From the NCBI GenBank assembly GCA_903826205.1, contig CAIKDP010000031.1, positions 1-62,332 on the forward strand: a stretch of 62,332 nucleotides of DNA. The letters run 5' to 3'. Source of the stretch: Akkermansiaceae bacterium (GTDB lineage Bacteria > Verrucomicrobiota > Verrucomicrobiia > Verrucomicrobiales > Akkermansiaceae). The notes beneath the pieces were generated by a model. That model had not been told where the DNA came from. It ran no database searches and was given only the letters and a program-made list of their open reading frames with translations. This document shows positions 1 through 62,332 of the stretch, piece by piece. Every line of letters begins with the position of its first letter. The first letter of the stretch is position 1. The translations under genes and the position numbers were made by a program.

Positions 1-236
1 AGGAATGTGGTGGCTCCTTATTGCTTCCGCGCCACACTTAAGGAGCGACGACATTCTTGTCGTCGTGTGGAAGGGCTGCCCATGAGTAGAGTTGCATCCG
101 TGCATCCGCCACCACCACAGGAATGTGGTGGCTCCTTATCGCTTCCGCGCCACACTTAAGGAGCGACGACATTCTTGTCGTCGTGTGGAAGGGCTGCCCA
201 TGAGCAGAGTTGCATCCGTGCATCCGCCACCACCAC
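1..236. repeat. Two tandem copies of a 118-bp hairpin-rich intergenic repeat
   Basis: Bases 1-118 and 119-236 are almost identical. I see only a few substitutions, for example TATTGC versus TATCGC near position 21 of the unit and AGTAGA versus AGCAGA near position 85. Each unit holds a perfect 7-bp stem CGACGAC / GTCGTCG around loop ATTCTT (46-65 in unit 1), flanked by CCACA / TGTGG, and a second possible pairing CTCCTTA / TAAGGAG (14-20 with 39-45). The junction forms a further 8-bp stem GCCACCAC / GTGGTGGC (108-115 with 125-132). No coding signal is convincing. The left end may be cut by the window edge. Confidence 0.85.
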
Positions 237-400
237 AGGAACCGGAGCGCAGCGGAGATAGCCAGCCATAGGCTGCCCGGAGGGCGAGCGTAGCGAGGCA
301 ATGTGGTGGCTCCTTATTGCTTCCAAGTTAGTGGGGAGGATTTCTCCAGCTTGGCAGCGCAGTTGCGCATGGCCTGTAGATTTTTGCGAAGCCACAGCGT
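237..400. repeat. Partial third repeat copy and repeat-like GC-rich spacer
   Basis: Bases 299-325 repeat the first 25 or so bases of the 118-bp unit (AATGTGGTGGCTCCTTATTG and onward) and then diverge. Bases 241-298 are a GC-rich spacer with alternating GGAGCG/GAGCGTAGCGAGG words that also looks like a dispersed intergenic element. I see no gene between here and the stop codon of the penicillin-binding protein at 401. Confidence 0.6.
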
Positions 401-2776
401 TCACTCCACGGGCACGGCGCGGGGCGGTTCGGGTTCGTCTTCCTCGACGGGGATGGCATGGGGTGGAGCGGCCTCGTCGCCTACCGGAATGGCGCGGGGC
501 GGCGTGGCCGGCGCATGGACGGGGGTGGCCCGCGGCGGCACGGCGGGGTCGGTTCCCGCCAGTAGCGCGGCTTCATCGACGGCTTGGGCGCGGGCCGGAT
601 GCAGCGGGCACAGGTCGTTGGCGGCAATGACGGTGTCGTTAGGGACGTGATCGATGTAGGCGGTGTCGGCTTCCTGGCAACCGGACGTGGCGCGTTTGCC
701 CGAGAGGCGGCAGAGGTTGACATCGACGAGAGCGACGTTGCTGTTGAGTTTGCCGGCCTTGTAGCCGAGGCGGTCGGCGGTTTTCATGATATCTACCCAC
801 ACCGGCAGGGCGAGGGTGGCGCCATAGCCGCCCTGGATGATCTTTTGCGGGGTGTCAAAGCCGACCCACACCGTGCATGTTAGATTGGAGGTGAAGCCGG
901 AGAACCAGGCGTCCTTGAAGTCGTTGGTGGTGCCGGTCTTGCCGCCGCAGGGGGCGTCGAAGCCGAGGCGGCCGACGGCGGCGGCGGTGCCGCGGGTGGT
1001 CACTTCTGTTAGAATGCGGGAAATCGACCAGGCGGACCCGGCCTTGGCAGCGGGGTATTGGAGCGGCAGGGAGGAATAGAGGATGTTGTTTTTGCGGTCC
1101 TTGATTTCCGAAATGAGATAGGGACGGTAGCGCGTGCCGTCGTTAGGGAAGATGCTGTAGGCGGTGGCAATCTCCCATGGTGAGACCTCCCATGCGCCGA
1201 GGTAGGCGGCCGGGTTTTGCGGCATCGGGGTGCTGAAGCCGGCGGTCTTGGCGACCTCGGCGACGCGGCCGATGCCGGCGAAGTTGCCGACTCTAACCGA
1301 CATGGTGTTGCGGGAGCGGATCAGGCCGTAGGACGCCGCTTGCAGGCCGGTGAATTTGCCATCGGAGTTGTGGGGGCGCCAAGTGCCCGCGCCCTTGATT
1401 TCACCGGCTTGGATCGGGTCGTCGCTGACGCTGGTATCCGGGCGCAGGCCCGCATCGAACGCGGCCAGATAGACAAAGGGCTTGAACAACGAACCGAGTT
1501 GGCGGCGGCTCTGGATGGCGCGGTTGTATTTCGATTCATTGGCGTCGCGGCCGCCTATCACGGCGAGCACCGCGCCAGTCCGGTTCTCCACCACCACGGC
1601 GGCCCCTTGCAAATAGGTGGGTTCCACGCGCTGGTCCTCGGGCACGGTGCGCCAGGCGCTGCGGGTTTGGTGGGGATAGCCGGGGAGGCGTTCGACTTCG
1701 CGGAGTTTTTTATCGAGGGCTTCCTCGCCCTTTTTCTGGATGCGCAGATCGACGGTGGTGGTGATGGTGAGGCCGCCGAGCTCGATGTTTTCCTTTTCGA
1801 GAATGATTTCCAAATCGCGGCGGATCGCGTCCATGGCATAGGACTCCTGATTTTCGCGGCGCCACTTCGGCCGCAGCTCGATGGCTTCCTTCTTCGCGGC
1901 GTCGGCCTCACTGCGGGTGATGGCCTCGGCATCCACCATGCGTTCCAGGGTGGTGTCGCGCTCGCGGATGGCGGCGGTCAGCGAGCTGAACGGGTTGAAT
2001 GCATCCGGTCCGCGGACGATGCCGGCGAGCATGGCGGATTCCGAGAGGGTGAGCTCGGAGGGATGTTTTTCAAAGTAAATGCGGGAGGCTTCGCCGATGC
2101 CGCGGATCTGCCGGCCCCAGTTGATCTGGTTGATGTAGGCTTCCAGAATGGCATCCTTTGACAGGCTCGTCTCGATGCGCATGGCGATGGCAATCTCTAA
2201 CAACTTGCGGTTGATCTGGCGCAGGATGCTGTGGCGTTGTTCGCCCTGTTTGAGCTGGAAGACATCGGAGGCGAGTTGTTGGGTGATGGTGGAAGCCCCC
2301 TGGCGTTTGCCCTGGGTATTGGCCACGGCGGCGCGGAGGATGCCGATGGGGTCGACCGCGTGGTGTGTGTAGAAACGCGCGTCTTCACGGGCAATGATCG
2401 CCTTGCGGAAGTTTTCGGAAACTTGCGTGAGCGGCACGACCGAGCGTTTTTCACCGTGGATGCGGCCGATCTCCTCGCCGAGGCGGTCGAGGACAATCGA
2501 GCGCTCGGGCATGGCGTGGATTTTTGATAGATCGTAGCGCTGGGCTTGGATGCCATAACTGAGGACGAAGATGACCAGGGCGTAAAGACCGGCGACCAGC
2601 GGGAAGACGGCGCAACGAACGCCCCAACGGACCGGCAGGAGCAACGAACGGGTGAGGAAATTCAACAGATAAAACGGCCAGAACACCAGCCACCACACCG
2701 CGCCGTGCGGGCGGGATGAAGACTCACCGGCTTTGGCTTTGCGGCGGGTGCTGTCTGGGGAGTTGCGTTTAGGCAT
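401..2776 (-). CDS. Bifunctional class A penicillin-binding protein (PBP1A-type transglycosylase/transpeptidase)
   Basis: Polymerises and cross-links peptidoglycan at the outer face of the inner membrane. The 791-residue product has a basic N-terminus and a hydrophobic stretch at about 27-76 that includes the membrane anchor. A GT51 transglycosylase domain follows: E131-D132 in the EDxxF motif, the GASTITQQL segment at 160-168 and a WGRQIRG segment at 220. The transpeptidase domain has all three active-site motifs: S429-x-x-K432 (GSLFKPF), S488-R-N490 and K613-T-G615. Residues beyond about 740 form a proline-rich tail with repeated PPxAxPV units. The gene is divergent from the HtrA-like pair, with 97 bp between the starts. 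Whether it corresponds to mrcA or another class A paralogue cannot be decided here. Confidence 0.93.
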   Translation of the reverse strand: MPKRNSPDSTRRKAKAGESSSRPHGAVWWLVFWPFYLLNFLTRSLLLPVRWGVRCAVFPLVAGLYALVIFVLSYGIQAQRYDLSKIHAMPERSIVLDRLGEEIGRIHGEKRSVVPLTQVSENFRKAIIAREDARFYTHHAVDPIGILRAAVANTQGKRQGASTITQQLASDVFQLKQGEQRHSILRQINRKLLEIAIAMRIETSLSKDAILEAYINQINWGRQIRGIGEASRIYFEKHPSELTLSESAMLAGIVRGPDAFNPFSSLTAAIRERDTTLERMVDAEAITRSEADAAKKEAIELRPKWRRENQESYAMDAIRRDLEIILEKENIELGGLTITTTVDLRIQKKGEEALDKKLREVERLPGYPHQTRSAWRTVPEDQRVEPTYLQGAAVVVENRTGAVLAVIGGRDANESKYNRAIQSRRQLGSLFKPFVYLAAFDAGLRPDTSVSDDPIQAGEIKGAGTWRPHNSDGKFTGLQAASYGLIRSRNTMSVRVGNFAGIGRVAEVAKTAGFSTPMPQNPAAYLGAWEVSPWEIATAYSIFPNDGTRYRPYLISEIKDRKNNILYSSLPLQYPAAKAGSAWSISRILTEVTTRGTAAAVGRLGFDAPCGGKTGTTNDFKDAWFSGFTSNLTCTVWVGFDTPQKIIQGGYGATLALPVWVDIMKTADRLGYKAGKLNSNVALVDVNLCRLSGKRATSGCQEADTAYIDHVPNDTVIAANDLCPLHPARAQAVDEAALLAGTDPAVPPRATPVHAPATPPRAIPVGDEAAPPHAIPVEEDEPEPPRAVPVE

Positions 2777-2873
2777 CGGCAGGGGGAGGATAGCTCATGC
2801 CCGTGCACCAATCCAACCCAGAATGCAATGACAGACAAACGCGGGGGCGGGTGTCGCTCAGGAACCTGAAACC
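2777..2873. promoter_or_regulatory. Divergent intergenic region between PBP and HtrA-like genes
   Basis: These 97 bp separate two divergent start codons and must hold both promoters if neither lies inside a neighbour. AGGA at 2858-2861 lies about 12 bases before the ATG at 2874 and is a weak ribosome-binding candidate. I see no clear -35/-10 pair. Confidence 0.4.
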
Positions 2874-3878
2874 ATGAAGAGACGACTCACATTTCCCTTG
2901 GCGGGCGTGGCCTGCATGTGGCTGGCGTTTGCCGCAGCCTTGGTGCACGGCCGCGAGGCGGCCAAGACCCTTGAAGATTTGGTCAAACTGGAAGCCAAGG
3001 TGGAGGCGGTAGCCGCCAAGGTGATGCCGGCCACGGTGGCCTTGCTCTCGGAAAAGACCGGGTCCTCGGGGTCCGGGGTGGTGACCACGGCCGACGGCTT
3101 GGTGCTCACCGCGGCGCATGTGGTGCAGGGGGTGGCCGAGGTGGTGGTGGTTTTCCCGAGTGGCAAACAGGTGCCGGGCAAGGTGCTCGGGGCGAATTAT
3201 TCCAAAGACATCGCCATGGTGCAAATCACCGCCAAAGGCCCGTGGCCGCACGTGGAGCGCGGCGAATCCAAACCGTTGGTGGCGGGCGACTGGGTCATCG
3301 CGCTCGGCCACTCGGCCGGCTTCGATCCGGGGCGGCCGCCGCCCGTGCGCTTCGGGCGGGTGATCTCCAAAGGTCCGGGCAATTTTCTAACCACCGATTG
3401 CACCCTGATCGGCGGCGACTCCGGCGGCCCCCTGTTTGATTTGGACGGCAAACTCGTCGGCGTTCACTCTAACATCGGGCTCTCGGTCAAGAACAACAAT
3501 CATGCCGGCATCGATGGCTTCCGCGAGGATTGGCAACGCCTGTTGGCCGGTGAGGGTTGGGGCCGGCTGTCGCTCGACCCGTTTGCCAATCCTGAAATGC
3601 CGATGTTGGGCATCCAGATGGGCTTGCTGCGCTTCGTCAAGGGGGTGCCGGTGGAAATGGTGGTGCCCAGATCGCCGGCCGCGGCCGCAGGGGTTCGCCT
3701 GGGGGATTTGATCCTCTCGGTGGATGGCAGCTCCATCCGCAACCGCGACGAACTCAAACAGGTGCTGGCCAAAAAACAGGCCGGTGATGAGGTGGCGTTA
3801 GGGGTGTTGCGCGATGACAAGAATCTTGAGTTCAAGGTGACCCTGGCACGCCGTGACAAGTTGTTTCACGAACCGTAA
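2874..3878 (+). CDS. Secreted HtrA/DegP-like serine protease with one PDZ domain
   Basis: Predicted periplasmic trypsin-fold protease for envelope quality control. The 334-residue product begins with a signal peptide (basic MKRR, then a hydrophobic run, cleavage probably near AALVHG at 21-26). The catalytic triad is visible: H82 in TAAHVV, D112 in KDIAM and S183 in GGDSGGPL. A single PDZ domain fills about 245-325, with the carboxylate-binding loop near MLGIQMG and a typical GVRLGDLILSVDG core. It is shorter than two-PDZ DegP proteins (about 450 residues) and resembles DegS-like layouts, but with a cleavable leader. The next gene starts 3 bp after its stop, so the pair is probably co-transcribed. 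The paralogous partner is catalytically dead, which suggests a working pair. Confidence 0.88.
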   Translation: MKRRLTFPLAGVACMWLAFAAALVHGREAAKTLEDLVKLEAKVEAVAAKVMPATVALLSEKTGSSGSGVVTTADGLVLTAAHVVQGVAEVVVVFPSGKQVPGKVLGANYSKDIAMVQITAKGPWPHVERGESKPLVAGDWVIALGHSAGFDPGRPPPVRFGRVISKGPGNFLTTDCTLIGGDSGGPLFDLDGKLVGVHSNIGLSVKNNNHAGIDGFREDWQRLLAGEGWGRLSLDPFANPEMPMLGIQMGLLRFVKGVPVEMVVPRSPAAAAGVRLGDLILSVDGSSIRNRDELKQVLAKKQAGDEVALGVLRDDKNLEFKVTLARRDKLFHEP

Positions 3879-3881
3879 GGC

Positions 3882-5120
3882 ATGGCCCGCAATCCAACCG
3901 CAATGGCAAACATGAACAAAGCCGCATATCTTTTGTTAGCATGGCTGTTGCCGGGACCGCTCCCGGCTCAACAGGAAATCCCGCTGCTCCGCCCGGAAGA
4001 ACGCCAGGCGGTGGACGCCCAGGCGGATGACTTCAACCATGCCCTCGCCCCGGTCCTTGCCACCGCCGCCAAGTCCACCGTGCGGGTGTGGGCCGGCAAG
4101 CGGCGCCTGGCTTATGGCACCGTGGTGGCCGATGGCCGCAAGATTCTAACCAAGTTCAGCGAGGTGGGCGGCGCGGCCGGCGCCCTGCGGGTGGAGGCCG
4201 GTGACGGCGCGGTGCGCCCTGTCACCATCGCCGGCGTCTATCAGAATGAGGACATCACGGTGCTGTCGGTGGAGGGCGAACCGCTGGTGCCGGTGAAGTG
4301 GTTCAACGAGGAGCCCAAGCTCGGCGGATTTCTAACAGCCACGCAGCCGGGCGGCCAGCCGGCGGCCTTCGGCGTGGTGAGCGTGCTGGAAAGGAACCTG
4401 CGGGAGACGGACAAGGCGTTCATGGGTGTGCAGGGGGATTGGCATTTTGCGGGACCCGGCGTGAAACTCCAGGAGGTGCGGCCGGACTCAGGCGCCGCCG
4501 CCGCCGGCTTGCGCCAGGGGGATGTGATCCTGCGGGTGAAGGACCGCCCGATCTCCGGAATGTTAGAACTGCGCAACGCGCTCACCGGACTTGCGCCGGG
4601 ATCGCGCGTGCCCATGACGGTGAGTCGCGGTGAGAAACAACTCACGGTGGAGATCTTGTTAGGGAACCGGCCGGAGATGCCCCAACTCTCCAACGGACGC
4701 CTCAACGTCATGGAACAAATGGGCGGGCCGACCAGCCGCGTGCGCGATTCGTTTTCCAACGTGATTCAATCCGACATGTGTCTGGCACCGGACCAGATCG
4801 GCGGGCCGGTGGTGGATTTGCAGGGGCGGGTGGTGGGAATCACCATGGCGCGGGCGGATCGCACGCGCTCGTTTGTGATGCCCTCGGCGTCCGTGACCAA
4901 GTTGTTGGAAAGCCAGCCGCTGGATCCGGCGCAGATGAAAGTGGCGGCGCGGGAAGTGCCGGGCTCGCGGCGTGGCAATCCACAAGGACAGCAGGAACCG
5001 TTTCAACCGGGGATGGAGGCGTCCGATCCGGACCGCATGCGCCGCCACCTTGAGGACATGCAGCGGCTGATGGATCGCATGCGCGCGGAAATGGAGCGGC
5101 TCGAACAACAGCAACGATAG
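3882..5120 (+). CDS. Secreted HtrA-like pseudoprotease with an internal PDZ domain
   Basis: The 412-residue product follows the active HtrA-like gene by 3 bp. ATG codons lie at 3882, 3903 and 3912. Start at 3912 gives the tightest signal peptide (MNKAAYLLLAWLLPG), while 3882 is the longest form and is shown. Trypsin-fold landmarks are recognisable but catalytic residues are lost: ILTKFSEV at 88-95 has Ser where His is expected, D124 survives in NEDITVL, and the nucleophile motif reads PDQIGGP at 303-309, so Ser is replaced by Ile306. A PDZ domain at about 180-262 sits between the GVVSVLE strand (164-170) and the QSDM...GGPVVD segment (296-311), inside the second half of the protease fold. The C-terminus (375-412) is a charged Arg/Glu/Met helix, likely coiled coil. 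It may act as a substrate-binding or regulatory partner; this is inference. Confidence 0.8.
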   Translation: MARNPTAMANMNKAAYLLLAWLLPGPLPAQQEIPLLRPEERQAVDAQADDFNHALAPVLATAAKSTVRVWAGKRRLAYGTVVADGRKILTKFSEVGGAAGALRVEAGDGAVRPVTIAGVYQNEDITVLSVEGEPLVPVKWFNEEPKLGGFLTATQPGGQPAAFGVVSVLERNLRETDKAFMGVQGDWHFAGPGVKLQEVRPDSGAAAAGLRQGDVILRVKDRPISGMLELRNALTGLAPGSRVPMTVSRGEKQLTVEILLGNRPEMPQLSNGRLNVMEQMGGPTSRVRDSFSNVIQSDMCLAPDQIGGPVVDLQGRVVGITMARADRTRSFVMPSASVTKLLESQPLDPAQMKVAAREVPGSRRGNPQGQQEPFQPGMEASDPDRMRRHLEDMQRLMDRMRAEMERLEQQQR

Positions 5121-5201
5121 GCCGCGAACCGGCAGCGATGAGCCCGCAAGATTGACTTGGACATTTGGACCTGGCAGATTCATCCTGCCCCTCCCTTCAC
5201 C

Positions 5202-5987
5202 ATGCTGCAATATTCCAAACAAGCCGATGAACGGCGCGCCGCCGGACCGTTGGAATGTTGGTGTCTGCATGGCGCCGTGGGAACGGCGGCGGACTGGCGC
5301 GGCGTCGCCAAGCGTCTGGCGGCGGCGGCCATCAGCAGCCGCGCGGTGGACTTGTGGCGGTTTCTCGAAGACGCGCCGCTGGCGTTGCCGGACTTCGGCC
5401 AGGCGCTCAATGCGGAGGCCGGCGGCGAGGTTTTCCGCGGGACCGGGCGGGCGTTGTTAGGATATTCGATGGGCGGCAGGCTGGCGCTGCATGCCTTGCT
5501 GGAAAAGAACCACCCGTGGCAGGCGGCGGTGATCGTCTCGGCGCATCCGGGCTTGGAATCCGCAGCCGAACGTGCGGCGCGGGTGACAGCGGATGCGGCT
5601 TGGGCGGCCCAGGCGTTTGCCGGGGATTGGCAAAAATTTCAAGGTGCATGGAATGGCCAACCGGTGTTGGCAGGCACTCCCATCCGCGACGCACAAGCGG
5701 ACCGCAGCTTGATCACCCGCCGCCGCGAAGTGGCCCGCAGTTTCATGGAGTGGTCGCTGGGCGAACAACAACCGTTGTGGGCGCGCCTCAGTGAAATCTC
5801 CATCCCGGTGTTGTGGGTGGCCGGTGCCAAGGATGATAAGTTCCTGGCGCTGGCGCAGCGCGCCGCCGCGCTCTCACCACGGGCGCAGCTGGCCATCGCG
5901 CCCGCGGCCGGCCATCGCGTCCCCTGGGACAATGAGCCCTGGCTCGCCGATACCACCGCGCGTTTCCTCAAATTCGGCGAGATCTAG
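5202..5987 (+). CDS. menH: 2-succinyl-6-hydroxy-2,4-cyclohexadiene-1-carboxylate synthase (MenH-like alpha/beta hydrolase)
   Basis: Likely eliminates pyruvate from the SEPHCHC intermediate in menaquinone biosynthesis. The product has 261 residues from the ATG at 5202; an upstream TTG at 5157 would add 15 residues with no homology. Alpha/beta-hydrolase features are clear: HGAVGTAADW at 23-32, nucleophile elbow GYSMGG with S89, acid D211 or D212 after strand PVLWVAGAKDD, and H238 in AAGHRVPW. The segment SAHPGL followed by ER and AAR (113-126) is the MenH signature that includes the substrate-binding arginine. The next gene downstream is a strong menB, which supports the call. A general hydrolase role cannot be excluded from sequence alone. 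Confidence 0.8.
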   Translation: MLQYSKQADERRAAGPLECWCLHGAVGTAADWRGVAKRLAAAAISSRAVDLWRFLEDAPLALPDFGQALNAEAGGEVFRGTGRALLGYSMGGRLALHALLEKNHPWQAAVIVSAHPGLESAAERAARVTADAAWAAQAFAGDWQKFQGAWNGQPVLAGTPIRDAQADRSLITRRREVARSFMEWSLGEQQPLWARLSEISIPVLWVAGAKDDKFLALAQRAAALSPRAQLAIAPAAGHRVPWDNEPWLADTTARFLKFGEI

Positions 5988-6154
5988 TCGTCCGATTTAC
6001 AACTTCTCCGAAGTTGCAAATGGTAAAAACTTCGAACCAACAAATCTGCGGTTCCCATCTCCATTGCTGAATTCAACCTTCGGATTTTGGGTTAACGCAT
6101 CATGCGTCGCATCAGGGTTGCAGGCCGGTGCGGAACCGTCCACACTCCCTGCCC
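5988..6154. other. menH-menB spacer with a small hairpin
   Basis: The 167-bp spacer holds a perfect 7-bp stem CAACTTC / GAAGTTG with loop TCC at 6000-6016. There is no T tract after it, so a terminator role is doubtful. The rest is relatively AT-rich and may carry a menB promoter, but I cannot point to one. Confidence 0.4.
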
Positions 6155-6970
6155 ATGTGGACCACCATTCGCGAATTTGAAGACATCCGTTATGAAACCA
6201 CGGAGCTGGGGAAAATTGCCAAAATCACCATCAACCGCCCGGAAGTGCGCAATGCCTTCCGACCAAAGACGGTCACGGAATTGTTGCAGGCCTTCGAGCT
6301 GGCCCATGAGGACCCCGGCGTCGGCGTCATCATCCTCACCGGTGCGGGCGATCTGGCATTTTGCTCCGGTGGCGACCAGAGAGTCCGCGGCCATGCCGGA
6401 TACCTCGGCGACGATGGCGTCCCGCGTCTCAATGTGCTGGATTTGCAAAAAAAAATCCGTTCATTGCCCAAGCCGGTGGTGGCGATGGTCGCCGGTTATG
6501 CCATTGGTGGCGGACATGTCCTGCACATCGTGTGCGATCTAACGATTGCGGCCGACAACGCGCGCTTCGGCCAGACCGGCCCCAAGGTTGGCTCGTTCGA
6601 TGGCGGGCTTGGTTCAAGCTATCTGGCGCGCATTGTGGGCCAGAAAAAAGCCCGTGAGATCTGGTACCTGTGCCGCCAATACGACGCCCAACAAGCGCTG
6701 GACATGGGCCTGGTCAACACCGTGGTCCCGCTCGCCGAGCTGGAAACCGAAACCCTCAAGTGGTGTCGCGAAATGCTCGCCCACTCGCCGCTCGCCCTGC
6801 GCTGCCTCAAGGCCGCGCTCAACGCCGATTGCGACGGCCAGATGGGATTGTTGGATCTGGCCGGCAATGCCACCCTGCTCTACTACATGAGCGAGGAGGG
6901 TCGCGAAGGCAAACAGGCGTTCCTCGAAAAACGCCCGCCGGATTTCTCCAAGTTCCCGCGCGTGCCGTGA
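6155..6970 (+). CDS. menB: 1,4-dihydroxy-2-naphthoyl-CoA synthase
   Basis: Cyclises o-succinylbenzoyl-CoA to 1,4-dihydroxy-2-naphthoyl-CoA in menaquinone biosynthesis (crotonase fold, cytoplasmic). The 271-residue product from ATG 6155 matches the family along its whole length: FEDIRYE at the N-terminus, [15 protein letters not shown], the oxyanion segment [31 protein letters not shown] and the C-terminal [10 protein letters not shown]. Gly in QTGPK places it with the bicarbonate-dependent (type I, E. coli-like) enzymes rather than those supplying an Asp. An in-frame GTG at 6128 would add nine residues; ATG 6155 fits the family start better. The gene lies 167 bp downstream of menH, so part of the pathway is clustered. 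The downstream neighbour is convergent with an 7-bp gap. Confidence 0.97.
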
Positions 6971-6977
6971 GTGCGCC

Positions 6978-7532
6978 TTAGCGCCGCTTGCGGGGCGGAC
7001 GTGGCGTGAAATCCACCTTTTTCGGATCAAAAGCTTCCGGGTCATAGCCGGGGTCCATCCATTCCGCGTCACCGTGGAGCGCGCGCATGTAGGCAAAGGC
7101 GCCGCTGAAATCTTCCGGCGGGCAGGCCCGTGCCCCGTCTAACAATTCAGGCGGACCGCTCCCGGGCTCGCGCTTTTCAAACACGATCTCGTGAATCCAT
7201 TCATCGGCAAAGTCGTAGCGATAGAGAATGCGGATGGGCATTTTTTTGCGGCCGAGGAACTCGGCGAGGGTGAGCACCGATTCATCCTGGAAGTCGCCCA
7301 CCGTCTGGTCGGCCAAGCCGATCGGGCCGATGACATCGACGAGGCGCTTGCCCTTGCCGTGGCGGAACTCATGCGGGTGTTTGTTATCCCAGCCCATGGC
7401 CGCTTGGATCGCATCGCTCAAGGTGAGGAAGGTCACGTCCATGGCAATGGTGAAGCGCCGCCAAATCTGCGGCTGGATGCCGTAGAGGAACACTTTGACC
7501 GAGACCCGGGTTTCGTCTTTCGCTTTCGCCAT
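6978..7532 (-). CDS. Plasmid pRiA4b ORF3-like family protein
   Basis: The product has 184 residues from the ATG at 7532. Upstream in-frame residues back to 7598 look non-coding, and MAKAKDE starts just before the conserved domain. The PRiA4_ORF3 fold signature is present: V-F-L-Y-G-I-Q-P-Q-I-W-R-R near the start, then TLSDAIQAAMGWDNKHPHEF with the aromatic and His pattern of the family, and DEWIHEIVFEKR in the second half. The C-terminus is rich in Asp, Pro and then Arg/Lys (PRPPRKRR). The biochemical role of the family is not established, and the neighbours (convergent menB, a glycoside hydrolase 300 bp away) do not suggest one. Confidence 0.8.
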   Translation of the reverse strand: MAKAKDETRVSVKVFLYGIQPQIWRRFTIAMDVTFLTLSDAIQAAMGWDNKHPHEFRHGKGKRLVDVIGPIGLADQTVGDFQDESVLTLAEFLGRKKMPIRILYRYDFADEWIHEIVFEKREPGSGPPELLDGARACPPEDFSGAFAYMRALHGDAEWMDPGYDPEAFDPKKVDFTPRPPRKRR

Positions 7533-7839
7533 GCCGGAAGCATGGGACAGGCGTGCGCTGGTTGCAAACAACAAATGTGCCACCGCGGCCCACTGCATGG
7601 GTGATTCGCCTGATCAACCTCGATGCAGGGAATCGGCGAGCTTTTTGAGTTTTAGTGCAATAGAGGGGCTGCTTTTGTCGGATTTATCCACCGCCGCTGT
7701 CAACAACATAATGGCTGGCATTATATAAGAAGCACATCAGAAGCACATCGGAAATCAGGTGCAGCGTGGCAGGCAATGCAGAGAGCACAGACACCAGCTC
7801 AGAACCAAAATTTGCCTCAGTCAGCCAAACGCGCTGCGC
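7533..7839. other. Intergenic region with an 11-bp tandem duplication
   Basis: These 307 bp hold no supportable gene. AGAAGCACATC is perfectly duplicated in tandem at 7728-7749, after an AT-rich patch (7705-7727, ending TTATATAAG). The region should hold the promoter of the PRiA4-like gene (-) and the 3' end of the GH5-like transcript (-), but neither element is clear. Confidence 0.45.
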
Positions 7840-8961
7840 TTACGGCTTGGCGGTGAGTTGTTTGATGAGGTCCACTTCCTCCTGGCGGTAGGGCGTGCCA
7901 TCGGGGCGGAGGATGTCGTGGAACCACACATTCGGCTCCGGGCCCACGGTCGGCTGTTTCCAGGTCCGCCAGGGATGGATGGTGTTGGTTTTACCGGCAA
8001 CAAAGCCCCAGTTGATCATGCCGACGTTGTGTTTCTTGGCGATCGGCAGGTCCCCTTGGAAGGTGCTCTTGGCCGGGCGCGCCATGTATTCGGTGCAAAG
8101 GATCGGCCGCTGGAGTTGTTGGAGCGCCACCACCCGGCGTTCGAAATCCTCCGCCGGACCGTAGTTGTGAAACGTCAGGATATCGGAGTGGGTGAACAAA
8201 TGCCGGGCCAGCTCATCCATTTTCTCAAGGCTGGTCCAGTCGCCACCCCATGGCGCGGCGGTGATGGGTTGGCTCGGGTTGGCTTCGTACGCCCATTCCA
8301 ACGCCGCCTTGACGAGCTTGAAGCCGAGGGCCGCCTTGTTAGGCGGTTCGAGTTTCAAGCCACCATCGCCATAGCTGGCGCCATTGTTATTGCCGGGTTC
8401 ATTGGCCACATCCCATGCCAGGATGCGGGCGTCGTCCTTGAAGGCGGTGATGATGCCCTGCGCATAGGCCTTGAGGCGCGGCCACTGGGCGTCGTCCTGC
8501 AACACCGCCACCGCGGGGCTTTGCACCCAGCCGGAATTGTGCACGCCGGGCTTTGGCTCGCGTTGTTTGCCCAACTTCGGCGCCGGATCCCAGCACGAGT
8601 CAAACAACACCAGCATTGGTTTGATCTTGTGCTTCTGACAGATTGTTAGAAACTGGTCCAGCCGTTGCTGGAACCCCTTGGCGTCCTGTTCCCAGAGCAG
8701 GTCATGGAGGAAGACGCGCAGGGTGTTCATGCCCATGGCTTCGGCCCAGCCGAGCTCGCGCTCGATGCCCGGCGCGTCGAACGTCTCCGCCTGCCACATC
8801 TCCAACTGGTTGATCGCGGAGGCCGGGGTGAAATTGGCCCCCACCAGCCAGCCTTGTTGTTGGCCCCAAGCTTGGGCTTGGGCCGGGGTCCAGACCTCGC
8901 GTGCCCGCACGGGATGGGCAAGGAAGCAAAAGGTCGCGACGGAAAGTAGGAGGAGTCTCAT
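7840..8961 (-). CDS. Secreted GH5-like glycoside hydrolase (cellulase/mannanase clan)
   Basis: The product has 373 residues from the ATG at 8961, which gives a good signal peptide (MRLLLLSVATFCFLAHPVRA). An upstream start at 9009 would put 16 polar residues before it. A TIM-barrel hydrolase is indicated by GMNTLRVFLHD, KPMLVLFDSCWDP, the acid/base motif WDVANEP (Glu about 188) and the nucleophile strand ILCTEYMAR (Glu about 291), in the order and spacing of clan GH-A family 5 enzymes. A WGFVAGKTNT stretch near the C-terminus supplies the usual aromatic subsite. The substrate cannot be read from sequence; plant or microbial beta-glycans are typical. It lies 110 bp downstream of recA on the same strand. 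Confidence 0.75.
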   Translation of the reverse strand: MRLLLLSVATFCFLAHPVRAREVWTPAQAQAWGQQQGWLVGANFTPASAINQLEMWQAETFDAPGIERELGWAEAMGMNTLRVFLHDLLWEQDAKGFQQRLDQFLTICQKHKIKPMLVLFDSCWDPAPKLGKQREPKPGVHNSGWVQSPAVAVLQDDAQWPRLKAYAQGIITAFKDDARILAWDVANEPGNNNGASYGDGGLKLEPPNKAALGFKLVKAALEWAYEANPSQPITAAPWGGDWTSLEKMDELARHLFTHSDILTFHNYGPAEDFERRVVALQQLQRPILCTEYMARPAKSTFQGDLPIAKKHNVGMINWGFVAGKTNTIHPWRTWKQPTVGPEPNVWFHDILRPDGTPYRQEEVDLIKQLTAKP

Positions 8962-9016
8962 GCGGGACGCATCCGATGCGAGATCGCGCCCGGCGTCAAG
9001 GTGGATCAAAGGGCCC

Positions 9017-9037
9017 GGATCAAAAACCCCCTGATCC
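9017..9037 (-). terminator. Possible weak terminator hairpin after recA
   Basis: GGATCA at 9017-9022 pairs with TGATCC at 9032-9037 around a loop containing A5C5 (T5 on the minus strand but inside the loop). It sits between the recA stop and the GH5-like start. The short stem and poorly placed T run make this a weak candidate. Confidence 0.25.
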
Positions 9038-9071
9038 TAACATCCAGCTGGCGCGCGCCGCGCCGGCCCGG

Positions 9072-10112
9072 CTATTTTTTCTTGGCTTCGAGCTGTTCCT
9101 TGACCTTGGCTTCGATGTCGGCGTAGAGGGCGGCATCGCCTTTGAGGAGTTCCTTGGCGGCATCGCGGCCTTGGGCGAGTTGGGTGCCGTTGTAACTGAA
9201 CCACGACCCGCGTTTTTGCACGATTTCCATTTCCAAGGCCATATCCAGCAAGGAGCCAGTGGAGGAAATCCCTTCGTTGTACATGATGTCGAACTCGGCT
9301 TCGGTGAAGGGCGGGGCCACCTTGTTTTTGACCACCTTGATCTTGGTGCGGCTGCCGGTGACGGTACCATCAGAGGACTTGATCTGGCCGATGCGCCGGA
9401 TGTCGATGCGCAATGACGAGAAGAATTTGAGGGCGCGGCCGCCGGGGGTGGTGTCCGGGTTGCCGAACATGACGCCGATTTTCTCGCGGATCTGGTTGGT
9501 GAAGATGCACACGGTGCGGGCTTTGGAAATGAGGGCGGTGAGCTTGCGCATGGCGGCACTCATCAGGCGGGCTTGGGCACCCACCGTGGAATCGCCGATC
9601 TCACCGTCGAGTTCCTGCTTGGTGACCAGCGCGGCCACCGAATCCAACACGATCACGTCGATGGCATTGGAGCGCACCAGCGCCTCGCAGATTTGCAGGG
9701 CTTCCTCACCGGACGACGGCTGGGAAACCAACAGGTCATCCATGTTGACGCCGAGTTTCTTGGCGTATTGCGGGTCGAGCGCGTGCTCGACGTCAATGAA
9801 GGCGGCGATGCCACCGCGCTTCTGGGCTTGGGCAATCACGGTGAGCGTGAGCGTGGTCTTGCCGGAAGACTCCGGCCCGAACACCTCGACCATGCGGCCG
9901 CGCGGGAAGCCGCCGACCCCAAGGGCGCGGTCGATCAGCAGGTTGCCGGTGGGAATGACGTCCACATCGACGCGGTGGCCATCCCCCATGCGCATGATGG
10001 CAGCCTCGCCGAATTCCTTCTGGATCGAGGCGATGGCGAGGTCGAGGTTGCGCTTGCGGGCTTCAGCGTGTTTTTCAGCGGCGGATTCTTCGGAGGTTGG
10101 TTTGGCGGCCAT
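9072..10112 (-). CDS. recA: Recombinase RecA
   Basis: ATP-dependent strand exchange and co-protease for LexA self-cleavage in DNA repair. The product has 346 residues from ATG 10112; reading upstream adds a non-homologous stretch through the promoter and LexA box. Walker A GPESSGKT is at 79-86, the catalytic Glu in VEHAL at 109, Walker B VIVLD at 153-157, loop L1 [20 protein letters not shown] near 171-190, Q207 in [14 protein letters not shown] and loop L2 through TTPGG at 221-225. The C-terminus ends EQLEAKKK, so the acidic tail of E. coli RecA is absent. An SOS operator lies 62 bp upstream. Its neighbours are glycan-degrading genes, not the usual recX or alaS. Confidence 0.98.
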
Positions 10113-10137
10113 GGGGGTGTGGGGTGTTGGGAGATGA

Positions 10138-10164
10138 ATTACAGGCAAACCGCGCGGGACGCAA
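10138..10164 (-). promoter_or_regulatory. Candidate recA promoter
   Basis: On the minus strand TTGCGT (10164-10159) and TGTAAT (10143-10138) are separated by 15 bp. The -10 match is 5 of 6, the spacing is short. The LexA box lies 9 bp upstream of the -35. The implied leader would be only about 20 nt. Sequence match only. Confidence 0.35.
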
Positions 10165-10173
10165 GAAAAAAGA

Positions 10174-10187
10174 TGTTCGGTTGAACA
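10174..10187. promoter_or_regulatory. LexA-binding site (SOS box) of recA
   Basis: TGTTCGGTTGAACA is a perfect TGTTC-N4-GAACA palindrome 62 bp upstream of the recA ATG. This is the operator class published for Verrucomicrobia LexA. Placement in front of recA, the canonical SOS gene, makes regulation by LexA very likely. The site is in the 92-bp gap between recA and the preceding GH110-like gene, so recA probably has its own damage-inducible promoter. Confidence 0.85.
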
Positions 10188-10204
10188 AAAAAGTGAGTTT
10201 GCCC

Positions 10205-12070
10205 TCATGGGCGGGCATTCCCGCCCTGCGCCGGACGGGATTCGGGCAACGGGCTGTCGCCGACGATCCCGTCCGTACAGGCGCTGTGCTGGATCGGCGA
10301 TAATTTTCCCGCGAAGCGGTTGCCAGTGACGGTGAGTCCCTTGACGCTCTTGGCGGAGACGTTGCCGCCGTCGAAGGCGTTGTCGAGGATGCGGATTTGT
10401 TCATGCACCGGGAGCGCGGGATCGGCATTGCCGTTGTGCGGGTTGATCCAGACGACCGGGTGGCCGTTCTGCCCGCATTGGAAAAAGGTGTTATTGCGGA
10501 TGGTCAGATCGCGGATGGGGCCGGATTCGAACCAGCCTTCGGCATCGTCCTCGACCAGGATGGCGCTCATGTGGGTGCGGGTGAAGGTGCAGCCCTCCAC
10601 CACCGCCTTGCCGCGCGTGGTGATCAGGAATCCGCGGCAGGAGGCGGTGTCCACGCTGCAATTGCGGATGGTAATGTTAGGATACCATGAGACATTGTCC
10701 ACGACGTCATTCCGGCCGAAGTCGGCGACCGGCGCGGCGAGCGTGAGCAACCAGTCCTTGTCGGTTTTGCGCTCGAGGCCGGTCACGGTGTTGCTGGCGT
10801 AGGCGCGCAAAGTCTGGTGATTGACGAATTCCACGGTGTCGCCCGCTTGGAACGCCGCGAAGCCGTAAGTCTGCGCCTGCATGAAGCGGATGAGCACCTG
10901 GTTGGGCCCGGTTTTTTCGATGAGGCGCAGGTGGGTGCCGTGGACGTTGAGCGGATCGTCTTGCGTGCCGGAGAAGCGGCATGAGTCGATGAGGACATCG
11001 CCGCGGCAACCGGAAAAATGCAAACAATCGGCCCACGCCGGGCAGGTGCGGAGCGTGCCGGGGCGCGGCACGACGTTGACGCGCTCGAAGGTGAGGTTCT
11101 CGGTGAACTGGCTGACGATGCCCATGCCCGGCAAGCCGTGGAAATTGCAGTCGCGAAAGACGAGGTCCTTGCAGCGGGTGTTGACCGCGCTGGTGGTGTC
11201 GCGTTCCACATTGCGGAATTGATATTGCCGGCCCTTGACCATGCCGCAGTTGCCGGACTTGTAGGTTAGCCGCACCTTGCCGCTGCCTAACTCCTCTGCC
11301 GTCGCGCTGCTGAAGCAATCCCATTGGCCGATGCGCGAACACGACTTTAGCTCCGGATCGGCCTGCTGCACCATCGTCCAGCCCGGCCCGAGATCGCCGG
11401 TCCATGTGAAGCGGCCCTTATCTATCTGATAGGATGAACCCTCGGCGGGTTGGATGACAACGCTGTTAGGCCCGGCCTCCAACACGCGGAACTCGGAAAC
11501 CGTCGGGCGCACCAAATCGAAGCTGAGTCCCGAATAGGTGATGTCCTCTGACGCGTCGTTAATGAACTCCGTCATGCGGTCGCCATACCAGATGTCGCAC
11601 TGCTTGCCGCCGGTCAGTTGGAGATGCCGGCAGTTTTTCACGAGGATGCCGATGGGGCGCGGCTTCAACGGCGCGTCCGCGGAATTGGAGACAAAATAGC
11701 AAAGCTTGGTCGCATTCGCCGCGCGGAACTCATGTCGGCCCGGCAGGAATTGGATGATGACCGGCTTTTCCTTGGTGCCGGCGGCGGACGGGTGGAGGGT
11801 CAGGTTGTGCACGCCGGGCGCAATCATCACCTTGTCGCCGGCGGTGAGTGCCAGCGCGTTGAGTTTTGCAAAACTTGCCCACGGCTTGCTCCCGGTCGTG
11901 CCGGCATTCACGTCGTCGCCCTTGATAGGGTCGACGTAGTAGATCGTGTTGCCGGGCGATGCCAAGCGCGCCGCATCGGCGGCATGCAGCGCAGCCAACG
12001 GCGCCAACAGCAGGGCGGCGGTGAAACCGGCGAGGAAGCGGCGCGGGGTTGTGGTGAAGTGTCGAGTCAT
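10205..12070 (-). CDS. Secreted right-handed beta-helix protein, GH110-like (putative exo-alpha-1,3-galactosidase)
   Basis: The 621-residue product begins with a twin-basic signal peptide ([21 protein letters not shown]). [15 protein letters not shown] at 43-57 is the usual start of secreted beta-helix enzymes, and repeated [13 protein letters not shown] strands continue to about 590. The core segment has D348 in [14 protein letters not shown]371-D372 in [15 protein letters not shown] and [12 protein letters not shown] after 399. This arrangement is what I recognise from GH110 alpha-1,3-galactosidases, whose acidic catalytic residues lie in such DD-NVHGT loops. Family assignment rests on motif memory, so another beta-helix lyase or hydrolase is possible. 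It starts 2 bp after the stop of the sialate esterase gene, so the two are one operon. Confidence 0.68.
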
Positions 12071-12071
12071 G

Positions 12072-13562
12072 TTATTTCAGCAAGGCTTTGAACTGCGCAA
12101 CCGGCGAACCGTTGCGGCTCATCAGGTTCGGCACGTCGGCCTCACCCCACGCGAAACGCACCGCCGCGGGTTTGGCGACGTCGGCACTGGAGACCACGAC
12201 CGTGTCGCCATCGATCACCGCATCCGCTCTAACAAACCTGCCGTTTTCCACGGCGATCTCAAAACAGGTCAGGGGTTTGCCATCGCGGGAAACCAGGCCG
12301 CCGCCCGGATCGCGGAAAACGATGTGGAGTTTGCCATCCTTGGCGGCGAGTGATTCAGGAGTCGGGCCGTCGGCGATGACGTCGGAGCAGCCATAGGTCT
12401 TGGCCAGAGCCTGCCATGCGAGACGGCGACCAATGTCACGCTTGTTCTTCGGGTGGATATTGGTCACATCGCTCACATCCAGCGACAGGGCCATGCCGGT
12501 GTGTTTCCCTTGCAGCGCCGCCGCTTGCGCCTCGCGCAGTTCGGCGGGTTGTGTGCCGCGGCCGGACCGGTAAGGGGCGATTTGCACGAAGTAGAACGGC
12601 ATGTTTTCACGGTCAAACGCCCTGCGCCAGTCGGCTATCAAGGTTTGGAAAAGCCCGGCATAATGCGGATTGCCCACATTGCTTTCCCCCTGATACCAGA
12701 GGGCGCCCTGGATCCGCAGGGGAGTGAGCGGGGCGATCATGCCGTTGAACAGGCAGGCCGGACTTGCGGCAAAGGGATTGATCGTGGTGGTCGCCGCATT
12801 GGCATAGGAATCCACGGTCCGCAAGGCATCCACGCTCATCCAACATTCGATCGCGGTGCCGCCCATGATCGGCGTGACCAACCCCACCGGCACATCGAGT
12901 TTCTCCTGCAGCGCGGCTCCAAAGTAATAGGGCACCGCATGAAAATCCGGCGCCGTGTCGCGGGTGCAGGCTTGCCAGCCGCGCCGTGCCTCCGGAATCA
13001 GACCGGTGGCATCCCTGGGCTGCGGCATCATGCTGGGCAGGATGCCGGTGCAATCGGCTTGCGGGGTGGATGCCGCGCGTTTGGCCACATCAAACAAGCG
13101 CAATCCCGGCCGCTCGGCTTTTTTGGACTCCTCTTCCCATGATGCCTCCCCGTACCAGGCGCACCATCCCGGCGGGTAACCGGGACGAAGCAGCATGTCC
13201 ATGTTGGATTGTCCGGAGCACAGCCAAACCTCGCCGATCAGGATATCCCTGATTTGCAGGGTGTTTTCGTTAGGGACGGTGAAGGTGATGTGTTCCGGAT
13301 GCAATCCCTTGGCTAACGACTGTGCGGCTGGCGTTTTCACTTTCACCCGCCAGGTGCCCTGCGCGTCGGCCTTGGCTTGCGCTTTGGCACCCCACGAGGT
13401 CTCTATCAAAACCGTTTCACCCGGAAACGCCCACCCCCAGAGTGGGACGTCCGTTTGCTGTTGCAGGACCATATGGTCGCCCAGCACTTCAGGCAGGCGG
13501 ACCGTGGCGTGGGCCATGCCGGTGGTCAACGCCACCAGCATCAAGGAATGGAGCTTGGTCAT
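12072..13562 (-). CDS. Sialate O-acetylesterase family protein (secreted)
   Basis: Likely removes O-acetyl groups from sialic acids or other acetylated glycans. The 496-residue product has a short signal peptide (MTKLHSLMLVALTTGMAHA) and a beta-sandwich N-terminal region (LPEVLGDHMVLQQ, then GWAFPGETV). The SGNH-type SASA domain shows VWLCSGQSNM with nucleophile S119, IMGGTAIECW at 232-241, WYQGESNVGNP at 289-299 and the catalytic DxxxxH in DVTNIHPKNK (D365, H370). It is the first gene of the minus-strand glycan operon, followed after 1 bp by the GH110-like gene. De-acetylation followed by exo-galactosidase action is a sensible pairing. True substrate range in this family is broad (xylan acetyl esterases also fall here). 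Confidence 0.87.
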   Translation of the reverse strand: MTKLHSLMLVALTTGMAHATVRLPEVLGDHMVLQQQTDVPLWGWAFPGETVLIETSWGAKAQAKADAQGTWRVKVKTPAAQSLAKGLHPEHITFTVPNENTLQIRDILIGEVWLCSGQSNMDMLLRPGYPPGWCAWYGEASWEEESKKAERPGLRLFDVAKRAASTPQADCTGILPSMMPQPRDATGLIPEARRGWQACTRDTAPDFHAVPYYFGAALQEKLDVPVGLVTPIMGGTAIECWMSVDALRTVDSYANAATTTINPFAASPACLFNGMIAPLTPLRIQGALWYQGESNVGNPHYAGLFQTLIADWRRAFDRENMPFYFVQIAPYRSGRGTQPAELREAQAAALQGKHTGMALSLDVSDVTNIHPKNKRDIGRRLAWQALAKTYGCSDVIADGPTPESLAAKDGKLHIVFRDPGGGLVSRDGKPLTCFEIAVENGRFVRADAVIDGDTVVVSSADVAKPAAVRFAWGEADVPNLMSRNGSPVAQFKALLK

Positions 13563-13998
13563 CAGGGGTGCTGGTGGAAGGTTGTTAGATCGATGTATGG
13601 TTTCATGGTGGATGAGCCATTTCCCATACGGGGATTTTCAGGGATTATTACGCTTCCTCAACGCCCACGCGCCCGCCGGAAAACCATTAATTAGCTAAAT
13701 AACGAATAATTACGGCGAGCAACGGGTCAAGGATTCAGGGATTGAAGTGGGTGTACCGATGATAGCGGATTGAAGAAGAGAAGCCTGTGACGGGACACCA
13801 CAGGCCGCACGCTTGCTGGATCGGATCAAGCCGGCTTTTGTCATCCGCGCATCTGCCATACCACGCGGCCGCCCTCCAAGTCCGCAGAGCGCGCCGAGTG
13901 GGCGCGGTTGCACACGGTGGTCATTGCCGAGGTCATGGGCGGGCTGGCTCTACAAGCCGGGGTTGACATGGGGCGGTTATTGCATACGCTGCAAAGCT
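13563..13998. other. Divergent intergenic region with AT-rich patch
   Basis: About 436 bp separate the sialate esterase operon (-) from the secreted repeat protein (+). A very AT-rich patch at 13685-13716 (around TTAATTAGCTAAATAACG) is the likely promoter or regulator region for the operon. For the plus gene, TTGACA at 13963-13968 with TACGCT 16 bp further on is a possible promoter that would give an almost leaderless transcript for the ATG at 13999. Weak open frames here have no family resemblance. Confidence 0.45.
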
Positions 13999-14682
13999 AT
14001 GAATCCCATTGGAACACGCCGCCGGTTGGTGCTGCTGGTCTGCTTGATTCTGAGTCACGGGAGCGCTTCCGCGCAAAGTCTCTCCAATCTTGCCGGATCA
14101 TGGAACACACTCCTGTTTTCAACCCCCGGCGCTCTCACGCTGGAACGCAATCAGAATGGCCAGGTGACCAACGTCGGGGGGCCGGCGCTGACGTTGTATG
14201 TCAATGCCACGAAAGACGTAATGCTCGGGGTGGACCTCCAACAGGCAGGCAACCGGCAGGAACTGTTAGTGTTTGTCAAGGTGCCGGCAATGGTGGGTGT
14301 CGCGGAGCTCGCCGGGGTCTGGAAGCTCAACACCTTTCAGACGCCCTCGCAGTTGACGCTGGAGCGCGATGGGTTGGGCAACGTGACCAACGTGCGGGAA
14401 GCGCAGGAATTCTATATCGCCCGGCAGAAAATTGTGGTGGGCAACGATGGGTATATGGTGGGTCGTATTCCCGAGGCCGCCACGGGCACGCTGGTGCCCG
14501 GCGCGGGTGGCGCCATCGCCGTGACCGTCGACAAACCCGGCCAACCGCCGCAGAATCTGACCTTGCACCTGAACGCCGGGAAAAACCTCATGACAGGCTT
14601 GATCACAAGCGCAAACGGCCAGGAGTTCCTCGTGCTCACCAAGGCGCCGGACGTGCCTGGCACGGTGGATTTCATAGGTTAG
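13999..14682 (+). CDS. Secreted protein of unknown function with two internal repeats
   Basis: The product has 227 residues from ATG 13999 (MNPIGTRRR), with a signal peptide ending near GSASA (21-25). Two copies of a unit are visible: LAGSWN...TPGALTLERNQNGQVTNV (31-59) and LAGVWKL...TPSQLTLERDGLGNVTNV (104-132). Each is followed further on by a matching GNRQELLVFVKVP or ANGQEFLVLTKAP strand (85-97, 206-216). The design is beta-rich, perhaps lipocalin-like, and similar LAGxW repeats occur in other secreted verrucomicrobial proteins. I do not recognise a named family. The FtsX-type permease starts 12 bp after the stop, so the two probably share a transcript. Confidence 0.7.
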   Translation: MNPIGTRRRLVLLVCLILSHGSASAQSLSNLAGSWNTLLFSTPGALTLERNQNGQVTNVGGPALTLYVNATKDVMLGVDLQQAGNRQELLVFVKVPAMVGVAELAGVWKLNTFQTPSQLTLERDGLGNVTNVREAQEFYIARQKIVVGNDGYMVGRIPEAATGTLVPGAGGAIAVTVDKPGQPPQNLTLHLNAGKNLMTGLITSANGQEFLVLTKAPDVPGTVDFIG

Positions 14683-14694
14683 AACTCCCGTCGC

Positions 14695-15882
14695 ATGTCC
14701 GTATTGACCCAAATGTTGGCCGTGGCCCTGTTCAACCTGCGCGCGTTGCCGGAGCGCAAGGCGGCCGCGTTCACCGCCGCGATTGGCATAGCAGGGGTGG
14801 TGGGTGTGTTCGTGGGGGTGCTGGCCATCGCCCAGGGGTTTCGGCGGGCGATGACCGTGTCCGGATCGCCGGAGGTGGCGGTGGTGCTGCGCAGCGGCTC
14901 GGACAGTGAGATGACCAGCGGCCTGGAGCGCGACGCCACGCGCACGATTGGCGACGCGCCGGGAATTGCCCGCGGCGCGGCGGGGCCGCTGACCTCGGCG
15001 GAATTGTTTGTCATCATCAACCTGCCGAAGCGCACGACCGGAACCGACGCGAACGTGCCCTTGCGCGGGGTGGAACAGGGTGCCTTCGACGTGCGCGGCA
15101 ACATTGAGATGGTGGCGGGCCGGCGCTTTGCCACCGGCCGCAACGAAGTGATTGTTGGGGCCGGGGCGGCGCATGCCTTTGCCGGGCTCGATATCGGCAG
15201 CCAAATCAAAATGGGCCAGAACGTCTGGGATGTCGTCGGGATTTTCACCGCCAACGGAGGTCTCGCCGAATCCGAGATCTGGGCGGACGCCGCCGTGCTG
15301 CAACCCGCGTATCATCGCAACAACAGCTTCCAGTCGGTTTATGTTAGACTAACCTCGGCGGCGGCGTTCGAGGAGTTCAAGGAGGTCCTGACCACGGATC
15401 CCAAGCTCAACGTCAAGGTCGCGCGGCTGTCGGATTTCTATGCGGAACAATCCACGGCGGTCACCAAGTTCATCACCACCATCGGCGTGTTCATAGCCAG
15501 CCTGATGGCGCTCGGTGCCTTGTTTGGCGCGCTCAACACGATGTATAGCGCGGTGGCCGGGCGGACCCGTGAGATTGCCACGCTGCGGGCGCTGGGTTTC
15601 GGCGCGGGGCCCGTGGTGTGTTCCGTGTTGGTCGAGTCCGTGCTGCTGTCCATGCTTGGCGGCGGGCTTGGTGCCACGGCCGCCTATCTGTTGTTTGACG
15701 GCTACCGTGCCTCCACCATCAACTGGCAGACGTTCAGCCAGGTGACGTTCGCCTTCAAGGTCACGCCTGGATTGTTAGGTCAAGCCATCGCCTTTGCCAC
15801 GCTCATCGGCCTGGTTGGCGGCTTGTTTCCGGCCATCCGCGCCGCCCGTCTGCCGATCGCCACGGGCTTGCGCGAATCCTGA
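14695..15882 (+). CDS. ABC transporter permease of the MacB/FtsX family
   Basis: The 395-residue product has an N-terminal membrane helix (about 24-48), a periplasmic MacB-type domain (about 50-260, including GVEQGAFDVRGNIEMVAGRRF and GRNEVIVGAGAA) and three C-terminal helices (about 262-292, 308-335, 358-382). AVAGRTREIATLRALGF is the conserved FtsX cytoplasmic loop. Such permeases work with a LolD/MacB-type ATPase in mechanotransmission, lipoprotein release or efflux. No ATPase gene is next to it here: the upstream partner is the secreted repeat protein and the downstream gene is convergent. It may use an ATPase encoded elsewhere. Confidence 0.87.
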   Translation: MSVLTQMLAVALFNLRALPERKAAAFTAAIGIAGVVGVFVGVLAIAQGFRRAMTVSGSPEVAVVLRSGSDSEMTSGLERDATRTIGDAPGIARGAAGPLTSAELFVIINLPKRTTGTDANVPLRGVEQGAFDVRGNIEMVAGRRFATGRNEVIVGAGAAHAFAGLDIGSQIKMGQNVWDVVGIFTANGGLAESEIWADAAVLQPAYHRNNSFQSVYVRLTSAAAFEEFKEVLTTDPKLNVKVARLSDFYAEQSTAVTKFITTIGVFIASLMALGALFGALNTMYSAVAGRTREIATLRALGFGAGPVVCSVLVESVLLSMLGGGLGATAAYLLFDGYRASTINWQTFSQVTFAFKVTPGLLGQAIAFATLIGLVGGLFPAIRAARLPIATGLRES

Positions 15883-15888
15883 AACGCT

Positions 15889-17337
15889 TTATTTCGCGCC
15901 GTCGATGACGACGCCGTCTTGCGCCGCCTGCTCGAGGGTGAGGGCGATGACGGTGTAAAACGGGATGCGTTTGGCGGCGGCCAGGGTGAGTTCGACGCCG
16001 GTATCAGTTTGTTTGAAAGCGACCTCGGTGCCATCGATGAGTTTTTTGGCGGCGGTGATTTTTTGTGGCAGCGCGCCTAGGGTGAGCGTGTCGCCCTTCC
16101 ACTCTTTGGCAAACACATAGATTGTGTTGCCGCGATGGGTGGAGCCGCCCCATTTGCCGTTGCGGAACGGCCCGCCGCGCGTGTCGTAGATCGCCTCGGC
16201 ATGCGGCGTGACCCACTCCCCGACCTGTTTGAGCAACAGCACCTGCCGGTCCTCGATCTGGCCGGTGGGCATCGGGCCGATATTGAGCAGGAGATTGCCA
16301 CCGCCGGTGACGCAACTGATGAGGGTGTCCAGCGTCCTTTCCATGGTGAACATTTTGCCGTTAGGTTTCCACGACCACTGGCCGCCGACCAGGGTGATGC
16401 ACGACTCCCAACTGTTTTTGAGGTCCATGTTGCCGATCGCCTGCTCGGGGGTCCCGAAGTCGCCATCGGTCATTTTTTGGAATTCGGGTGAGGGCGGGCC
16501 CTTGTCCTCGGGGGTGCGGGGGCCGCAGAAGCGTGCGGCACGGTTGTTGACGATGATCTGGGGCTGATGCTTGTAGATCATGGAGAACAACTCATCGAAT
16601 TTCCACTTGCCCCAGTTCTGACCGCCGACGTGGTCGAACCACATGATGTCCACCTTGCCATAGTTGGTGAGCAGTTCCTCGACCTGGCCGCGGTACCAAT
16701 TGTCATACTTGACGTTGTCGCCCACGAGGTAGTCCGTGTTGTACCAATCGCGGGTGGAATAGTAGAGGCCGAGGCGCATGCCCGCCTTGTGGCAGGCATC
16801 GGCGAATTGTTTGATGAGGTCCTTGCCGTAGGGGCTGGCCATGATGTCATATTCGGTCAGCTTTGAATCAAACATCGAAAAGCCATCGTGATGTTTGCAA
16901 ATGATGACCATGTATTTCATGCCGGCGTCCTGCGCGATCTTGACCCATTCGTCGGCGTTGAACTTGACCGGGTCGAATTTCTGATAGAGATGGTCGTATT
17001 CGTAATCCGGCTCGCTGGGCAGCATTTTGCCATAGATGTCCCACGGCCGGTTGGCGTAACGGCCCCAGCCCAACTCCTTGCCGGAGATGGACACCGGTCC
17101 CCAGTGCAGGAACATGCCGAACTTCGCGTCATGGAACCACTTCAGGCGTGCCTCGCGCTGTTCCGGGGTTTCCTTGAGTTGCGGCACCATGCTCAGGTCC
17201 GCCGTGGGTGCCGGTGCCGGGGGGCGGTCATCCGCGCTGGCGGGCAACGCCCCGTACAGGCACGCTCCCATTGCCAGCAGCATCGCCGCCGTCTTGCCAT
17301 TCCGCAGGGTCATCATTTTTGCTTGGTTCGGTGTCAT
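15889..17337 (-). CDS. Secreted GH29 alpha-L-fucosidase
   Basis: Hydrolyses terminal alpha-L-fucose from glycans. From ATG 17337 the product has 482 residues; starts at 17316 or 17313 are equally possible and all give the signal peptide ending near LPASA. Reading further upstream passes through the 9-bp repeat and looks non-coding. GH29 motifs are clear: WFHDAKFGMFLHWGP (about 67-81), ICKHHDGFSMFDS (about 146-158), RLGLYYSTRDWY and the nucleophile in GKVDIMWFDHVGG (D235). NLLLNIGPMPTGQI is the typical closing motif of the barrel, and a C-terminal beta domain follows. The gene is divergent from the PQQ-propeller gene and convergent with the permease, so probably monocistronic. Confidence 0.94.
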   Translation of the reverse strand: MTPNQAKMMTLRNGKTAAMLLAMGACLYGALPASADDRPPAPAPTADLSMVPQLKETPEQREARLKWFHDAKFGMFLHWGPVSISGKELGWGRYANRPWDIYGKMLPSEPDYEYDHLYQKFDPVKFNADEWVKIAQDAGMKYMVIICKHHDGFSMFDSKLTEYDIMASPYGKDLIKQFADACHKAGMRLGLYYSTRDWYNTDYLVGDNVKYDNWYRGQVEELLTNYGKVDIMWFDHVGGQNWGKWKFDELFSMIYKHQPQIIVNNRAARFCGPRTPEDKGPPSPEFQKMTDGDFGTPEQAIGNMDLKNSWESCITLVGGQWSWKPNGKMFTMERTLDTLISCVTGGGNLLLNIGPMPTGQIEDRQVLLLKQVGEWVTPHAEAIYDTRGGPFRNGKWGGSTHRGNTIYVFAKEWKGDTLTLGALPQKITAAKKLIDGTEVAFKQTDTGVELTLAAAKRIPFYTVIALTLEQAAQDGVVIDGAK

Positions 17338-17411
17338 TCGCGGCGAGTGTTGGCGCCCACGCACGCAGGGACAAGCACGAAATCTGGACAATCCAGCCCG
17401 CGCACCGGGCG

Positions 17412-17456
17412 CTGTCCGACCTGTCCGACCTGTCCGACCTGTCCGACCTGTCCGAC
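17412..17456. repeat. Five tandem copies of the 9-mer CTGTCCGAC
   Basis: Five perfect head-to-tail copies of CTGTCCGAC lie between the divergent GH29 and PQQ-propeller genes. The unit length is a multiple of three, so it stays open in frame on both strands and artificially extends the fucosidase frame with TGR repeats. Both genes are more sensibly started outside it. Confidence 0.9.
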
Positions 17457-17509
17457 CTTCCTCCAATCCGCATTGACAAGGTGGCGCCCGTGGCGGCAGG
17501 GTCGGCGGC

Positions 17510-18733
17510 ATGAACCTGTCAGGCGACGCGCGGATCTCCGGATTTTTGTTAGCCACGGCGCTGGCGGGAGCCGCGCAAGGCGAGTGGGTGTGTTTTCGCG
17601 GTCCGGATGGCGGCGGGATCGGAGCGGCGCCGGAGCTGCCATCCGCCCTCACGGACAAGAACATCCGCTGGGACACGGTCTTGCCGGGCCGTGGTCATGC
17701 CTCGCCGGTGGTGTGGGGCGCGCGGGTGTTCACCGCCTGTGAGGATGCGGCGGGCAAACGCCGCTGCCTCACCTGCCTCGACGCGGATTCAGGCAAGATC
17801 CTGTGGACCACCTGGCTGCCCTGTGAAGAACAACGCATGCACGCCGACAACAGCCTGGCCGCCGCCACACCCGCCGTCGATGCCCACGCGGTCTACATCG
17901 GGTGGGTCAGCGGCAACCGCGTGGAAGTCCTGGCGCTCGATCACGACGGCAAGCAACTGTGGCGCCGCGACCTCGGGGCCTTCAAGGCGCTTCATGGTCC
18001 GGGCGCGTCGGTCATCGTCGTCGATGATGTGGTGATCGTCACCAATGACCAGGACTCGCCCGATGCCGCGCTTCATGGCCTCGACCGCAAGACCGGCGAA
18101 ACCCGCTGGCGCATCGCGCGGCCAAGCGGCCAGTTGTCGTATGCCACACCGGCGCTGCGGCAAGGCAAGGACGGCGCCAAGGAGCTCGTGATTTCGAGCC
18201 CCGCCCACGATCTATCAGGAATCGACCCGCGCACCGGCAAGCAACATTGGACCGTGGAGGGCTTGTTCACGCTCAATATCTGTGCCTCGCCGGTGCTGGG
18301 CGACGGGTTGGCCTGGGTGACCGCCGGGCGTGGCGGTGCGCGCGAGGGGGCGGTGGTGGCGATCGAGGGCGACTCGGCCCGCCTGCTGTACCGGCCGGAG
18401 GCCAAACTCCCGTATGTGCCGACGCCACTCGTGATCGGCGGTCAGGTCTATCTATGGGACGATCAGGGCACCGTGAGTTGTCTCGAACTCAAAACCGGCA
18501 AAGTGGCGTGGAGCCAATCGGTCACGGGGCCGACCTATAGCTCGCCGGTGAGCGATGGCCGGCGGATCTTCGGGATCAGCCGCAAAGGCGAACTGGTGGT
18601 GCTGGCGGCCGCGCCCGAATTCCGGGAACTCGGCCGCTTGCGCTTGCCGGAAGGCACCCACGCCACGCCGGCCATTGCCCATGGCAGCCTGTTCATCCGC
18701 ACCTTCACGCATCTGATCCGGGTGGGTTCGTGA
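17510..18733 (+). CDS. Secreted PQQ-type (BamB-like) beta-propeller protein
   Basis: The 407-residue product starts with a signal peptide (hydrophobic ISGFLLATALAGAAQG at 9-24) followed by EWVCFRGPDGGG, the common opening of secreted verrucomicrobial and planctomycetal PQQ-repeat proteins. Blade motifs of the AxDxxTGxxxW type recur: LDADSGKILW (91-100), LDHDGKQLW, LDRKTGETRW, IDPRTGKQHW and LELKTGKVAW near 322. That indicates a seven- or eight-bladed propeller. No PQQ-dehydrogenase catalytic residues are evident, so a scaffold or carbohydrate-associated role is more likely than redox catalysis. It is divergent from the fucosidase. Confidence 0.8.
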   Translation: MNLSGDARISGFLLATALAGAAQGEWVCFRGPDGGGIGAAPELPSALTDKNIRWDTVLPGRGHASPVVWGARVFTACEDAAGKRRCLTCLDADSGKILWTTWLPCEEQRMHADNSLAAATPAVDAHAVYIGWVSGNRVEVLALDHDGKQLWRRDLGAFKALHGPGASVIVVDDVVIVTNDQDSPDAALHGLDRKTGETRWRIARPSGQLSYATPALRQGKDGAKELVISSPAHDLSGIDPRTGKQHWTVEGLFTLNICASPVLGDGLAWVTAGRGGAREGAVVAIEGDSARLLYRPEAKLPYVPTPLVIGGQVYLWDDQGTVSCLELKTGKVAWSQSVTGPTYSSPVSDGRRIFGISRKGELVVLAAAPEFRELGRLRLPEGTHATPAIAHGSLFIRTFTHLIRVGS

Positions 18734-18750
18734 GGTTCCAAAACTCTGCA

Positions 18751-18782
18751 ATACCTGCAATACCCGCATATATTGCAGGTAT
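18751..18782 (+). terminator. Perfect 12-bp inverted repeat after the PQQ-propeller gene
   Basis: ATACCTGCAATA at 18751-18762 pairs perfectly with TATTGCAGGTAT at 18771-18782 around loop CCCGCATA. It begins 17 bp after the stop codon. No T tract follows, so it may be a processing or protein-binding site instead of an intrinsic terminator. A partial direct copy (CTGCAATAC) lies just upstream. Confidence 0.5.
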
Positions 18783-19072
18783 CGCGTGCATTCCAGCCAA
18801 CTATTGAAAAATATCTGATAAAGACTCTTGCGGTTGGAGCCGGAAAATGAGTTTTCTCAGTGGTTCTGCGGAGGTGCTTTTGAAGAGCATCTAACCAATC
18901 AGCTTTTTTTAATCCTAATTTCCAAGCCCTAAACCCCAAAGCCCCAACCCTTTTTTGCTAGATTTGTCCGGTGTCCGGCGTGCCTGCGCGCCGGACATGG
19001 ATTTTATCTAACAGTCGATTCGTCCAACCCCTCGCCCACTCGTTCGCTGCCCCACTGACACTGACCACTCAT
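18783..19072 (+). promoter_or_regulatory. Leader region of the giant PATR gene with GC hairpin
   Basis: This 290-bp stretch is AT-richer than its surroundings up to about 18965 and then contains a perfect 8-bp stem GTCCGGCG / CGCCGGAC at 18973-18996 with loop TGCCTGCG. The hairpin ends 76 bp before the ATG at 19073. No ribosome-binding site is obvious. A long leader with a stable hairpin in front of a 30-kb gene could influence expression, but nothing here proves it. Confidence 0.4.
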
Positions 19073-22000
19073 ATGAAATCCAAGTCCCCATTCCAACTCG
19101 TCCGTAAAGGTTCCCGCAACCTCGCCGTCGCGCTTGTCACTCTTTGCGCCGCCCATGCCGCGCAGTCCGCCACCATCTATTGGGATGGCACCGGCAACGA
19201 TTGGAGCCAGGTCGGGTCCTGGTCCACGCTGGTGGGTTCCAATTTGCCGGGTGACAATCCTAGCGCCATTCCCGGCGCGTCGGACATCGCGACGTTTTCG
19301 ATCAATTCAGTCAACTCCGCGCAGACGGTCAATCTGACCGGCGATCAAGCGGTGGCGGGCTTGGTTTTCCTTGGGACCAACACGAATACGACCACTTTGT
19401 TAGGCGGTGACACGGACCACACCCTGACGATTGGCACCAGCGGCATCACGATCAACAGCCTGGCGGGGGTGGTGACGATCGGATCCGCGGCGTCCGGCCA
19501 GAATGTGGCCATCACGCTTGGGGACGCGCAGACATGGACGAACAATTCGGCGAATGCGCTGACGGTGCAGAATGGGGTGACCAACAGCACGTATCTTCTA
19601 ACCATCGCGGGCTCCGGCAACACCACCCTCAATGGCGCCATCGGCAGTGGCGCGGGCGGCCTCAGCATGAGTGGCTCAGGTACCCTGACCCTCACTGCAG
19701 CCAACACCTACAGCGGGGCCACCACCGTCAACAGTGGAACCCTGACCGTTAGCGGCGCGGCGGGCTCGATCAGCGGTTCCAGCGGCATCACCCTCAATGG
19801 GGCCACGCTCACGTTGACGAATCTCGCTGCGGAAACCGCGGTCAACCGCATCGGCAACGCGGCCGACATCACCTCCAATGGCGGCACCTTCAATTGGAAC
19901 AACACCTCTGCGGGCACCATGGTTTATGCCGAGACCCTCGGCACGGTGAAGCCCTCGAGTGGTCTGCTCAATGTGGTGTTAGGGAATAATCAGACCAACA
20001 CCGGCAACACCCAAACCCTGACCCTCTCCGGCTTGACTCAGTCCGGCACCGGTACTGTCGCTTTTTCGGTGCCGACCACCGGCCCGAACGCGACCACCAA
20101 TATCATCAATAACACCGGTGCCACGGCCAGCACCTTGGTCGGGCCATGGGCCACGGTCGGCACCGCCACCAATGCGCAGAGCGACTACGCGTATTACGAT
20201 GCCTCGAAAAACATCGTGCCAGCGGCCATCGCCGCCTCCGCGGAAACCACTTGGTCGACGGCGGCCAACACCTACACCATCGGCGCAGGCCAAACCCTCA
20301 CTGCCAACCGCACGCTCACCGCCCTGCGCAGTTCTGCGAACGCTCTAACAGTGACGATGAACCAGTTCAATCTGGAAACGCTGGGTCTGCTTCAGGGCAG
20401 CACCGGCACGTTCACGCTCAACAGCACCTCCGGTGTGCTCAGACAGCAAGGCACCTCCGCCGCCAATCTCTATGTGACCACTGGCAACAATGCCATCACC
20501 ATCAACGCCCCGATCCAGAACAACACCGGTGCCCTGACCTTGGTGAAAAACGGCAGTGCAGGCACGTTGATTCTCGCGGGTCTCAACACCTACACCGGCG
20601 GCATCGCGCTTGAGGCAGGCACGCTGCAATTGAATGGAGCCACCGCGCCGGGCACCGGCACCCTCACCGTTTACGGCGGCACCACGCTCGACACCAACAC
20701 CGCTAACAACTACTTCCCGGCCAACAACCCGCTGACCCTCAACGGCGACTTCACCTTCACCGGCACCCAAAGCCTGAACCTCGGCACCGGCGCAATCTCG
20801 CTGGGCACGCTGCCCGGCAGTTCGAGCAGCAACAGCCGCACCATCACCGCCAACGCCAACGTCCTGACCCTCGGCGGCGTCGTCGCCGACGGCACCACGG
20901 TCAACGCGTTGACCAAGGCGGGTGGCGGCACCTTGGTCCTCAATGGCAACAACACGTATACCGGCGCGACCGCGGTCACCGGCGGCACCCTGATCCTCGG
21001 CGGCACCAGCGCCAGCACCGGCGCGACCACCGTCACCAGCGGTACCCTGATTGCGCGCAATGCCGCGGCGCTGGGCAGCAGTGCCGGCAACAACGTGTCG
21101 GTCAGCGCAGGCCAGAACCTGACCTATTTTCCCACCACCAACACCGCCCTGGCTATCGGCGGTACGCTGTCGTTGCCCGGCACTTCAGTTCTCGGAACCT
21201 CCATCGGCTCGTCTCTAACCGGTTCTAAGATCAACGTCGCCGGCGCGGCCACCACCAGTGGCACGGTCACCGTCAACATCTTCGGCATCAGTGGTGTCAC
21301 CACCGGAACTGCCGGCACCTACACCTTGGCGACTGCGGCCAGCGGCTTGGATGGCGCAACCTATGTCCTTGGCAAGGTCTATAACAACACCAACTTCACG
21401 GTTGGCACGCCCACGGCGACAGCCACCGATTTGACGGTTGCCGTCACCAACGCCACGGCTCTGACCACCGCCTTCTGGCGGGGCGGGCTCGCGGGCGCGA
21501 CCCAAGTGTGGACCGCTTCCAACGGCAGCACCCAGAGCAACTTCGTGAGTTCGCTGGCGCTGGCCAACCAGCCGCTTGTCCCCGGTTCCGGCACCGATGT
21601 GATCTTCAACACGGTCGCGAGGACCGGCGGTGCCCAAATCGCGACCTTGGGTGCGGACACGAGCGTGCGCGGCATCACCCATACCGATACCGGGGCCGTT
21701 ACCCTCGCCCAGGACGGCTACGCCCTGACGCTGGGTGCCGGCGGCATCACGATGTTGCAGAACAACTCCAACAACACGACGACCGCGGCCTTCACCATCA
21801 ACACGCCCGTGATTCTGGGCGCGGCGCAGACTTGGAAGAACGATAATCTAACCGTCGGCCAGGCACTTAACATCGGTGGCTACATCAGCAATGGATCCAA
21901 CAACCTGATCATCCGTGGCATCAGCAGCGTGAACCTCACCGGCTCGTTCCTCGGCAGCGGTGCCGGCACCCTGACCAAATACGGCAGCAACACCCTGACC

Positions 22001-25000
22001 CTCTCCGGTGCCAACACCAACACCGGCGTGACCTCGATCTATCAGGGTAACATCACCCTCAGCGGTGATGTGGGAACGTTGAAGAATTCCACCGGCATTG
22101 TCTTCAACGGTGGCTCGCTGACGCTTGGCACCAATGGCAACGCCCAGGGTGCTGTGGATCGCCTGGGCAACAGCGCGGGCATCACCTCCTACGGCGGCAA
22201 CCTCACCTACGCCAACACTTCCACCGCAGGCGTGACCTTTGCCGAGACCATCGGTTCCGTGGCACTGACCAATGGTCAGTTCGACGTAGTTGAAAACGTC
22301 AACATGCTCGGGGCGGGCACGCCCACCAACGCCCAGACGCTGACCCTCAGCGGCCTGACCCATACCGGTGCCGGCAATGCCTCGACCGTCACCTTCTCCG
22401 CGACCACCACCGCACCTAACGCGACCACCAATATCGTCAAGGTGACGGGTGCGTCCGTAACCACCGCCGGACAGATCATTGGCGCGTGGGCCACTACCGG
22501 CACCGCCGCTGCCACCCAGACCGACTACGCGGTTTACGATGGCTCGACCAACATCGTGCCGGCAGCGATTGCCGCCTCAGTGGAAACAGCCTGGACGACG
22601 GCCGCCAACACCTACACCATCGGTGCTGGTCAATCCCTCACCGCCACCCGGACGCTCACCGCCCTGCGCGCCAACACCAACAACATGACGGTGGCCCAGG
22701 GGCAGTTCAATCTGGAAACCTACGGCTTGCTGCAAGGTGCTGTCAACACCTTCACTATCAATGCCACTTCGGGCGTCCTGCGGCAGCAGGGGACGGCCGC
22801 TGCCAACATGTATCTCAACACGGGCAGCCAAGGCATAACTATCAACGCCAATATCCAGGACAATTCCGGCGCTCTGACTTTGGTGAAATCCGGTTCCGGC
22901 GGCAACCTGATCCTCGCTGGCTTGAACACCTTCACCGGCGGCGTGGTGGTTAATGCGGGCACCGTGCAGATGAACGCCACCAACAGCCTGTTCACGACCG
23001 CGCTCGGCACCGGCACCGTGGTCATGAGCGGCGGCGCCCTCGACAGCAACACCGCGGGCATGGTCAACCTCAACAACAACGCCCTGACTGTTAACGGCGA
23101 CTTCACCTTCACCGGCACCCAGAGCCTGAACTTCGGCACCGGCGCGGTTTCGTTGGGCACCACGCCCGGCATTTCCCGCACCCTCACGGTCAACACCAAC
23201 AAACTCACCCTTGGCGGCGTGATCAGCGACGGTTCCAGCGTCAATTCGCTGACCAAGGCCGGCAACAACAGCCTCGTCCTCAGCGGTGCCAACGTGTACA
23301 CCGGCGAAACGGTCCTCAGTGCCGGCCTGCTGCAAATGGGCACCAACCCGGCGGGCACCTTCCCGGGCATCACCAGCAGTGCCATCGGCACCGGCACCTT
23401 GGTCTTCAATGCCGGCGGCATCTCCTCCGACAGCATCACAGCCCGCTCGGTTTGGAACCCGGTCACCTTCACCGGCCACGGCATCATCGGTGACACCACC
23501 GCGATCGGCAAGCTCACCTTCCGCTCTGCCGTGGACCTCGGCCAGGCCGTCCGCACCATCAGCACCCCCGGCGGCGATGTGCAGTTCGACGGAGCCCTCA
23601 GCGGCGCGGCCGGCGGCATCACCAAGATCGGCATCGGCACCCTCATCCTCAATGCGGCCAACACCTACGGCGATCAGACCAATGTCAGCCTTGGCACCTT
23701 GAAACTCGGCACCAGCGGAACGCTGCCGACCGGAACCAATGTGGTCGTCGCCAGCAGCACTGGCAATCAGTGGGCGATCCTCGACCTCAACGGCCAGAGC
23801 GCCACCATCGGCACCTTGACCCTCGGCGGGCGCGCCCTGTCTGTCAACAATGCCGCGCAAGCCGCAAACGCGACCGGTTCGGCCATGGTCACCACCGGTG
23901 CCGGCACGCTCACTCTCGGCGGCGACCTCACCTACGATGCCACTTCCAACCCCTTCGCCTCGATAGTCGCTGGCAAACTCGACCTCGGCGCGGCCAGCCG
24001 CAATTTCAATGTCGGCAACAGCTCGAACACGCAGGCGGCACCTGACCTGGTCGTCTCGGCGGTCATCTCCGGCGGAGGCAGCTCCAATCTGACCTTCAAC
24101 AACAACGGCATGGTTCTGCTCTCGGGCAACAACACCTATTCCGGCACGACCAATCTCACCTCGGGTGGCACCATCTTCATCACCGGTGCCAACACCACCA
24201 CCGGCGCGACCGCGATCAGCGGCAACAGCGTCCTCATCGCCCGCAGCGCAAGTGCCTTGGGCGGCGTCAGCAACACCGCCGGCGTGACCGTCGCCAACGC
24301 TGCGGCCAACAACCTGACCTACAATGCGCTTGGGAACGCGCAGTTGGCCATCACTGGCAATCTGAGCTTTGCGGGCGCAGGGACCCTTGGCGCGACCATC
24401 GGTTCCAATCTAACCACCGCCGCCATCAACGTGACGGGCGACGCGACGACCGCCGCCTCAGCCATCACCGTGAACATTTTCGGCAACAGCCTCAGCCAAA
24501 CTGCGGGCGGCACGGGCATTTATACCCTGGTTCACGGCGCCGGCGCCGGCAGCAGCCTCGGCAACGCCAACTACACGCTGGGAACAATCTACAACAACAC
24601 GAACTTCACTGTCAGCTCGACGCTCATCAAGAGCGCCTCCGACCTGCAGGCCACGGTCACCACCGCCACGGCTTTGTCGACCGCCTACTGGAAGGGCACC
24701 GGCACGACCAATAACACCGTGTGGTCCGCCTCCTCCAACGGCGCCGTCGCCAGCAACTGGGCCTCGGATCTGGCTGGAACCACGATCAGTTCCGTGGTCC
24801 CCGGTTCCGGTGCGGACGTGATCTTCTCCGCCACCGGCGTGACCTCGCCTGCCAACTCCACGCTGGGCGCGGACATGACGATCAAGAGCCTGACTTACCA
24901 GTCCACGGCGGGGATGAACATCAACGCGGACGGCTACACACTCACGATTACTCCGGATGTCGCCACCAAGGGCATCAAACTGCTCGCCCAAGGAACTGTG

Positions 25001-28000
25001 AACTTCAATGCGGGCCTCGCCGCGGGTGCCGCCCAAACCTGGTCGAACTATTCCGGCAACACCTTCACCGTCAATGGCAATGTGGCCCTCGACACCAACG
25101 CCCTCACCGTCACCGGTGCCAACCCGGAAACCATCATCGGCGCCATCAGCGGCGGCGCGGGCGGCAGCATCACCAAGAACGGCACGGCCGTCCTCAATCT
25201 CTCCGGCAACAACACTTTAACCGCCGGTATCACGGTCAATCAAGGCACGCTGCAACTGGGCAACCCGACCGCCCTGGGCACGGGTACCCTGACCCTCAGC
25301 GGCGCGGGCGCCACACTCGACAGCAGTTTCGGCAACCTCATCAACACCAACGCCAACGCGGTCGCCCTCAACGCCGACTTCACCTTCACCGGCAGCCAGG
25401 CCCTGAACCTCGGCACCGGCGCGATCACGCTGGGTGCCGCCACGAGCGCCACCAGCACCACCCGCACGCTCACGGTCAATGGCAACGTCCTGACCCTCGG
25501 CGGTGTCATCAGCAACGGCGGCTCGACCACCGGCCTGGCCAAGGCGGGCAACAACGTCTTGTTGCTCAATGGAGCGAATCTTTACACCGGTGCCACCAGC
25601 ATCACCAACGCCAGCCTCAAGATCGGCCAGAGCAACGCCATCAAATCCGGCAATGCGATGACATTGTTCCAAGTTGGCGGCATCCCTGTCTTTGACCTCA
25701 ACGGTTTCAGCCAGAATCTCGGCAGCCTGACCCTGAGCGGCTTGGTTCAAGGTAGCACGTCCACCGTGACCAACACCAACGTGGCCAGCCTCAGCACCCT
25801 GACGCTTTCCGGTGGCGCCACGGCGTTGGTTTACAACAATGTTTCCAGTGCCATGACCAATGGCCTGGCGACCATCTCCGTCAACGCCGTGGATCTCAAT
25901 GGCGGCGCGACCTTTAATGTCGGCACCGGCAGTGGCTTGACCGTCACCTCGGCTATCCAGAACGGGGCACTGACCAAGATCAATCCCAACGGCACCTTGA
26001 ACCTGCAAGGCGTCAACGCCTACACTGGTGCGACCAACATCTATGGCGGCACCCTCCAAGTCAACGGCAACCTCGGCACCATCAACCAGTCCGCAGCCAT
26101 CAATATTGGCAACGGCGCTTCGCTGCTTCTGACCAACGCCACCAACCAGACCGGCATCGACCGCGTCAAGGACTCCGCCGGCATCAACTCTTATGGCGGT
26201 TCCCTCCAGTTTAGCAACACTTCCAACCAGGGCGTCGTTTACGCCGAAACCGTGGGTGGGCTGACGCTCAACAACGGGCAGTTCGACACGATCCTGAACA
26301 CCGACATGGCCGGCGGCGCGGGCACCAGCGGCGCAACCAACTCCCAGACGCTCACCTTCAGCAGTCTGACCCACAACGGCTCCTCGGTCATCACCTTTAC
26401 CGGTGCCAACAACGTCGCGCCGAACACCACGACCAACATCATCGTGAACACGGCTGCGGTGGGCTCGGCAACCCCGGCTGGCCAGATCATTGCGCCTTGG
26501 GCAGTGGTCGGCATCAACAACCAGCAATACACGGACTATGCGGTCTATAATGCGGCTGGTCAGATCGTCCCCGCCGGTATTACCGATTCGGCCGAAACCA
26601 CTTGGACCACATCGACCAACTCCTACACGATGGGCACTGCCTTGGGCAGCGGCAGCGACAAGACCCTCACCGGCAACCGTACGATCACCGCCCTGCGCGA
26701 CCTCGGCAACAACAACACGCTCAACCTGGCCACCTTCAATCTGGAGACCAACGGCCTGTTCGCCTACACCCAGAACAACTGGAACATCAACAGCTCCGGC
26801 GGTGTGATCCGGCAGAATGGCACGGCTCCCGCGAACCTTTATGTGACCACCAGCAATCAGGGTGGAATCATCATCAACGCCCCAATTGTGGACAACGTTG
26901 GCGCCCTGACCTTGGTCAAGAGCGGCTATCAGAACCTCTACCTGCGCGGCGTCAACAGCTTTACTGGCGGCGTAGTGCTCAATGCGGGCACGACGCTCAT
27001 TCAAAATGCGGCGGGGCTTGGTTCGCTGAGCGCCCCCGGCACGCTGACCTTTGCCGGCGGCACGCTTGACAATGACACCGTGCAACTGCCGACCCTCGCC
27101 AATGCAGTGGTTATCAACGGCTATATGGGCATCGGTTCCACCGGTTCCAATAACATCGTATTCGGCAATTCGGTGTCGTTGGGGGCGACGCCGGGTGCGT
27201 GGCGCAGGATTGATGTATCAGGTTCCTCCAACCTGGTCTTCAACGGCGTCGTCAGCGACGGCACTACGGTCAATTCGATCGAGAAAACGGGTAGCGGCAA
27301 CCTCGTTCTCAAGGGGGCTAACACCTACACCGGCGACACCATTGTAGGAGGTGGCAAGATCCTGCTGGCTGGCGGCAACCTCGGCACGGGCAACCTTGTC
27401 TTCAACGGTGGTGCCATCGCATCCTTCAACGCCAGCCCCCGCACGATTCTCAACCCGGTCACCTTCAATGGCAGCACCCAGACCCAAAGCGCCACCTTGG
27501 GTGACGCGGCCGGCAACGGCAAACTCACCTTCAGTGGCGGTTTTGATCTCGGCATCGCCCCGCGCCGGATCGACATGCCCAGCGATGTGCAGATTGACGG
27601 CATCGTCAGCGGCACCAGCGGCACCGCCGGCGGCGGCCTGGCCAAGACCGGCCTCGGCGTCCTGACCCTGACCAACGCCAACAACAGCTACCAAGGCATT
27701 ACCGTCGTGGGTGGCGGTGTCTTGCGGCCGACGGTTGTCGGTGCCATTCCGGCCAACACCAACATGGTGGTGACTAACACGACCACCTATGGTACGTCCA
27801 CGCTGGATCTGGCCACCCACAGCATCGATCTCACGGTCGGCACGCTCAGCCTTGGCGCCTCCAATAATATCTACGCCAATCAAAGCACCTTCAATGCCGC
27901 CGCTAACAGCTCGTCGCTGATCAACACGGGGACTGCCACATTGACCCTCGGCGGCGACCTCAATCTGCTCGCTGGTGTGGCCGGCTACTCCTCGGTTATC

Positions 28001-31000
28001 AACGGCAAACTGGACCTGGGCACACTCAACCTGGTGGTCAACAGCCCGGTGCTCAACAGCATCAACGCCACGCCATACTTTGCCCGTAACATTGTCGTGG
28101 CTGACAGCGCCAACGCGGGAGCCGACTTGAACATCAACGCGGTTATCTCCGGCACCGGCATCGGCATCAACAAGACCGGTGCAGGCATGCTGCAGCTCTC
28201 GGCCAACAACACCTTCACCGGCGGCATCCTGGTCAACGGCGGCAGTGTGTTCCTCACCGGCAGCAACGCCAACAGCTACCCGACCACGCTGACCAGCGGC
28301 ACGATCGTCGCCCGCAACCAGAATGCCCTGGGTGGCAGCAGCAACACGGCCTTCATGACGATGGCCGCCAACACGACCCTCAATTACAATGCCCTCACGG
28401 ACACCCCCCTGAATCTCGGCGGCAACCTGGTCATCACCGGTGGCACCACCAACATCGGCGGCTCCATCGGCGCCACGACCACCAGCGCCCAGATCAACGT
28501 CGCCGGCGCGGCGACCGTGAACGCGGCGGCCATGAAGACCAACATCTTCGGCATCAACGGCGTCACGCCGACGGCCGGAACCTACACCCTGATCCACGGC
28601 GGCGCGGGCAGCGCCCTGAGCACCGGTACCGGCTGGGGCATCAACTTCGTCTATAACAACACCAACTTCACAGTCGCCGCTCCCACGGCCACGGCCACGG
28701 ATGTGACGACGGTGGTTTCCACCGCCTCGCCCATCTCGACGGCGTATTGGAAGGGCAACCTGACCGGAGCAACCCAAGTCTGGGCGGTTTCCAACGCAGC
28801 CCAGAACCAGAGCAACTGGGTGACTTCCTATGGCGGCGCAAACCAGACCCTCATTCCCGGTCCGACGGCCGACGTTTCGTTCTACGCTCCGGTCAGCGGC
28901 ACCGCTGCTGCGGCCTCGCCAAGTGTCACGACCCTGGGCACGGACATGAGCATCAAGAGCCTGACAGTCAACGACTTCGTCAACACGGCCCTGAGCCTGG
29001 GTGCGGACGGCTACGGTCTGACCATCGGCACCGGCGGCATCAGTGTGCTCGGCACCCTGCAGAGCCAACCCGTCACCCTCAATCCCAACCTCAAGCTCAA
29101 CGGCGCCCAGACATGGACGCTGAATGCCCCGGCTTTCAACACGGGCAATCCGCCGAACCAGAACCTGTCCAACAGCATCCTGAACGTCAACGGCAACATC
29201 GACAACAGCGGCAACCTGCTGACGGTCAATGCCGCTGCGGGCCAATCTGTGAGTCTTTACGGTGTCATCAGCGGTACCGGCGGCCTGACCAAGATGGGCG
29301 GCAATACGCTCAATCTTGCCGGAGCTAACAGCTATGCCGGCGACACCACCATCAACTACGGCACGCTCTACCTGCAAGGTGCCGGCGCACCTGGTGCCAG
29401 CCCGCTGGGCACGGTTGCCGGCGGAACCTATGTCAACAGCAACAACGCCGCCCTCGATCTGGGCGGGATGACGATCTACACCGCCGAGCCGCTCTTCCTT
29501 AATGGCAACAACGGCAATGGCGCCCTGACTAACAGCGCGGGCACCGTGGCGAGCTGGACCGGCCCGATCACCCTGCAAAGCAACAGCAGCATCGGTGGCA
29601 ATGTCCTGGTCAACGGTGCCGGCGCCTTCACCGGCGGCGGCTTCAACCTGACCCTCAACGGCGGCGGCACGCTGGGCAACTTCGCCCGCGTCATCGACAC
29701 CGGCGTGGCCTCGCTGACCAAGTCCGGCACCGGCACTTGGATGCTCTCGGCCGCCAACACCTACACCGGCCCGACGTTGGTCGGCAACGGCACCCTCAAG
29801 CTGGGCGTCGCCGGCGCCATCCCCGCGGCCAATCCCTTCGCGGTGGTCGCCGTCCAAGGTACGGCCACCTTTGACCTGGGCGGCTTCAACCAGTCGCTGA
29901 GCAACCTGACGATGAGTTCGCTATATGCCAACGGCGCGTCCAACATCACCAGTTCGCTGGGTAACAGCACCCTGACGCTCACCGGCGGGGCCTCGGCATT
30001 CGCCTACGTTTACCCGTACAATGGCAATCTGCCCCCGACCACGGCGTCGTTCTCCAACGTCACGGTGGATATGAACGGCGGCGCAACCTTCAACGTGGTT
30101 GACAGCAGCCCGAACCCGGATGTGAATTTTGCCTACACCTCCGTACTCCAGAATGGTGCGCTGACCAAGACCAACGGCGGCCAGATGGCGCTGCAGGCAG
30201 CCAACACCTATACCGGCGCGACCAATATCTACGGCGGCCAGTTGCAACTCAGCGGCAACTTCGGTTCGATCAACCCGTCCGCCAGCATCACCATCAGCGG
30301 CGGGGCCTCGCTGCTGCTGACCAACACCGCTACGCAGAACCTCGGCACCCGCGTCGGCAGCGCCGCTGGCATCGCTTCCTACGGCGGTAACCTCCAGTTC
30401 AATAACACCACCAGCGCCGGCACGATCTACACCCAGACCACCGGAGCGCTGACCCTTGAGTCCGGGCAGTTCGACACGATCCTCAACAACGACCAGAACA
30501 CCGGCAGCGGCAATGCCCAGACGCTCACCCTTAGCGGCCTGACACACAATGGCTCCTCGGTGGTCACCTTCTCGGCGCCGAGCAGCACACTCAACTGGAC
30601 CACCGGCAGGACCGGGTTGAACACCACCACCAACACCATCAAGGTGACCGGCGCGAGCGGTGCCGGCTCCGGGCAAAACCTCCCTGGCGGCGTGATCCTT
30701 GGCCCATGGGCCACCGTTGGTTTCAGTCAAGGCCAAATGTGCGACTATGCGGTCTATGATGGCTCAGGCAACATTGTTGCCGCGAACATCACCGCCTCGG
30801 CCCAAACCACCTGGACGAATGCGGCCAACGCCTTCACCACGGGTACCGCTCCTGGTACTGGCGGCAGCGGCAGCACCACCCTCACCGGCAACCGCACGAT
30901 GATGGCCCTGCGCGACGTCGGCAGCAGCGACTACTTGTACCTAAACCAGTACAATCTGGATACCGCCGGCCTGTTGAACGACTCCAACGGCATCTGGAAC

Positions 31001-34000
31001 ATCAACAGCACCACGGGCGTGATCCGTCAGAACACGACCTCCGCCGCGAACCTCTATGTGACCACCAGTGACTTGGGCAGCATCTACATCAACGCCCCGA
31101 TCGCCAACAACACCGGTGCCCTGACTTTGGTCAAGAGCGGCTACCAGAACCTCTACCTCCGCGGTGCCAACACCTATACCGGCGGCAACGTCCTCAACGC
31201 CGGCACGCTCATCGTCAGTGCGGCAGGTGCCAGCTCGCTGGGCACCGGCACCCTGACCTTCGCGGGCGGCACGCTCGATAATGATACCGTGCAGCTTCCC
31301 GCCTTCACCAACCCGGTGGTCCTCAACGGCTACATGGGCTATGGTGCCACCGGCAACTACAACCTGACCCTCAACGGCACCCTTTCGCTGGGCACCGCTC
31401 CGGGCGCGTGGCGCACGATCAACGTTGCCAATTCCGCAGCCCTGATCCTTGGCGGCGTCATCAGCAACAGCGCCGCGATCAGCTCCATCGAAAAGACCGG
31501 CAGCGGCAACCTCCGCCTCGCCGCCCAAAACCTCTACACCGGCGATACCATTCTCAGCGGTGGGGCCGTGCAGATCGGCGTCAATTCCGTGGGTACGGTC
31601 GGCTCGATCACCAGTGGTGCCATCGGCACCGGGCGGATCGTCTTCAACGGCGGCGGCTTGGTCTCCGACACCACCGCCCGCACCATCATCAATCCGGTCG
31701 TCTTCAGCGGCAGCGCCAGCGGTGGCAATGTGAGCGCCAACCTCGGTGCCGGCGCCGCCGGCGGCAAGCTGACCTTCAGCGCCCCGATTGACTTCGGCTT
31801 TGCTTCACGCGTCATCAACATCAATGGCGAGGTGCAGTTCGATAGCCTGCTCAGCGGCACCGGCGTCGGCGCCGGCACCAGCGCCAGCGGCGGCACCGTT
31901 TCCGGTGGCGGCCTGATCAAGGGCGGCGCAGGCACCCTGACCCTTACCAACGCGGCCAACAGCTACAATGGTTCGACCGCCATCGTGGGTGGTATCCTCC
32001 GTCCGACTGCTGTCGGCGCAATTCCTGCGGGCACCAACCTGACGGTTGCCAGCAACATCAGTCTGAACACCGCCACCCTCGACCTTGCCACCAACAATAT
32101 CAACCTTGGCATCGGTACGCTCAACATGGGCGGCAGCGCGGTGCTCGGCAACAGCGGCCTCAATGCCACCACTGGTTGGTCCCTGATCAACACCGGCGCG
32201 GCGACCCTGACCCTCGGCGGCACCGTGACATTCGACAGCAACGCCGCCGCCTACACCGCGACGATCGCCGGTAATCTGGCCTTGGGCACGGCCAACCTGA
32301 CCCAATACAACACCGGCATCAATCAATACACCGGCGTGCCTTCTTATGCGGTCCGCGACTTCAACGTCAACGACAGCGCCAACGCGGGTCCGGATATGAA
32401 CGTCTCCGCCGTCATCACCGGCACTGCCGGGCTGGCCAAGAACGGCGCCGGCACCCTGCTGCTCTCGGGCAACAACAGCTACAGCGGCGCGACGATCGTC
32501 ACCGCCGGCACCTTGATCCTCAACGGCACCAAGAGCACCACCGGTGTGACCATGGTCAACAGCGGCGGCACCCTGATGGCCCGCAGCGCCAATGCCTTGG
32601 GCAGCAGCAACACCGCCGGGGTCACGGTCTATCCGAACACGAACAACAGTGCGACGTCCGCCACAGCCCCGAACTTCACCTACAACCCGGTTGCGGACGC
32701 CGCGTTGGCCATCGGCGGGGATCTGACCTTCATCGGCGCGATCAACAACAACAACGCCACCCTCGGGGCCGCCATCGGTTCCACCGGCGGTGTCGGCACC
32801 AGTTCGGCACAGATCAGCGTGACGGGCAAAGCCATCATCGCCGATCGTCCGCAGACCATCAATATCTTCGGCGTCCCCGGAGCGGCCCCGGCCACCGGCG
32901 CCTTCACCCTCATTCACGGCGGTGCAGGCAGTTCGTTGAATCCGACCACCGCGCCGACCCTCGGCTACGTCTACAACAACACGAACTTCACGGTCGGCGC
33001 CTTCACCCGCACCGCCACCGATCTGCAGGTTGCCGTCACCAGTGCCACCGCCCTGACCACCGCCTATTGGAGAGGCGGTCTGACCAACGCGACCACCATT
33101 TGGGCGGCTTCCAACGGCAGCACGCTGAGCAACTGGTCGGCCACCGCTCCGAGCGGAGCGGCCCAGGCCCTCATTCCCGGTGCCAACACCGACGTGATCC
33201 TGGGAGTCTCCCCGGCCGGTAACGAGGCTTGGACCTCCTACCTTGGTGCCGACATGAGCATCAAGAGCCTGACGATCAATACCACCAATGTCACCAACTC
33301 GCTGACCCTCAACAACGACGGTTACAGCCTGACGCTCGGCAGCGGCGGCCTCAATCTGCTCAGCGCTCCGGATCAGCAACATATCGCCCTCTATCCCGAT
33401 ATCAAGCTGGCTGCGGCCCAGACTTGGACGGTCAATAGCCCGTATGTCAGTCCGCCCAACTACGGACGGAATTTCTTAGACATCAACGGCAATGTGGACA
33501 ACCAGGGGAACCTGCTCACGATCAACGCCTTCGGGGCCCAGAACACGCCCACCATCAACGGCGCCATCAGCGGTTCCGGCGGCCTGACCAAGACTGGCGG
33601 CTACCAGATGTACCTCAACGGTGCCAACACCTACACCGGTGCAACCACTATCAATGGCGGCGGCATTTACATCAGTGGCCAGGGCGGTTCGATCGCCGGA
33701 TCCTCCAGCATCGCCATCAATCAGGGCAACCTGCAGTTGGTTAGTAACAACGCCAACGAAAGCTACGTCAACCGGGTCGGCGACAGCACCCCAATCACCA
33801 CCCTTGGCGGTCAGCTCTACGTCAACAATGCGACCACCAGCAACGCCAACTACGCCGAGACGATCGGTGCGGTGACCACCAACAGCGGCCAGTTCGACGT
33901 GGTGTTGCAGCAGAATTCCGCGTCCGTTGCCAACAACACTCAGTTGCTGACCCTCGGCGGCCTGACTCACAACGGCACCTCCGTGATCACCTTCTCCGCG

Positions 34001-37000
34001 CCGACGACGCAGCCGAACGCGACCACCAATGTCATCAAAAACACCGCGTTTGGCTCCGCCACCCCGGCCGGCCAGATCATCGGTGCGTGGGCTACCGCCG
34101 GCGTCGATAACGGCAACCAACAGGACTACGCTGTCTATGATGCTTCCGGCAGAATCCTCCCGGCGAACATCGCCAAGACGTCGGAAACGACCTGGACGAA
34201 TGCCTCCAACGCCTACACCATGGGCAGCGGCACCTTCAGCACCGGCGGCAGCGAGACTTTGACGGCCAATCGCACTATCGCCGCCCTCCGCGACGTCGGC
34301 AACAATGACACGTTGACCATGGGTGCCTTCAACCTCGAGACCAACGGCCTGCTCAACTACGCGAATAACCACTGGCAAATCAACAGCTCTGGTGGCGTCA
34401 TCCGGCAGGTCGGCACGGCCCCGGCCAACCTCTATATCACCACCGGAAATCAGGGCGACGTTTACCTCGCCGCCCCGATCGTGAACAACACTGGCGCCCT
34501 GACGCTGGTCAAGAGCGGTAATCAGAGCCTCTATCTGCGCGGTACCAACACCTACAGCGGTGGCACCGTGATCAATGCCGGCACGCTCTTCCTCAACAAT
34601 GCCAGCGCTATGGGCACTGGCAGCCTGACCTTCAACGGCGGTTCGATCGACACGGAAAATGCGGTCACTCTGGTCAGCAATCCCCAAGTGACTGTCAACG
34701 CCGATTTCACCGCTGGCGGCGGAACCAATAATTCCCTGAATATGGGCTCCGGCGCGGTGTCTCTGGGCACTACCCCAGGTACCACCCGCACGATCTCCGT
34801 CAATAATGCCTTCCAACTCACCCTCGGCGGCGTCATCAGCAGCCCCGGTACCGCCAACTCGATCACCAAGGCCGGTAGCGGCACCCTGACCCTCACCGGC
34901 GCCAACACCTACACCGGCGCCACCAGCATCACCGGCGGCACCCTCAAGGTCACGGATGCCAGTGGTCTGGGCACCGGTTCGGGCAATAACGTCTCCGTGG
35001 CCCAGAGCACGGCTCTGAACTACTTTGCGGCCTCCAACGCGGCACTCGCCATCGGCGGCAACCTGGCCCTCACCTCAGGCGGCACCACCACCCTCGGCAC
35101 GTCGATTGGTTCCACCACCAGCTCTGCCGCGATCAACGTAGCGGGCAATGCCACCGCCACCAGCGGTGCCATCAAAGTCAATATCTACGGCGTCGGCGGC
35201 ACCACCCCGGGCGCGGGCACCTACACCCTGGTCCACGCGGCCAATGGCGCCGGTGGCACCAGCAGCCTCAACGCCGCCACCTATTCGTTGGGCTTTGTTT
35301 ACAACAACACCAACTTCACCGCCGCTGTACCCACCGCCACGGCCACGGACCTGACCACGGTCGTCAGCGCCGCCACGGAGTTGCCCACCGCCTACTGGAA
35401 GGGCGGTCTCAGCGGTGCGGGCAATGTGTGGGCGGCCTCCAACGGTACCACCCAAAGCAACTGGGTGGCAATCTCGGGCGGAGCCAACCAGCCACTCGTG
35501 CCCGGCCCTAACACCGACGTCTTCTTCTACAACTCCAGTCTCAACCAGGATGCCTGGGGTTCGACCCTCGGTGCGGACCTGAGCATCAAGAGCCTGACGT
35601 ACAACCAACCCAGCCGTGCCAACAACCCGATCAACCTCGGTTCCGACGGTTCCACCCTGACCATCGGCAGCGGCGGCATCACGGATTTGGACTCCAACGG
35701 TCAGGATCTCCACTTCTATCCCAATGTCGCCTTGGCGGCTCCCCAAGCTTGGACGAACACCAATGCCGCTAGCCGGGCGTTGAATGTCTATGGCAACGTG
35801 CCCACCAACGGGTATCAACTTACCCTCACCGGTACGCAGACGATCAACATCACCGGCGCGATCACCGGCGGCGGTGGTCTTACCAAGAATGGCAACAACA
35901 CCCTCTTGCTCTCGGGTGCCAACGCCTTCGCTGGCGGCGTCAACCTCAACAACGGCACCCTCTATGTGAACAATGCCACCGCCCTCGGTGCCACCGCAGG
36001 CACCCTCAATATCGACGGCGGTAACATCAACCAGAATGTTGCCGGCAGCATCACCAACGCGAACAACAACCCGATCACGATCAACGCCAATTTCACCTAC
36101 GGCGCGGACAATAACTGGAACTTGAACCTCGGCACGGGCGCGATCTCGCTGGGCACGGCGGCTGGCACCACCCGCACCATTACGGTCAACAATGCGGGCA
36201 CCCTGACCCTCGGCGGTGCCATCAGCATCGGCTCCACCGCCAACGCGATCACCAAGGCGGGCACCGGCACCCTGGCGCTCGGCGGCACCAGCAGCTACAC
36301 CGGCCCGACGACTATCAGCGCCGGCACCTTGCAGATCAGCGGCGCCGCCAATTTGGGCGATGCCACCTCGGTGACCAACACCCTCAGCATGGGTGCCAAC
36401 ACCATGCTGCAATCCACGGCCAACAGCTATGACCTCGGCGTCAACCGCACCATCACGATGAGCGGCGCGGCCACGTTCCGCAGCGACGCCGGCACCCTGA
36501 CCGTCAGTGGCGCCGTCACCAACGCCGGCAACCTGCTCACGGTCACCGGCGCGGGCAATATCACCCTCGGCGGCGGAATGAGCGGCTCAGGCGGCCTCAC
36601 CAAGACCGGCGTCGGCGCCTTGACGCTCAGCGGCACCAACGCCTACACCGGCGCGACGACGTTCAACGGCGGCAAGCTGTTGGTCAATGGCAGCACCCAC
36701 GCCTCCAGTGCCCTGACCGTTGCCAGCACCATCGATAACACGACGGCGCTGCTGGGCGGCACCGGCACCATCAACGGCCTGGTGACCCTCAATGCCACGG
36801 CCGCGACCAACCGCGTCAACGAAATCACCGGCGGCGACATCGGCACCATCGGTACCCTCAACCTCGCCGGTGGCCTGACCTTCGGCGCGGGTGCCATCGG
36901 CTACTTCGACATCACCGATACCCTCACCAAGGACTTCCTGAACGTCACCGGCAACCTGAGCGCCGCCAGCGGCACGGTCATCCGCGTGCCCGCCGGCCTG

Positions 37001-40000
37001 GCGTCCAACACCTACCCGCTCATCGGTTACAATGGCAGCGTCTCCGCCATCGGCAACTACACCTTGCAAGACCTTGGCGGCGCAGCCGCCCAGGAAGGCT
37101 ATGTCCTCAACTACTCGGGTACCACGCTGGACTTGGTTGTCTCTAACATCCGCACCTGGACCGGTGGCAGCAGCAGTCCCGCCAACGACAGTTGGACCAA
37201 TTCCGGCAACTGGAATGGCACGATCTCGGACGGTGCGCTCTTGCACTTTGCCGGATCCACCCGCACCACGCCCTCCAACGACTTCAGTGCCGGGACGTCC
37301 TTCGCTGGCATTATCTTCGATGCCGGTGCCTCCTCCTTCACCCTGAGCGGCAATGGGATCGCCCTGCCGGGTGATATCACCAACAACTCGTCCAACAACC
37401 AGAGCATCACCCTTTCGACGATCGCTCTCTCCAGAACGAGCGGCGTCAACACCGGTGCCAACAACATCAGCATCAGCTCCGACTTCAGCGGTGTGGGTGG
37501 CCTGACCAAGACCGGCGCCGGCACGCTGACCCTCTCCGGCAATAACAGCCAAAGCGGCGCGACCACCCTCGGCGCCGGCACCCTCAGCGTGTCCACCATC
37601 GGCAACGGCGGCGTGACCAGCAGCAACCTCGGGTCCGCCACCAGCGCGGCCAGCAACCTCGTCTTTGACGGCGGCGGCCTCCAATACACCGGCACCACGG
37701 CCAGCACCGACCGCAACTTCACCATCAATGCCGGCAAGACCGCCAGCTTCGATGTGACCCAGGCCGGCACCAACCTCACGGTCTCCGGCACGCAACCCGC
37801 CACCACCGGCGGTCTCACCAAGGCCGGCGCCGGCACGCTCACGCTCACCGGCACCCAAGTCTATACCGGGGCCACCGCCGTCACCGGCGGCACGCTGCAA
37901 ATCGGCAACGGTGGCAGCGGCGCCTCGATCAACGGCACCAGCGGCATCACCCTGTCCAATAGCGCCAACCTCACCTTCAACAATGCCGATGCGGTCACGC
38001 TCAGCAAGGCGGTTGCGGGTACCGGTTCATTCACCAAGACTGGCTCCGGCACGTTGTCGGTTTCTGCAGTGCAGACCTACGATGGTGCCACTGTCGTCAA
38101 TGGCGGGACTCTCAAACTGATTGACGTCACGCCGGCGAGCGGCAGCAGCCTCTGGCTCAATGCCAATGACACCTCGAAGATGACCTTCGGCACGGGCAAT
38201 GCCATCACCGCATGGGCCAGTCAGACCGGAACCGGGAACACGGAAGTCGGTAACGGCACCTATACCCCAAATGCCCTCAATGGTCAGGCCATGGTGCGTT
38301 TCACCAGCAGCCAGTTCATGCAGAATACCGTCGATTACGGCACATCGATCACCATGTTCACGGTGTCGAAAATGAACGGTGGTGCCAACGGGCGGGTGTT
38401 CGGCGCGCGGAGCAGCAATTACTTGTTCGGCTACTATAACGGCGCCATGGACGACTTCCATTTCAACAGTTGGGTCTATCAAGGCAACGTTGCCGCCGAC
38501 ACCCAGCCGCACATGTATGAGGCCACCATTGGCGCCTCCAACACCACGATGTATGTGTATGACAGCCGCAATCCTTCCGCTGTGCGGCAGCTTGCCTCTG
38601 TCAACGGTGCCTGGAATGGTCCCGCTGGCGGGCTGGAGCTTAACGGCTCCCAGGGTGGAGAACTCTCAAATGTGGACATCGGCGAAGTTCTGATTTATGC
38701 AGGCGTGCTCAGTGCTGAGCAGCGGGCGCAGACCGAAGCCTACCTTCAGGCGAAATATTGGGGCGCGGGTGCGGGAACCGGCGCTCTGCCGATCACCACG
38801 CCGCTCTCGATCGCTGCGGGTTCCGCCTTCGATCTCAACAGCGTCAGCCAACAAGTGCTCTCGCTCTCCGACTCCGGCGGCAGCGGCGGCATCGTGACGA
38901 ATAGCGGTGCCACTGGCTCCACGCTCACCCTCAGCGGTGGCACGGCAACCTTCAGCGGCGTCATCGGCAACGGTGCCTCCATGGTCAGCCTCACCAAGAG
39001 CGGCTCCGGCACGCAGACGCTCAGCGGTGCCAACACCTACACCGGCGCCACCCTCATCAACGGCGGCACGCTGGCCCTCAGCGGCAGCGGTGCGCTCACC
39101 GCCACCTCGGCGATCACCGTGACCTCTCCGGGCACCTTTGATGTCTCGGCCAGATCTTCCGCCTATGCGCTTCCCTTCGGCACCACCCTGACCAACAACA
39201 GCCTCGTGCTCGGCAGCGTCACCGCTCCCCTCGGCGCCACCCTCAGCGGCACCGGCAGCTACCTGCAGGGTTCCAGCGGGGCTTGCACCGTGACCTTGAA
39301 TGGCGGCACGATCCGGCCCGGCGACGGCGGCGGCACCCTCACGATCGGCGCGGGCGGCAGCAACGTCGCGCTCAACCTCCAATCGAACTCGGTCTATCAG
39401 TGGGGTGCCACCTCGGCCAGCACCGGCGGACTCGTCCAAGTCAATGGCAATCTGTCCATCGGCACCAATGTGCAGGTCAACCTCGTGGATCTGGGCACCA
39501 ACCCGATCGGCGGCACCTACACGATCATGACTTGGACCGGCACGGATCCGGTCAACTCCCCGGTTCCGGGTGTGAGCCCGGCTCCCGCCGGTGCCGCCAA
39601 CTGGATCGACGGCGCCTCAGGTACCTGGGGCACGATCGCCAACTGGGATCTGCCGACCGTGCGTGGCGGCGGCTCCATCGCCAAGGTGGGCAAGACCTTT
39701 GTCCTCAGCGGCGTCACCATGGTGGGTGCCACTCCTGGCATCAATAACGACGTGGTCATTTCCCGCGCCTTGGGTGCGGTGGTCACGGGTCCCGCGGCGG
39801 CCACCACCGTCAAGTCCCTTACTCTGGGCAACGCCACCGATGCTCATAGCCTGAGCGTCCAGTCCGGCGGCCCGCTGTCCGTCACCACCACGGCCACCCT
39901 GACCCACAACACCAGCTTGGTCGGCCCCGGCACCCTCGTTGCCGCCACCCTGGCCACCAGCGGTACGGTCACCTTGAGCGGCGGAATCACCGCCGCCGCC

Positions 40001-43000
40001 GCCACCATGAACCTGACCGGCACGGTCCAGTTCGACGGCGGTACCCTCAAGCTCGGCGCTAATAACTCCGACCTGGCCGGCGGCACCACGTTGCTCGCGG
40101 TGCAGACCGGTGGTGCCACCATCGACACCAACGGCTACGCGGTCACCTTGAACAAGGCCTTCACCCATGCCGGTAGCGGCACCGACGGCGGCCTGACCAA
40201 GGCCGGCGTAGGCACGCTGACCCTCGCCACCGCCCAGACCTACAACGGCGGCACCACCATCGCCAATGGCACGCTCAAGATCAACGGCGGCGCCGGCCAG
40301 CTCCTGCCCACCGACAGCGTCGTCACCATGGCCTCCGGCGCCATCTTCGATGTCAACGGCACCTCCCAGCAGATCGGCCGCTTTAACGACAGCGCCGCCA
40401 GTGGCCACCAAGTGCTCCTTGGCACTGGCACGCTCACCGTCGGCGACGCGACCGATTCCAGCTTCTCCGGCAGCCTCTCGGGCGTCGGCGGCACGCTGGC
40501 CAAGGCCGGCGCAGGCAAGCTGACCCTCAGCGGCTTCACCACCAATGCGGGCATCACCGTGACGCAAGGCACCTTGGATCTGGGCAGCACCACCGCCAGC
40601 ATCGGCGGCCTGATAACCTTCCAGGGCGGCACGACCCAAAACGGCGTCATCTCCAACAACGGCTCCGCCTACGCTGGCAAGGCCGGCTTGGTCACTGCCT
40701 CGTTGCAGGGCACCGCAGGCCTGAACAAGACCACCACCGGCGAACTCATCCTCACCGGCGGCACCAACACCTTCAGCGGCCCGACCTCCATCACCGGCGG
40801 CACCCTGCGCGTCAATGGCTCCCTGCCTAACAGCGCCATCACCGTCGCCAACGCCGCCGGCCACCTCGCCACCGGCGCCGATATCTCCACCGTCGGCACG
40901 CTCACGGCTTCCAGCCTGACGCTCACCTCGGGCAGCATCGACTTCAAGTTCGGCAGCTCGACCAACGACTTGTTCCACGTCACCGGCACGGATGCGCTGG
41001 CGCTCAACGGCGGCGGCATCAACCTCTATCAGGCGGGTGGCACCACCACCTTCAACTCCAACGGTTCGTATGACCTCTTTGAATACACCGGGGTGGACAT
41101 CGCCGCCACGCCGACGCTGATCCTCAACCGGACCGGCGGCAAGACCTACAACTTCAGCACCGTGGTCGTGGGTTCCAACAAATTCATGCACCTGGAAATC
41201 GGCACTTCCGCCGTCCGCCCGACTTGGAACGGTGGCGGCGCCGATACCAAATGGAGCACCGCGCTTAACTGGAATGATTCGAACGCCCCCATCGGTTCGG
41301 AGTCGCTCTTGTTTATCGCCACCACCGGCAACCTGACCGCCAACAATGACATTGCCGGCAGATCCTACGCCAACCTGGAATTCGGCACCGGTTTTGAAAC
41401 CATCGGATCGCACACGCTCACCGGTCTCGGGGTCACCCTCACCGGCACCGCTGGCAACATCATCCGCAACAATGCCGCCAACCTGCAAACCGTCAATCTG
41501 CCGATCACCCTCGGGGCCAACGGCCAAATCGATGCCGCCGGCGGCCCATTGGCCATGGGTACGCTTGCCACCATCGCCAACGCCGGTTACACCCTGTCCT
41601 TCACCGGTGCGTTTGATACCAGCGTCGCCGCCAGCGTCAGCGGCAGCGGCGGCCTCACCAAGTCCGGCACCGGCAAGGTCACCCTCAACGGCACTACCAG
41701 CTACACCGGCAATACCGCCGTCAACGGCGGTGGTATCCTCGAGATCAACGGCAGCTTTGGTACGGCCGGCACCTACAGCGGCGACATCACCTTCTTGAAC
41801 AATTCCTCGTTCAAGTATCTCAATGGCGCGAGTCTGACCTTGTCCGGGTTGCTCAGTGGTACTGGCAACACGACCTTCGGCGGCAGCACCCTGCTGGTCA
41901 GCGGCGCCAATACCTACGACGGCGGCACGACGCTCAATGGCACCAATCTTCAAATCGGCGTTGACAGCGTCGGTTCGGCTGGCGCGATCACCAGTGGTGC
42001 CCTCGGTAAAGGCAGCTTGGTCATCAATAACGCCACGATCACCTCGGATGGCACGGCGCCCCGCACCCTCCTCAACGCGGTCTCCTTCACCAGCAATGCC
42101 ACTCTCGGCAACGCCACCAAGAACGGCAAGCTGACCTTGGGTGGAACGATGGATCTGGGCGCCGCCAACCGCACGCTGACCCTCAACAGTGGCGCACAGC
42201 TCGACGGGAAAATCACCGGGACCGGCGCTATCACCACCACCGGGACGGGAACACTGACCCTCAACAATGCGGCCTTCACCAACGACTTCACCGGCGGCAT
42301 CGTCGCCGACGGCACTTCGACGGTGCGCTGGAATCTCGATAACCAGTTGGCTGACACGGTTGGAGTGGGCCCCGCCCACAACGGCACCATCGACCTCAAC
42401 GGCCATAACGACACGGTCGGCAGGATCTGGTTCGGCTTGGGCAACGTGGGTGAAACGTCCACGCTCACCACAGGTGTGGGAACTCTAACCATCACCGGGA
42501 CCGCCGGGGGCAATGCCAATATTGCCGTGGACTCTTGGTCGTCGCAGGCCAAATTTATCAGCGGCAAGCTCAGCTTGGGCGGTGGAACGCGGACCATCGA
42601 GAATGGCTCGGCCGTGGGATCGCCGATGACCGTCTCGGCTGATGTCTCCAATGGGGGACTCGACCTGACCAACGGCACGGTGACCCTATCCGGTGTCAAT
42701 ACCTACGACCTCGGGACCAACGTCCGCGGTGGCGCCACCATGATCTACGGGCAGGCGGCTTCCCAGCCCGCCACGGGCACCACCACGGTCCTCGCCAACG
42801 CCACCTTGGGCTTGGGTGTGGGCGGCGCAGGCTTCTTCAGCGCAGCGGACGTCACGAGCTTGTTTGCCGGCACGCTGGTCAATGTGACCAACAATGCGAG
42901 TTCCTTCGTCGGTATCGACACCACGGCAGGCGACTTTGTCTATGCTTCGAACGTCGCATCGACCACCAGAGGGCTGTCCAAGCTCGGCGCCAACACGCTG

Positions 43001-46000
43001 ACCCTCAGCGGCAGCAATGAATACACCGGTGTGACGAAAGTTCTCGCCGGCACCCTGGCGGTAAGCAACCTGCCGAACGGCGGCGTGGCCAGCCCGCTCG
43101 GTCTGGTTAGCAGCGACGCCGCCAACCTGGTGTTTGCCAATGGCACGACCTTCCAATACACGGGCGCCACGGCGAGCACGGACCGCCGCTTCACGGTCAG
43201 TGGTGCCGCGATGAACCTCGATGCCTCCGGCACCGGTGCCATCACCTTCGCCAATCTGACCGGTCCGGCCTTCCCCAATGGTGGAGCCCTGACTCTCACC
43301 GGCACCAACACCGACGCCAACACCTTTGCCGGTGTGATATCGGCCGGTTCGTTGGTCAAGTCCGGCACTGGCAAATGGGTCCTCTCCGCGCAGGAAACCT
43401 ACGCCGGTTCGACCACCGTCAGCGCCGGTACCCTGGTCCTCGCGGGCGGCAACAATACCCTGCCTTCCACCATCCTGACCGTCAACGGCGGCACACTCGA
43501 CCTCGGCAGCAACAGCCAGTATGTCGGCAACTTCACCGGCACCGGCGGCCTCGTCACCGGCACCGGCGGGACGTTCACGACCAACGCGGCCAACGGCACC
43601 TACGCCGGCAATATCGGTGGCTCGCTCAACTTCACCAAGGCCGGGGCCAACGCCCTGATCCTGACGGGCAATCCCACCACCACCGGCACGGTCAGCGTGG
43701 TCGGCGGCGGGTTGACCCTCAAGGATGGCGGCACATTGTCCAGCGCGCTCGGTGCGCTCGCCGTCAATGGCGCCACCCTCAGCCTGGATAACACCGGCAC
43801 GGCCAACAACAACGACCGCGTCAACGACAGCAAGGCCATCACCCTCAACAGCGGTGCCCTCACCCTCAGCGGGCGTGCCTCAACCGCCACGACCGAGACC
43901 CTCGGCGCAGTAACGGCCAATTCGGGTTGGAACAGCATTCAGGTGGTAAGCGGCACCGGCGCGAGCACTGTATTGACGCTCGCCAGCCTCACCCGTAACA
44001 CCGGAGCGGTGGTCAACGTCTTCAGTGATCTCGGGCAAACCGGTAATAATCCACGACTCCTCGTCACCGGCGGGCTCAGTGGCAACCTCGCCCCGATCAA
44101 TGGTGTCGTGCCCGGCTTGGTTAGCACTCAAGCTGTCGATTCGTGGAACATTGTGGGCTACACATCCGGCCAGGGCTTCGGTTCACTCGGCTCGGCCGGC
44201 TTCCCGGCTTACTATTCGGGCCTCACCGGCGCCACAGGCACCAGCAATGTCCAAAATGGCGGCACGGTCGCCGCGCCCATGGTCATCAATTCCTTCAATC
44301 AAGGGACAATCGCCTTTACCGGTGGAACGCCGACCGGGGGCGATCTTCTGACCGTGAATAGTGGCATGATGATCATGAATGGTCATTTCGGCACCCCGAC
44401 CGCACGTGGAAGCATCACCTCTGGACTGACGCAGGAACTCTTCATCATGAGGAGGGACGGCAACAACGGATCGGTCAACAATGTTAATTCAGTGATTGTG
44501 GATAATGGCAACCCGGTTAGCGCGGTCTTCCACAGCAACCTGCGCTACGGAATGTATGGAGCGTTGGGTGTGACTGCCATTAATACCTACACCGGTGGAA
44601 CATACGTCGACGGAGCTGGTCACGTTGTGCTTAGTGCCACCAACTCAGGCGATGTGACGGTCCCCTACGCGACCGCCAGTTCCGGTGCCAACGGGTTGGT
44701 GATCAATGGCGGTAGCACCGTCACGATGAACACTTACCAGGGGCAGATTCATTCGAGTAACGTCGTTACTCTCAACGGCGACGCGACGCTGAACCTGTGC
44801 GGCACCAACACCCTGGCCGGTCTTGTCTTCAATAGCAACGGCGGCACGGGCACTCCGACGGTGGTTCCCTACAGCACCATCACCGCAGCCGCGGATTATC
44901 GCGGTACTGCTTTCGGCTCCAAGACCGGCACGCTGACCCTCACCGGCAACATCACCTCGACACCGACCAATGCAGCGGTCACGCCGCTCATTGACTCCGG
45001 CACGCTCGACCTCGGTGCCACCGCGCACAACGTCACGGTCAGCGCGCTGCCCGAAGGCAACTATCAGAATGCCACCACCGCACGCGTCGGGCTCAACATC
45101 AGCTCCACGATCACCGGTGCCGGGGCCAGCCTGGTCAAGCTCGGCACGGGCGTGCTCAACCTCGCCGGCGCCTCTAACAGCTATGCCGGTGCCACCACCG
45201 TCAACGCCGGTGTGCTCCGCCTCGATTACACGAGCAGCACCACCAAACTGGCGGATGGCGCGGCCCTCACCTTGGGCGGCAGCACGGTTGAACTCAGTGG
45301 CGGCGCGCACACCGAGGTGGTGGGATCCACCGATCTCAGCGGTGGCCTTAACAACATCAAGCGGACCAGCGGTTCGTCGGTGTTGCGCATGAACACGCTC
45401 ACCAACACGCCGGGCACGGCCATGGTGAACTTCAGTGCGGCCAGCATCGCCGATACGGATACCAACAACACCAACGGGATCCTCGGTGCCTGGGCGACGG
45501 TGGGTGGCACCGACTGGGCGAAATCGGTAGACGCCGGTGCCGCCGACACAGCCATCACCGCCTACAGCGGCTACACCAACATCGATGTTTACAGCGGCAC
45601 GCTTGCGGATGGTGCCAGCACCAACGTTCGCATCAACACCAACGTCGGCACGCCGGGCAACATCGGCCTGGGCGCCGCCAGCACGACGGTGAACACGTTG
45701 TTGCAGAACACCGCCACGGCCGGCACCGTCGGCATCGGCTCGGGCAACACCTTGTTGACCACCGGCATCATGATCGCCAGCGGCAAGGAAGCACTCACCA
45801 TCGGTGCGGCATCCAACGACGGCACCCTGAAGTCGGCGACTCCGGGCGGCAACCTGGTCCTCACCAACTACAATGCCGGCAAGGTCCTCACCGTCAATGC
45901 CGCCATCGACGACAACACCACGGCGTCCGGCCTCGTCACGGCGGGCAATGTGGTCCTCTCCGGCACCAACCTCTACACCGGAGCCACCACCGTCAATGGC

Positions 46001-48943
46001 GGGGCGCTCAAGATCGGCCAAGGCGGCTCACTGGCTGCCACGGCGGTCAGTGTGGCCAGCGGCGCGACGTTTGGTGTGAGCCAAACCTCCAGCAGCACCA
46101 CCCTCAATGGCGGTGCCACCCTGAGCTTGGCGAATGGTTCCTTCCTGGACCTGCAGGACACGAAGTATAACACGCTGGCCTTCAGCGGTGCCGCCACCTT
46201 CAGCGGTGCCACTCTGAAGTTTGACCTGGGTGCCCTTGCCACTGACTACGACCAATTGACCTTCGGTGCCGCAGCCACCACCAGCGGGACCAACTTGTTC
46301 TCCTTCAGCACGCCGGGTGGTTCCGTTACCCCCGGAACGTACACCCTCATCAACGCACCTTTGATTGGTTCGAGCCTGGCCAACTTCGGCCTCAGCAGCC
46401 AAACCCTTGGTACTTACACGCTGAGCTTGTCCCAAACCACGAACAACATCATCCTCAATGTCCAGGATATCAACGGCTCGAAGCTGTGGGTGGGCTCGAC
46501 AGAGCCGATGACATCGGGGGAAATGACCAGCACCAGCAAGGATTTCGGACGCGTGCTGCTAGGTTCCAGCCCGTCGGATAGCATCGCACTCAACGCCGGT
46601 CCCACCCAGGCCAGCGTGACCAACGCGAGCGTGGTGGCCGGCGCCGATGCGACGACCTCGACGCTCAGCCCCGGCACCCTCAGCGCGCTCCACGCCTCGG
46701 GTATCAATGTCGGCGTGAACACCAGCACGGTCGGTCCCAAGGCGGGTACCGTCACGATTGACAACCTGGCAACCACGACGGCCGGCACCAGCCTGGGCAG
46801 CGACAATGGCAATGCCACTATCAACGTCAGCGGCACGGTCGTGGCGGACCGCTCGGCTGACATCGCGGTTGACTTGGGTGACATCGGCCGCCGCTTGGCA
46901 GGATCGACCCTTTCCCTAACGGGTCAGACGCTCGGCTTCACCAGCGCCGGCGGGCACAACCTGTTCACTGACGTGACCATCGGCAGCACGACCTATAATG
47001 GCACGGCCACTACCGGCACGCTCGGCAGCCAGAGCGCCAGTATCGCCAGTGCCGCCAGCAGTGGCACCGCCACCGTCTCAGTGGCGCCGGTGAATGCGGA
47101 AAGCTTCAGCTACACGCCGGCCACCTTGACCAGCGCGAGCTACACCGCGTCGGTGGTGGGCAGCCGCACGGTCACGGCCCCGACCACCACGGCGCTTGGC
47201 ACCTACCATGCGGGAGCGTCCGTCAACATCCCATCCAACGCCTATGGCTATAGCTACGGCGGCAGCGGCACCGGTGCGCATGCCGACACCGAGGACACGA
47301 CGGTGCAGGCGGCGAGCCTGGTTGCGGATGCCAACGGCATTGTCCTGAGCGGCGGCTCTAACAGCATAAGCGACGCCACCGGCTTCACCCGTTCCTTCAC
47401 CGGTACGGCGTTGGTCAGTTCCTCAAGCGGCAGCATCAGTTCCGTGGTCAACCCGGAATTCTCCCCGGCCACGTCGGTGAGTGCGCCCTACAGCATCGGC
47501 GTCTATTCCGGCCTCATGGTCTGGAGCGGCGCGTCGAGCAGCAACTGGAACGCCAACGGCAACTGGAGCGACTCGGTCAGCGGTGGCGTGCCATTCGCGC
47601 CGGGCTTGGACAGCCTCTCCACCGGCGTGGACACCGCCACCTTTGGTGCCACCAGCAACCATGCTGTCACCCTGAACGTGCCTTCCACCCTCAAGGCGCT
47701 GAGCATCACCGCTGACGGTTACACGTTGACCGGATCGTCCATCCTCACGCTGGCGGGCGGGTCGGCTGCTATCAACGTCACCGCTGGCACGCAGAGCATC
47801 AGCGCCCCGATCACCCTGGCTGACAATCTGGCAGTGGCGGTGAGCGGTACCAAGTTGACGCTTGGCAACATCACCGGCACCAGCAAGACCCTGACCAAGA
47901 GCGGCGGCGGCATCCTGGAACTCGCCGGTACGAACAATTATGGCGACACCTCGGTCACGGCGGGCACCTTGCTCGTCAATGGCGCCACCACCGGGAATGT
48001 CACCGTCACCGGCGGCACCACCACCTTGGGCGGCACCGGCACCATTACCGGCGCGTTGAATGTCACCGGCATCCTGGCACCGGGCGGCTCCCTTGTGGAG
48101 AGCCTGGCCTCCACCAGCAACCTGACCCTCAACAGCGGTTCGACCTTCGCCTATCAAGCGACCACCACCACCGCCGCCGACCTGATGGTGGTGGGTGGCG
48201 GGCTCTCGCTCACGAGTGTGACGCTGGACCTGACCGGGGCCAACCTCTCGGCGGGCACTTGGGCGCTTAACAACAAGCTCACCTTGTTGAGTTATACCGG
48301 CACGGCGGTCACCAGTGGCTTCAACAGCTACATCGATGACACCTCCTACCTGTTTGGAGGCAACAGTTGGACCATCAACTACAATGACACCACCAAGGGC
48401 ACCAACTCGCCGCTGGAAGCTACCGGCGACAAGTTCGTCACCCTCAAGCTCACCGCGGTGGCCGATTACTACGCATGGGCCACGGCCAAGGGCCTGACCG
48501 GCACCCCCGGTTCCTCCACGGACCCGGCCCCCGACGCCGACCCCGACAAGGATGGTGCGAGCAACCTCGCCGAGTATGCCTTCAACGGCAACCCGACCAA
48601 CCCGACCAGCAAAGGCCAGGTCTATAGCCTGCAGTCCGACACCACGTTGGATGGCAAGAAGGAGTTGGTCCTCACCGCTGCGGTGCGCGTCAACACCCAG
48701 ACCTTCACTGCCGGGGCACCCGCCACAGCCCCCATGGTTGACGGCATCACCTACTCCATCGAGGGCAGCACCACCAACCTGGCCTCGGCCAGCTTCAATG
48801 CCACGGTGACTCCGGTGACGGCCATCAGCGCCGGTCTGCCGGCACTCACCGATGCGGTCAACTACAAATACGTCAGCTTCAGACTTGAGGGCTCCAATGG
48901 CCTCACTGGCAAGGGCTTCCTCCGCGCCAAGGCGGTGAAATAG
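19073..48943 (+). CDS. Giant secreted autotransporter-associated beta-strand (PATR) repeat protein, about 9,956 residues
   Basis: A predicted surface or secreted beta-solenoid protein. ATG 19073 gives a signal peptide (MKSKSPFQLVRKGSRNLAVA, cleavage near AAQSA at 29-33); the frame is open upstream to 18971 but that part is not signal-like. Dozens of PATR units of the form LTKxGxGTLTLSGxNTYTGxTxVxxGTL run to about residue 9600. Larger super-modules start with Trp-rich headers near residues 33, 799, 1872, 3225, 4665 and 5441, with further headers near 6028, 6843, 7383 and 9483. A LamG-like domain is inserted at about 6354-6565. The last 160 residues carry DADPDKDGASNLAEYAFN. I count only three Cys after the signal peptide. 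No C-terminal autotransporter barrel is visible, so the export and anchoring route is unknown. A role in adhesion or as a cell coat is inference. The uninterrupted frame over 29.9 kb argues for strong selection. Confidence 0.95.
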   Translation: MKSKSPFQLVRKGSRNLAVALVTLCAAHAAQSATIYWDGTGNDWSQVGSWSTLVGSNLPGDNPSAIPGASDIATFSINSVNSAQTVNLTGDQAVAGLVFLGTNTNTTTLLGGDTDHTLTIGTSGITINSLAGVVTIGSAASGQNVAITLGDAQTWTNNSANALTVQNGVTNSTYLLTIAGSGNTTLNGAIGSGAGGLSMSGSGTLTLTAANTYSGATTVNSGTLTVSGAAGSISGSSGITLNGATLTLTNLAAETAVNRIGNAADITSNGGTFNWNNTSAGTMVYAETLGTVKPSSGLLNVVLGNNQTNTGNTQTLTLSGLTQSGTGTVAFSVPTTGPNATTNIINNTGATASTLVGPWATVGTATNAQSDYAYYDASKNIVPAAIAASAETTWSTAANTYTIGAGQTLTANRTLTALRSSANALTVTMNQFNLETLGLLQGSTGTFTLNSTSGVLRQQGTSAANLYVTTGNNAITINAPIQNNTGALTLVKNGSAGTLILAGLNTYTGGIALEAGTLQLNGATAPGTGTLTVYGGTTLDTNTANNYFPANNPLTLNGDFTFTGTQSLNLGTGAISLGTLPGSSSSNSRTITANANVLTLGGVVADGTTVNALTKAGGGTLVLNGNNTYTGATAVTGGTLILGGTSASTGATTVTSGTLIARNAAALGSSAGNNVSVSAGQNLTYFPTTNTALAIGGTLSLPGTSVLGTSIGSSLTGSKINVAGAATTSGTVTVNIFGISGVTTGTAGTYTLATAASGLDGATYVLGKVYNNTNFTVGTPTATATDLTVAVTNATALTTAFWRGGLAGATQVWTASNGSTQSNFVSSLALANQPLVPGSGTDVIFNTVARTGGAQIATLGADTSVRGITHTDTGAVTLAQDGYALTLGAGGITMLQNNSNNTTTAAFTINTPVILGAAQTWKNDNLTVGQALNIGGYISNGSNNLIIRGISSVNLTGSFLGSGAGTLTKYGSNTLTLSGANTNTGVTSIYQGNITLSGDVGTLKNSTGIVFNGGSLTLGTNGNAQGAVDRLGNSAGITSYGGNLTYANTSTAGVTFAETIGSVALTNGQFDVVENVNMLGAGTPTNAQTLTLSGLTHTGAGNASTVTFSATTTAPNATTNIVKVTGASVTTAGQIIGAWATTGTAAATQTDYAVYDGSTNIVPAAIAASVETAWTTAANTYTIGAGQSLTATRTLTALRANTNNMTVAQGQFNLETYGLLQGAVNTFTINATSGVLRQQGTAAANMYLNTGSQGITINANIQDNSGALTLVKSGSGGNLILAGLNTFTGGVVVNAGTVQMNATNSLFTTALGTGTVVMSGGALDSNTAGMVNLNNNALTVNGDFTFTGTQSLNFGTGAVSLGTTPGISRTLTVNTNKLTLGGVISDGSSVNSLTKAGNNSLVLSGANVYTGETVLSAGLLQMGTNPAGTFPGITSSAIGTGTLVFNAGGISSDSITARSVWNPVTFTGHGIIGDTTAIGKLTFRSAVDLGQAVRTISTPGGDVQFDGALSGAAGGITKIGIGTLILNAANTYGDQTNVSLGTLKLGTSGTLPTGTNVVVASSTGNQWAILDLNGQSATIGTLTLGGRALSVNNAAQAANATGSAMVTTGAGTLTLGGDLTYDATSNPFASIVAGKLDLGAASRNFNVGNSSNTQAAPDLVVSAVISGGGSSNLTFNNNGMVLLSGNNTYSGTTNLTSGGTIFITGANTTTGATAISGNSVLIARSASALGGVSNTAGVTVANAAANNLTYNALGNAQLAITGNLSFAGAGTLGATIGSNLTTAAINVTGDATTAASAITVNIFGNSLSQTAGGTGIYTLVHGAGAGSSLGNANYTLGTIYNNTNFTVSSTLIKSASDLQATVTTATALSTAYWKGTGTTNNTVWSASSNGAVASNWASDLAGTTISSVVPGSGADVIFSATGVTSPANSTLGADMTIKSLTYQSTAGMNINADGYTLTITPDVATKGIKLLAQGTVNFNAGLAAGAAQTWSNYSGNTFTVNGNVALDTNALTVTGANPETIIGAISGGAGGSITKNGTAVLNLSGNNTLTAGITVNQGTLQLGNPTALGTGTLTLSGAGATLDSSFGNLINTNANAVALNADFTFTGSQALNLGTGAITLGAATSATSTTRTLTVNGNVLTLGGVISNGGSTTGLAKAGNNVLLLNGANLYTGATSITNASLKIGQSNAIKSGNAMTLFQVGGIPVFDLNGFSQNLGSLTLSGLVQGSTSTVTNTNVASLSTLTLSGGATALVYNNVSSAMTNGLATISVNAVDLNGGATFNVGTGSGLTVTSAIQNGALTKINPNGTLNLQGVNAYTGATNIYGGTLQVNGNLGTINQSAAINIGNGASLLLTNATNQTGIDRVKDSAGINSYGGSLQFSNTSNQGVVYAETVGGLTLNNGQFDTILNTDMAGGAGTSGATNSQTLTFSSLTHNGSSVITFTGANNVAPNTTTNIIVNTAAVGSATPAGQIIAPWAVVGINNQQYTDYAVYNAAGQIVPAGITDSAETTWTTSTNSYTMGTALGSGSDKTLTGNRTITALRDLGNNNTLNLATFNLETNGLFAYTQNNWNINSSGGVIRQNGTAPANLYVTTSNQGGIIINAPIVDNVGALTLVKSGYQNLYLRGVNSFTGGVVLNAGTTLIQNAAGLGSLSAPGTLTFAGGTLDNDTVQLPTLANAVVINGYMGIGSTGSNNIVFGNSVSLGATPGAWRRIDVSGSSNLVFNGVVSDGTTVNSIEKTGSGNLVLKGANTYTGDTIVGGGKILLAGGNLGTGNLVFNGGAIASFNASPRTILNPVTFNGSTQTQSATLGDAAGNGKLTFSGGFDLGIAPRRIDMPSDVQIDGIVSGTSGTAGGGLAKTGLGVLTLTNANNSYQGITVVGGGVLRPTVVGAIPANTNMVVTNTTTYGTSTLDLATHSIDLTVGTLSLGASNNIYANQSTFNAAANSSSLINTGTATLTLGGDLNLLAGVAGYSSVINGKLDLGTLNLVVNSPVLNSINATPYFARNIVVADSANAGADLNINAVISGTGIGINKTGAGMLQLSANNTFTGGILVNGGSVFLTGSNANSYPTTLTSGTIVARNQNALGGSSNTAFMTMAANTTLNYNALTDTPLNLGGNLVITGGTTNIGGSIGATTTSAQINVAGAATVNAAAMKTNIFGINGVTPTAGTYTLIHGGAGSALSTGTGWGINFVYNNTNFTVAAPTATATDVTTVVSTASPISTAYWKGNLTGATQVWAVSNAAQNQSNWVTSYGGANQTLIPGPTADVSFYAPVSGTAAAASPSVTTLGTDMSIKSLTVNDFVNTALSLGADGYGLTIGTGGISVLGTLQSQPVTLNPNLKLNGAQTWTLNAPAFNTGNPPNQNLSNSILNVNGNIDNSGNLLTVNAAAGQSVSLYGVISGTGGLTKMGGNTLNLAGANSYAGDTTINYGTLYLQGAGAPGASPLGTVAGGTYVNSNNAALDLGGMTIYTAEPLFLNGNNGNGALTNSAGTVASWTGPITLQSNSSIGGNVLVNGAGAFTGGGFNLTLNGGGTLGNFARVIDTGVASLTKSGTGTWMLSAANTYTGPTLVGNGTLKLGVAGAIPAANPFAVVAVQGTATFDLGGFNQSLSNLTMSSLYANGASNITSSLGNSTLTLTGGASAFAYVYPYNGNLPPTTASFSNVTVDMNGGATFNVVDSSPNPDVNFAYTSVLQNGALTKTNGGQMALQAANTYTGATNIYGGQLQLSGNFGSINPSASITISGGASLLLTNTATQNLGTRVGSAAGIASYGGNLQFNNTTSAGTIYTQTTGALTLESGQFDTILNNDQNTGSGNAQTLTLSGLTHNGSSVVTFSAPSSTLNWTTGRTGLNTTTNTIKVTGASGAGSGQNLPGGVILGPWATVGFSQGQMCDYAVYDGSGNIVAANITASAQTTWTNAANAFTTGTAPGTGGSGSTTLTGNRTMMALRDVGSSDYLYLNQYNLDTAGLLNDSNGIWNINSTTGVIRQNTTSAANLYVTTSDLGSIYINAPIANNTGALTLVKSGYQNLYLRGANTYTGGNVLNAGTLIVSAAGASSLGTGTLTFAGGTLDNDTVQLPAFTNPVVLNGYMGYGATGNYNLTLNGTLSLGTAPGAWRTINVANSAALILGGVISNSAAISSIEKTGSGNLRLAAQNLYTGDTILSGGAVQIGVNSVGTVGSITSGAIGTGRIVFNGGGLVSDTTARTIINPVVFSGSASGGNVSANLGAGAAGGKLTFSAPIDFGFASRVININGEVQFDSLLSGTGVGAGTSASGGTVSGGGLIKGGAGTLTLTNAANSYNGSTAIVGGILRPTAVGAIPAGTNLTVASNISLNTATLDLATNNINLGIGTLNMGGSAVLGNSGLNATTGWSLINTGAATLTLGGTVTFDSNAAAYTATIAGNLALGTANLTQYNTGINQYTGVPSYAVRDFNVNDSANAGPDMNVSAVITGTAGLAKNGAGTLLLSGNNSYSGATIVTAGTLILNGTKSTTGVTMVNSGGTLMARSANALGSSNTAGVTVYPNTNNSATSATAPNFTYNPVADAALAIGGDLTFIGAINNNNATLGAAIGSTGGVGTSSAQISVTGKAIIADRPQTINIFGVPGAAPATGAFTLIHGGAGSSLNPTTAPTLGYVYNNTNFTVGAFTRTATDLQVAVTSATALTTAYWRGGLTNATTIWAASNGSTLSNWSATAPSGAAQALIPGANTDVILGVSPAGNEAWTSYLGADMSIKSLTINTTNVTNSLTLNNDGYSLTLGSGGLNLLSAPDQQHIALYPDIKLAAAQTWTVNSPYVSPPNYGRNFLDINGNVDNQGNLLTINAFGAQNTPTINGAISGSGGLTKTGGYQMYLNGANTYTGATTINGGGIYISGQGGSIAGSSSIAINQGNLQLVSNNANESYVNRVGDSTPITTLGGQLYVNNATTSNANYAETIGAVTTNSGQFDVVLQQNSASVANNTQLLTLGGLTHNGTSVITFSAPTTQPNATTNVIKNTAFGSATPAGQIIGAWATAGVDNGNQQDYAVYDASGRILPANIAKTSETTWTNASNAYTMGSGTFSTGGSETLTANRTIAALRDVGNNDTLTMGAFNLETNGLLNYANNHWQINSSGGVIRQVGTAPANLYITTGNQGDVYLAAPIVNNTGALTLVKSGNQSLYLRGTNTYSGGTVINAGTLFLNNASAMGTGSLTFNGGSIDTENAVTLVSNPQVTVNADFTAGGGTNNSLNMGSGAVSLGTTPGTTRTISVNNAFQLTLGGVISSPGTANSITKAGSGTLTLTGANTYTGATSITGGTLKVTDASGLGTGSGNNVSVAQSTALNYFAASNAALAIGGNLALTSGGTTTLGTSIGSTTSSAAINVAGNATATSGAIKVNIYGVGGTTPGAGTYTLVHAANGAGGTSSLNAATYSLGFVYNNTNFTAAVPTATATDLTTVVSAATELPTAYWKGGLSGAGNVWAASNGTTQSNWVAISGGANQPLVPGPNTDVFFYNSSLNQDAWGSTLGADLSIKSLTYNQPSRANNPINLGSDGSTLTIGSGGITDLDSNGQDLHFYPNVALAAPQAWTNTNAASRALNVYGNVPTNGYQLTLTGTQTINITGAITGGGGLTKNGNNTLLLSGANAFAGGVNLNNGTLYVNNATALGATAGTLNIDGGNINQNVAGSITNANNNPITINANFTYGADNNWNLNLGTGAISLGTAAGTTRTITVNNAGTLTLGGAISIGSTANAITKAGTGTLALGGTSSYTGPTTISAGTLQISGAANLGDATSVTNTLSMGANTMLQSTANSYDLGVNRTITMSGAATFRSDAGTLTVSGAVTNAGNLLTVTGAGNITLGGGMSGSGGLTKTGVGALTLSGTNAYTGATTFNGGKLLVNGSTHASSALTVASTIDNTTALLGGTGTINGLVTLNATAATNRVNEITGGDIGTIGTLNLAGGLTFGAGAIGYFDITDTLTKDFLNVTGNLSAASGTVIRVPAGLASNTYPLIGYNGSVSAIGNYTLQDLGGAAAQEGYVLNYSGTTLDLVVSNIRTWTGGSSSPANDSWTNSGNWNGTISDGALLHFAGSTRTTPSNDFSAGTSFAGIIFDAGASSFTLSGNGIALPGDITNNSSNNQSITLSTIALSRTSGVNTGANNISISSDFSGVGGLTKTGAGTLTLSGNNSQSGATTLGAGTLSVSTIGNGGVTSSNLGSATSAASNLVFDGGGLQYTGTTASTDRNFTINAGKTASFDVTQAGTNLTVSGTQPATTGGLTKAGAGTLTLTGTQVYTGATAVTGGTLQIGNGGSGASINGTSGITLSNSANLTFNNADAVTLSKAVAGTGSFTKTGSGTLSVSAVQTYDGATVVNGGTLKLIDVTPASGSSLWLNANDTSKMTFGTGNAITAWASQTGTGNTEVGNGTYTPNALNGQAMVRFTSSQFMQNTVDYGTSITMFTVSKMNGGANGRVFGARSSNYLFGYYNGAMDDFHFNSWVYQGNVAADTQPHMYEATIGASNTTMYVYDSRNPSAVRQLASVNGAWNGPAGGLELNGSQGGELSNVDIGEVLIYAGVLSAEQRAQTEAYLQAKYWGAGAGTGALPITTPLSIAAGSAFDLNSVSQQVLSLSDSGGSGGIVTNSGATGSTLTLSGGTATFSGVIGNGASMVSLTKSGSGTQTLSGANTYTGATLINGGTLALSGSGALTATSAITVTSPGTFDVSARSSAYALPFGTTLTNNSLVLGSVTAPLGATLSGTGSYLQGSSGACTVTLNGGTIRPGDGGGTLTIGAGGSNVALNLQSNSVYQWGATSASTGGLVQVNGNLSIGTNVQVNLVDLGTNPIGGTYTIMTWTGTDPVNSPVPGVSPAPAGAANWIDGASGTWGTIANWDLPTVRGGGSIAKVGKTFVLSGVTMVGATPGINNDVVISRALGAVVTGPAAATTVKSLTLGNATDAHSLSVQSGGPLSVTTTATLTHNTSLVGPGTLVAATLATSGTVTLSGGITAAAATMNLTGTVQFDGGTLKLGANNSDLAGGTTLLAVQTGGATIDTNGYAVTLNKAFTHAGSGTDGGLTKAGVGTLTLATAQTYNGGTTIANGTLKINGGAGQLLPTDSVVTMASGAIFDVNGTSQQIGRFNDSAASGHQVLLGTGTLTVGDATDSSFSGSLSGVGGTLAKAGAGKLTLSGFTTNAGITVTQGTLDLGSTTASIGGLITFQGGTTQNGVISNNGSAYAGKAGLVTASLQGTAGLNKTTTGELILTGGTNTFSGPTSITGGTLRVNGSLPNSAITVANAAGHLATGADISTVGTLTASSLTLTSGSIDFKFGSSTNDLFHVTGTDALALNGGGINLYQAGGTTTFNSNGSYDLFEYTGVDIAATPTLILNRTGGKTYNFSTVVVGSNKFMHLEIGTSAVRPTWNGGGADTKWSTALNWNDSNAPIGSESLLFIATTGNLTANNDIAGRSYANLEFGTGFETIGSHTLTGLGVTLTGTAGNIIRNNAANLQTVNLPITLGANGQIDAAGGPLAMGTLATIANAGYTLSFTGAFDTSVAASVSGSGGLTKSGTGKVTLNGTTSYTGNTAVNGGGILEINGSFGTAGTYSGDITFLNNSSFKYLNGASLTLSGLLSGTGNTTFGGSTLLVSGANTYDGGTTLNGTNLQIGVDSVGSAGAITSGALGKGSLVINNATITSDGTAPRTLLNAVSFTSNATLGNATKNGKLTLGGTMDLGAANRTLTLNSGAQLDGKITGTGAITTTGTGTLTLNNAAFTNDFTGGIVADGTSTVRWNLDNQLADTVGVGPAHNGTIDLNGHNDTVGRIWFGLGNVGETSTLTTGVGTLTITGTAGGNANIAVDSWSSQAKFISGKLSLGGGTRTIENGSAVGSPMTVSADVSNGGLDLTNGTVTLSGVNTYDLGTNVRGGATMIYGQAASQPATGTTTVLANATLGLGVGGAGFFSAADVTSLFAGTLVNVTNNASSFVGIDTTAGDFVYASNVASTTRGLSKLGANTLTLSGSNEYTGVTKVLAGTLAVSNLPNGGVASPLGLVSSDAANLVFANGTTFQYTGATASTDRRFTVSGAAMNLDASGTGAITFANLTGPAFPNGGALTLTGTNTDANTFAGVISAGSLVKSGTGKWVLSAQETYAGSTTVSAGTLVLAGGNNTLPSTILTVNGGTLDLGSNSQYVGNFTGTGGLVTGTGGTFTTNAANGTYAGNIGGSLNFTKAGANALILTGNPTTTGTVSVVGGGLTLKDGGTLSSALGALAVNGATLSLDNTGTANNNDRVNDSKAITLNSGALTLSGRASTATTETLGAVTANSGWNSIQVVSGTGASTVLTLASLTRNTGAVVNVFSDLGQTGNNPRLLVTGGLSGNLAPINGVVPGLVSTQAVDSWNIVGYTSGQGFGSLGSAGFPAYYSGLTGATGTSNVQNGGTVAAPMVINSFNQGTIAFTGGTPTGGDLLTVNSGMMIMNGHFGTPTARGSITSGLTQELFIMRRDGNNGSVNNVNSVIVDNGNPVSAVFHSNLRYGMYGALGVTAINTYTGGTYVDGAGHVVLSATNSGDVTVPYATASSGANGLVINGGSTVTMNTYQGQIHSSNVVTLNGDATLNLCGTNTLAGLVFNSNGGTGTPTVVPYSTITAAADYRGTAFGSKTGTLTLTGNITSTPTNAAVTPLIDSGTLDLGATAHNVTVSALPEGNYQNATTARVGLNISSTITGAGASLVKLGTGVLNLAGASNSYAGATTVNAGVLRLDYTSSTTKLADGAALTLGGSTVELSGGAHTEVVGSTDLSGGLNNIKRTSGSSVLRMNTLTNTPGTAMVNFSAASIADTDTNNTNGILGAWATVGGTDWAKSVDAGAADTAITAYSGYTNIDVYSGTLADGASTNVRINTNVGTPGNIGLGAASTTVNTLLQNTATAGTVGIGSGNTLLTTGIMIASGKEALTIGAASNDGTLKSATPGGNLVLTNYNAGKVLTVNAAIDDNTTASGLVTAGNVVLSGTNLYTGATTVNGGALKIGQGGSLAATAVSVASGATFGVSQTSSSTTLNGGATLSLANGSFLDLQDTKYNTLAFSGAATFSGATLKFDLGALATDYDQLTFGAAATTSGTNLFSFSTPGGSVTPGTYTLINAPLIGSSLANFGLSSQTLGTYTLSLSQTTNNIILNVQDINGSKLWVGSTEPMTSGEMTSTSKDFGRVLLGSSPSDSIALNAGPTQASVTNASVVAGADATTSTLSPGTLSALHASGINVGVNTSTVGPKAGTVTIDNLATTTAGTSLGSDNGNATINVSGTVVADRSADIAVDLGDIGRRLAGSTLSLTGQTLGFTSAGGHNLFTDVTIGSTTYNGTATTGTLGSQSASIASAASSGTATVSVAPVNAESFSYTPATLTSASYTASVVGSRTVTAPTTTALGTYHAGASVNIPSNAYGYSYGGSGTGAHADTEDTTVQAASLVADANGIVLSGGSNSISDATGFTRSFTGTALVSSSSGSISSVVNPEFSPATSVSAPYSIGVYSGLMVWSGASSSNWNANGNWSDSVSGGVPFAPGLDSLSTGVDTATFGATSNHAVTLNVPSTLKALSITADGYTLTGSSILTLAGGSAAINVTAGTQSISAPITLADNLAVAVSGTKLTLGNITGTSKTLTKSGGGILELAGTNNYGDTSVTAGTLLVNGATTGNVTVTGGTTTLGGTGTITGALNVTGILAPGGSLVESLASTSNLTLNSGSTFAYQATTTTAADLMVVGGGLSLTSVTLDLTGANLSAGTWALNNKLTLLSYTGTAVTSGFNSYIDDTSYLFGGNSWTINYNDTTKGTNSPLEATGDKFVTLKLTAVADYYAWATAKGLTGTPGSSTDPAPDADPDKDGASNLAEYAFNGNPTNPTSKGQVYSLQSDTTLDGKKELVLTAAVRVNTQTFTAGAPATAPMVDGITYSIEGSTTNLASASFNATVTPVTAISAGLPALTDAVNYKYVSFRLEGSNGLTGKGFLRAKAVK
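19169..21466 (+). repeat. PATR super-module 1 (short form)
   Basis: Starts with the header TIYWDGTGNDW, continues through the AQTW block, the VNRIGN block and a DYAYYDASKNIVPA block at 20176, and ends with YNNTNFTVGTPTATATDL. Length about 2.30 kb, nearly the same as module 5. Confidence 0.75.
21467..24682 (+). repeat. PATR super-module 2 (intermediate form)
   Basis: Header TAFWRGGLAGATQVW, then the VDRLGN block and DYAVYDGSTNIVPA at 22519. About 0.9 kb is added after that block compared with module 1 (WNPVTFTGHGIIGD through TGTNVVVA). Length about 3.2 kb. Confidence 0.72.
24683..28741 (+). repeat. PATR super-module 3 (long form)
   Basis: Header TAYWKGTGTTNNTVW, DYAVYNAAGQIVPA at 26530. Has additions both before (about 25.6-26.1 kb, NGFSQNLGSLTLSG to TNIYGGTLQ) and after the DYAVY block. 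Length about 4.1 kb. Closest relative is module 4. Confidence 0.72.
28742..33061 (+). repeat. PATR super-module 4 (long form)
   Basis: Header TAYWKGNLTGATQVW, DYAVYDGSGNIVAA at 30735. Shares both additions with module 3 (GGFNQSLSNLTMSS, TNIYGGQLQ, NGYMGYGATG, APGAWRTI). Length about 4.3 kb. Confidence 0.72.
33062..35389 (+). repeat. PATR super-module 5 (short form)
   Basis: Header TAYWRGGLTNATTIW, DYAVYDASGRILPA at 34123, ending YNNTNFTAAVPTATATDL. Length about 2.33 kb, matching module 1 and lacking both additions. Confidence 0.72.
35390..37152 (+). repeat. PATR super-module 6 (truncated, lacks the DYAVYD block)
   Basis: Header TAYWKGGLSGAGNVW and the LGADLSIKSLT block match modules 2-5, but the sequence then passes into plain PATR units and a NTYPLIGYNGSVSAIGNY closing strand. 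No VNRIGN or DYAVYD block is present. Confidence 0.65.
38131..38766 (+). other. LamG/concanavalin-like domain inserted in a PATR unit
   Basis: Residues about 6354-6565 of the giant protein read SLWLNANDTSKMTF, AWASQTGTGN, NGQAMVRFTSSQFM, MFTVSKMNG, DIGEVLIYAGVLSAEQRAQ. This is the LamG-like fold seen in many verrucomicrobial and planctomycetal surface proteins. It splits a PATR unit between GGTLKLIDV and LPITTPLSIAAG, which would otherwise join smoothly. Confidence 0.7.
48530..48940 (+). other. C-terminal region with DxDxDG-type calcium-binding-like motif
   Basis: Residues about 9820-9956 contain DADPDKDGASNLAEYAFN followed by a beta-rich closing domain (YSIEGSTTNLASASF, YVSFRLEGSNG, FLRAKAVK). 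The motif resembles dockerin/EF-hand-like loops that end many secreted verrucomicrobial proteins. It may be the sorting or anchoring signal in place of a barrel. Confidence 0.55.
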
Positions 48944-49328
48944 GCAACAGTCACATGTCAATAGTCACTGGTCATTGGGGAAGAGGGTAGATGCTGCCAA
49001 CGTCTTCACTGATGGCCACTGACCATTGACTAACAGTTTACCGGAGTTATTGGTTTATCTCCGGGAGAGAAGGGGGGTGCCGATGCGGATCGGCACCCCC
49101 CGCATTCTCCAAGTTTTCCCCCCTGATTTTCCCCTATCCAACATTCGGATTTCTAACAATTTTACCCACATGACGAGACAATCCCTGGCCATGAAGAGAG
49201 CGCTGACATCGCGTCTGGACACCATCGGGACGATCGGTGGGGTGAATCCGCGGGATAAGGGTCCGCTCCACATGGCACGGGGGGCGGCTTGAGGAATGGT
49301 GGATTTCCTTGATCTACAAGGAAATCGC
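48944..49328. other. Intergenic region after the giant gene
   Basis: Short degenerate motifs repeat at 48949-48979 and 49008-49034 (GTCACTGGTCATTG against CCACTGACCATTGAC, partly inverted). A strong hairpin follows (annotated separately). A 40-codon frame at 49170-49292 has no family resemblance and I do not call it a gene. Confidence 0.45.
49072..49101. terminator. Strong 13-bp hairpin between giant gene and tRNA-Cys
   Basis: GGGGGGTGCCGAT at 49072-49084 pairs perfectly with ATCGGCACCCCCC at 49089-49101, loop GCGG. It lies 128 bp after the giant gene stop. A T4 run occurs only 13 bp later, so Rho-independent termination is plausible but not textbook. It could serve both directions. Confidence 0.6.
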
Positions 49329-49403
49329 TGGAGGCGGGGATGGGAATCGAACCCATTAATGGTGGTTTTGCAAACCACTGCCTTACCGGTTGGCTACCCC
49401 GCC
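49329..49403 (-). tRNA. tRNA-Cys (anticodon GCA)
   Basis: On the minus strand the 5' arm GGCGGGG (49403-49397) pairs with CCCCGCC (49339-49333), then discriminator T and an encoded CCA (49331-49329). The anticodon arm has a TGGTT / AACCA stem around loop TTGCAAA with anticodon GCA, which reads Cys codons. The T arm carries GGTTCGATTCC. Length is 72 nt plus CCA, normal for tRNA-Cys. Confidence 0.95.
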
Positions 49404-49477
49404 GTACGCGTTGGCGTGGCGCAGCTATTAGGGCCGGGGCGGGCGGGTGTCAAGCCTTGGATTGCAGGATCATTCGA

Positions 49478-49498
49478 AAAAGCGCGCACGGCGCGCAA
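49478..49498 (-). terminator. Rho-independent terminator after bioA
   Basis: On the minus strand GCGCGC-CGT-GCGCGC (49498-49484) is followed directly by TTTTTC. It begins 10 bp after the bioA stop. The stem is short but all G-C, and the T tract is well placed. Confidence 0.65.
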
Positions 49499-49508
49499 TT
49501 CCTTGGGG

Positions 49509-50798
49509 TCAAGCGCCGCCCAGCGCGGCATCCAGCGCGGCCAGCGCATGATCGAGTTCGGCGGGGGTGGCGCAGAGTGGCGGCAATAACACGACAGTGT
49601 CGAGGATCGGGCGGGTGAGCAGGCCGTGGGCGCGGGCGGCGTGGCAGATTGCCTCGCCGAAGCGTTCGCCTGGCGGGAATTTTTCGCCATCGGGCCGGCG
49701 CAGTTCGATGCCGGCGATCAATCCGCACTGGCGGACGTCGTGAATCACGGGATGACGGGCTTGCAGGGCCGCCAAGCCCTGGCGCAGGTGCCCGATTTTG
49801 TCCGGCAACAGTTCCAGCGTCTGTTCCTGTTGGAACACCTCGAGGCTGGCCAGGGCCGCCGCGCATCCTAACGGATTGGCGGTGAAACTATGGCCATAGT
49901 AGAACGCGCGGTCGGCGGCGCCGAGGAACGCGTCATAGATGGCGCCGGTGGTGAGGGTGGCGGCCATGGGCAGGTAACCGCCGGTGAGGCCTTTGGCGAG
50001 GCAGAGGAAATCCGGGATGACGCCTTCGCGCTGGCAGGCAAACAGGCTGCCGGTGCGGCCAAAGCCGGTCATGACCTCGTCCAGTATCAGATGGATGCCC
50101 TGCGTGTCGCACCACGCGCGGAGTTCGGCAAGCATGCCCGCGGGCCACGGCCGCATCTCATTGACTCCTTGGATCAACGGTTCGATCACCACCCCGGCGA
50201 TGCCGGCAAGCATGTTGTCAGGCAAGGTGCGCAGTTCCTCCATAGCGGCGACGTGATGCACCGGATAGCCCAGCCCGCGGAAGCGCTCGAAGAACCGGCC
50301 CACGCCCATCAGCGAGGCCGCACCTAACGTGTCGCCATGGTAGCCGTTGGCAAAGGCGATGAATCCGCGCTGCTCCGGCGCGCCGGTTTGCAGCCGGTAT
50401 TGCACGGCCATCTTGAGGGCGACCTCGATGGCGGTGGACCCGTCGTCGGAGAAAAACGCCCGCTCTAACGAATTGTTAGGAAAGCAGGCGCACAGGCGTG
50501 CGGCCAGATCCGCGGCACCGGGGTGGGTGAACCCGAGAAACGACGTGTGTGCCACGCGTTCGAGTTGGTCGCGGATGGCGGCGGTGAGGTGCGGATGGCC
50601 GTGGCCGTGGATATTGGTCCAGATCGAGGAATTGCCATCGAAATAGCGCCGGCCTTCCGAATCCCACAACCACACGCCCTCGCCGCGCACCAGCACCAGC
50701 GGCTCATGACCCCGGGCACACCAATCCGCCTGGCGGGTGAACGGGTGCCAGCAATGGGCCTGATCGGCCTCGATCCAGCGGCGGGTAACGTCTTGCAT
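49509..50798 (-). CDS. bioA: Adenosylmethionine-8-amino-7-oxononanoate aminotransferase
   Basis: Converts KAPA to DAPA with SAM as amino donor in biotin biosynthesis; PLP-dependent, cytoplasmic. The 429-residue product has HCWHPFTRQ at 15-23, typical of BioA, then NSSIWTNIHGHGHP (56-69), FSDDGSTAIEVALKMA (116-131), NGYHGDTLGA (151-160), D240-E241 in LILDEVMTGFGRTG and the Schiff-base Lys269 in CLAKGLTGGYLP. HSFTANPLGCAAALASLE closes the active site. No other bio genes are in the window. It is the last gene of the minus-strand group headed by the GalU-like gene, 74 bp after the kinase fusion; functional connection to that pair is not evident. Confidence 0.96.
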   Translation of the reverse strand: MQDVTRRWIEADQAHCWHPFTRQADWCARGHEPLVLVRGEGVWLWDSEGRRYFDGNSSIWTNIHGHGHPHLTAAIRDQLERVAHTSFLGFTHPGAADLAARLCACFPNNSLERAFFSDDGSTAIEVALKMAVQYRLQTGAPEQRGFIAFANGYHGDTLGAASLMGVGRFFERFRGLGYPVHHVAAMEELRTLPDNMLAGIAGVVIEPLIQGVNEMRPWPAGMLAELRAWCDTQGIHLILDEVMTGFGRTGSLFACQREGVIPDFLCLAKGLTGGYLPMAATLTTGAIYDAFLGAADRAFYYGHSFTANPLGCAAALASLEVFQQEQTLELLPDKIGHLRQGLAALQARHPVIHDVRQCGLIAGIELRRPDGEKFPPGERFGEAICHAARAHGLLTRPILDTVVLLPPLCATPAELDHALAALDAALGGA

Positions 50799-50872
50799 CG
50801 GGGCCAGCCTATGCCCGCCGGGCCGCCGGCTGCAACCCCCGAGCGCGCCGGATTTTTAACCACGCTCCCGCC

Positions 50873-53800
50873 TCAGGTCCACGCGCAGAGCGATTCGAGG
50901 TGCTGTGCCGAGCCATCGCGCAGCCAGCCATCGAGCTGGGCCTGGTCCTTGAGTTGTTGGCCGCGCAGGCGCGGCACGGCGATGTAGCGCGTGCTCAGGT
51001 CCGGGTGGTTGCTCATGTCGACCCAGAGTTTCTCGAACTGGCAGACCGGGAAAACATCCTCCTGCCCGTGGCCCCAACGCTTTTTGACATCCTTGAGGGT
51101 GATATAGGTCGGCATCCGCGCGGCCAGCGTGCGGATCGCCAGGCTGACTTTTTCCGGGTCGGTCAAATCGGCGCGGCTCAGCTTGAAGGCGGCCAGCAGT
51201 TGGTCGATGTGAATCCAGCAGGTGTTGCTGTTGTAGTAGGAGAGGTTGAACTCGTCCTCCTCGCGGGGCATGGCCAGACCCTCGACCAGACGCAGCCGGC
51301 CATCGACGCGGGCGAGGCCGCCGCCCCGGTCCTCCAGGCGGCGCGTGATGACTTCAAAGGTGAGCGCCGCGCCACTGGCAAGGTGCTGGCCTAACAAAGC
51401 CGGGTCCACCGTCATGCCCACGGTGTCGATGTTGTGCATGACGAGGTGCTGGAGTTGCGGGCGCTCTTCTAACAAAGCGGCCAGAGTGCCGTTGCGGAGC
51501 AGGTTGGGGATTTCATACCAATGGCCGACGGGATGGAGGCACTGGGCGGCGAGGTTGTCGGTGTAGTCGCCTGCCTCGCCGGTGGCTTGCGCCCATTGCA
51601 ACAGCGCGGTGCGCAGGCTGTCGCGCACTTTCTGCTGTTGGACGTCGAGCATTTGTTGGGGCATGTCCTCCCAGGCAAAGCGCAGGTCGCGCACGGTCGG
51701 GATGAGGCGCAGGCCGATGGATTTGCCGGCGGAGAGCAGCAACGGGCCTTGATAGCCGTAGTTCCTGTGATCGGTTAGAAAGCGCGCGGTGGCGTCGTGG
51801 GAGAAGTAGCTGGTGGTGAAAATGTGCGGCAGGGGAGTGCCGGTGAGGCGGTTGGTGAGGCGGCTTTTGGCGAGGTGGGTTTCGAGGAACGAGCGGTGGC
51901 GTCCGCCCAACTTGCAGAACGGATGGAGGGCTTTGACCACGCCCGCGCCTTGGGTCCAGCGCGAGCCGGCACCGGCGGCCAGCGTGACCACCGCCACTTC
52001 GCCGGCCTGCAGCGCGTTGAGGCCGCGTTGGCGCAGCGCGTCCGGGAGCGCGTCCGGGGTGGTGGCGTCGAGCAGATCGCCCTCCAGCACATCCTCGATG
52101 ACGGAATTGGCAGGCAGGCGGTTTTGGGCAAGGCCGAGCCGCCCGGCTTTCAAATCCTGACGGATTTGTTCGTGGGTGTCGGCATCGAAGCCGAATTGAT
52201 CGAGCAGGTGGCTGAGGGATTCGGCGGGGCCGCTGTCGGAGTGGTGGCGGGGCAGGATGGAATCGAAGAGGGCGGCGACGGTGCCGCGCAGCAGCGGATG
52301 GGTGCGGCAGGCGCTGGCGAAGTGGTTAAGTTCGGTTAGATGGTGGGCTGCCAGTTGGTTGCGGGGTTTGCGCAGCAGCGGCGGAATGCTCAGGTTGTAA
52401 TAGCCGGCAGGCAGCAGGGCCTCGGCGCCGCGGAGCAGATCCGACCAGGTGCCGCGCTCGTTGATGGCGAAGTCATACACGACCGGGTCCATGGCAAAGG
52501 GCAGGGCGGACTCGAGGGTCCGCTTGGTTGCCGTCATGATTTCCAACAATCTCTGGCGGCCCTCGTGCATGCGCTGCGGGGCGAAGATAAAGCCCATGCC
52601 GCCGCCGGCCATGCCGCCAAGCATCCAGAAGCCCCAGAAATCCGCGCCGAATTCCGCGCTGACTTTTTCGATCAAGGTCTCGGTGTAAAGGTTGCTGGCC
52701 CAGGGGATGATGGTTTGGATGGGCTGGCGGAAATTCTCGCTGGTGGCGGCCCCCAACGCCTGCACATCACCGGTCTGGAGGGCCGTGAGGATGCGCTGCA
52801 GGATGCCGTGGGTTTGCTGCCGCGCCTGCCATTCCCGGCCGCAACGCAGCAGGTATTTTTCGGTGACCATTTCCAGGATGGGGCCGACGTTTTGGGCCAT
52901 GCCGCCGTGGACGAGGACGAGGGAATCCTGGAGTTTTTGGCGGGCTGCCGCGGGGACCTCGGTGGTATCCAGCAAGCGGTGATCGGGCAGCAAGCGGCCG
53001 CGGCTGATGCCAAATTCCGGATCGCCATCCTGGGCGAGCGCGCCCTCGATGAGTTTGATGCCGGGCCAGACGCCGCCGGAATCCTGCCACCCGCCGCCGG
53101 ACCCGCCAAGCCACTCGCCGAGCAAGGCCCGGGCGAGCACGATGCGGCGCTCGTTTTCGGCGAGCGGGCCGGTGAGCGAGCTGGTCTGGCCGGTGGCGCG
53201 CATGCAGGCCGCGATGAGTGCGGCGAGCAGGTTGGTGGACACCGCGAGGCGCGAGCCCTTGGGGATGTTGTTGACGTTGCTAACAAGTTCGAGGCCGCGT
53301 CCGGCGCCGACCACCACGGCGAGCAAATCCGCCAGGCTTTGGCCGGAGCCTTCGATGCCGGACGGCACCAGCCCGCTGGCAATCACCGCCGCCTTGAGCA
53401 AGCCCAGGTAGTCCTTGGCAAAATCAAACACTTCATTGAGGTTGGAAATTTCCGCCGTGCAGCCGAGGTCGACGCTGGTCAGCCGCAACACCGGCTCGTC
53501 GATGACGCGCAAGCTCGCTTCCACCGGCGGCCTGGGCACGCCAGCGGCTCCATGCACGGCCAAATCCACCGAGATGTTGAGCACCTTCGCACCTTCGGGG
53601 AAATCCATCCCCAGAAAAAAGATGTCACTCCACCCGCAGTGGGTCAGGTCCATGCGCACCGGCGTGCGCTCCCGCAATATCGGATAGACGCCGGTCGCCG
53701 GATCCCGCGCTAACAATTCCGGACGGATCCGCAGCGGATGGTCGGCGGGATGGCCCATGCGGAACATCCATTGGTTGCCCCGGATGCTGCGGACGCTGCG

Positions 53801-54211
53801 GCGGACTTGATCCGCCAGCGTCTGGAAGGCGAGCCGATGATAGGCGGCGGCCAAGGCGCTGGCGATGGCGTCGGAGGGGCCGGCGGTCTGTTGATAGGTT
53901 AGAAAGACATCGATGGCTTCCTCGAAGCGGCGCTGCAGGAGGTTTTCGTAGCCGTTGAAGGGAATGCCGCCGGGGTGGGGGGCGGGCGGGGCGGCGGCGA
54001 GTCTGGCGGGGAGATAGAAGCGGTGGATGGCGTGGAGGAAGAGCAGCGCGCGCACCCGTTCGTAGAGGTTGTCACTGGCGCGGCGGAAGACATCGAGGGC
54101 GGCGGCTTCGGCGAGCAAGTCCGCCGCGTCCAGCGGCGCGCAGACGGTCTCGAGTGGCTGGTCGCGGGTGGCGGCGTCCGGCGCGGTGATGAGCGGAATC
54201 AGGCGTGACAT
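50873..54211 (-). CDS. GHMP sugar kinase / UDPGP-type nucleotidyltransferase fusion
   Basis: A 1,112-residue cytoplasmic protein with two catalytic halves. The N-terminal half resembles L-fucokinase-type GHMP kinases: substrate motif [15 protein letters not shown] (182-196), phosphate-loop motif [18 protein letters not shown] (315-332), [15 protein letters not shown] (372-386) and the C-terminal Gly-rich motif [10 protein letters not shown] (532-541). The C-terminal half has a nucleotidyltransferase signature [20 protein letters not shown] (743-762) and a UDPGP-like body with HNIDT at 926-930, ending near 1112. The expected activity is sugar to sugar-1-phosphate to nucleotide-sugar. Bacteroides FKP has the opposite order (pyrophosphorylase first). 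Sugar specificity is unknown; fucose is suggested only by kinase similarity and the nearby fucosidase. The GalU-like gene is 12 bp upstream. Confidence 0.8.
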
Positions 54212-54223
54212 GAGGGATGGGGC

Positions 54224-55069
54224 TCAGGCTTGGGTTTGGGCGAGCAGTTCCACGATCTGGGTGAGCACTTCATCGCGGTCCTTGCCGCTGAGGGCGAGGG
54301 CGAGCTGGGCGTTGAAGAGTCCGTAGCGTTGACCGATGTCATGGCGGGTGCCTTCCAGTTCGTGGGCCAGATAGCGTTCGTACCTAACCAATTCGGCCAA
54401 GGCGCAGGTGAGGTCGGCGGGACCCGCGGCCTCGGGCCGCGCCAGTTGCTTGGCCAGAATCCCCATGATCGCCGGGGAGAACACATGCAACCCGAAAAAG
54501 CACAGGTAGCGGCCCGCCCGCAAACCGGGGACTACGAGTTTTTGTTCGGCCTCGGTGGGGGTCGGTTTTTCGATCACCGCTTCCACTTCGTAGAGGCGCT
54601 CGCGGCCGGGCACGCGGTGGCCGCCCACGCAGCCGTAGTAGGGCAACATGCGTTCATGGGTTGCTTGCACGGCGGAGACCGAACATTTCTCGCTGTGGGC
54701 GGTGGCGATGAGTTGTTGGGCGCAGGAAATGCCGGTTTGGGTGAGGTGCAGGTGATCGCCCACCATGAGCAGAAACGCATCGTTGCCGGTGAAATCCTTG
54801 GCGCAGTGGACGGCGTGGCCGTAGCCGAGCGCTTTGGGTTGCACGATGAAGTGCATCCGCCTAACATGCGGGCCGGCGCTGGCCGCGTAGGATTTCTCGG
54901 TGCCGGGGCTGATAATGACGGCGATTTCCTCGATGCCGGCACCGATGACTTCCTCGGCGAGGATGGCGAGTGCGGATTTGGGTTCGCCGTCGCGATCCAC
55001 CAGAGTTTGGAGTGGCAGGGAGCGTTGGTTCTTGCCGGCGGCGGTGATGATGGCCTTGTGGATTTTCAC
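54224..55069 (-). CDS. GalU-like sugar nucleotidyltransferase with atypical signature
   Basis: The product has 281 residues from a GTG at 55069 ([12 protein letters not shown], translated as Met). Reading further upstream gives no homology. The Rossmann-type nucleotidyltransferase fold is recognisable from [53 protein letters not shown] and [12 protein letters not shown], all as in bacterial UTP-glucose-1-phosphate uridylyltransferases. The nucleotide loop, normally AGxGTRxLPxTKxxPKE, reads [27 protein letters not shown] is replaced and the acidic Glu after PK is changed, so activity may be altered. It heads the minus-strand operon with the kinase fusion. A regulatory or modified-substrate role is possible. 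Confidence 0.75.
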
Positions 55070-55283
55070 GTCCCGAGCATGCCGTGTCAGACAGGATTTG
55101 GCAACCCCGGGGATGAGCGTGCAGGGGAATTTCCCAAAATGCGTAAAATTCATCCTTGCCCCTGCCCGGGGATGGGCTAGCTTCGCCCAGCGTCTCATGG
55201 AGCGGGCGGGTTCCCTGCATTATGGGATTCGTTCGACTCAGTCCGCGCACCCCCATCCCCAACCAATACAGGAAGACCAAACA
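55070..55283. promoter_or_regulatory. Divergent region between GalU-like and pilin genes
   Basis: These 214 bp separate the GTG start of the GalU-like gene (-) from the pilin ATG (+) and should carry promoters for both. AGGAAG at 55270-55275 is a good Shine-Dalgarno sequence for the pilin, 8 bp before its ATG. I see no convincing -35/-10 pair. Confidence 0.4.
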
Positions 55284-55979
55284 ATGAAAATGCATGTTAA
55301 TTCGCAGCGAGCCGGTTTCACTCTGGTGGAACTTCTCGTCGTTATCGTCATCATCGTCACGCTCGCCGGCCTTGCCACACCGCGCCTGATCAAAATGATC
55401 AAAAAGGGGGATCAAATGACGGCAATCAGCAACGGCAAAAATTTGATGGCCTCCATGATCGAATTCAATAATGAATATGGCAGCTTTCCCGACAAGGAAA
55501 CGGCCAAGGCCGTGACCGAAAGAATGGGCTCGCCGCTGAGTCTCAGTGGCGACAGTGCCAACGATTATTTCCGCCAGCTCATCGCCGCCAATGTCGTCAA
55601 GTCGGAAGACCCGTTCTTTGCCAAGACCTCCATTTCCAGAACCCGCCCGGACAACAAGATGACCGGCAGCGAGGCACTCAAAGGCGGCGAGGTGGGCTTT
55701 GCCTATATCATGAACGGCGCGGTGGCCCTCAGCAACGACGACCCTAACCGCATCATCGCGGTGACCCCCTTGCTCAACAACAGCGCCAAGGGCGACTTCG
55801 ATCCCGATCCGATGGACAAGGCCGTCATGGTGTATCTCGATTCCAGTGTGAGATTGCTCGACATCCGCAACGACAAAAAGATCTCGATGGGCAAGGGCAA
55901 GACACTGCTGGACTCCGGCGAGGGCACCATCTGGGGTGAAGATATCAAACCCATCATCAAGGTGCCGAAAAAGAAATAA
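55284..55979 (+). CDS. Type IV pilin/pseudopilin-like protein (prepilin N-terminus)
   Basis: The 231-residue product has a class III signal: short basic leader MKMHVNSQRAG, cleavage between G11 and F12, then FTLVELLVVIVIIVTLAG with the conserved Glu at mature position 5 (E16). The rest is a soluble globular domain with no known motif; it includes a GDFDPDPMDKAVMVY stretch that recalls the calcium-site region of verrucomicrobial type II secretion pseudopilins. It has one of the few clear Shine-Dalgarno sequences in the window and is followed by a strong terminator, so it is probably monocistronic. No assembly ATPase or platform protein is nearby. Such orphan prepilin-like proteins are very numerous in this phylum. 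Confidence 0.85.
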   Translation: MKMHVNSQRAGFTLVELLVVIVIIVTLAGLATPRLIKMIKKGDQMTAISNGKNLMASMIEFNNEYGSFPDKETAKAVTERMGSPLSLSGDSANDYFRQLIAANVVKSEDPFFAKTSISRTRPDNKMTGSEALKGGEVGFAYIMNGAVALSNDDPNRIIAVTPLLNNSAKGDFDPDPMDKAVMVYLDSSVRLLDIRNDKKISMGKGKTLLDSGEGTIWGEDIKPIIKVPKKK

Positions 55980-56002
55980 GCCCCACACCGGCTTCATTTT
56001 CC

Positions 56003-56036
56003 ACCGGGACGTCCGTCAGGGCCTCCCGGTTTTTTT
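56003..56036 (+). terminator. Rho-independent terminator after the pilin gene
   Basis: ACCGGGA at 56003-56009 pairs with TCCCGGT at 56024-56030 and is followed by T6 (56031-56036). It starts 23 bp after the stop codon. Confidence 0.85.
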
Positions 56037-56139
56037 GGTGCCGGTCTTTTCCATTGATCTTGTCGCGGCGCCTGAACTTGCCTAAGTTGCCGCGTCGCCA
56101 CCGGCCCGCATCACGACCCTCACCTAACAACCATCAACC

Positions 56140-56343
56140 GTGAACCCGTTTTTTTCCCGCAACATTGGCTCAGGGGGCCGTCTCCTGCGCGGCTTGGGTG
56201 GACTGGCGCTGCTGGTTGGCGCCTACCTGTGCCATCCGGTATGGCTGAGCGGGGTGTTGACGGGAGCGGGGGTGTTCCTTGTGTTTGAGGCGCTCCTCGG
56301 GTGGTGCGTGTTGCGCGCCTGCCGTGTCAAAACCCCGTGGTAG
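56140..56343 (+). CDS. Small DUF2892-type (YgaP-like) inner-membrane protein
   Basis: The 67-residue product uses a GTG start at 56140 (MNPFFSRNIG). NIGSGGRLLRGLGGLALLVG followed by a second hydrophobic stretch (36-55) and a CxxRACRVKTPW end match the layout of DUF2892 proteins: N-terminal NxG, two helices, then a C-terminal Cys and a LLGINT-like motif. Function of these small membrane proteins is poorly defined. It stands alone between two terminators. Confidence 0.7.
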   Translation: MNPFFSRNIGSGGRLLRGLGGLALLVGAYLCHPVWLSGVLTGAGVFLVFEALLGWCVLRACRVKTPW

Positions 56344-56420
56344 AACCCCGGAATCGCATGAAGAAGTCCTTGGCATTTTCGAATGCGGGGGTACGCTGAT
56401 TAGCGTCGAATGCTGAGACT

Positions 56421-56458
56421 CATGGCCGCGGCGCATGCATCGGCGGCCATGCCTTTTT
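56421..56458 (+). terminator. Rho-independent terminator after the DUF2892 gene
   Basis: CATGGCCGC at 56421-56429 pairs perfectly with GCGGCCATG at 56443-56451 around a 13-nt loop and is followed by CC and T5 (56454-56458). It lies 78 bp after the stop codon. Confidence 0.75.
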
Positions 56459-56506
56459 GACCAAGCCCGTGGCCACCCTCATCCGCGTTGTTAGAAAGCG
56501 CCTGTC

Positions 56507-56635
56507 ATGAACACACCCCTTGCGCCGCGCTCACGGAGCATCCAGCGCCCGTATCTATGGCTGCTGTTGCCGGGAGGAGCCACGGCAGCCTTGGGTTTGC
56601 TGACCCTGATGGGATGGATCACGGGCCAGCCGTTC
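56507..56635 (+). pseudogene. N-terminal fragment of the histidine kinase in another frame
   Basis: From ATG 56507 the frame reads MNTPLAPRSRSIQRPYLWLL, a membrane helix (about 18-38) and MGWITGQPF. After TTC at 56633-56635 this frame loses sense. One base later (56637) the kinase frame reads [20 protein letters not shown], a second helix that continues into the kinase without a break. The kinase frame itself has a stop at 56607-56609. The simplest reading is a single-base (+1) shift near 56630-56640 separating the natural N-terminus from the kinase. Confidence 0.6.
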
Positions 56636-56636
56636 C

Positions 56637-58007
56637 ATTCCACCCGCACTCAACACGCTGCTGGCCCTCACACTGCTTGGTCTAACACTTTTGGTGCTGG
56701 CAGGCCAATCGTCGCACCCGCAGGACACAGCGCCTGCGCTTGGGCACCGCACTGCCTATGCCTTCGGCTCGATTTTCGCCCTGCTGGCGGCGGGCATCGT
56801 GGCCAGCGGCTACATCCACTACCGGCATTTTGAAAAACAATACCGTGCCGAAATCGAACGCCAGCTTTCCGTCATCGCCGAGTTGAAGGACGCCCGGTCG
56901 CTGGGGGTGCTGGTGCTGCGCATCGATCCGGAAACCTGTCTCTATCCGCTCATCAAGGGCTGGCCAACGCCAAGCCCGTCCGCCGAAACGTTGCTCGTCC
57001 GCAGGGATGGCAACGAAGTCGTTTATCTCAATGAACTGCGGTTCGAATCCCACGCCGCGCTGAACCTGCGCGCCCCGTTGGACCGTGCCACCCTGCCCGC
57101 GGCTCAGGCGGCGCTGGGTCATGAGGAGGTCATGGATGGCATCGACTATCAAGGGGTACCCGTGGTGGCGGCCCTGCGCCACGTTCCCGACTCGCCGTGG
57201 GCGTTGGTGGCCCGCATGAATGCCGCGGAAGTGTATGCGCCGATCCGGACGCGGTTGTGGCAGATGGTCGTCCTGGTCACGGCCATGCTCATTGCGGCGG
57301 GAGCCAGTGTGGGATGGGTATGGCGGCGGCAGCATTTGCGCTTCTATGAGGCGCAAGCGGCGGCGGCGGAGGTGCTGCGCCAATCCCTTCACGAAAAGGA
57401 AATGCTGCTCAAGGAGATTCATCACCGGGTGAAGAACAACCTGCAAATCATCAGCAGCCTGCTGCGTTTGCAAGCCGGTCAGATCGACCACGCCACCACC
57501 CAAACCGTATTGCAGGACATGCAAAACCGGGTGCGCTCCATGGCCTTGATCCACGAGCATCTCTACCTCTCCAAAGACATTGCTTCAGTGGACCTCTCCA
57601 CCTACATCCAAAGCCTCTGCCAGCAATTGTTCCGCGCGCTGGTCATCTCTCCCGGTACCATTCAGCTCCACTTGGACCTGGCCTCCGTGCGCTTGGACAT
57701 CGACCGCGCCATTCCCTGCGGCCTGCTCGTCAATGAGCTGGTTTCCAACGCACTCGAGCACGCCTTTCCGTTAGGCCGCCACGGCGAACTGTGGATCGAA
57801 CTCCACGCCCTCGCCGACGGCGCAAGGGGCCGCTTGCGAGTGACCGATAATGGGGTGGGCTTGCCGTCGGGTTTCGTGCCGGAACATCTTACATCGTTGG
57901 GAGTAAAGCTTGCGACCGACCTTGCACGCCAACTCGGTGGCCGCTTGGAAATGGGTTCCGGGCCAGGGGCGCGGTTTGAGGTCGAATTCAGCCTTGGCAA
58001 TCGCTGA
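56637..58007 (+). CDS. Sensor histidine kinase, HisKA_2 family (5' end frameshifted)
   Basis: Membrane two-component sensor. Coding sense in this frame begins at 56637; if translated separately, TTG 56691 or GTG 56694 could initiate and gives 437-438 residues. Using TTG as residue 1, helices at about 22-44 and 191-212 bracket an extracytoplasmic sensor region with CACHE-like spacing (45-185, including [16 protein letters not shown]). The dimerisation/phosphoacceptor motif is [12 protein letters not shown] (241-252), the N box [15 protein letters not shown] and the G box VTDNGVGLP, then [16 protein letters not shown]. This is the HisKA_2 class common in blue-light and general stress sensors. 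No response regulator is adjacent. The kinase half looks intact; the N-terminus is split by an apparent frameshift. Confidence 0.8.
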
Positions 58008-58030
58008 GGTGGCAAGATTGGCAATCATTT

Positions 58031-58069
58031 AAAAAAAGGTTCCGCGCCCAGCTTGGTGGGCGCGGAACC
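58031..58069 (-). terminator. Strong terminator for the porin-like gene
   Basis: GGTTCCGCGCCCA at 58038-58050 pairs perfectly with TGGGCGCGGAACC at 58057-58069 (13 bp, loop of 6). A7 at 58031-58037 gives a T7 tract on the minus strand. It lies between convergent genes, so the stem could also stop kinase transcripts. Confidence 0.9.
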
Positions 58070-58122
58070 GTGAGATGCCAACCGGCAGTCGCCGGCTTGA
58101 CGGCAAGGGCCGTGTTGAATTG

Positions 58123-58869
58123 TTAGAACGTGCAGGTGAGTTTGATCCCGCCGATGATATGGTCACCGCCGGTGGCGGCACCCGGGACTTCACTCATCAG
58201 GGCGCCATCGGCATTCACATATCTCAGGTAAGGAGCGAGCGTGACGCCCTTGCGGATGGTCCACGGCACCGTGACCATGGCATAAAATTGTTGGTAACCA
58301 TCGAGGGTGCGGCCGTTGGCCTTCAATTGCCAGCCGCTGTCATCGGCCAGACCCATGCCGACGACCGTGACGATATCCACGGCGGAGCAGGGCTTGAAGG
58401 TTTTAGACAGGTTGAAGTCGACATACGTGCCGTCAAACAGATCGACGTCACGGTAGGCGGTGGCGCTGGCCGAGATGCCGGCGATGATTTCCATGCTGGC
58501 ACCCAGATACAGCTCCTGGGTATTGGCGGAGTTGGCACCAAAGAAGTTGTAATAGATATAGCCGCCGCTGAGGTTGACGGGGCCCAGTGACTTGGTGATG
58601 CCAAGGGTCAGGTCGAGCTCATTGGGGGTTGGGTTGTTGGCGTTGTCGTTAACAGTGGCATACCAGGCGGTGGCGGAGAAGCCGAAGCCGTTGTAGGTGG
58701 TGGCTATGCTGGCGGAGGCTTCCACCATGTTGCTGCCCAAATCCACACCACGGAATTCGTAGATGGAATTGTAGCCCACCGCGACGGTGCCGGTGACGTC
58801 TTCACCATAGGTCAATAGAGTGGAGCCGACTGCGACCAGACCACAAAGGAGTGTTTTCGATAATTTCAT
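58123..58869 (-). CDS. Outer-membrane porin-like beta-barrel protein (TorF/Gcw_chp-like)
   Basis: The product has 248 residues from ATG 58869 (MKLSKTLLCGLVAVGSTLLT, signal peptide ending near TYGED). Reading upstream to 59013 gives no sensible sequence. Alternating-residue beta strands run throughout (TVAVGYNSIYEFRGVDLG, ATAWYATV, LSGGYIYYNFFG, LYLGASMEI, VPWTIRKGVTLAPYLRYV), and the chain ends in GGIKLTCTF with a terminal Phe, the BAM recognition signature of outer-membrane proteins. The opening strand with FRG resembles TorF/Gcw_chp putative porins. It is monocistronic with a strong terminator and divergent from the second PATR gene. Confidence 0.75.
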   Translation of the reverse strand: MKLSKTLLCGLVAVGSTLLTYGEDVTGTVAVGYNSIYEFRGVDLGSNMVEASASIATTYNGFGFSATAWYATVNDNANNPTPNELDLTLGITKSLGPVNLSGGYIYYNFFGANSANTQELYLGASMEIIAGISASATAYRDVDLFDGTYVDFNLSKTFKPCSAVDIVTVVGMGLADDSGWQLKANGRTLDGYQQFYAMVTVPWTIRKGVTLAPYLRYVNADGALMSEVPGAATGGDHIIGGIKLTCTF

Positions 58870-59166
58870 GTTTGTTTGGGGGTTGAGGTATTCGGTATCG
58901 TAGAGCTGACAGCAAACGGTGTGCCAACCGCGGCGGATATGGAGGAAAAAGTTTGGACCTGCAAGATGATTTTCGCTAGGTGCAGGGTTTTCATCCCCGG
59001 TTGCGGCGGCCATCCAGGCGGATCCGGAGGGTCCATGGCCACGAAGCTGGCAACTGATTTTATAAACAAACTGTTGTTTTAGCAGGAGAAATGCCTATTT
59101 TTCTGGCGAGGATGGCCGCGTCGTTGCCTTCCTTCGTTCCGTGAATCCGCAAGCGTGATCGCCCCC
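58870..59166. promoter_or_regulatory. Divergent intergenic region before the second PATR gene
   Basis: These 297 bp separate two divergent surface-protein genes. The most AT-rich part is 59055-59100, with a small inverted repeat AAACAA / TTGTTT at 59064-59079 followed by AGCAGGAG. I see no gene. Promoters for both neighbours should lie here. Confidence 0.4.
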
Positions 59167-62100
59167 ATGACTCGTACCCCCGTTGTTCGTCTCGCCCTTT
59201 CCGGCGCTTGGCTCATCGCCATGGCCTTGACCACCGGCCCGGCCCGGGCGGGCCTCATCAACGTTGATTTCAACGACGCCACAGCCAATAACGGCAACCC
59301 GACCGCCACCTTTGCCGGGGCGGCTGCCATCGGCCAAGTGGGTGACCAATGGAACGGAATCAACGTCGCGGATGGCTGGGGCGACACCAACACCACCAAA
59401 GTCTATGCGGGGCTCATCGATGCTTTCGGCAGTTCCACAGGGGCAACCCTGACCCTCACCGGCAGCAGGCTTGCCTACGTGAATGTGGATGGCGGGCTGG
59501 GTTATACCCGGCCCTATGATCCACTGTTGCTGGACTTGCTCACCAACAAGCCCGTTTTCACCTTCAGCGGCCTCACGCCCGGCAGCTATGACGTCTATGT
59601 GTATTCGGGTGACGTCGATAAAGACGGCAAAGGCGACTCGTCCGGATCGGTCCAGATCAACAGTGGCACCAAGCAATTTTTCACTGCCAGTCTGGTTGGA
59701 ACGGCGCTGGTTGCGGGCCGCGACTACCTCAAATTCAGCGGCGTGTCGGTGACCAATGGCACACTCACGATCAATGGTGTGGACTTTGGTGACGGCTACG
59801 CGCTGCGGATTGCCGGATTCCAAATCAAGCTTGCGTTACCGGTTGTGACCTGGGCTTCGACGGGCACTGTTGATTGGGGTACGGCGAGCAACTGGACCTC
59901 CGAGTATGGAGCCATAGCGCCGCCCAACGCTGTCGGCTCGAACGTGATATTCAAAGCCAGTGCAGCCCTCGGTAATGTGGATCTGGGTGGCACCGACCGG
60001 ACCGTGGGCGTCCTCACCTTCAACAACGTGGACGCAACGAGCATGACGCTGGCCAGCGCGCAAGGCAGGACGCTGGTGGTCGATAACGGCAGCGCGGCCC
60101 CGGGTGTCACGGTCAGTGGCACCCATGCCATCAGTGCGGGCGTGAAACTCAATGGCGACCTCAGCATCAAACCCAATGCCACTACCGACACCCTGACCCT
60201 TGGCGGTCCTATCAGCAATTTCAACGCCACGGCACGGGGCATCAGCCTGTTGGGCAGCGGCACCCTGGTGTTGACTGGCAACAACACCTACACCGGCCTG
60301 ACCCAAGTCACATCCGGAACCCTCGCGATCGCCTCGACCAGTGCCCTGCCGGGTTGGAACGTCAATGGCAGATACGCGGTTTCCAGTGGCGCAGCCATCG
60401 CTGTGGGCAACGGCGTAAGCGAGGCCGAAATCGCCGGCATCCGGGCCACCAGCAACTTTGCCGCCGGGGCGCTGCTCGGCTTTGATACCCGCGCCGGTGA
60501 TCGCAGTTTTCCCGCCATGAGCGGCACGCTCGGCTTGATCAAGGCGGGTGCAAACAAACTGACATTGACCGGATCCAACAGTTACAGCGGGGGCACGAAG
60601 ATTGCCAGTGGCACGCTCGAAATCGGCGGCGGCGGCACCTTGGGTGGCGGTAGTTACAGCGGCGCGATTTTCATCAACAGCGGGGCGTCGCTGAATTTCA
60701 CCACCAGCGCGGACCAGACATTGGGTGCTGCCATCTCGGGCGCTGGCGGGCTGGCTTGGAACGGTGCCGGCACGTTGACCCTCAATGCCAACAGCAGCTA
60801 CAGCGGCGGCGTGACCGTCAATGGCGGAACCCTAAAGCCACTGACCGGCGATGCGTTCCAGGGCAACCTGCAAATCAACGCCGGCGCCAAGGCAACCTTC
60901 ACCAACGGTTGGGCGTCGGGTGTCGGCCGCACGCTTGTCATCAATGGCGGCACCCTCGATAGCCTTAAGACGGGTCAGGGCACCGATTTCAGTTTGGCAG
61001 CGGTCACCTTGCAGGGCGGGCTCTGGGCGCAGACCGGCAGCGCGTATTACGACATTTACAACAACGGGGTGACGGGGGCTTTGCCCATCACCACCTTGGC
61101 AAGTGGCACGGAGGCGACCATCGCGGCCAACCTTCACACGCGCCTGAGTGCCAATTTTTCAGGGGATTTGTTGTTTACGGTGGCCAAAGGCAGCACGGCG
61201 AGTGGGGTTGATTTGGTGGTCAGCGGCTTGCTGGATCCACGCGGCGGCAGTGGTAATGTCACCAAGGCCGGGCCCGGGCTTATGGCCATCACGGGCACTC
61301 ACAACCTTCCGGCAGGCGGTGACTTCGGCACCTACGCCGGCACAACCTCGGATACCGGCGGCACCTTGCAATTGGGCACGGGCGGGACCACCGGTTCGAT
61401 CGACAGTTCCAGCGGGGTGAGCGTGGCGGCCGGTGCCACGTTGGCCTTCAAGCGCAGTGACAATCCGGCCTTCGGCTTGAAAGTCACGGGAGCCGGCAAC
61501 CTCAGTCAAGTGGGTGCCGGGACGGTCTATCTCGCCAACCCCACCAGTGACTACACAGGCGTCACCACCCTGAGTGCCGGTGTGCTCAACGTCAGCATGC
61601 TGGCCAACGTCAACACCGCCAGCCCCATCGGCAAGGGGTCCTCCGGCGGCGCGGCGGCCGACCTCGTTATCAACGGTGGCACCCTCCAACACACGGCCGC
61701 CAGCGCGGCCACCAACCGCCTCTTTACCATCGGTGCCAACGGCGCAACCCTCGACGCCTCCAGTTCCTTCATGAGTATCGGCAGTGGCGGCGGAGCTCTC
61801 GCATTCTCCACCAGCAATAGCCCGGCCAGCCTGACCTTGAAAGGGTCGGGCGTTGGCATGCTGGCGGCCAGTGTGGGCAATAGCGGCAGCGGCAGCAACC
61901 TCACCGCGTTGACCAAATCCGGTACTGGCAGTTGGACCTTGAGTGGTGCCAACACTTATACGGGCACGACGACCGTGAGTGGTGGCAAGCTCTATCTCAA
62001 TGGTGACAACGCCACACCGACCATCGCGGTGGGCACGGGGGCCGCGCTCGGCGGCACTGGCAATGCGAGTGCGGCCACCGTCACCGTGGCCGCTGGCGGC

Positions 62101-62332
62101 AATGTTGAAGGTGGCGCGGGCACCCTGACCTTGGCTAACTTGACCTTCAGCGGCGGTGGTGCCGTCAACGTGAGCAATCTTGGCTCCTACGCCAGTGTTC
62201 CCGCCATCCGCACGAGCGGTCTAACCGCCAATGGGGGAAGTGGATCCGTTGTGATTTCGGTGAGCGGCACTCTGCCTGCGGGAAGCGGCACGACCCATCT
62301 GCTCGAGCATGTCGGAGACATCGGCGGTACCG
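59167..62332 (+). CDS. Second PATR-repeat secreted protein (C-terminus beyond the window)
   Basis: The frame from ATG 59167 stays open to the window edge: at least 1,055 residues. A signal peptide (MTRTPVVRLALSGAWLIAMA, cleavage near ARA) is followed by an N-terminal globular domain (about 30-220: LINVDFNDATANNG, FSGLTPGSYDVYVYSGDVDKDG, INGVDFGDGYALRIAGFQIK). This galactose-binding-like domain is common at the start of verrucomicrobial surface proteins and absent from the giant protein. A header VVTWASTGTVDWGTASNWTS near 222 opens the PATR region, with units such as LVLTGNNTYTGLTQV, KLTLTGSNSYSGGTKI and WTLSGANTYTGTTTV. The C-terminal sorting region is not in the window. Confidence 0.9.
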   Translation, partial: MTRTPVVRLALSGAWLIAMALTTGPARAGLINVDFNDATANNGNPTATFAGAAAIGQVGDQWNGINVADGWGDTNTTKVYAGLIDAFGSSTGATLTLTGSRLAYVNVDGGLGYTRPYDPLLLDLLTNKPVFTFSGLTPGSYDVYVYSGDVDKDGKGDSSGSVQINSGTKQFFTASLVGTALVAGRDYLKFSGVSVTNGTLTINGVDFGDGYALRIAGFQIKLALPVVTWASTGTVDWGTASNWTSEYGAIAPPNAVGSNVIFKASAALGNVDLGGTDRTVGVLTFNNVDATSMTLASAQGRTLVVDNGSAAPGVTVSGTHAISAGVKLNGDLSIKPNATTDTLTLGGPISNFNATARGISLLGSGTLVLTGNNTYTGLTQVTSGTLAIASTSALPGWNVNGRYAVSSGAAIAVGNGVSEAEIAGIRATSNFAAGALLGFDTRAGDRSFPAMSGTLGLIKAGANKLTLTGSNSYSGGTKIASGTLEIGGGGTLGGGSYSGAIFINSGASLNFTTSADQTLGAAISGAGGLAWNGAGTLTLNANSSYSGGVTVNGGTLKPLTGDAFQGNLQINAGAKATFTNGWASGVGRTLVINGGTLDSLKTGQGTDFSLAAVTLQGGLWAQTGSAYYDIYNNGVTGALPITTLASGTEATIAANLHTRLSANFSGDLLFTVAKGSTASGVDLVVSGLLDPRGGSGNVTKAGPGLMAITGTHNLPAGGDFGTYAGTTSDTGGTLQLGTGGTTGSIDSSSGVSVAAGATLAFKRSDNPAFGLKVTGAGNLSQVGAGTVYLANPTSDYTGVTTLSAGVLNVSMLANVNTASPIGKGSSGGAAADLVINGGTLQHTAASAATNRLFTIGANGATLDASSSFMSIGSGGGALAFSTSNSPASLTLKGSGVGMLAASVGNSGSGSNLTALTKSGTGSWTLSGANTYTGTTTVSGGKLYLNGDNATPTIAVGTGAALGGTGNASAATVTVAAGGNVEGGAGTLTLANLTFSGGGAVNVSNLGSYASVPAIRTSGLTANGGSGSVVISVSGTLPAGSGTTHLLEHVGDIGGT

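Follow-up and report, generated by a model that had tools for sequence, protein, structure and literature searches.

The window analysed here, the whole 62,332-nucleotide stretch of the Akkermansiaceae contig CAIKDP010000031.1, carries a giant PATR gene. Its open frame spans 18971–48943, with a likely start at the ATG of position 19073 and a leader beginning with MKSKSPFQLV. PATR (PF12951) stretches number 10, 14, 7 and 5 in the pieces of the protein that were scanned, at 84–195 bits per piece (cut-off 27). The protein is made of five super-modules (M1–M5) and a truncated sixth (M6), and the module plan includes a header, a DYAVYD block (DYA), a PATR block (PST) and a closing domain (CLO). In the numbering of the whole open frame, the headers start at aa 69, 835, 1906, 3259, 4699 and 5475, giving modules of 766, 1071, 1353, 1440 and 776 aa, with 588 aa for the sixth (2.3, 3.2, 4.1, 4.3, 2.3 and 1.8 kb of DNA).

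Table 1. Coordinates of the giant PATR gene and its parts, in positions of the window
Feature	Position	Strand	Remark
Giant PATR ORF	19073–48943	+	~9956 aa from ATG; PATR above Pfam cut-off in 4/4 pieces scanned
Leader/signal peptide, own-genome type	19073–19174	+	Sequence, by eye
Module 1 (short): header, DYA block, PST, closing	19175–21472	+	
Module 2 (medium): with insert B	21473–24685	+	
Module 3 (long): with inserts A and B	24686–28744	+	
Module 4 (long): with inserts A and B	28745–33064	+	
Module 5 (short)	33065–35392	+	
Module 6 (truncated: header and PATR block, without DYA block)	35393–37156	+	
Insert A of module 3	25184–25984	+	Alignment
Insert A of module 4	29300–30175	+	Alignment
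Insert B of module 2	23318–24157	+	Alignment
Insert B of module 3	27347–28234	+	Alignment
Insert B of module 4	31556–32500	+	Alignment
CLO domains of modules 1–4	21056–21472, 24242–24685, 28313–28744, 32582–33064	+	
CLO domain of module 5	34952–35392	+	
PATR region without super-modules and C-terminal domain, end GKGFLRAKAVK	37157–48943	+	

Modules, inserts and ends of the giant

An earlier note on this DNA had described a chain of passenger-like super-modules, and this description is confirmed. BLASTP of the whole giant against itself returned no off-diagonal rows, after which the modules were compared as separate sequences: all 10 pairs among M1–M5 give best HSPs of 282–868 bits (the highest, M3–M4, over 1475 columns), against a maximum of 84.7 bits (among HSPs above 60 bits) for an internal control of modules versus the rest of the protein, which is also rich in PATR (R7–R11). 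The similarity among M1–M5 is far above chance. The length classes claimed beforehand (modules 1 and 5 about 2.3 kb, module 2 about 3.2 kb, modules 3 and 4 about 4.1–4.3 kb) match the sizes given above, and the DYA(V/Y)Y motifs, which start at 20183, 22523, 26534, 30743 and 34124, lie no more than 8 nt from the positions noted earlier, the first reading DYAYYD and the third DYAVYN. The five modules counted were all found, but the truncated sixth had been missed. Alignment also places the two discrete additions that had been proposed, insert A before the DYAVYD block in M3 and M4 only, and insert B after it in M2, M3 and M4.

With an iterated PATR model, 10 of the 10 insert edges fall inside a PATR motif, while PATR covers 14% of positions; the ten are not independent, because some two insertion events probably account for all of them. 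This scoring excludes the four header borders, whose cuts were analyst-placed; a first model built from two seeds had put 10 of 14 borders inside PATR. Among paralog tract ends, two of four lie 8 residues outside a PATR. The left half of insert A of M3 duplicates the PATR block that follows the DYAVYD block (97 bits). The idea that growth had bypassed single PATR units is not supported, given this copy and the fact that both inserts start and stop inside PATR motifs. Growth by single PATRs as the sole mode was rejected in turn, since it is entire modules that recur, and their inserts sit at constant places.

The two ends of the protein differ from its centre. The leader and first header are of the host genome's own type: residues 31–283 are 63% identical to a protein encoded on another contig of the same genome (C114), and the M1 header, the most divergent of all, groups with N-terminal headers of other same-genome proteins. 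The tail resembles a same-genus protein. After module 6, some 3900 aa are not composed of the super-modules, with the sole exception of a weak insert-B-like stretch (aa 7656–7918, 69 bits). A C-terminal beta-barrel translocator (Pfam family Autotransporter) is the hallmark of type Va autotransporters; in the last 1990 aa of the giant, Pfam at E ≤ 0.001 finds PATR only and no such barrel. The features of PEP-CTERM/exosortase cargo (PEP motif, TM segment, basic cluster) are not found at its C-terminus, and NCBIfam gave no such family. By eye, the related RH and Umea copies terminate in PEP...RRRR-type tails, unlike the end of the giant.

Predicted fold of a module and its closing domain

The model of one module is all-beta (mean pLDDT 72.4), with passengers among its best structural matches, although at Foldseek E > 0.001. 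Its residues 218–932 align end to end with pertactin passenger 1–538 at Z 14.5 but with an rmsd of 13.2. The closing domain is modelled with a pLDDT of 86.4 and a pTM of 0.86, and its residues 1–293 align with passenger C-terminal ends, namely pertactin 207–539 (Z 15.1), EspC 712–1002 (14.8), EspP 664–995 (14.2) and IcsA 435–740 (12.6); the C-terminal end of the Hbp passenger also registers within the same range (12.6–15.1 for the five). For comparison, autochaperones are placed at pertactin 444–556, EspP 869–979 and IcsA 606–720 (PMC5767081). Beta-helices from outside the autotransporters score equally well: a capybara-gut domain (7jvi, Z 14.8), 4phb (13.7), SRRP (13.1) and polygalacturonase (12.0). 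No Foldseek match reached E ≤ 0.001, comparison of the closing domain with PDB sequences gave nothing convincing, and Pfam was convincing only for PATR, with three stray weak matches in one member each. The reading of each module as a single beta-helical passenger capped by an autochaperone-like domain has moderate support.

The modelled closing domain aligns in register with the passenger C-termini that hold the AC-1 autochaperone of type Va autotransporters, as far as PMC5767081 describes it, but it differs in having no sequence-family match, in ending five modules, and in being followed by a header rather than by a translocator barrel. The giant resembles PATR (PF12951/TIGR02601) autotransporter-passenger proteins in its PATR motifs throughout, its predicted beta-helix and its cap region aligning with passenger C-termini, whereas it lacks a Pfam-detected C-terminal barrel, and the passenger-like unit recurs along a chain of ~9956 aa, with the closing domain present five times.

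Related arrays in other genomes

A complete gene of 7590 aa whose modules agree with those of the giant in kind, length class and order lies on contig C9 of RH-23may17-247, a distant MAG labelled Chthoniobacteraceae. A single HSP joins it to the giant over 5363 columns (63.8% identity, 5435 bits). Same-position modules M2–M6 are 60, 69, 69, 67 and 66% identical, every other pair only 46–57%. Since M2–M6 are each closest to their positional counterparts, in the same order and length classes, the array and both inserts must be old. The chain is the same, but its front end and tail in this distant lineage differ from those of the giant. On C9 the gene is followed by a same-strand long PATR-type ORF (3201 aa, or 2338 aa in a shorter view). 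Among the stored records, L061 is a second gene of this MAG, and L064 is a partial record of the 7590-aa gene that ends in module 5 with the stored flank.

In trees of the individual blocks, headers of M2–M5 group by position at 99–100 bootstrap, as do the DYA blocks of M4 (100), M3 (93) and M5 (86), and the giant's DYA blocks do not form a single clade (AU p = 5e-6). The insert tree was built with the L064/L061 records, those of other blocks with the complete 7590-aa gene. The expectation that the blocks of one module track together is borne out by position for the headers of M2–M5, the inserts and the DYA blocks of M3–M5, but is rejected for the CLO of M2 (AU p = 0.0016) and, marginally, for the header of M6 (p = 0.047), while DYA-M2 and CLO-M3 give no resolution. 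In larger trees with outgroups, the M2 DYA blocks come apart (82/57), and the grouping of CLO-M5 with its counterpart is lost.

Other genes show more recent events. A second apparent giant of the same genome, split between contigs C114 and C153, has near-identical modules (83–90% at the DNA level): C153 matches itself at 88.7% over 2026 bp with a period of 2436 bp, and C114 matches C153 at 89.8% over 1966 bp and 83.0% over 1379 bp, the only link between the two contigs being a 95-bp overlap (98.9%). A 3149-aa gene of another genome (G743) has three modules, of the short type only, which cluster together (DYA clade 99/97, CLO clade 99/96); it is consistent with the proposal that the central modules of the giant grew. 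Recent growth in these two genes is intragenic. Such lineage-specific, near-identical copies were not seen in the giant, where the copies are of old date and follow their positions.

Origin and exchange of the array

We consider PATR-mediated duplication inside the gene the most likely origin, with the array probably exchanged between lineages; the product would be a string of beta-helical beads with autochaperone-like caps. The giant would be a very long secreted and probably surface-exposed protein, in which each passenger-like bead comprises a Trp-rich N-cap (the header), a beta-helical body (DYAVYD block and PATR turns) and a closing domain resembling an autochaperone cap. Unequal recombination between PATR motifs probably duplicated whole super-modules in tandem and joined PATR-to-PATR pieces (inserts A and B) to the central ones. 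The old M2–M6 block was probably exchanged among distantly related Verrucomicrobiota, with leader, first header and C-terminus of host type. A bolder version, to which we give somewhat less than even credence, is that M2–M6 is a multi-passenger cassette of more than 5200 residues which moves between distant Verrucomicrobiota and is refitted with the recipient's leader, first header and C-terminal sorting end at PATR motifs that double as folding elements and recombination points; each bead would hold an autochaperone-like folding nucleus of its own, so that a beta-helical surface protein would no longer be limited in length.

PMC11573180 describes the joining of adjacent genes as the most prominent hypothesis on how huge proteins arise. 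Applied here, complete adjacent paralogous PATR genes would have fused in frame after loss of stop codons, each module being a former gene. The modules are indeed passenger-sized, and in RH-23may17-247 another long PATR-type ORF follows the 7590-aa gene. The pieces of a "one-gene passenger" are also real: a leader with a single DYA block is found in small genes of 929 and 1034 aa, weak header matches (E 3e-5 to 1e-8) precede the block at the single-DYA loci L153, L161 and L166, and closing-header junctions are present in L110, L111 and L117, which are small complete genes lacking a DYA block. However, the full header-DYA-PST-CLO unit occurs only in arrays and never as a single gene among the fetched loci run for block architecture, each cut ~1500 aa around its match; by eye, the five junctions hold no leader or anchor remnant; and the recent growth seen in two other genes took place within one gene. 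Of the fusion reading put forward in the earlier note, the passenger-sized repeat unit stands, while fusion of whole genes appears improbable. Mis-assembly of the giant or of its repeat order is barely credible. The assembly (G000) is in 469 contigs, and the second giant does break between contigs inside near-identical copies, but the modules of the first share at most ~75% DNA identity over 500 bp or more, too diverged for a collapse, and an independent MAG shows the same order in one open frame.

Whether the array has travelled is a separate matter. Between the giant's genome and RH-23may17-247, rpoB is 73.5% and recA 76% identical (within the genus, 91–94% in 3 genomes and 87–95% in 5, respectively). 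Identity across the whole array (66.5% global) is below both markers, so the case for exchange rests on the best-conserved blocks, the patchy distribution and one same-genus pair. These blocks (M5 header 78–83%, insert A of M3 81%, insert B of M3 80%, M6 PST 77–84%, the giant's own being 84% identical to its counterpart) are more alike than the markers. Old vertical inheritance, with the array kept in a few lineages, lost from most and never exchanged horizontally, fits the array-wide value and a composition without anomaly (neither GC nor GC3 of the giant bears a foreign signature). It is nevertheless rather unlikely, given that the best blocks exceed both markers, that no core match at E ≤ 1e-40 was present among the 4 candidates scored per genome in four single-contig genomes of the genus (G004, G059, G077, G083), and that the same-genus PATR pair, possibly paralogs, is just 61.5% identical over 837 columns. 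Further copies may be missed by these wide searches, which scored only 4 or 7 candidates per genome. The giant's contig is not a contaminant, since it carries a recA of genus type. Synteny around recA in five genomes (four of the same genus, one of the same family) yielded recA itself and one weak fucosidase match, and nothing on an empty site. The organism names of MAGs are doubtful, an "Oxalobacteraceae" genome (L063, G740) giving no rpoB match.

No earlier description of this module family was found in the open-access literature searched. With an old ordered array in distant hosts, a three-module gene and fresh duplicates in the giant's own genome, the family offers a direct test of how giant proteins originate. 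The evidence favours intragenic duplication at repeat motifs, with giants of this kind seemingly enlarged by copies of modules made within one gene; it also suggests a possible block-wise exchange of giant surface proteins, whose ends stay host-specific. A close parallel is Giant1–5 of Apilactobacillus kunkeei (PMC12863079), which are likewise extracellular (3000–8000 aa), with sequence exchange between distant genera and intragenic recombination. These belong to lactic acid bacteria, however, and their repeats consist of alpha-helical or beta-sheet domains or of a single long helix; in Giant1–4, as far as that source describes them, a beta-solenoid is solely N-terminal, whereas here the beta-helical passenger-like unit is itself repeated.

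Anatomy of the giant protein

The likely start codon of the giant PATR protein is the ATG at 19073, and the motif ATIYWDG comes directly after its leader. Cut at its Trp-rich headers, the protein falls into six super-modules (M1 to M6) of 766, 1071, 1353, 1440, 776 and 588 aa, whose anatomy was assigned with six block models: header (HDR), DYAVYD block (DYA), the PATR block that follows it (PST), closing domain (CLO), and inserts A and B (INA and INB), which lie before and after DYA in the longer modules. All ten pairings of M1 to M5 give best HSPs of 282-868 bits, against at most 84.7 bits between the modules and other PATR-rich parts of the protein, and the super-repeat therefore far exceeds common PATR composition. 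In the module alignment, INA is confined to M3 and M4, and INB to M2, M3 and M4. The chain of super-modules in three length classes with two inserts, described in the earlier note, is thus confirmed by HSP scores, alignment and block models alike, and gains a sixth member, M6.

The giant open reading frame and the block layout of its modules
Feature	Position	Strand	Description	Basis
Giant ORF	18971-48943	+	Open frame, 9990 codons	
M1			HDR-DYA-PST-CLO	Block models
M2			M1 layout + INB	Block models
M3, M4			M1 layout + INA + INB	Block models
M5			Same layout as M1	Block models
M6			HDR-PST	Block models

A PATR-free stretch at 38120-38770 (LWLNANDTSKMTF... to ...AYLQAKYWG) looks LamG/ConA-like by eye and has no Pfam match.

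A counterpart array and its probable exchange between lineages

Contig C9 of RH-23may17-247 (RH), a MAG labelled Chthoniobacteraceae, holds a complete 7590-aa frame in the order M1'-M2-M3-M4-M5-M6, with length classes and inserts matching those of the giant; its first module has no recognisable header or PST block. A single BLASTP segment of 5363 columns (63.8% identity) joins giant aa 835-6058 to RH aa 1405-6686. Paired by position, M2 to M6 are 59.8, 68.8, 69.0, 67.4 and 66.1% identical, while the remaining module pairs, those of M1 included, reach 46-57%. Similar array pieces are spread over three contigs of another MAG, Umea_bin-08385, whose rpoB shares 99.4% identity with the RH one, so that the two represent one lineage. 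On the RH contig the 7590-aa gene is followed on the same strand by another long PATR-type ORF (3201 aa), giving adjoining giant genes.

In trees, the headers of M2, M3, M4 and M5 pair by position with bootstraps of 99-100, as do the DYA blocks of M4 (100), M3 (93) and M5 (86), the closing domains of M4 (93) and M5 (90), and the M3 and M4 copies of both inserts. A single clade of the giant's five DYA blocks is rejected (AU p = 5e-6). From this positional pairing, the three length classes evidently predate the separation of the giant and RH gene copies.

Some blocks break this pattern. The positional partner is rejected for the closing domain of M2 (AU p = 0.0016) and marginally for the header of M6 (p = 0.047), and is neither favoured nor rejected for DYA of M2 (p = 0.29) and CLO of M3 (p = 0.18). 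When the trees are enlarged by outgroups, the two DYA blocks of M2 split apart (82/57) and CLO of M5 parts from its counterpart. Individual blocks therefore appear to have been exchanged at times. The M1 header clusters with the N-terminal header of C114, a contig of the same genome (100/100; 71% identity), and giant aa 31-283 are 63% identical to the C114 protein, so that the front of the giant looks like a local graft. M1 DYA and PST are nearest to the M2 blocks (62 and 64% identity), a grouping with tree support of only 52/31.

Beyond the giant itself, the core profile gives strong full-length matches in C114 and C153 of the same genome (465-474 bits) and a weaker one in its contig C350 (300 bits). 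Counting the window genome each time, it matches 15/59 relatives at E <= 1e-20 and, at E <= 1e-40, 20/386 genomes of the order and 6/387 of the phylum; no match in these searches exceeds 280 bits outside the window genome, and the matching loci examined have a DYA or PST block and lack the closing-header frame. In the family of RH, 4/40 genomes match at E <= 1e-60 (G738, which is RH itself, G739, G743 and, weakly, G746). The window genome's rpoB is 73.5% identical to that of RH and 91.4-93.8% to those of three same-genus genomes; recA, on the giant's contig, is 76% identical to RH and 87-95% in five same-genus genomes, which marks the contig as native. The best-conserved blocks shared with RH (M5 header, M3 inserts, M6 PST) are nevertheless 77-84% identical, striking beside the 61.5% of a same-genus PATR pair. 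Judged from these identities, the array was likely exchanged between lineages, short of proof because identity over the whole array is 66.5%, the giant's base composition is native and orthologs are few. The termini, of host type, are consistent with exchange: the giant has a leader of its genome's own type and, by eye, an FLRAK end like that of the same-genus L117 protein, and the RH and Umea proteins have PEP-type tails (by eye). The C-terminal domain at 48450-48943 (DADPDKDGASNLAEYAFNGNP ... GKGFLRAK), common by eye to the giant and L117 (a 1128-aa PATR protein), is possibly a sorting signal other than PEP-CTERM.

Between-genus exchange and intragenic recombination are reported for Giant1-5 of A. 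kunkeei in the available text of PMC12863079, so this kind of evolution is not new. In the open-access literature searched, no description was found of a whole capped passenger as repeat unit, nor of a conserved length-class order across distant hosts or of host-type ends.

Fusion or recombination

Among the hypotheses on how huge proteins arise, fusion of neighbouring genes is named as the most prominent (PMC11573180, in the text available), and the earlier note read the giant as whole one-gene passengers fused in frame. Stand-alone pieces keep this reading alive. Closing-header junctions occur in 13/73 genomes of the genus (E <= 1e-8) and 39/386 of the order (E <= 1e-12), window genome included, and in small complete DYA-less genes (L110, 1197 aa; L111, 1173 aa; L117, 1128 aa); other genes have a single DYA (L164, 929 aa; L168, 1034 aa), and three single-DYA loci (L153, L161, L166) have weak header matches upstream of it (E 3e-5 to 1e-8). 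None of the loci examined, however, holds the full four-block unit once only; fusion of whole genes is thus not the best explanation, and an origin from neighbouring genes is improbable.

On the simplest reading, the arrays would grow by unequal recombination at PATR motifs. All ten insert edges lie within PATR motifs, which occupy 14% of positions, and with the PST model the left half of INA reaches 97 bits in M3 and only 16 in M4. C114 and C153, apparently a second giant although joined only by a 95-base overlap (98.9% identity) that leaves one gene unproven, hold three copies of one module between them: the two in C153 are 88.7% identical over 2026 bp with a period of 2436 bp, and C114 and C153 copies 89.8% over 1966 bp and 83.0% over 1379 bp. 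Two of the four duplication-tract ends fall inside PATR and two lie 8 residues outside. G743 has a 3149-aa gene of three short modules without inserts, whose DYA blocks (99/97), closing domains (99/96) and three of four headers (93/94) cluster among themselves.

Gigantism is common in the order Verrucomicrobiales; still larger frames with the closing-header junction (14657, 14376, 12473, 11959 and 11677 aa) are found among order relatives. G740, a MAG named Oxalobacteraceae, encodes a DYA-containing PATR protein of 7903 aa (L063); the lack of an rpoB match makes the label doubtful.

Predicted fold and role

The model of CLO4-M5-HDR6 (1104 aa, pLDDT 72.4, pTM 0.51) consists almost entirely of beta structure and is least certain, at low confidence, in the loops of the header and a portion of DYA; its alignment to pertactin 1-538 spans residues 218-932 (Z 14.5, rmsd 13.2, 389 aligned). 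For PST-CLO alone (pLDDT 86.4, pTM 0.86), the structural alignments fall on the C-terminal ends of pertactin (Z 15.1, rmsd 4.5, 263 aligned), EspC (14.8, 3.4, 249), EspP (14.2, 3.6, 254), Hbp (13.0, 3.9, 247) and IcsA (12.6, 5.1, 233), where the autochaperone of such autotransporters sits (PMC5767081, available text). Beta-helices that are not autotransporters score equally (7jvi 14.8, 4phb 13.7, SRRP 13.1, polygalacturonase 12.0), Foldseek with the models returned nothing at E <= 0.001, and Pfam found little except PATR in the closing domain. With moderate confidence, the closing domain may be autochaperone-like. The giant would then be a string of beta-helical beads, each capped separately and perhaps serving as its own folding nucleus; given the rise of beta-helices, a chain length of about 0.2 micrometres, to an order of magnitude, is conceivable. 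Pfam found no autotransporter barrel in the giant, and its leader and PATR content suggest a surface or matrix role. The genome's PATR repertoire is very large (150/150 scored candidates, of 653, match, on about 40 contigs), and a further PATR gene begins at 59155-62331 (PATR match at 60535) and runs off the contig end.
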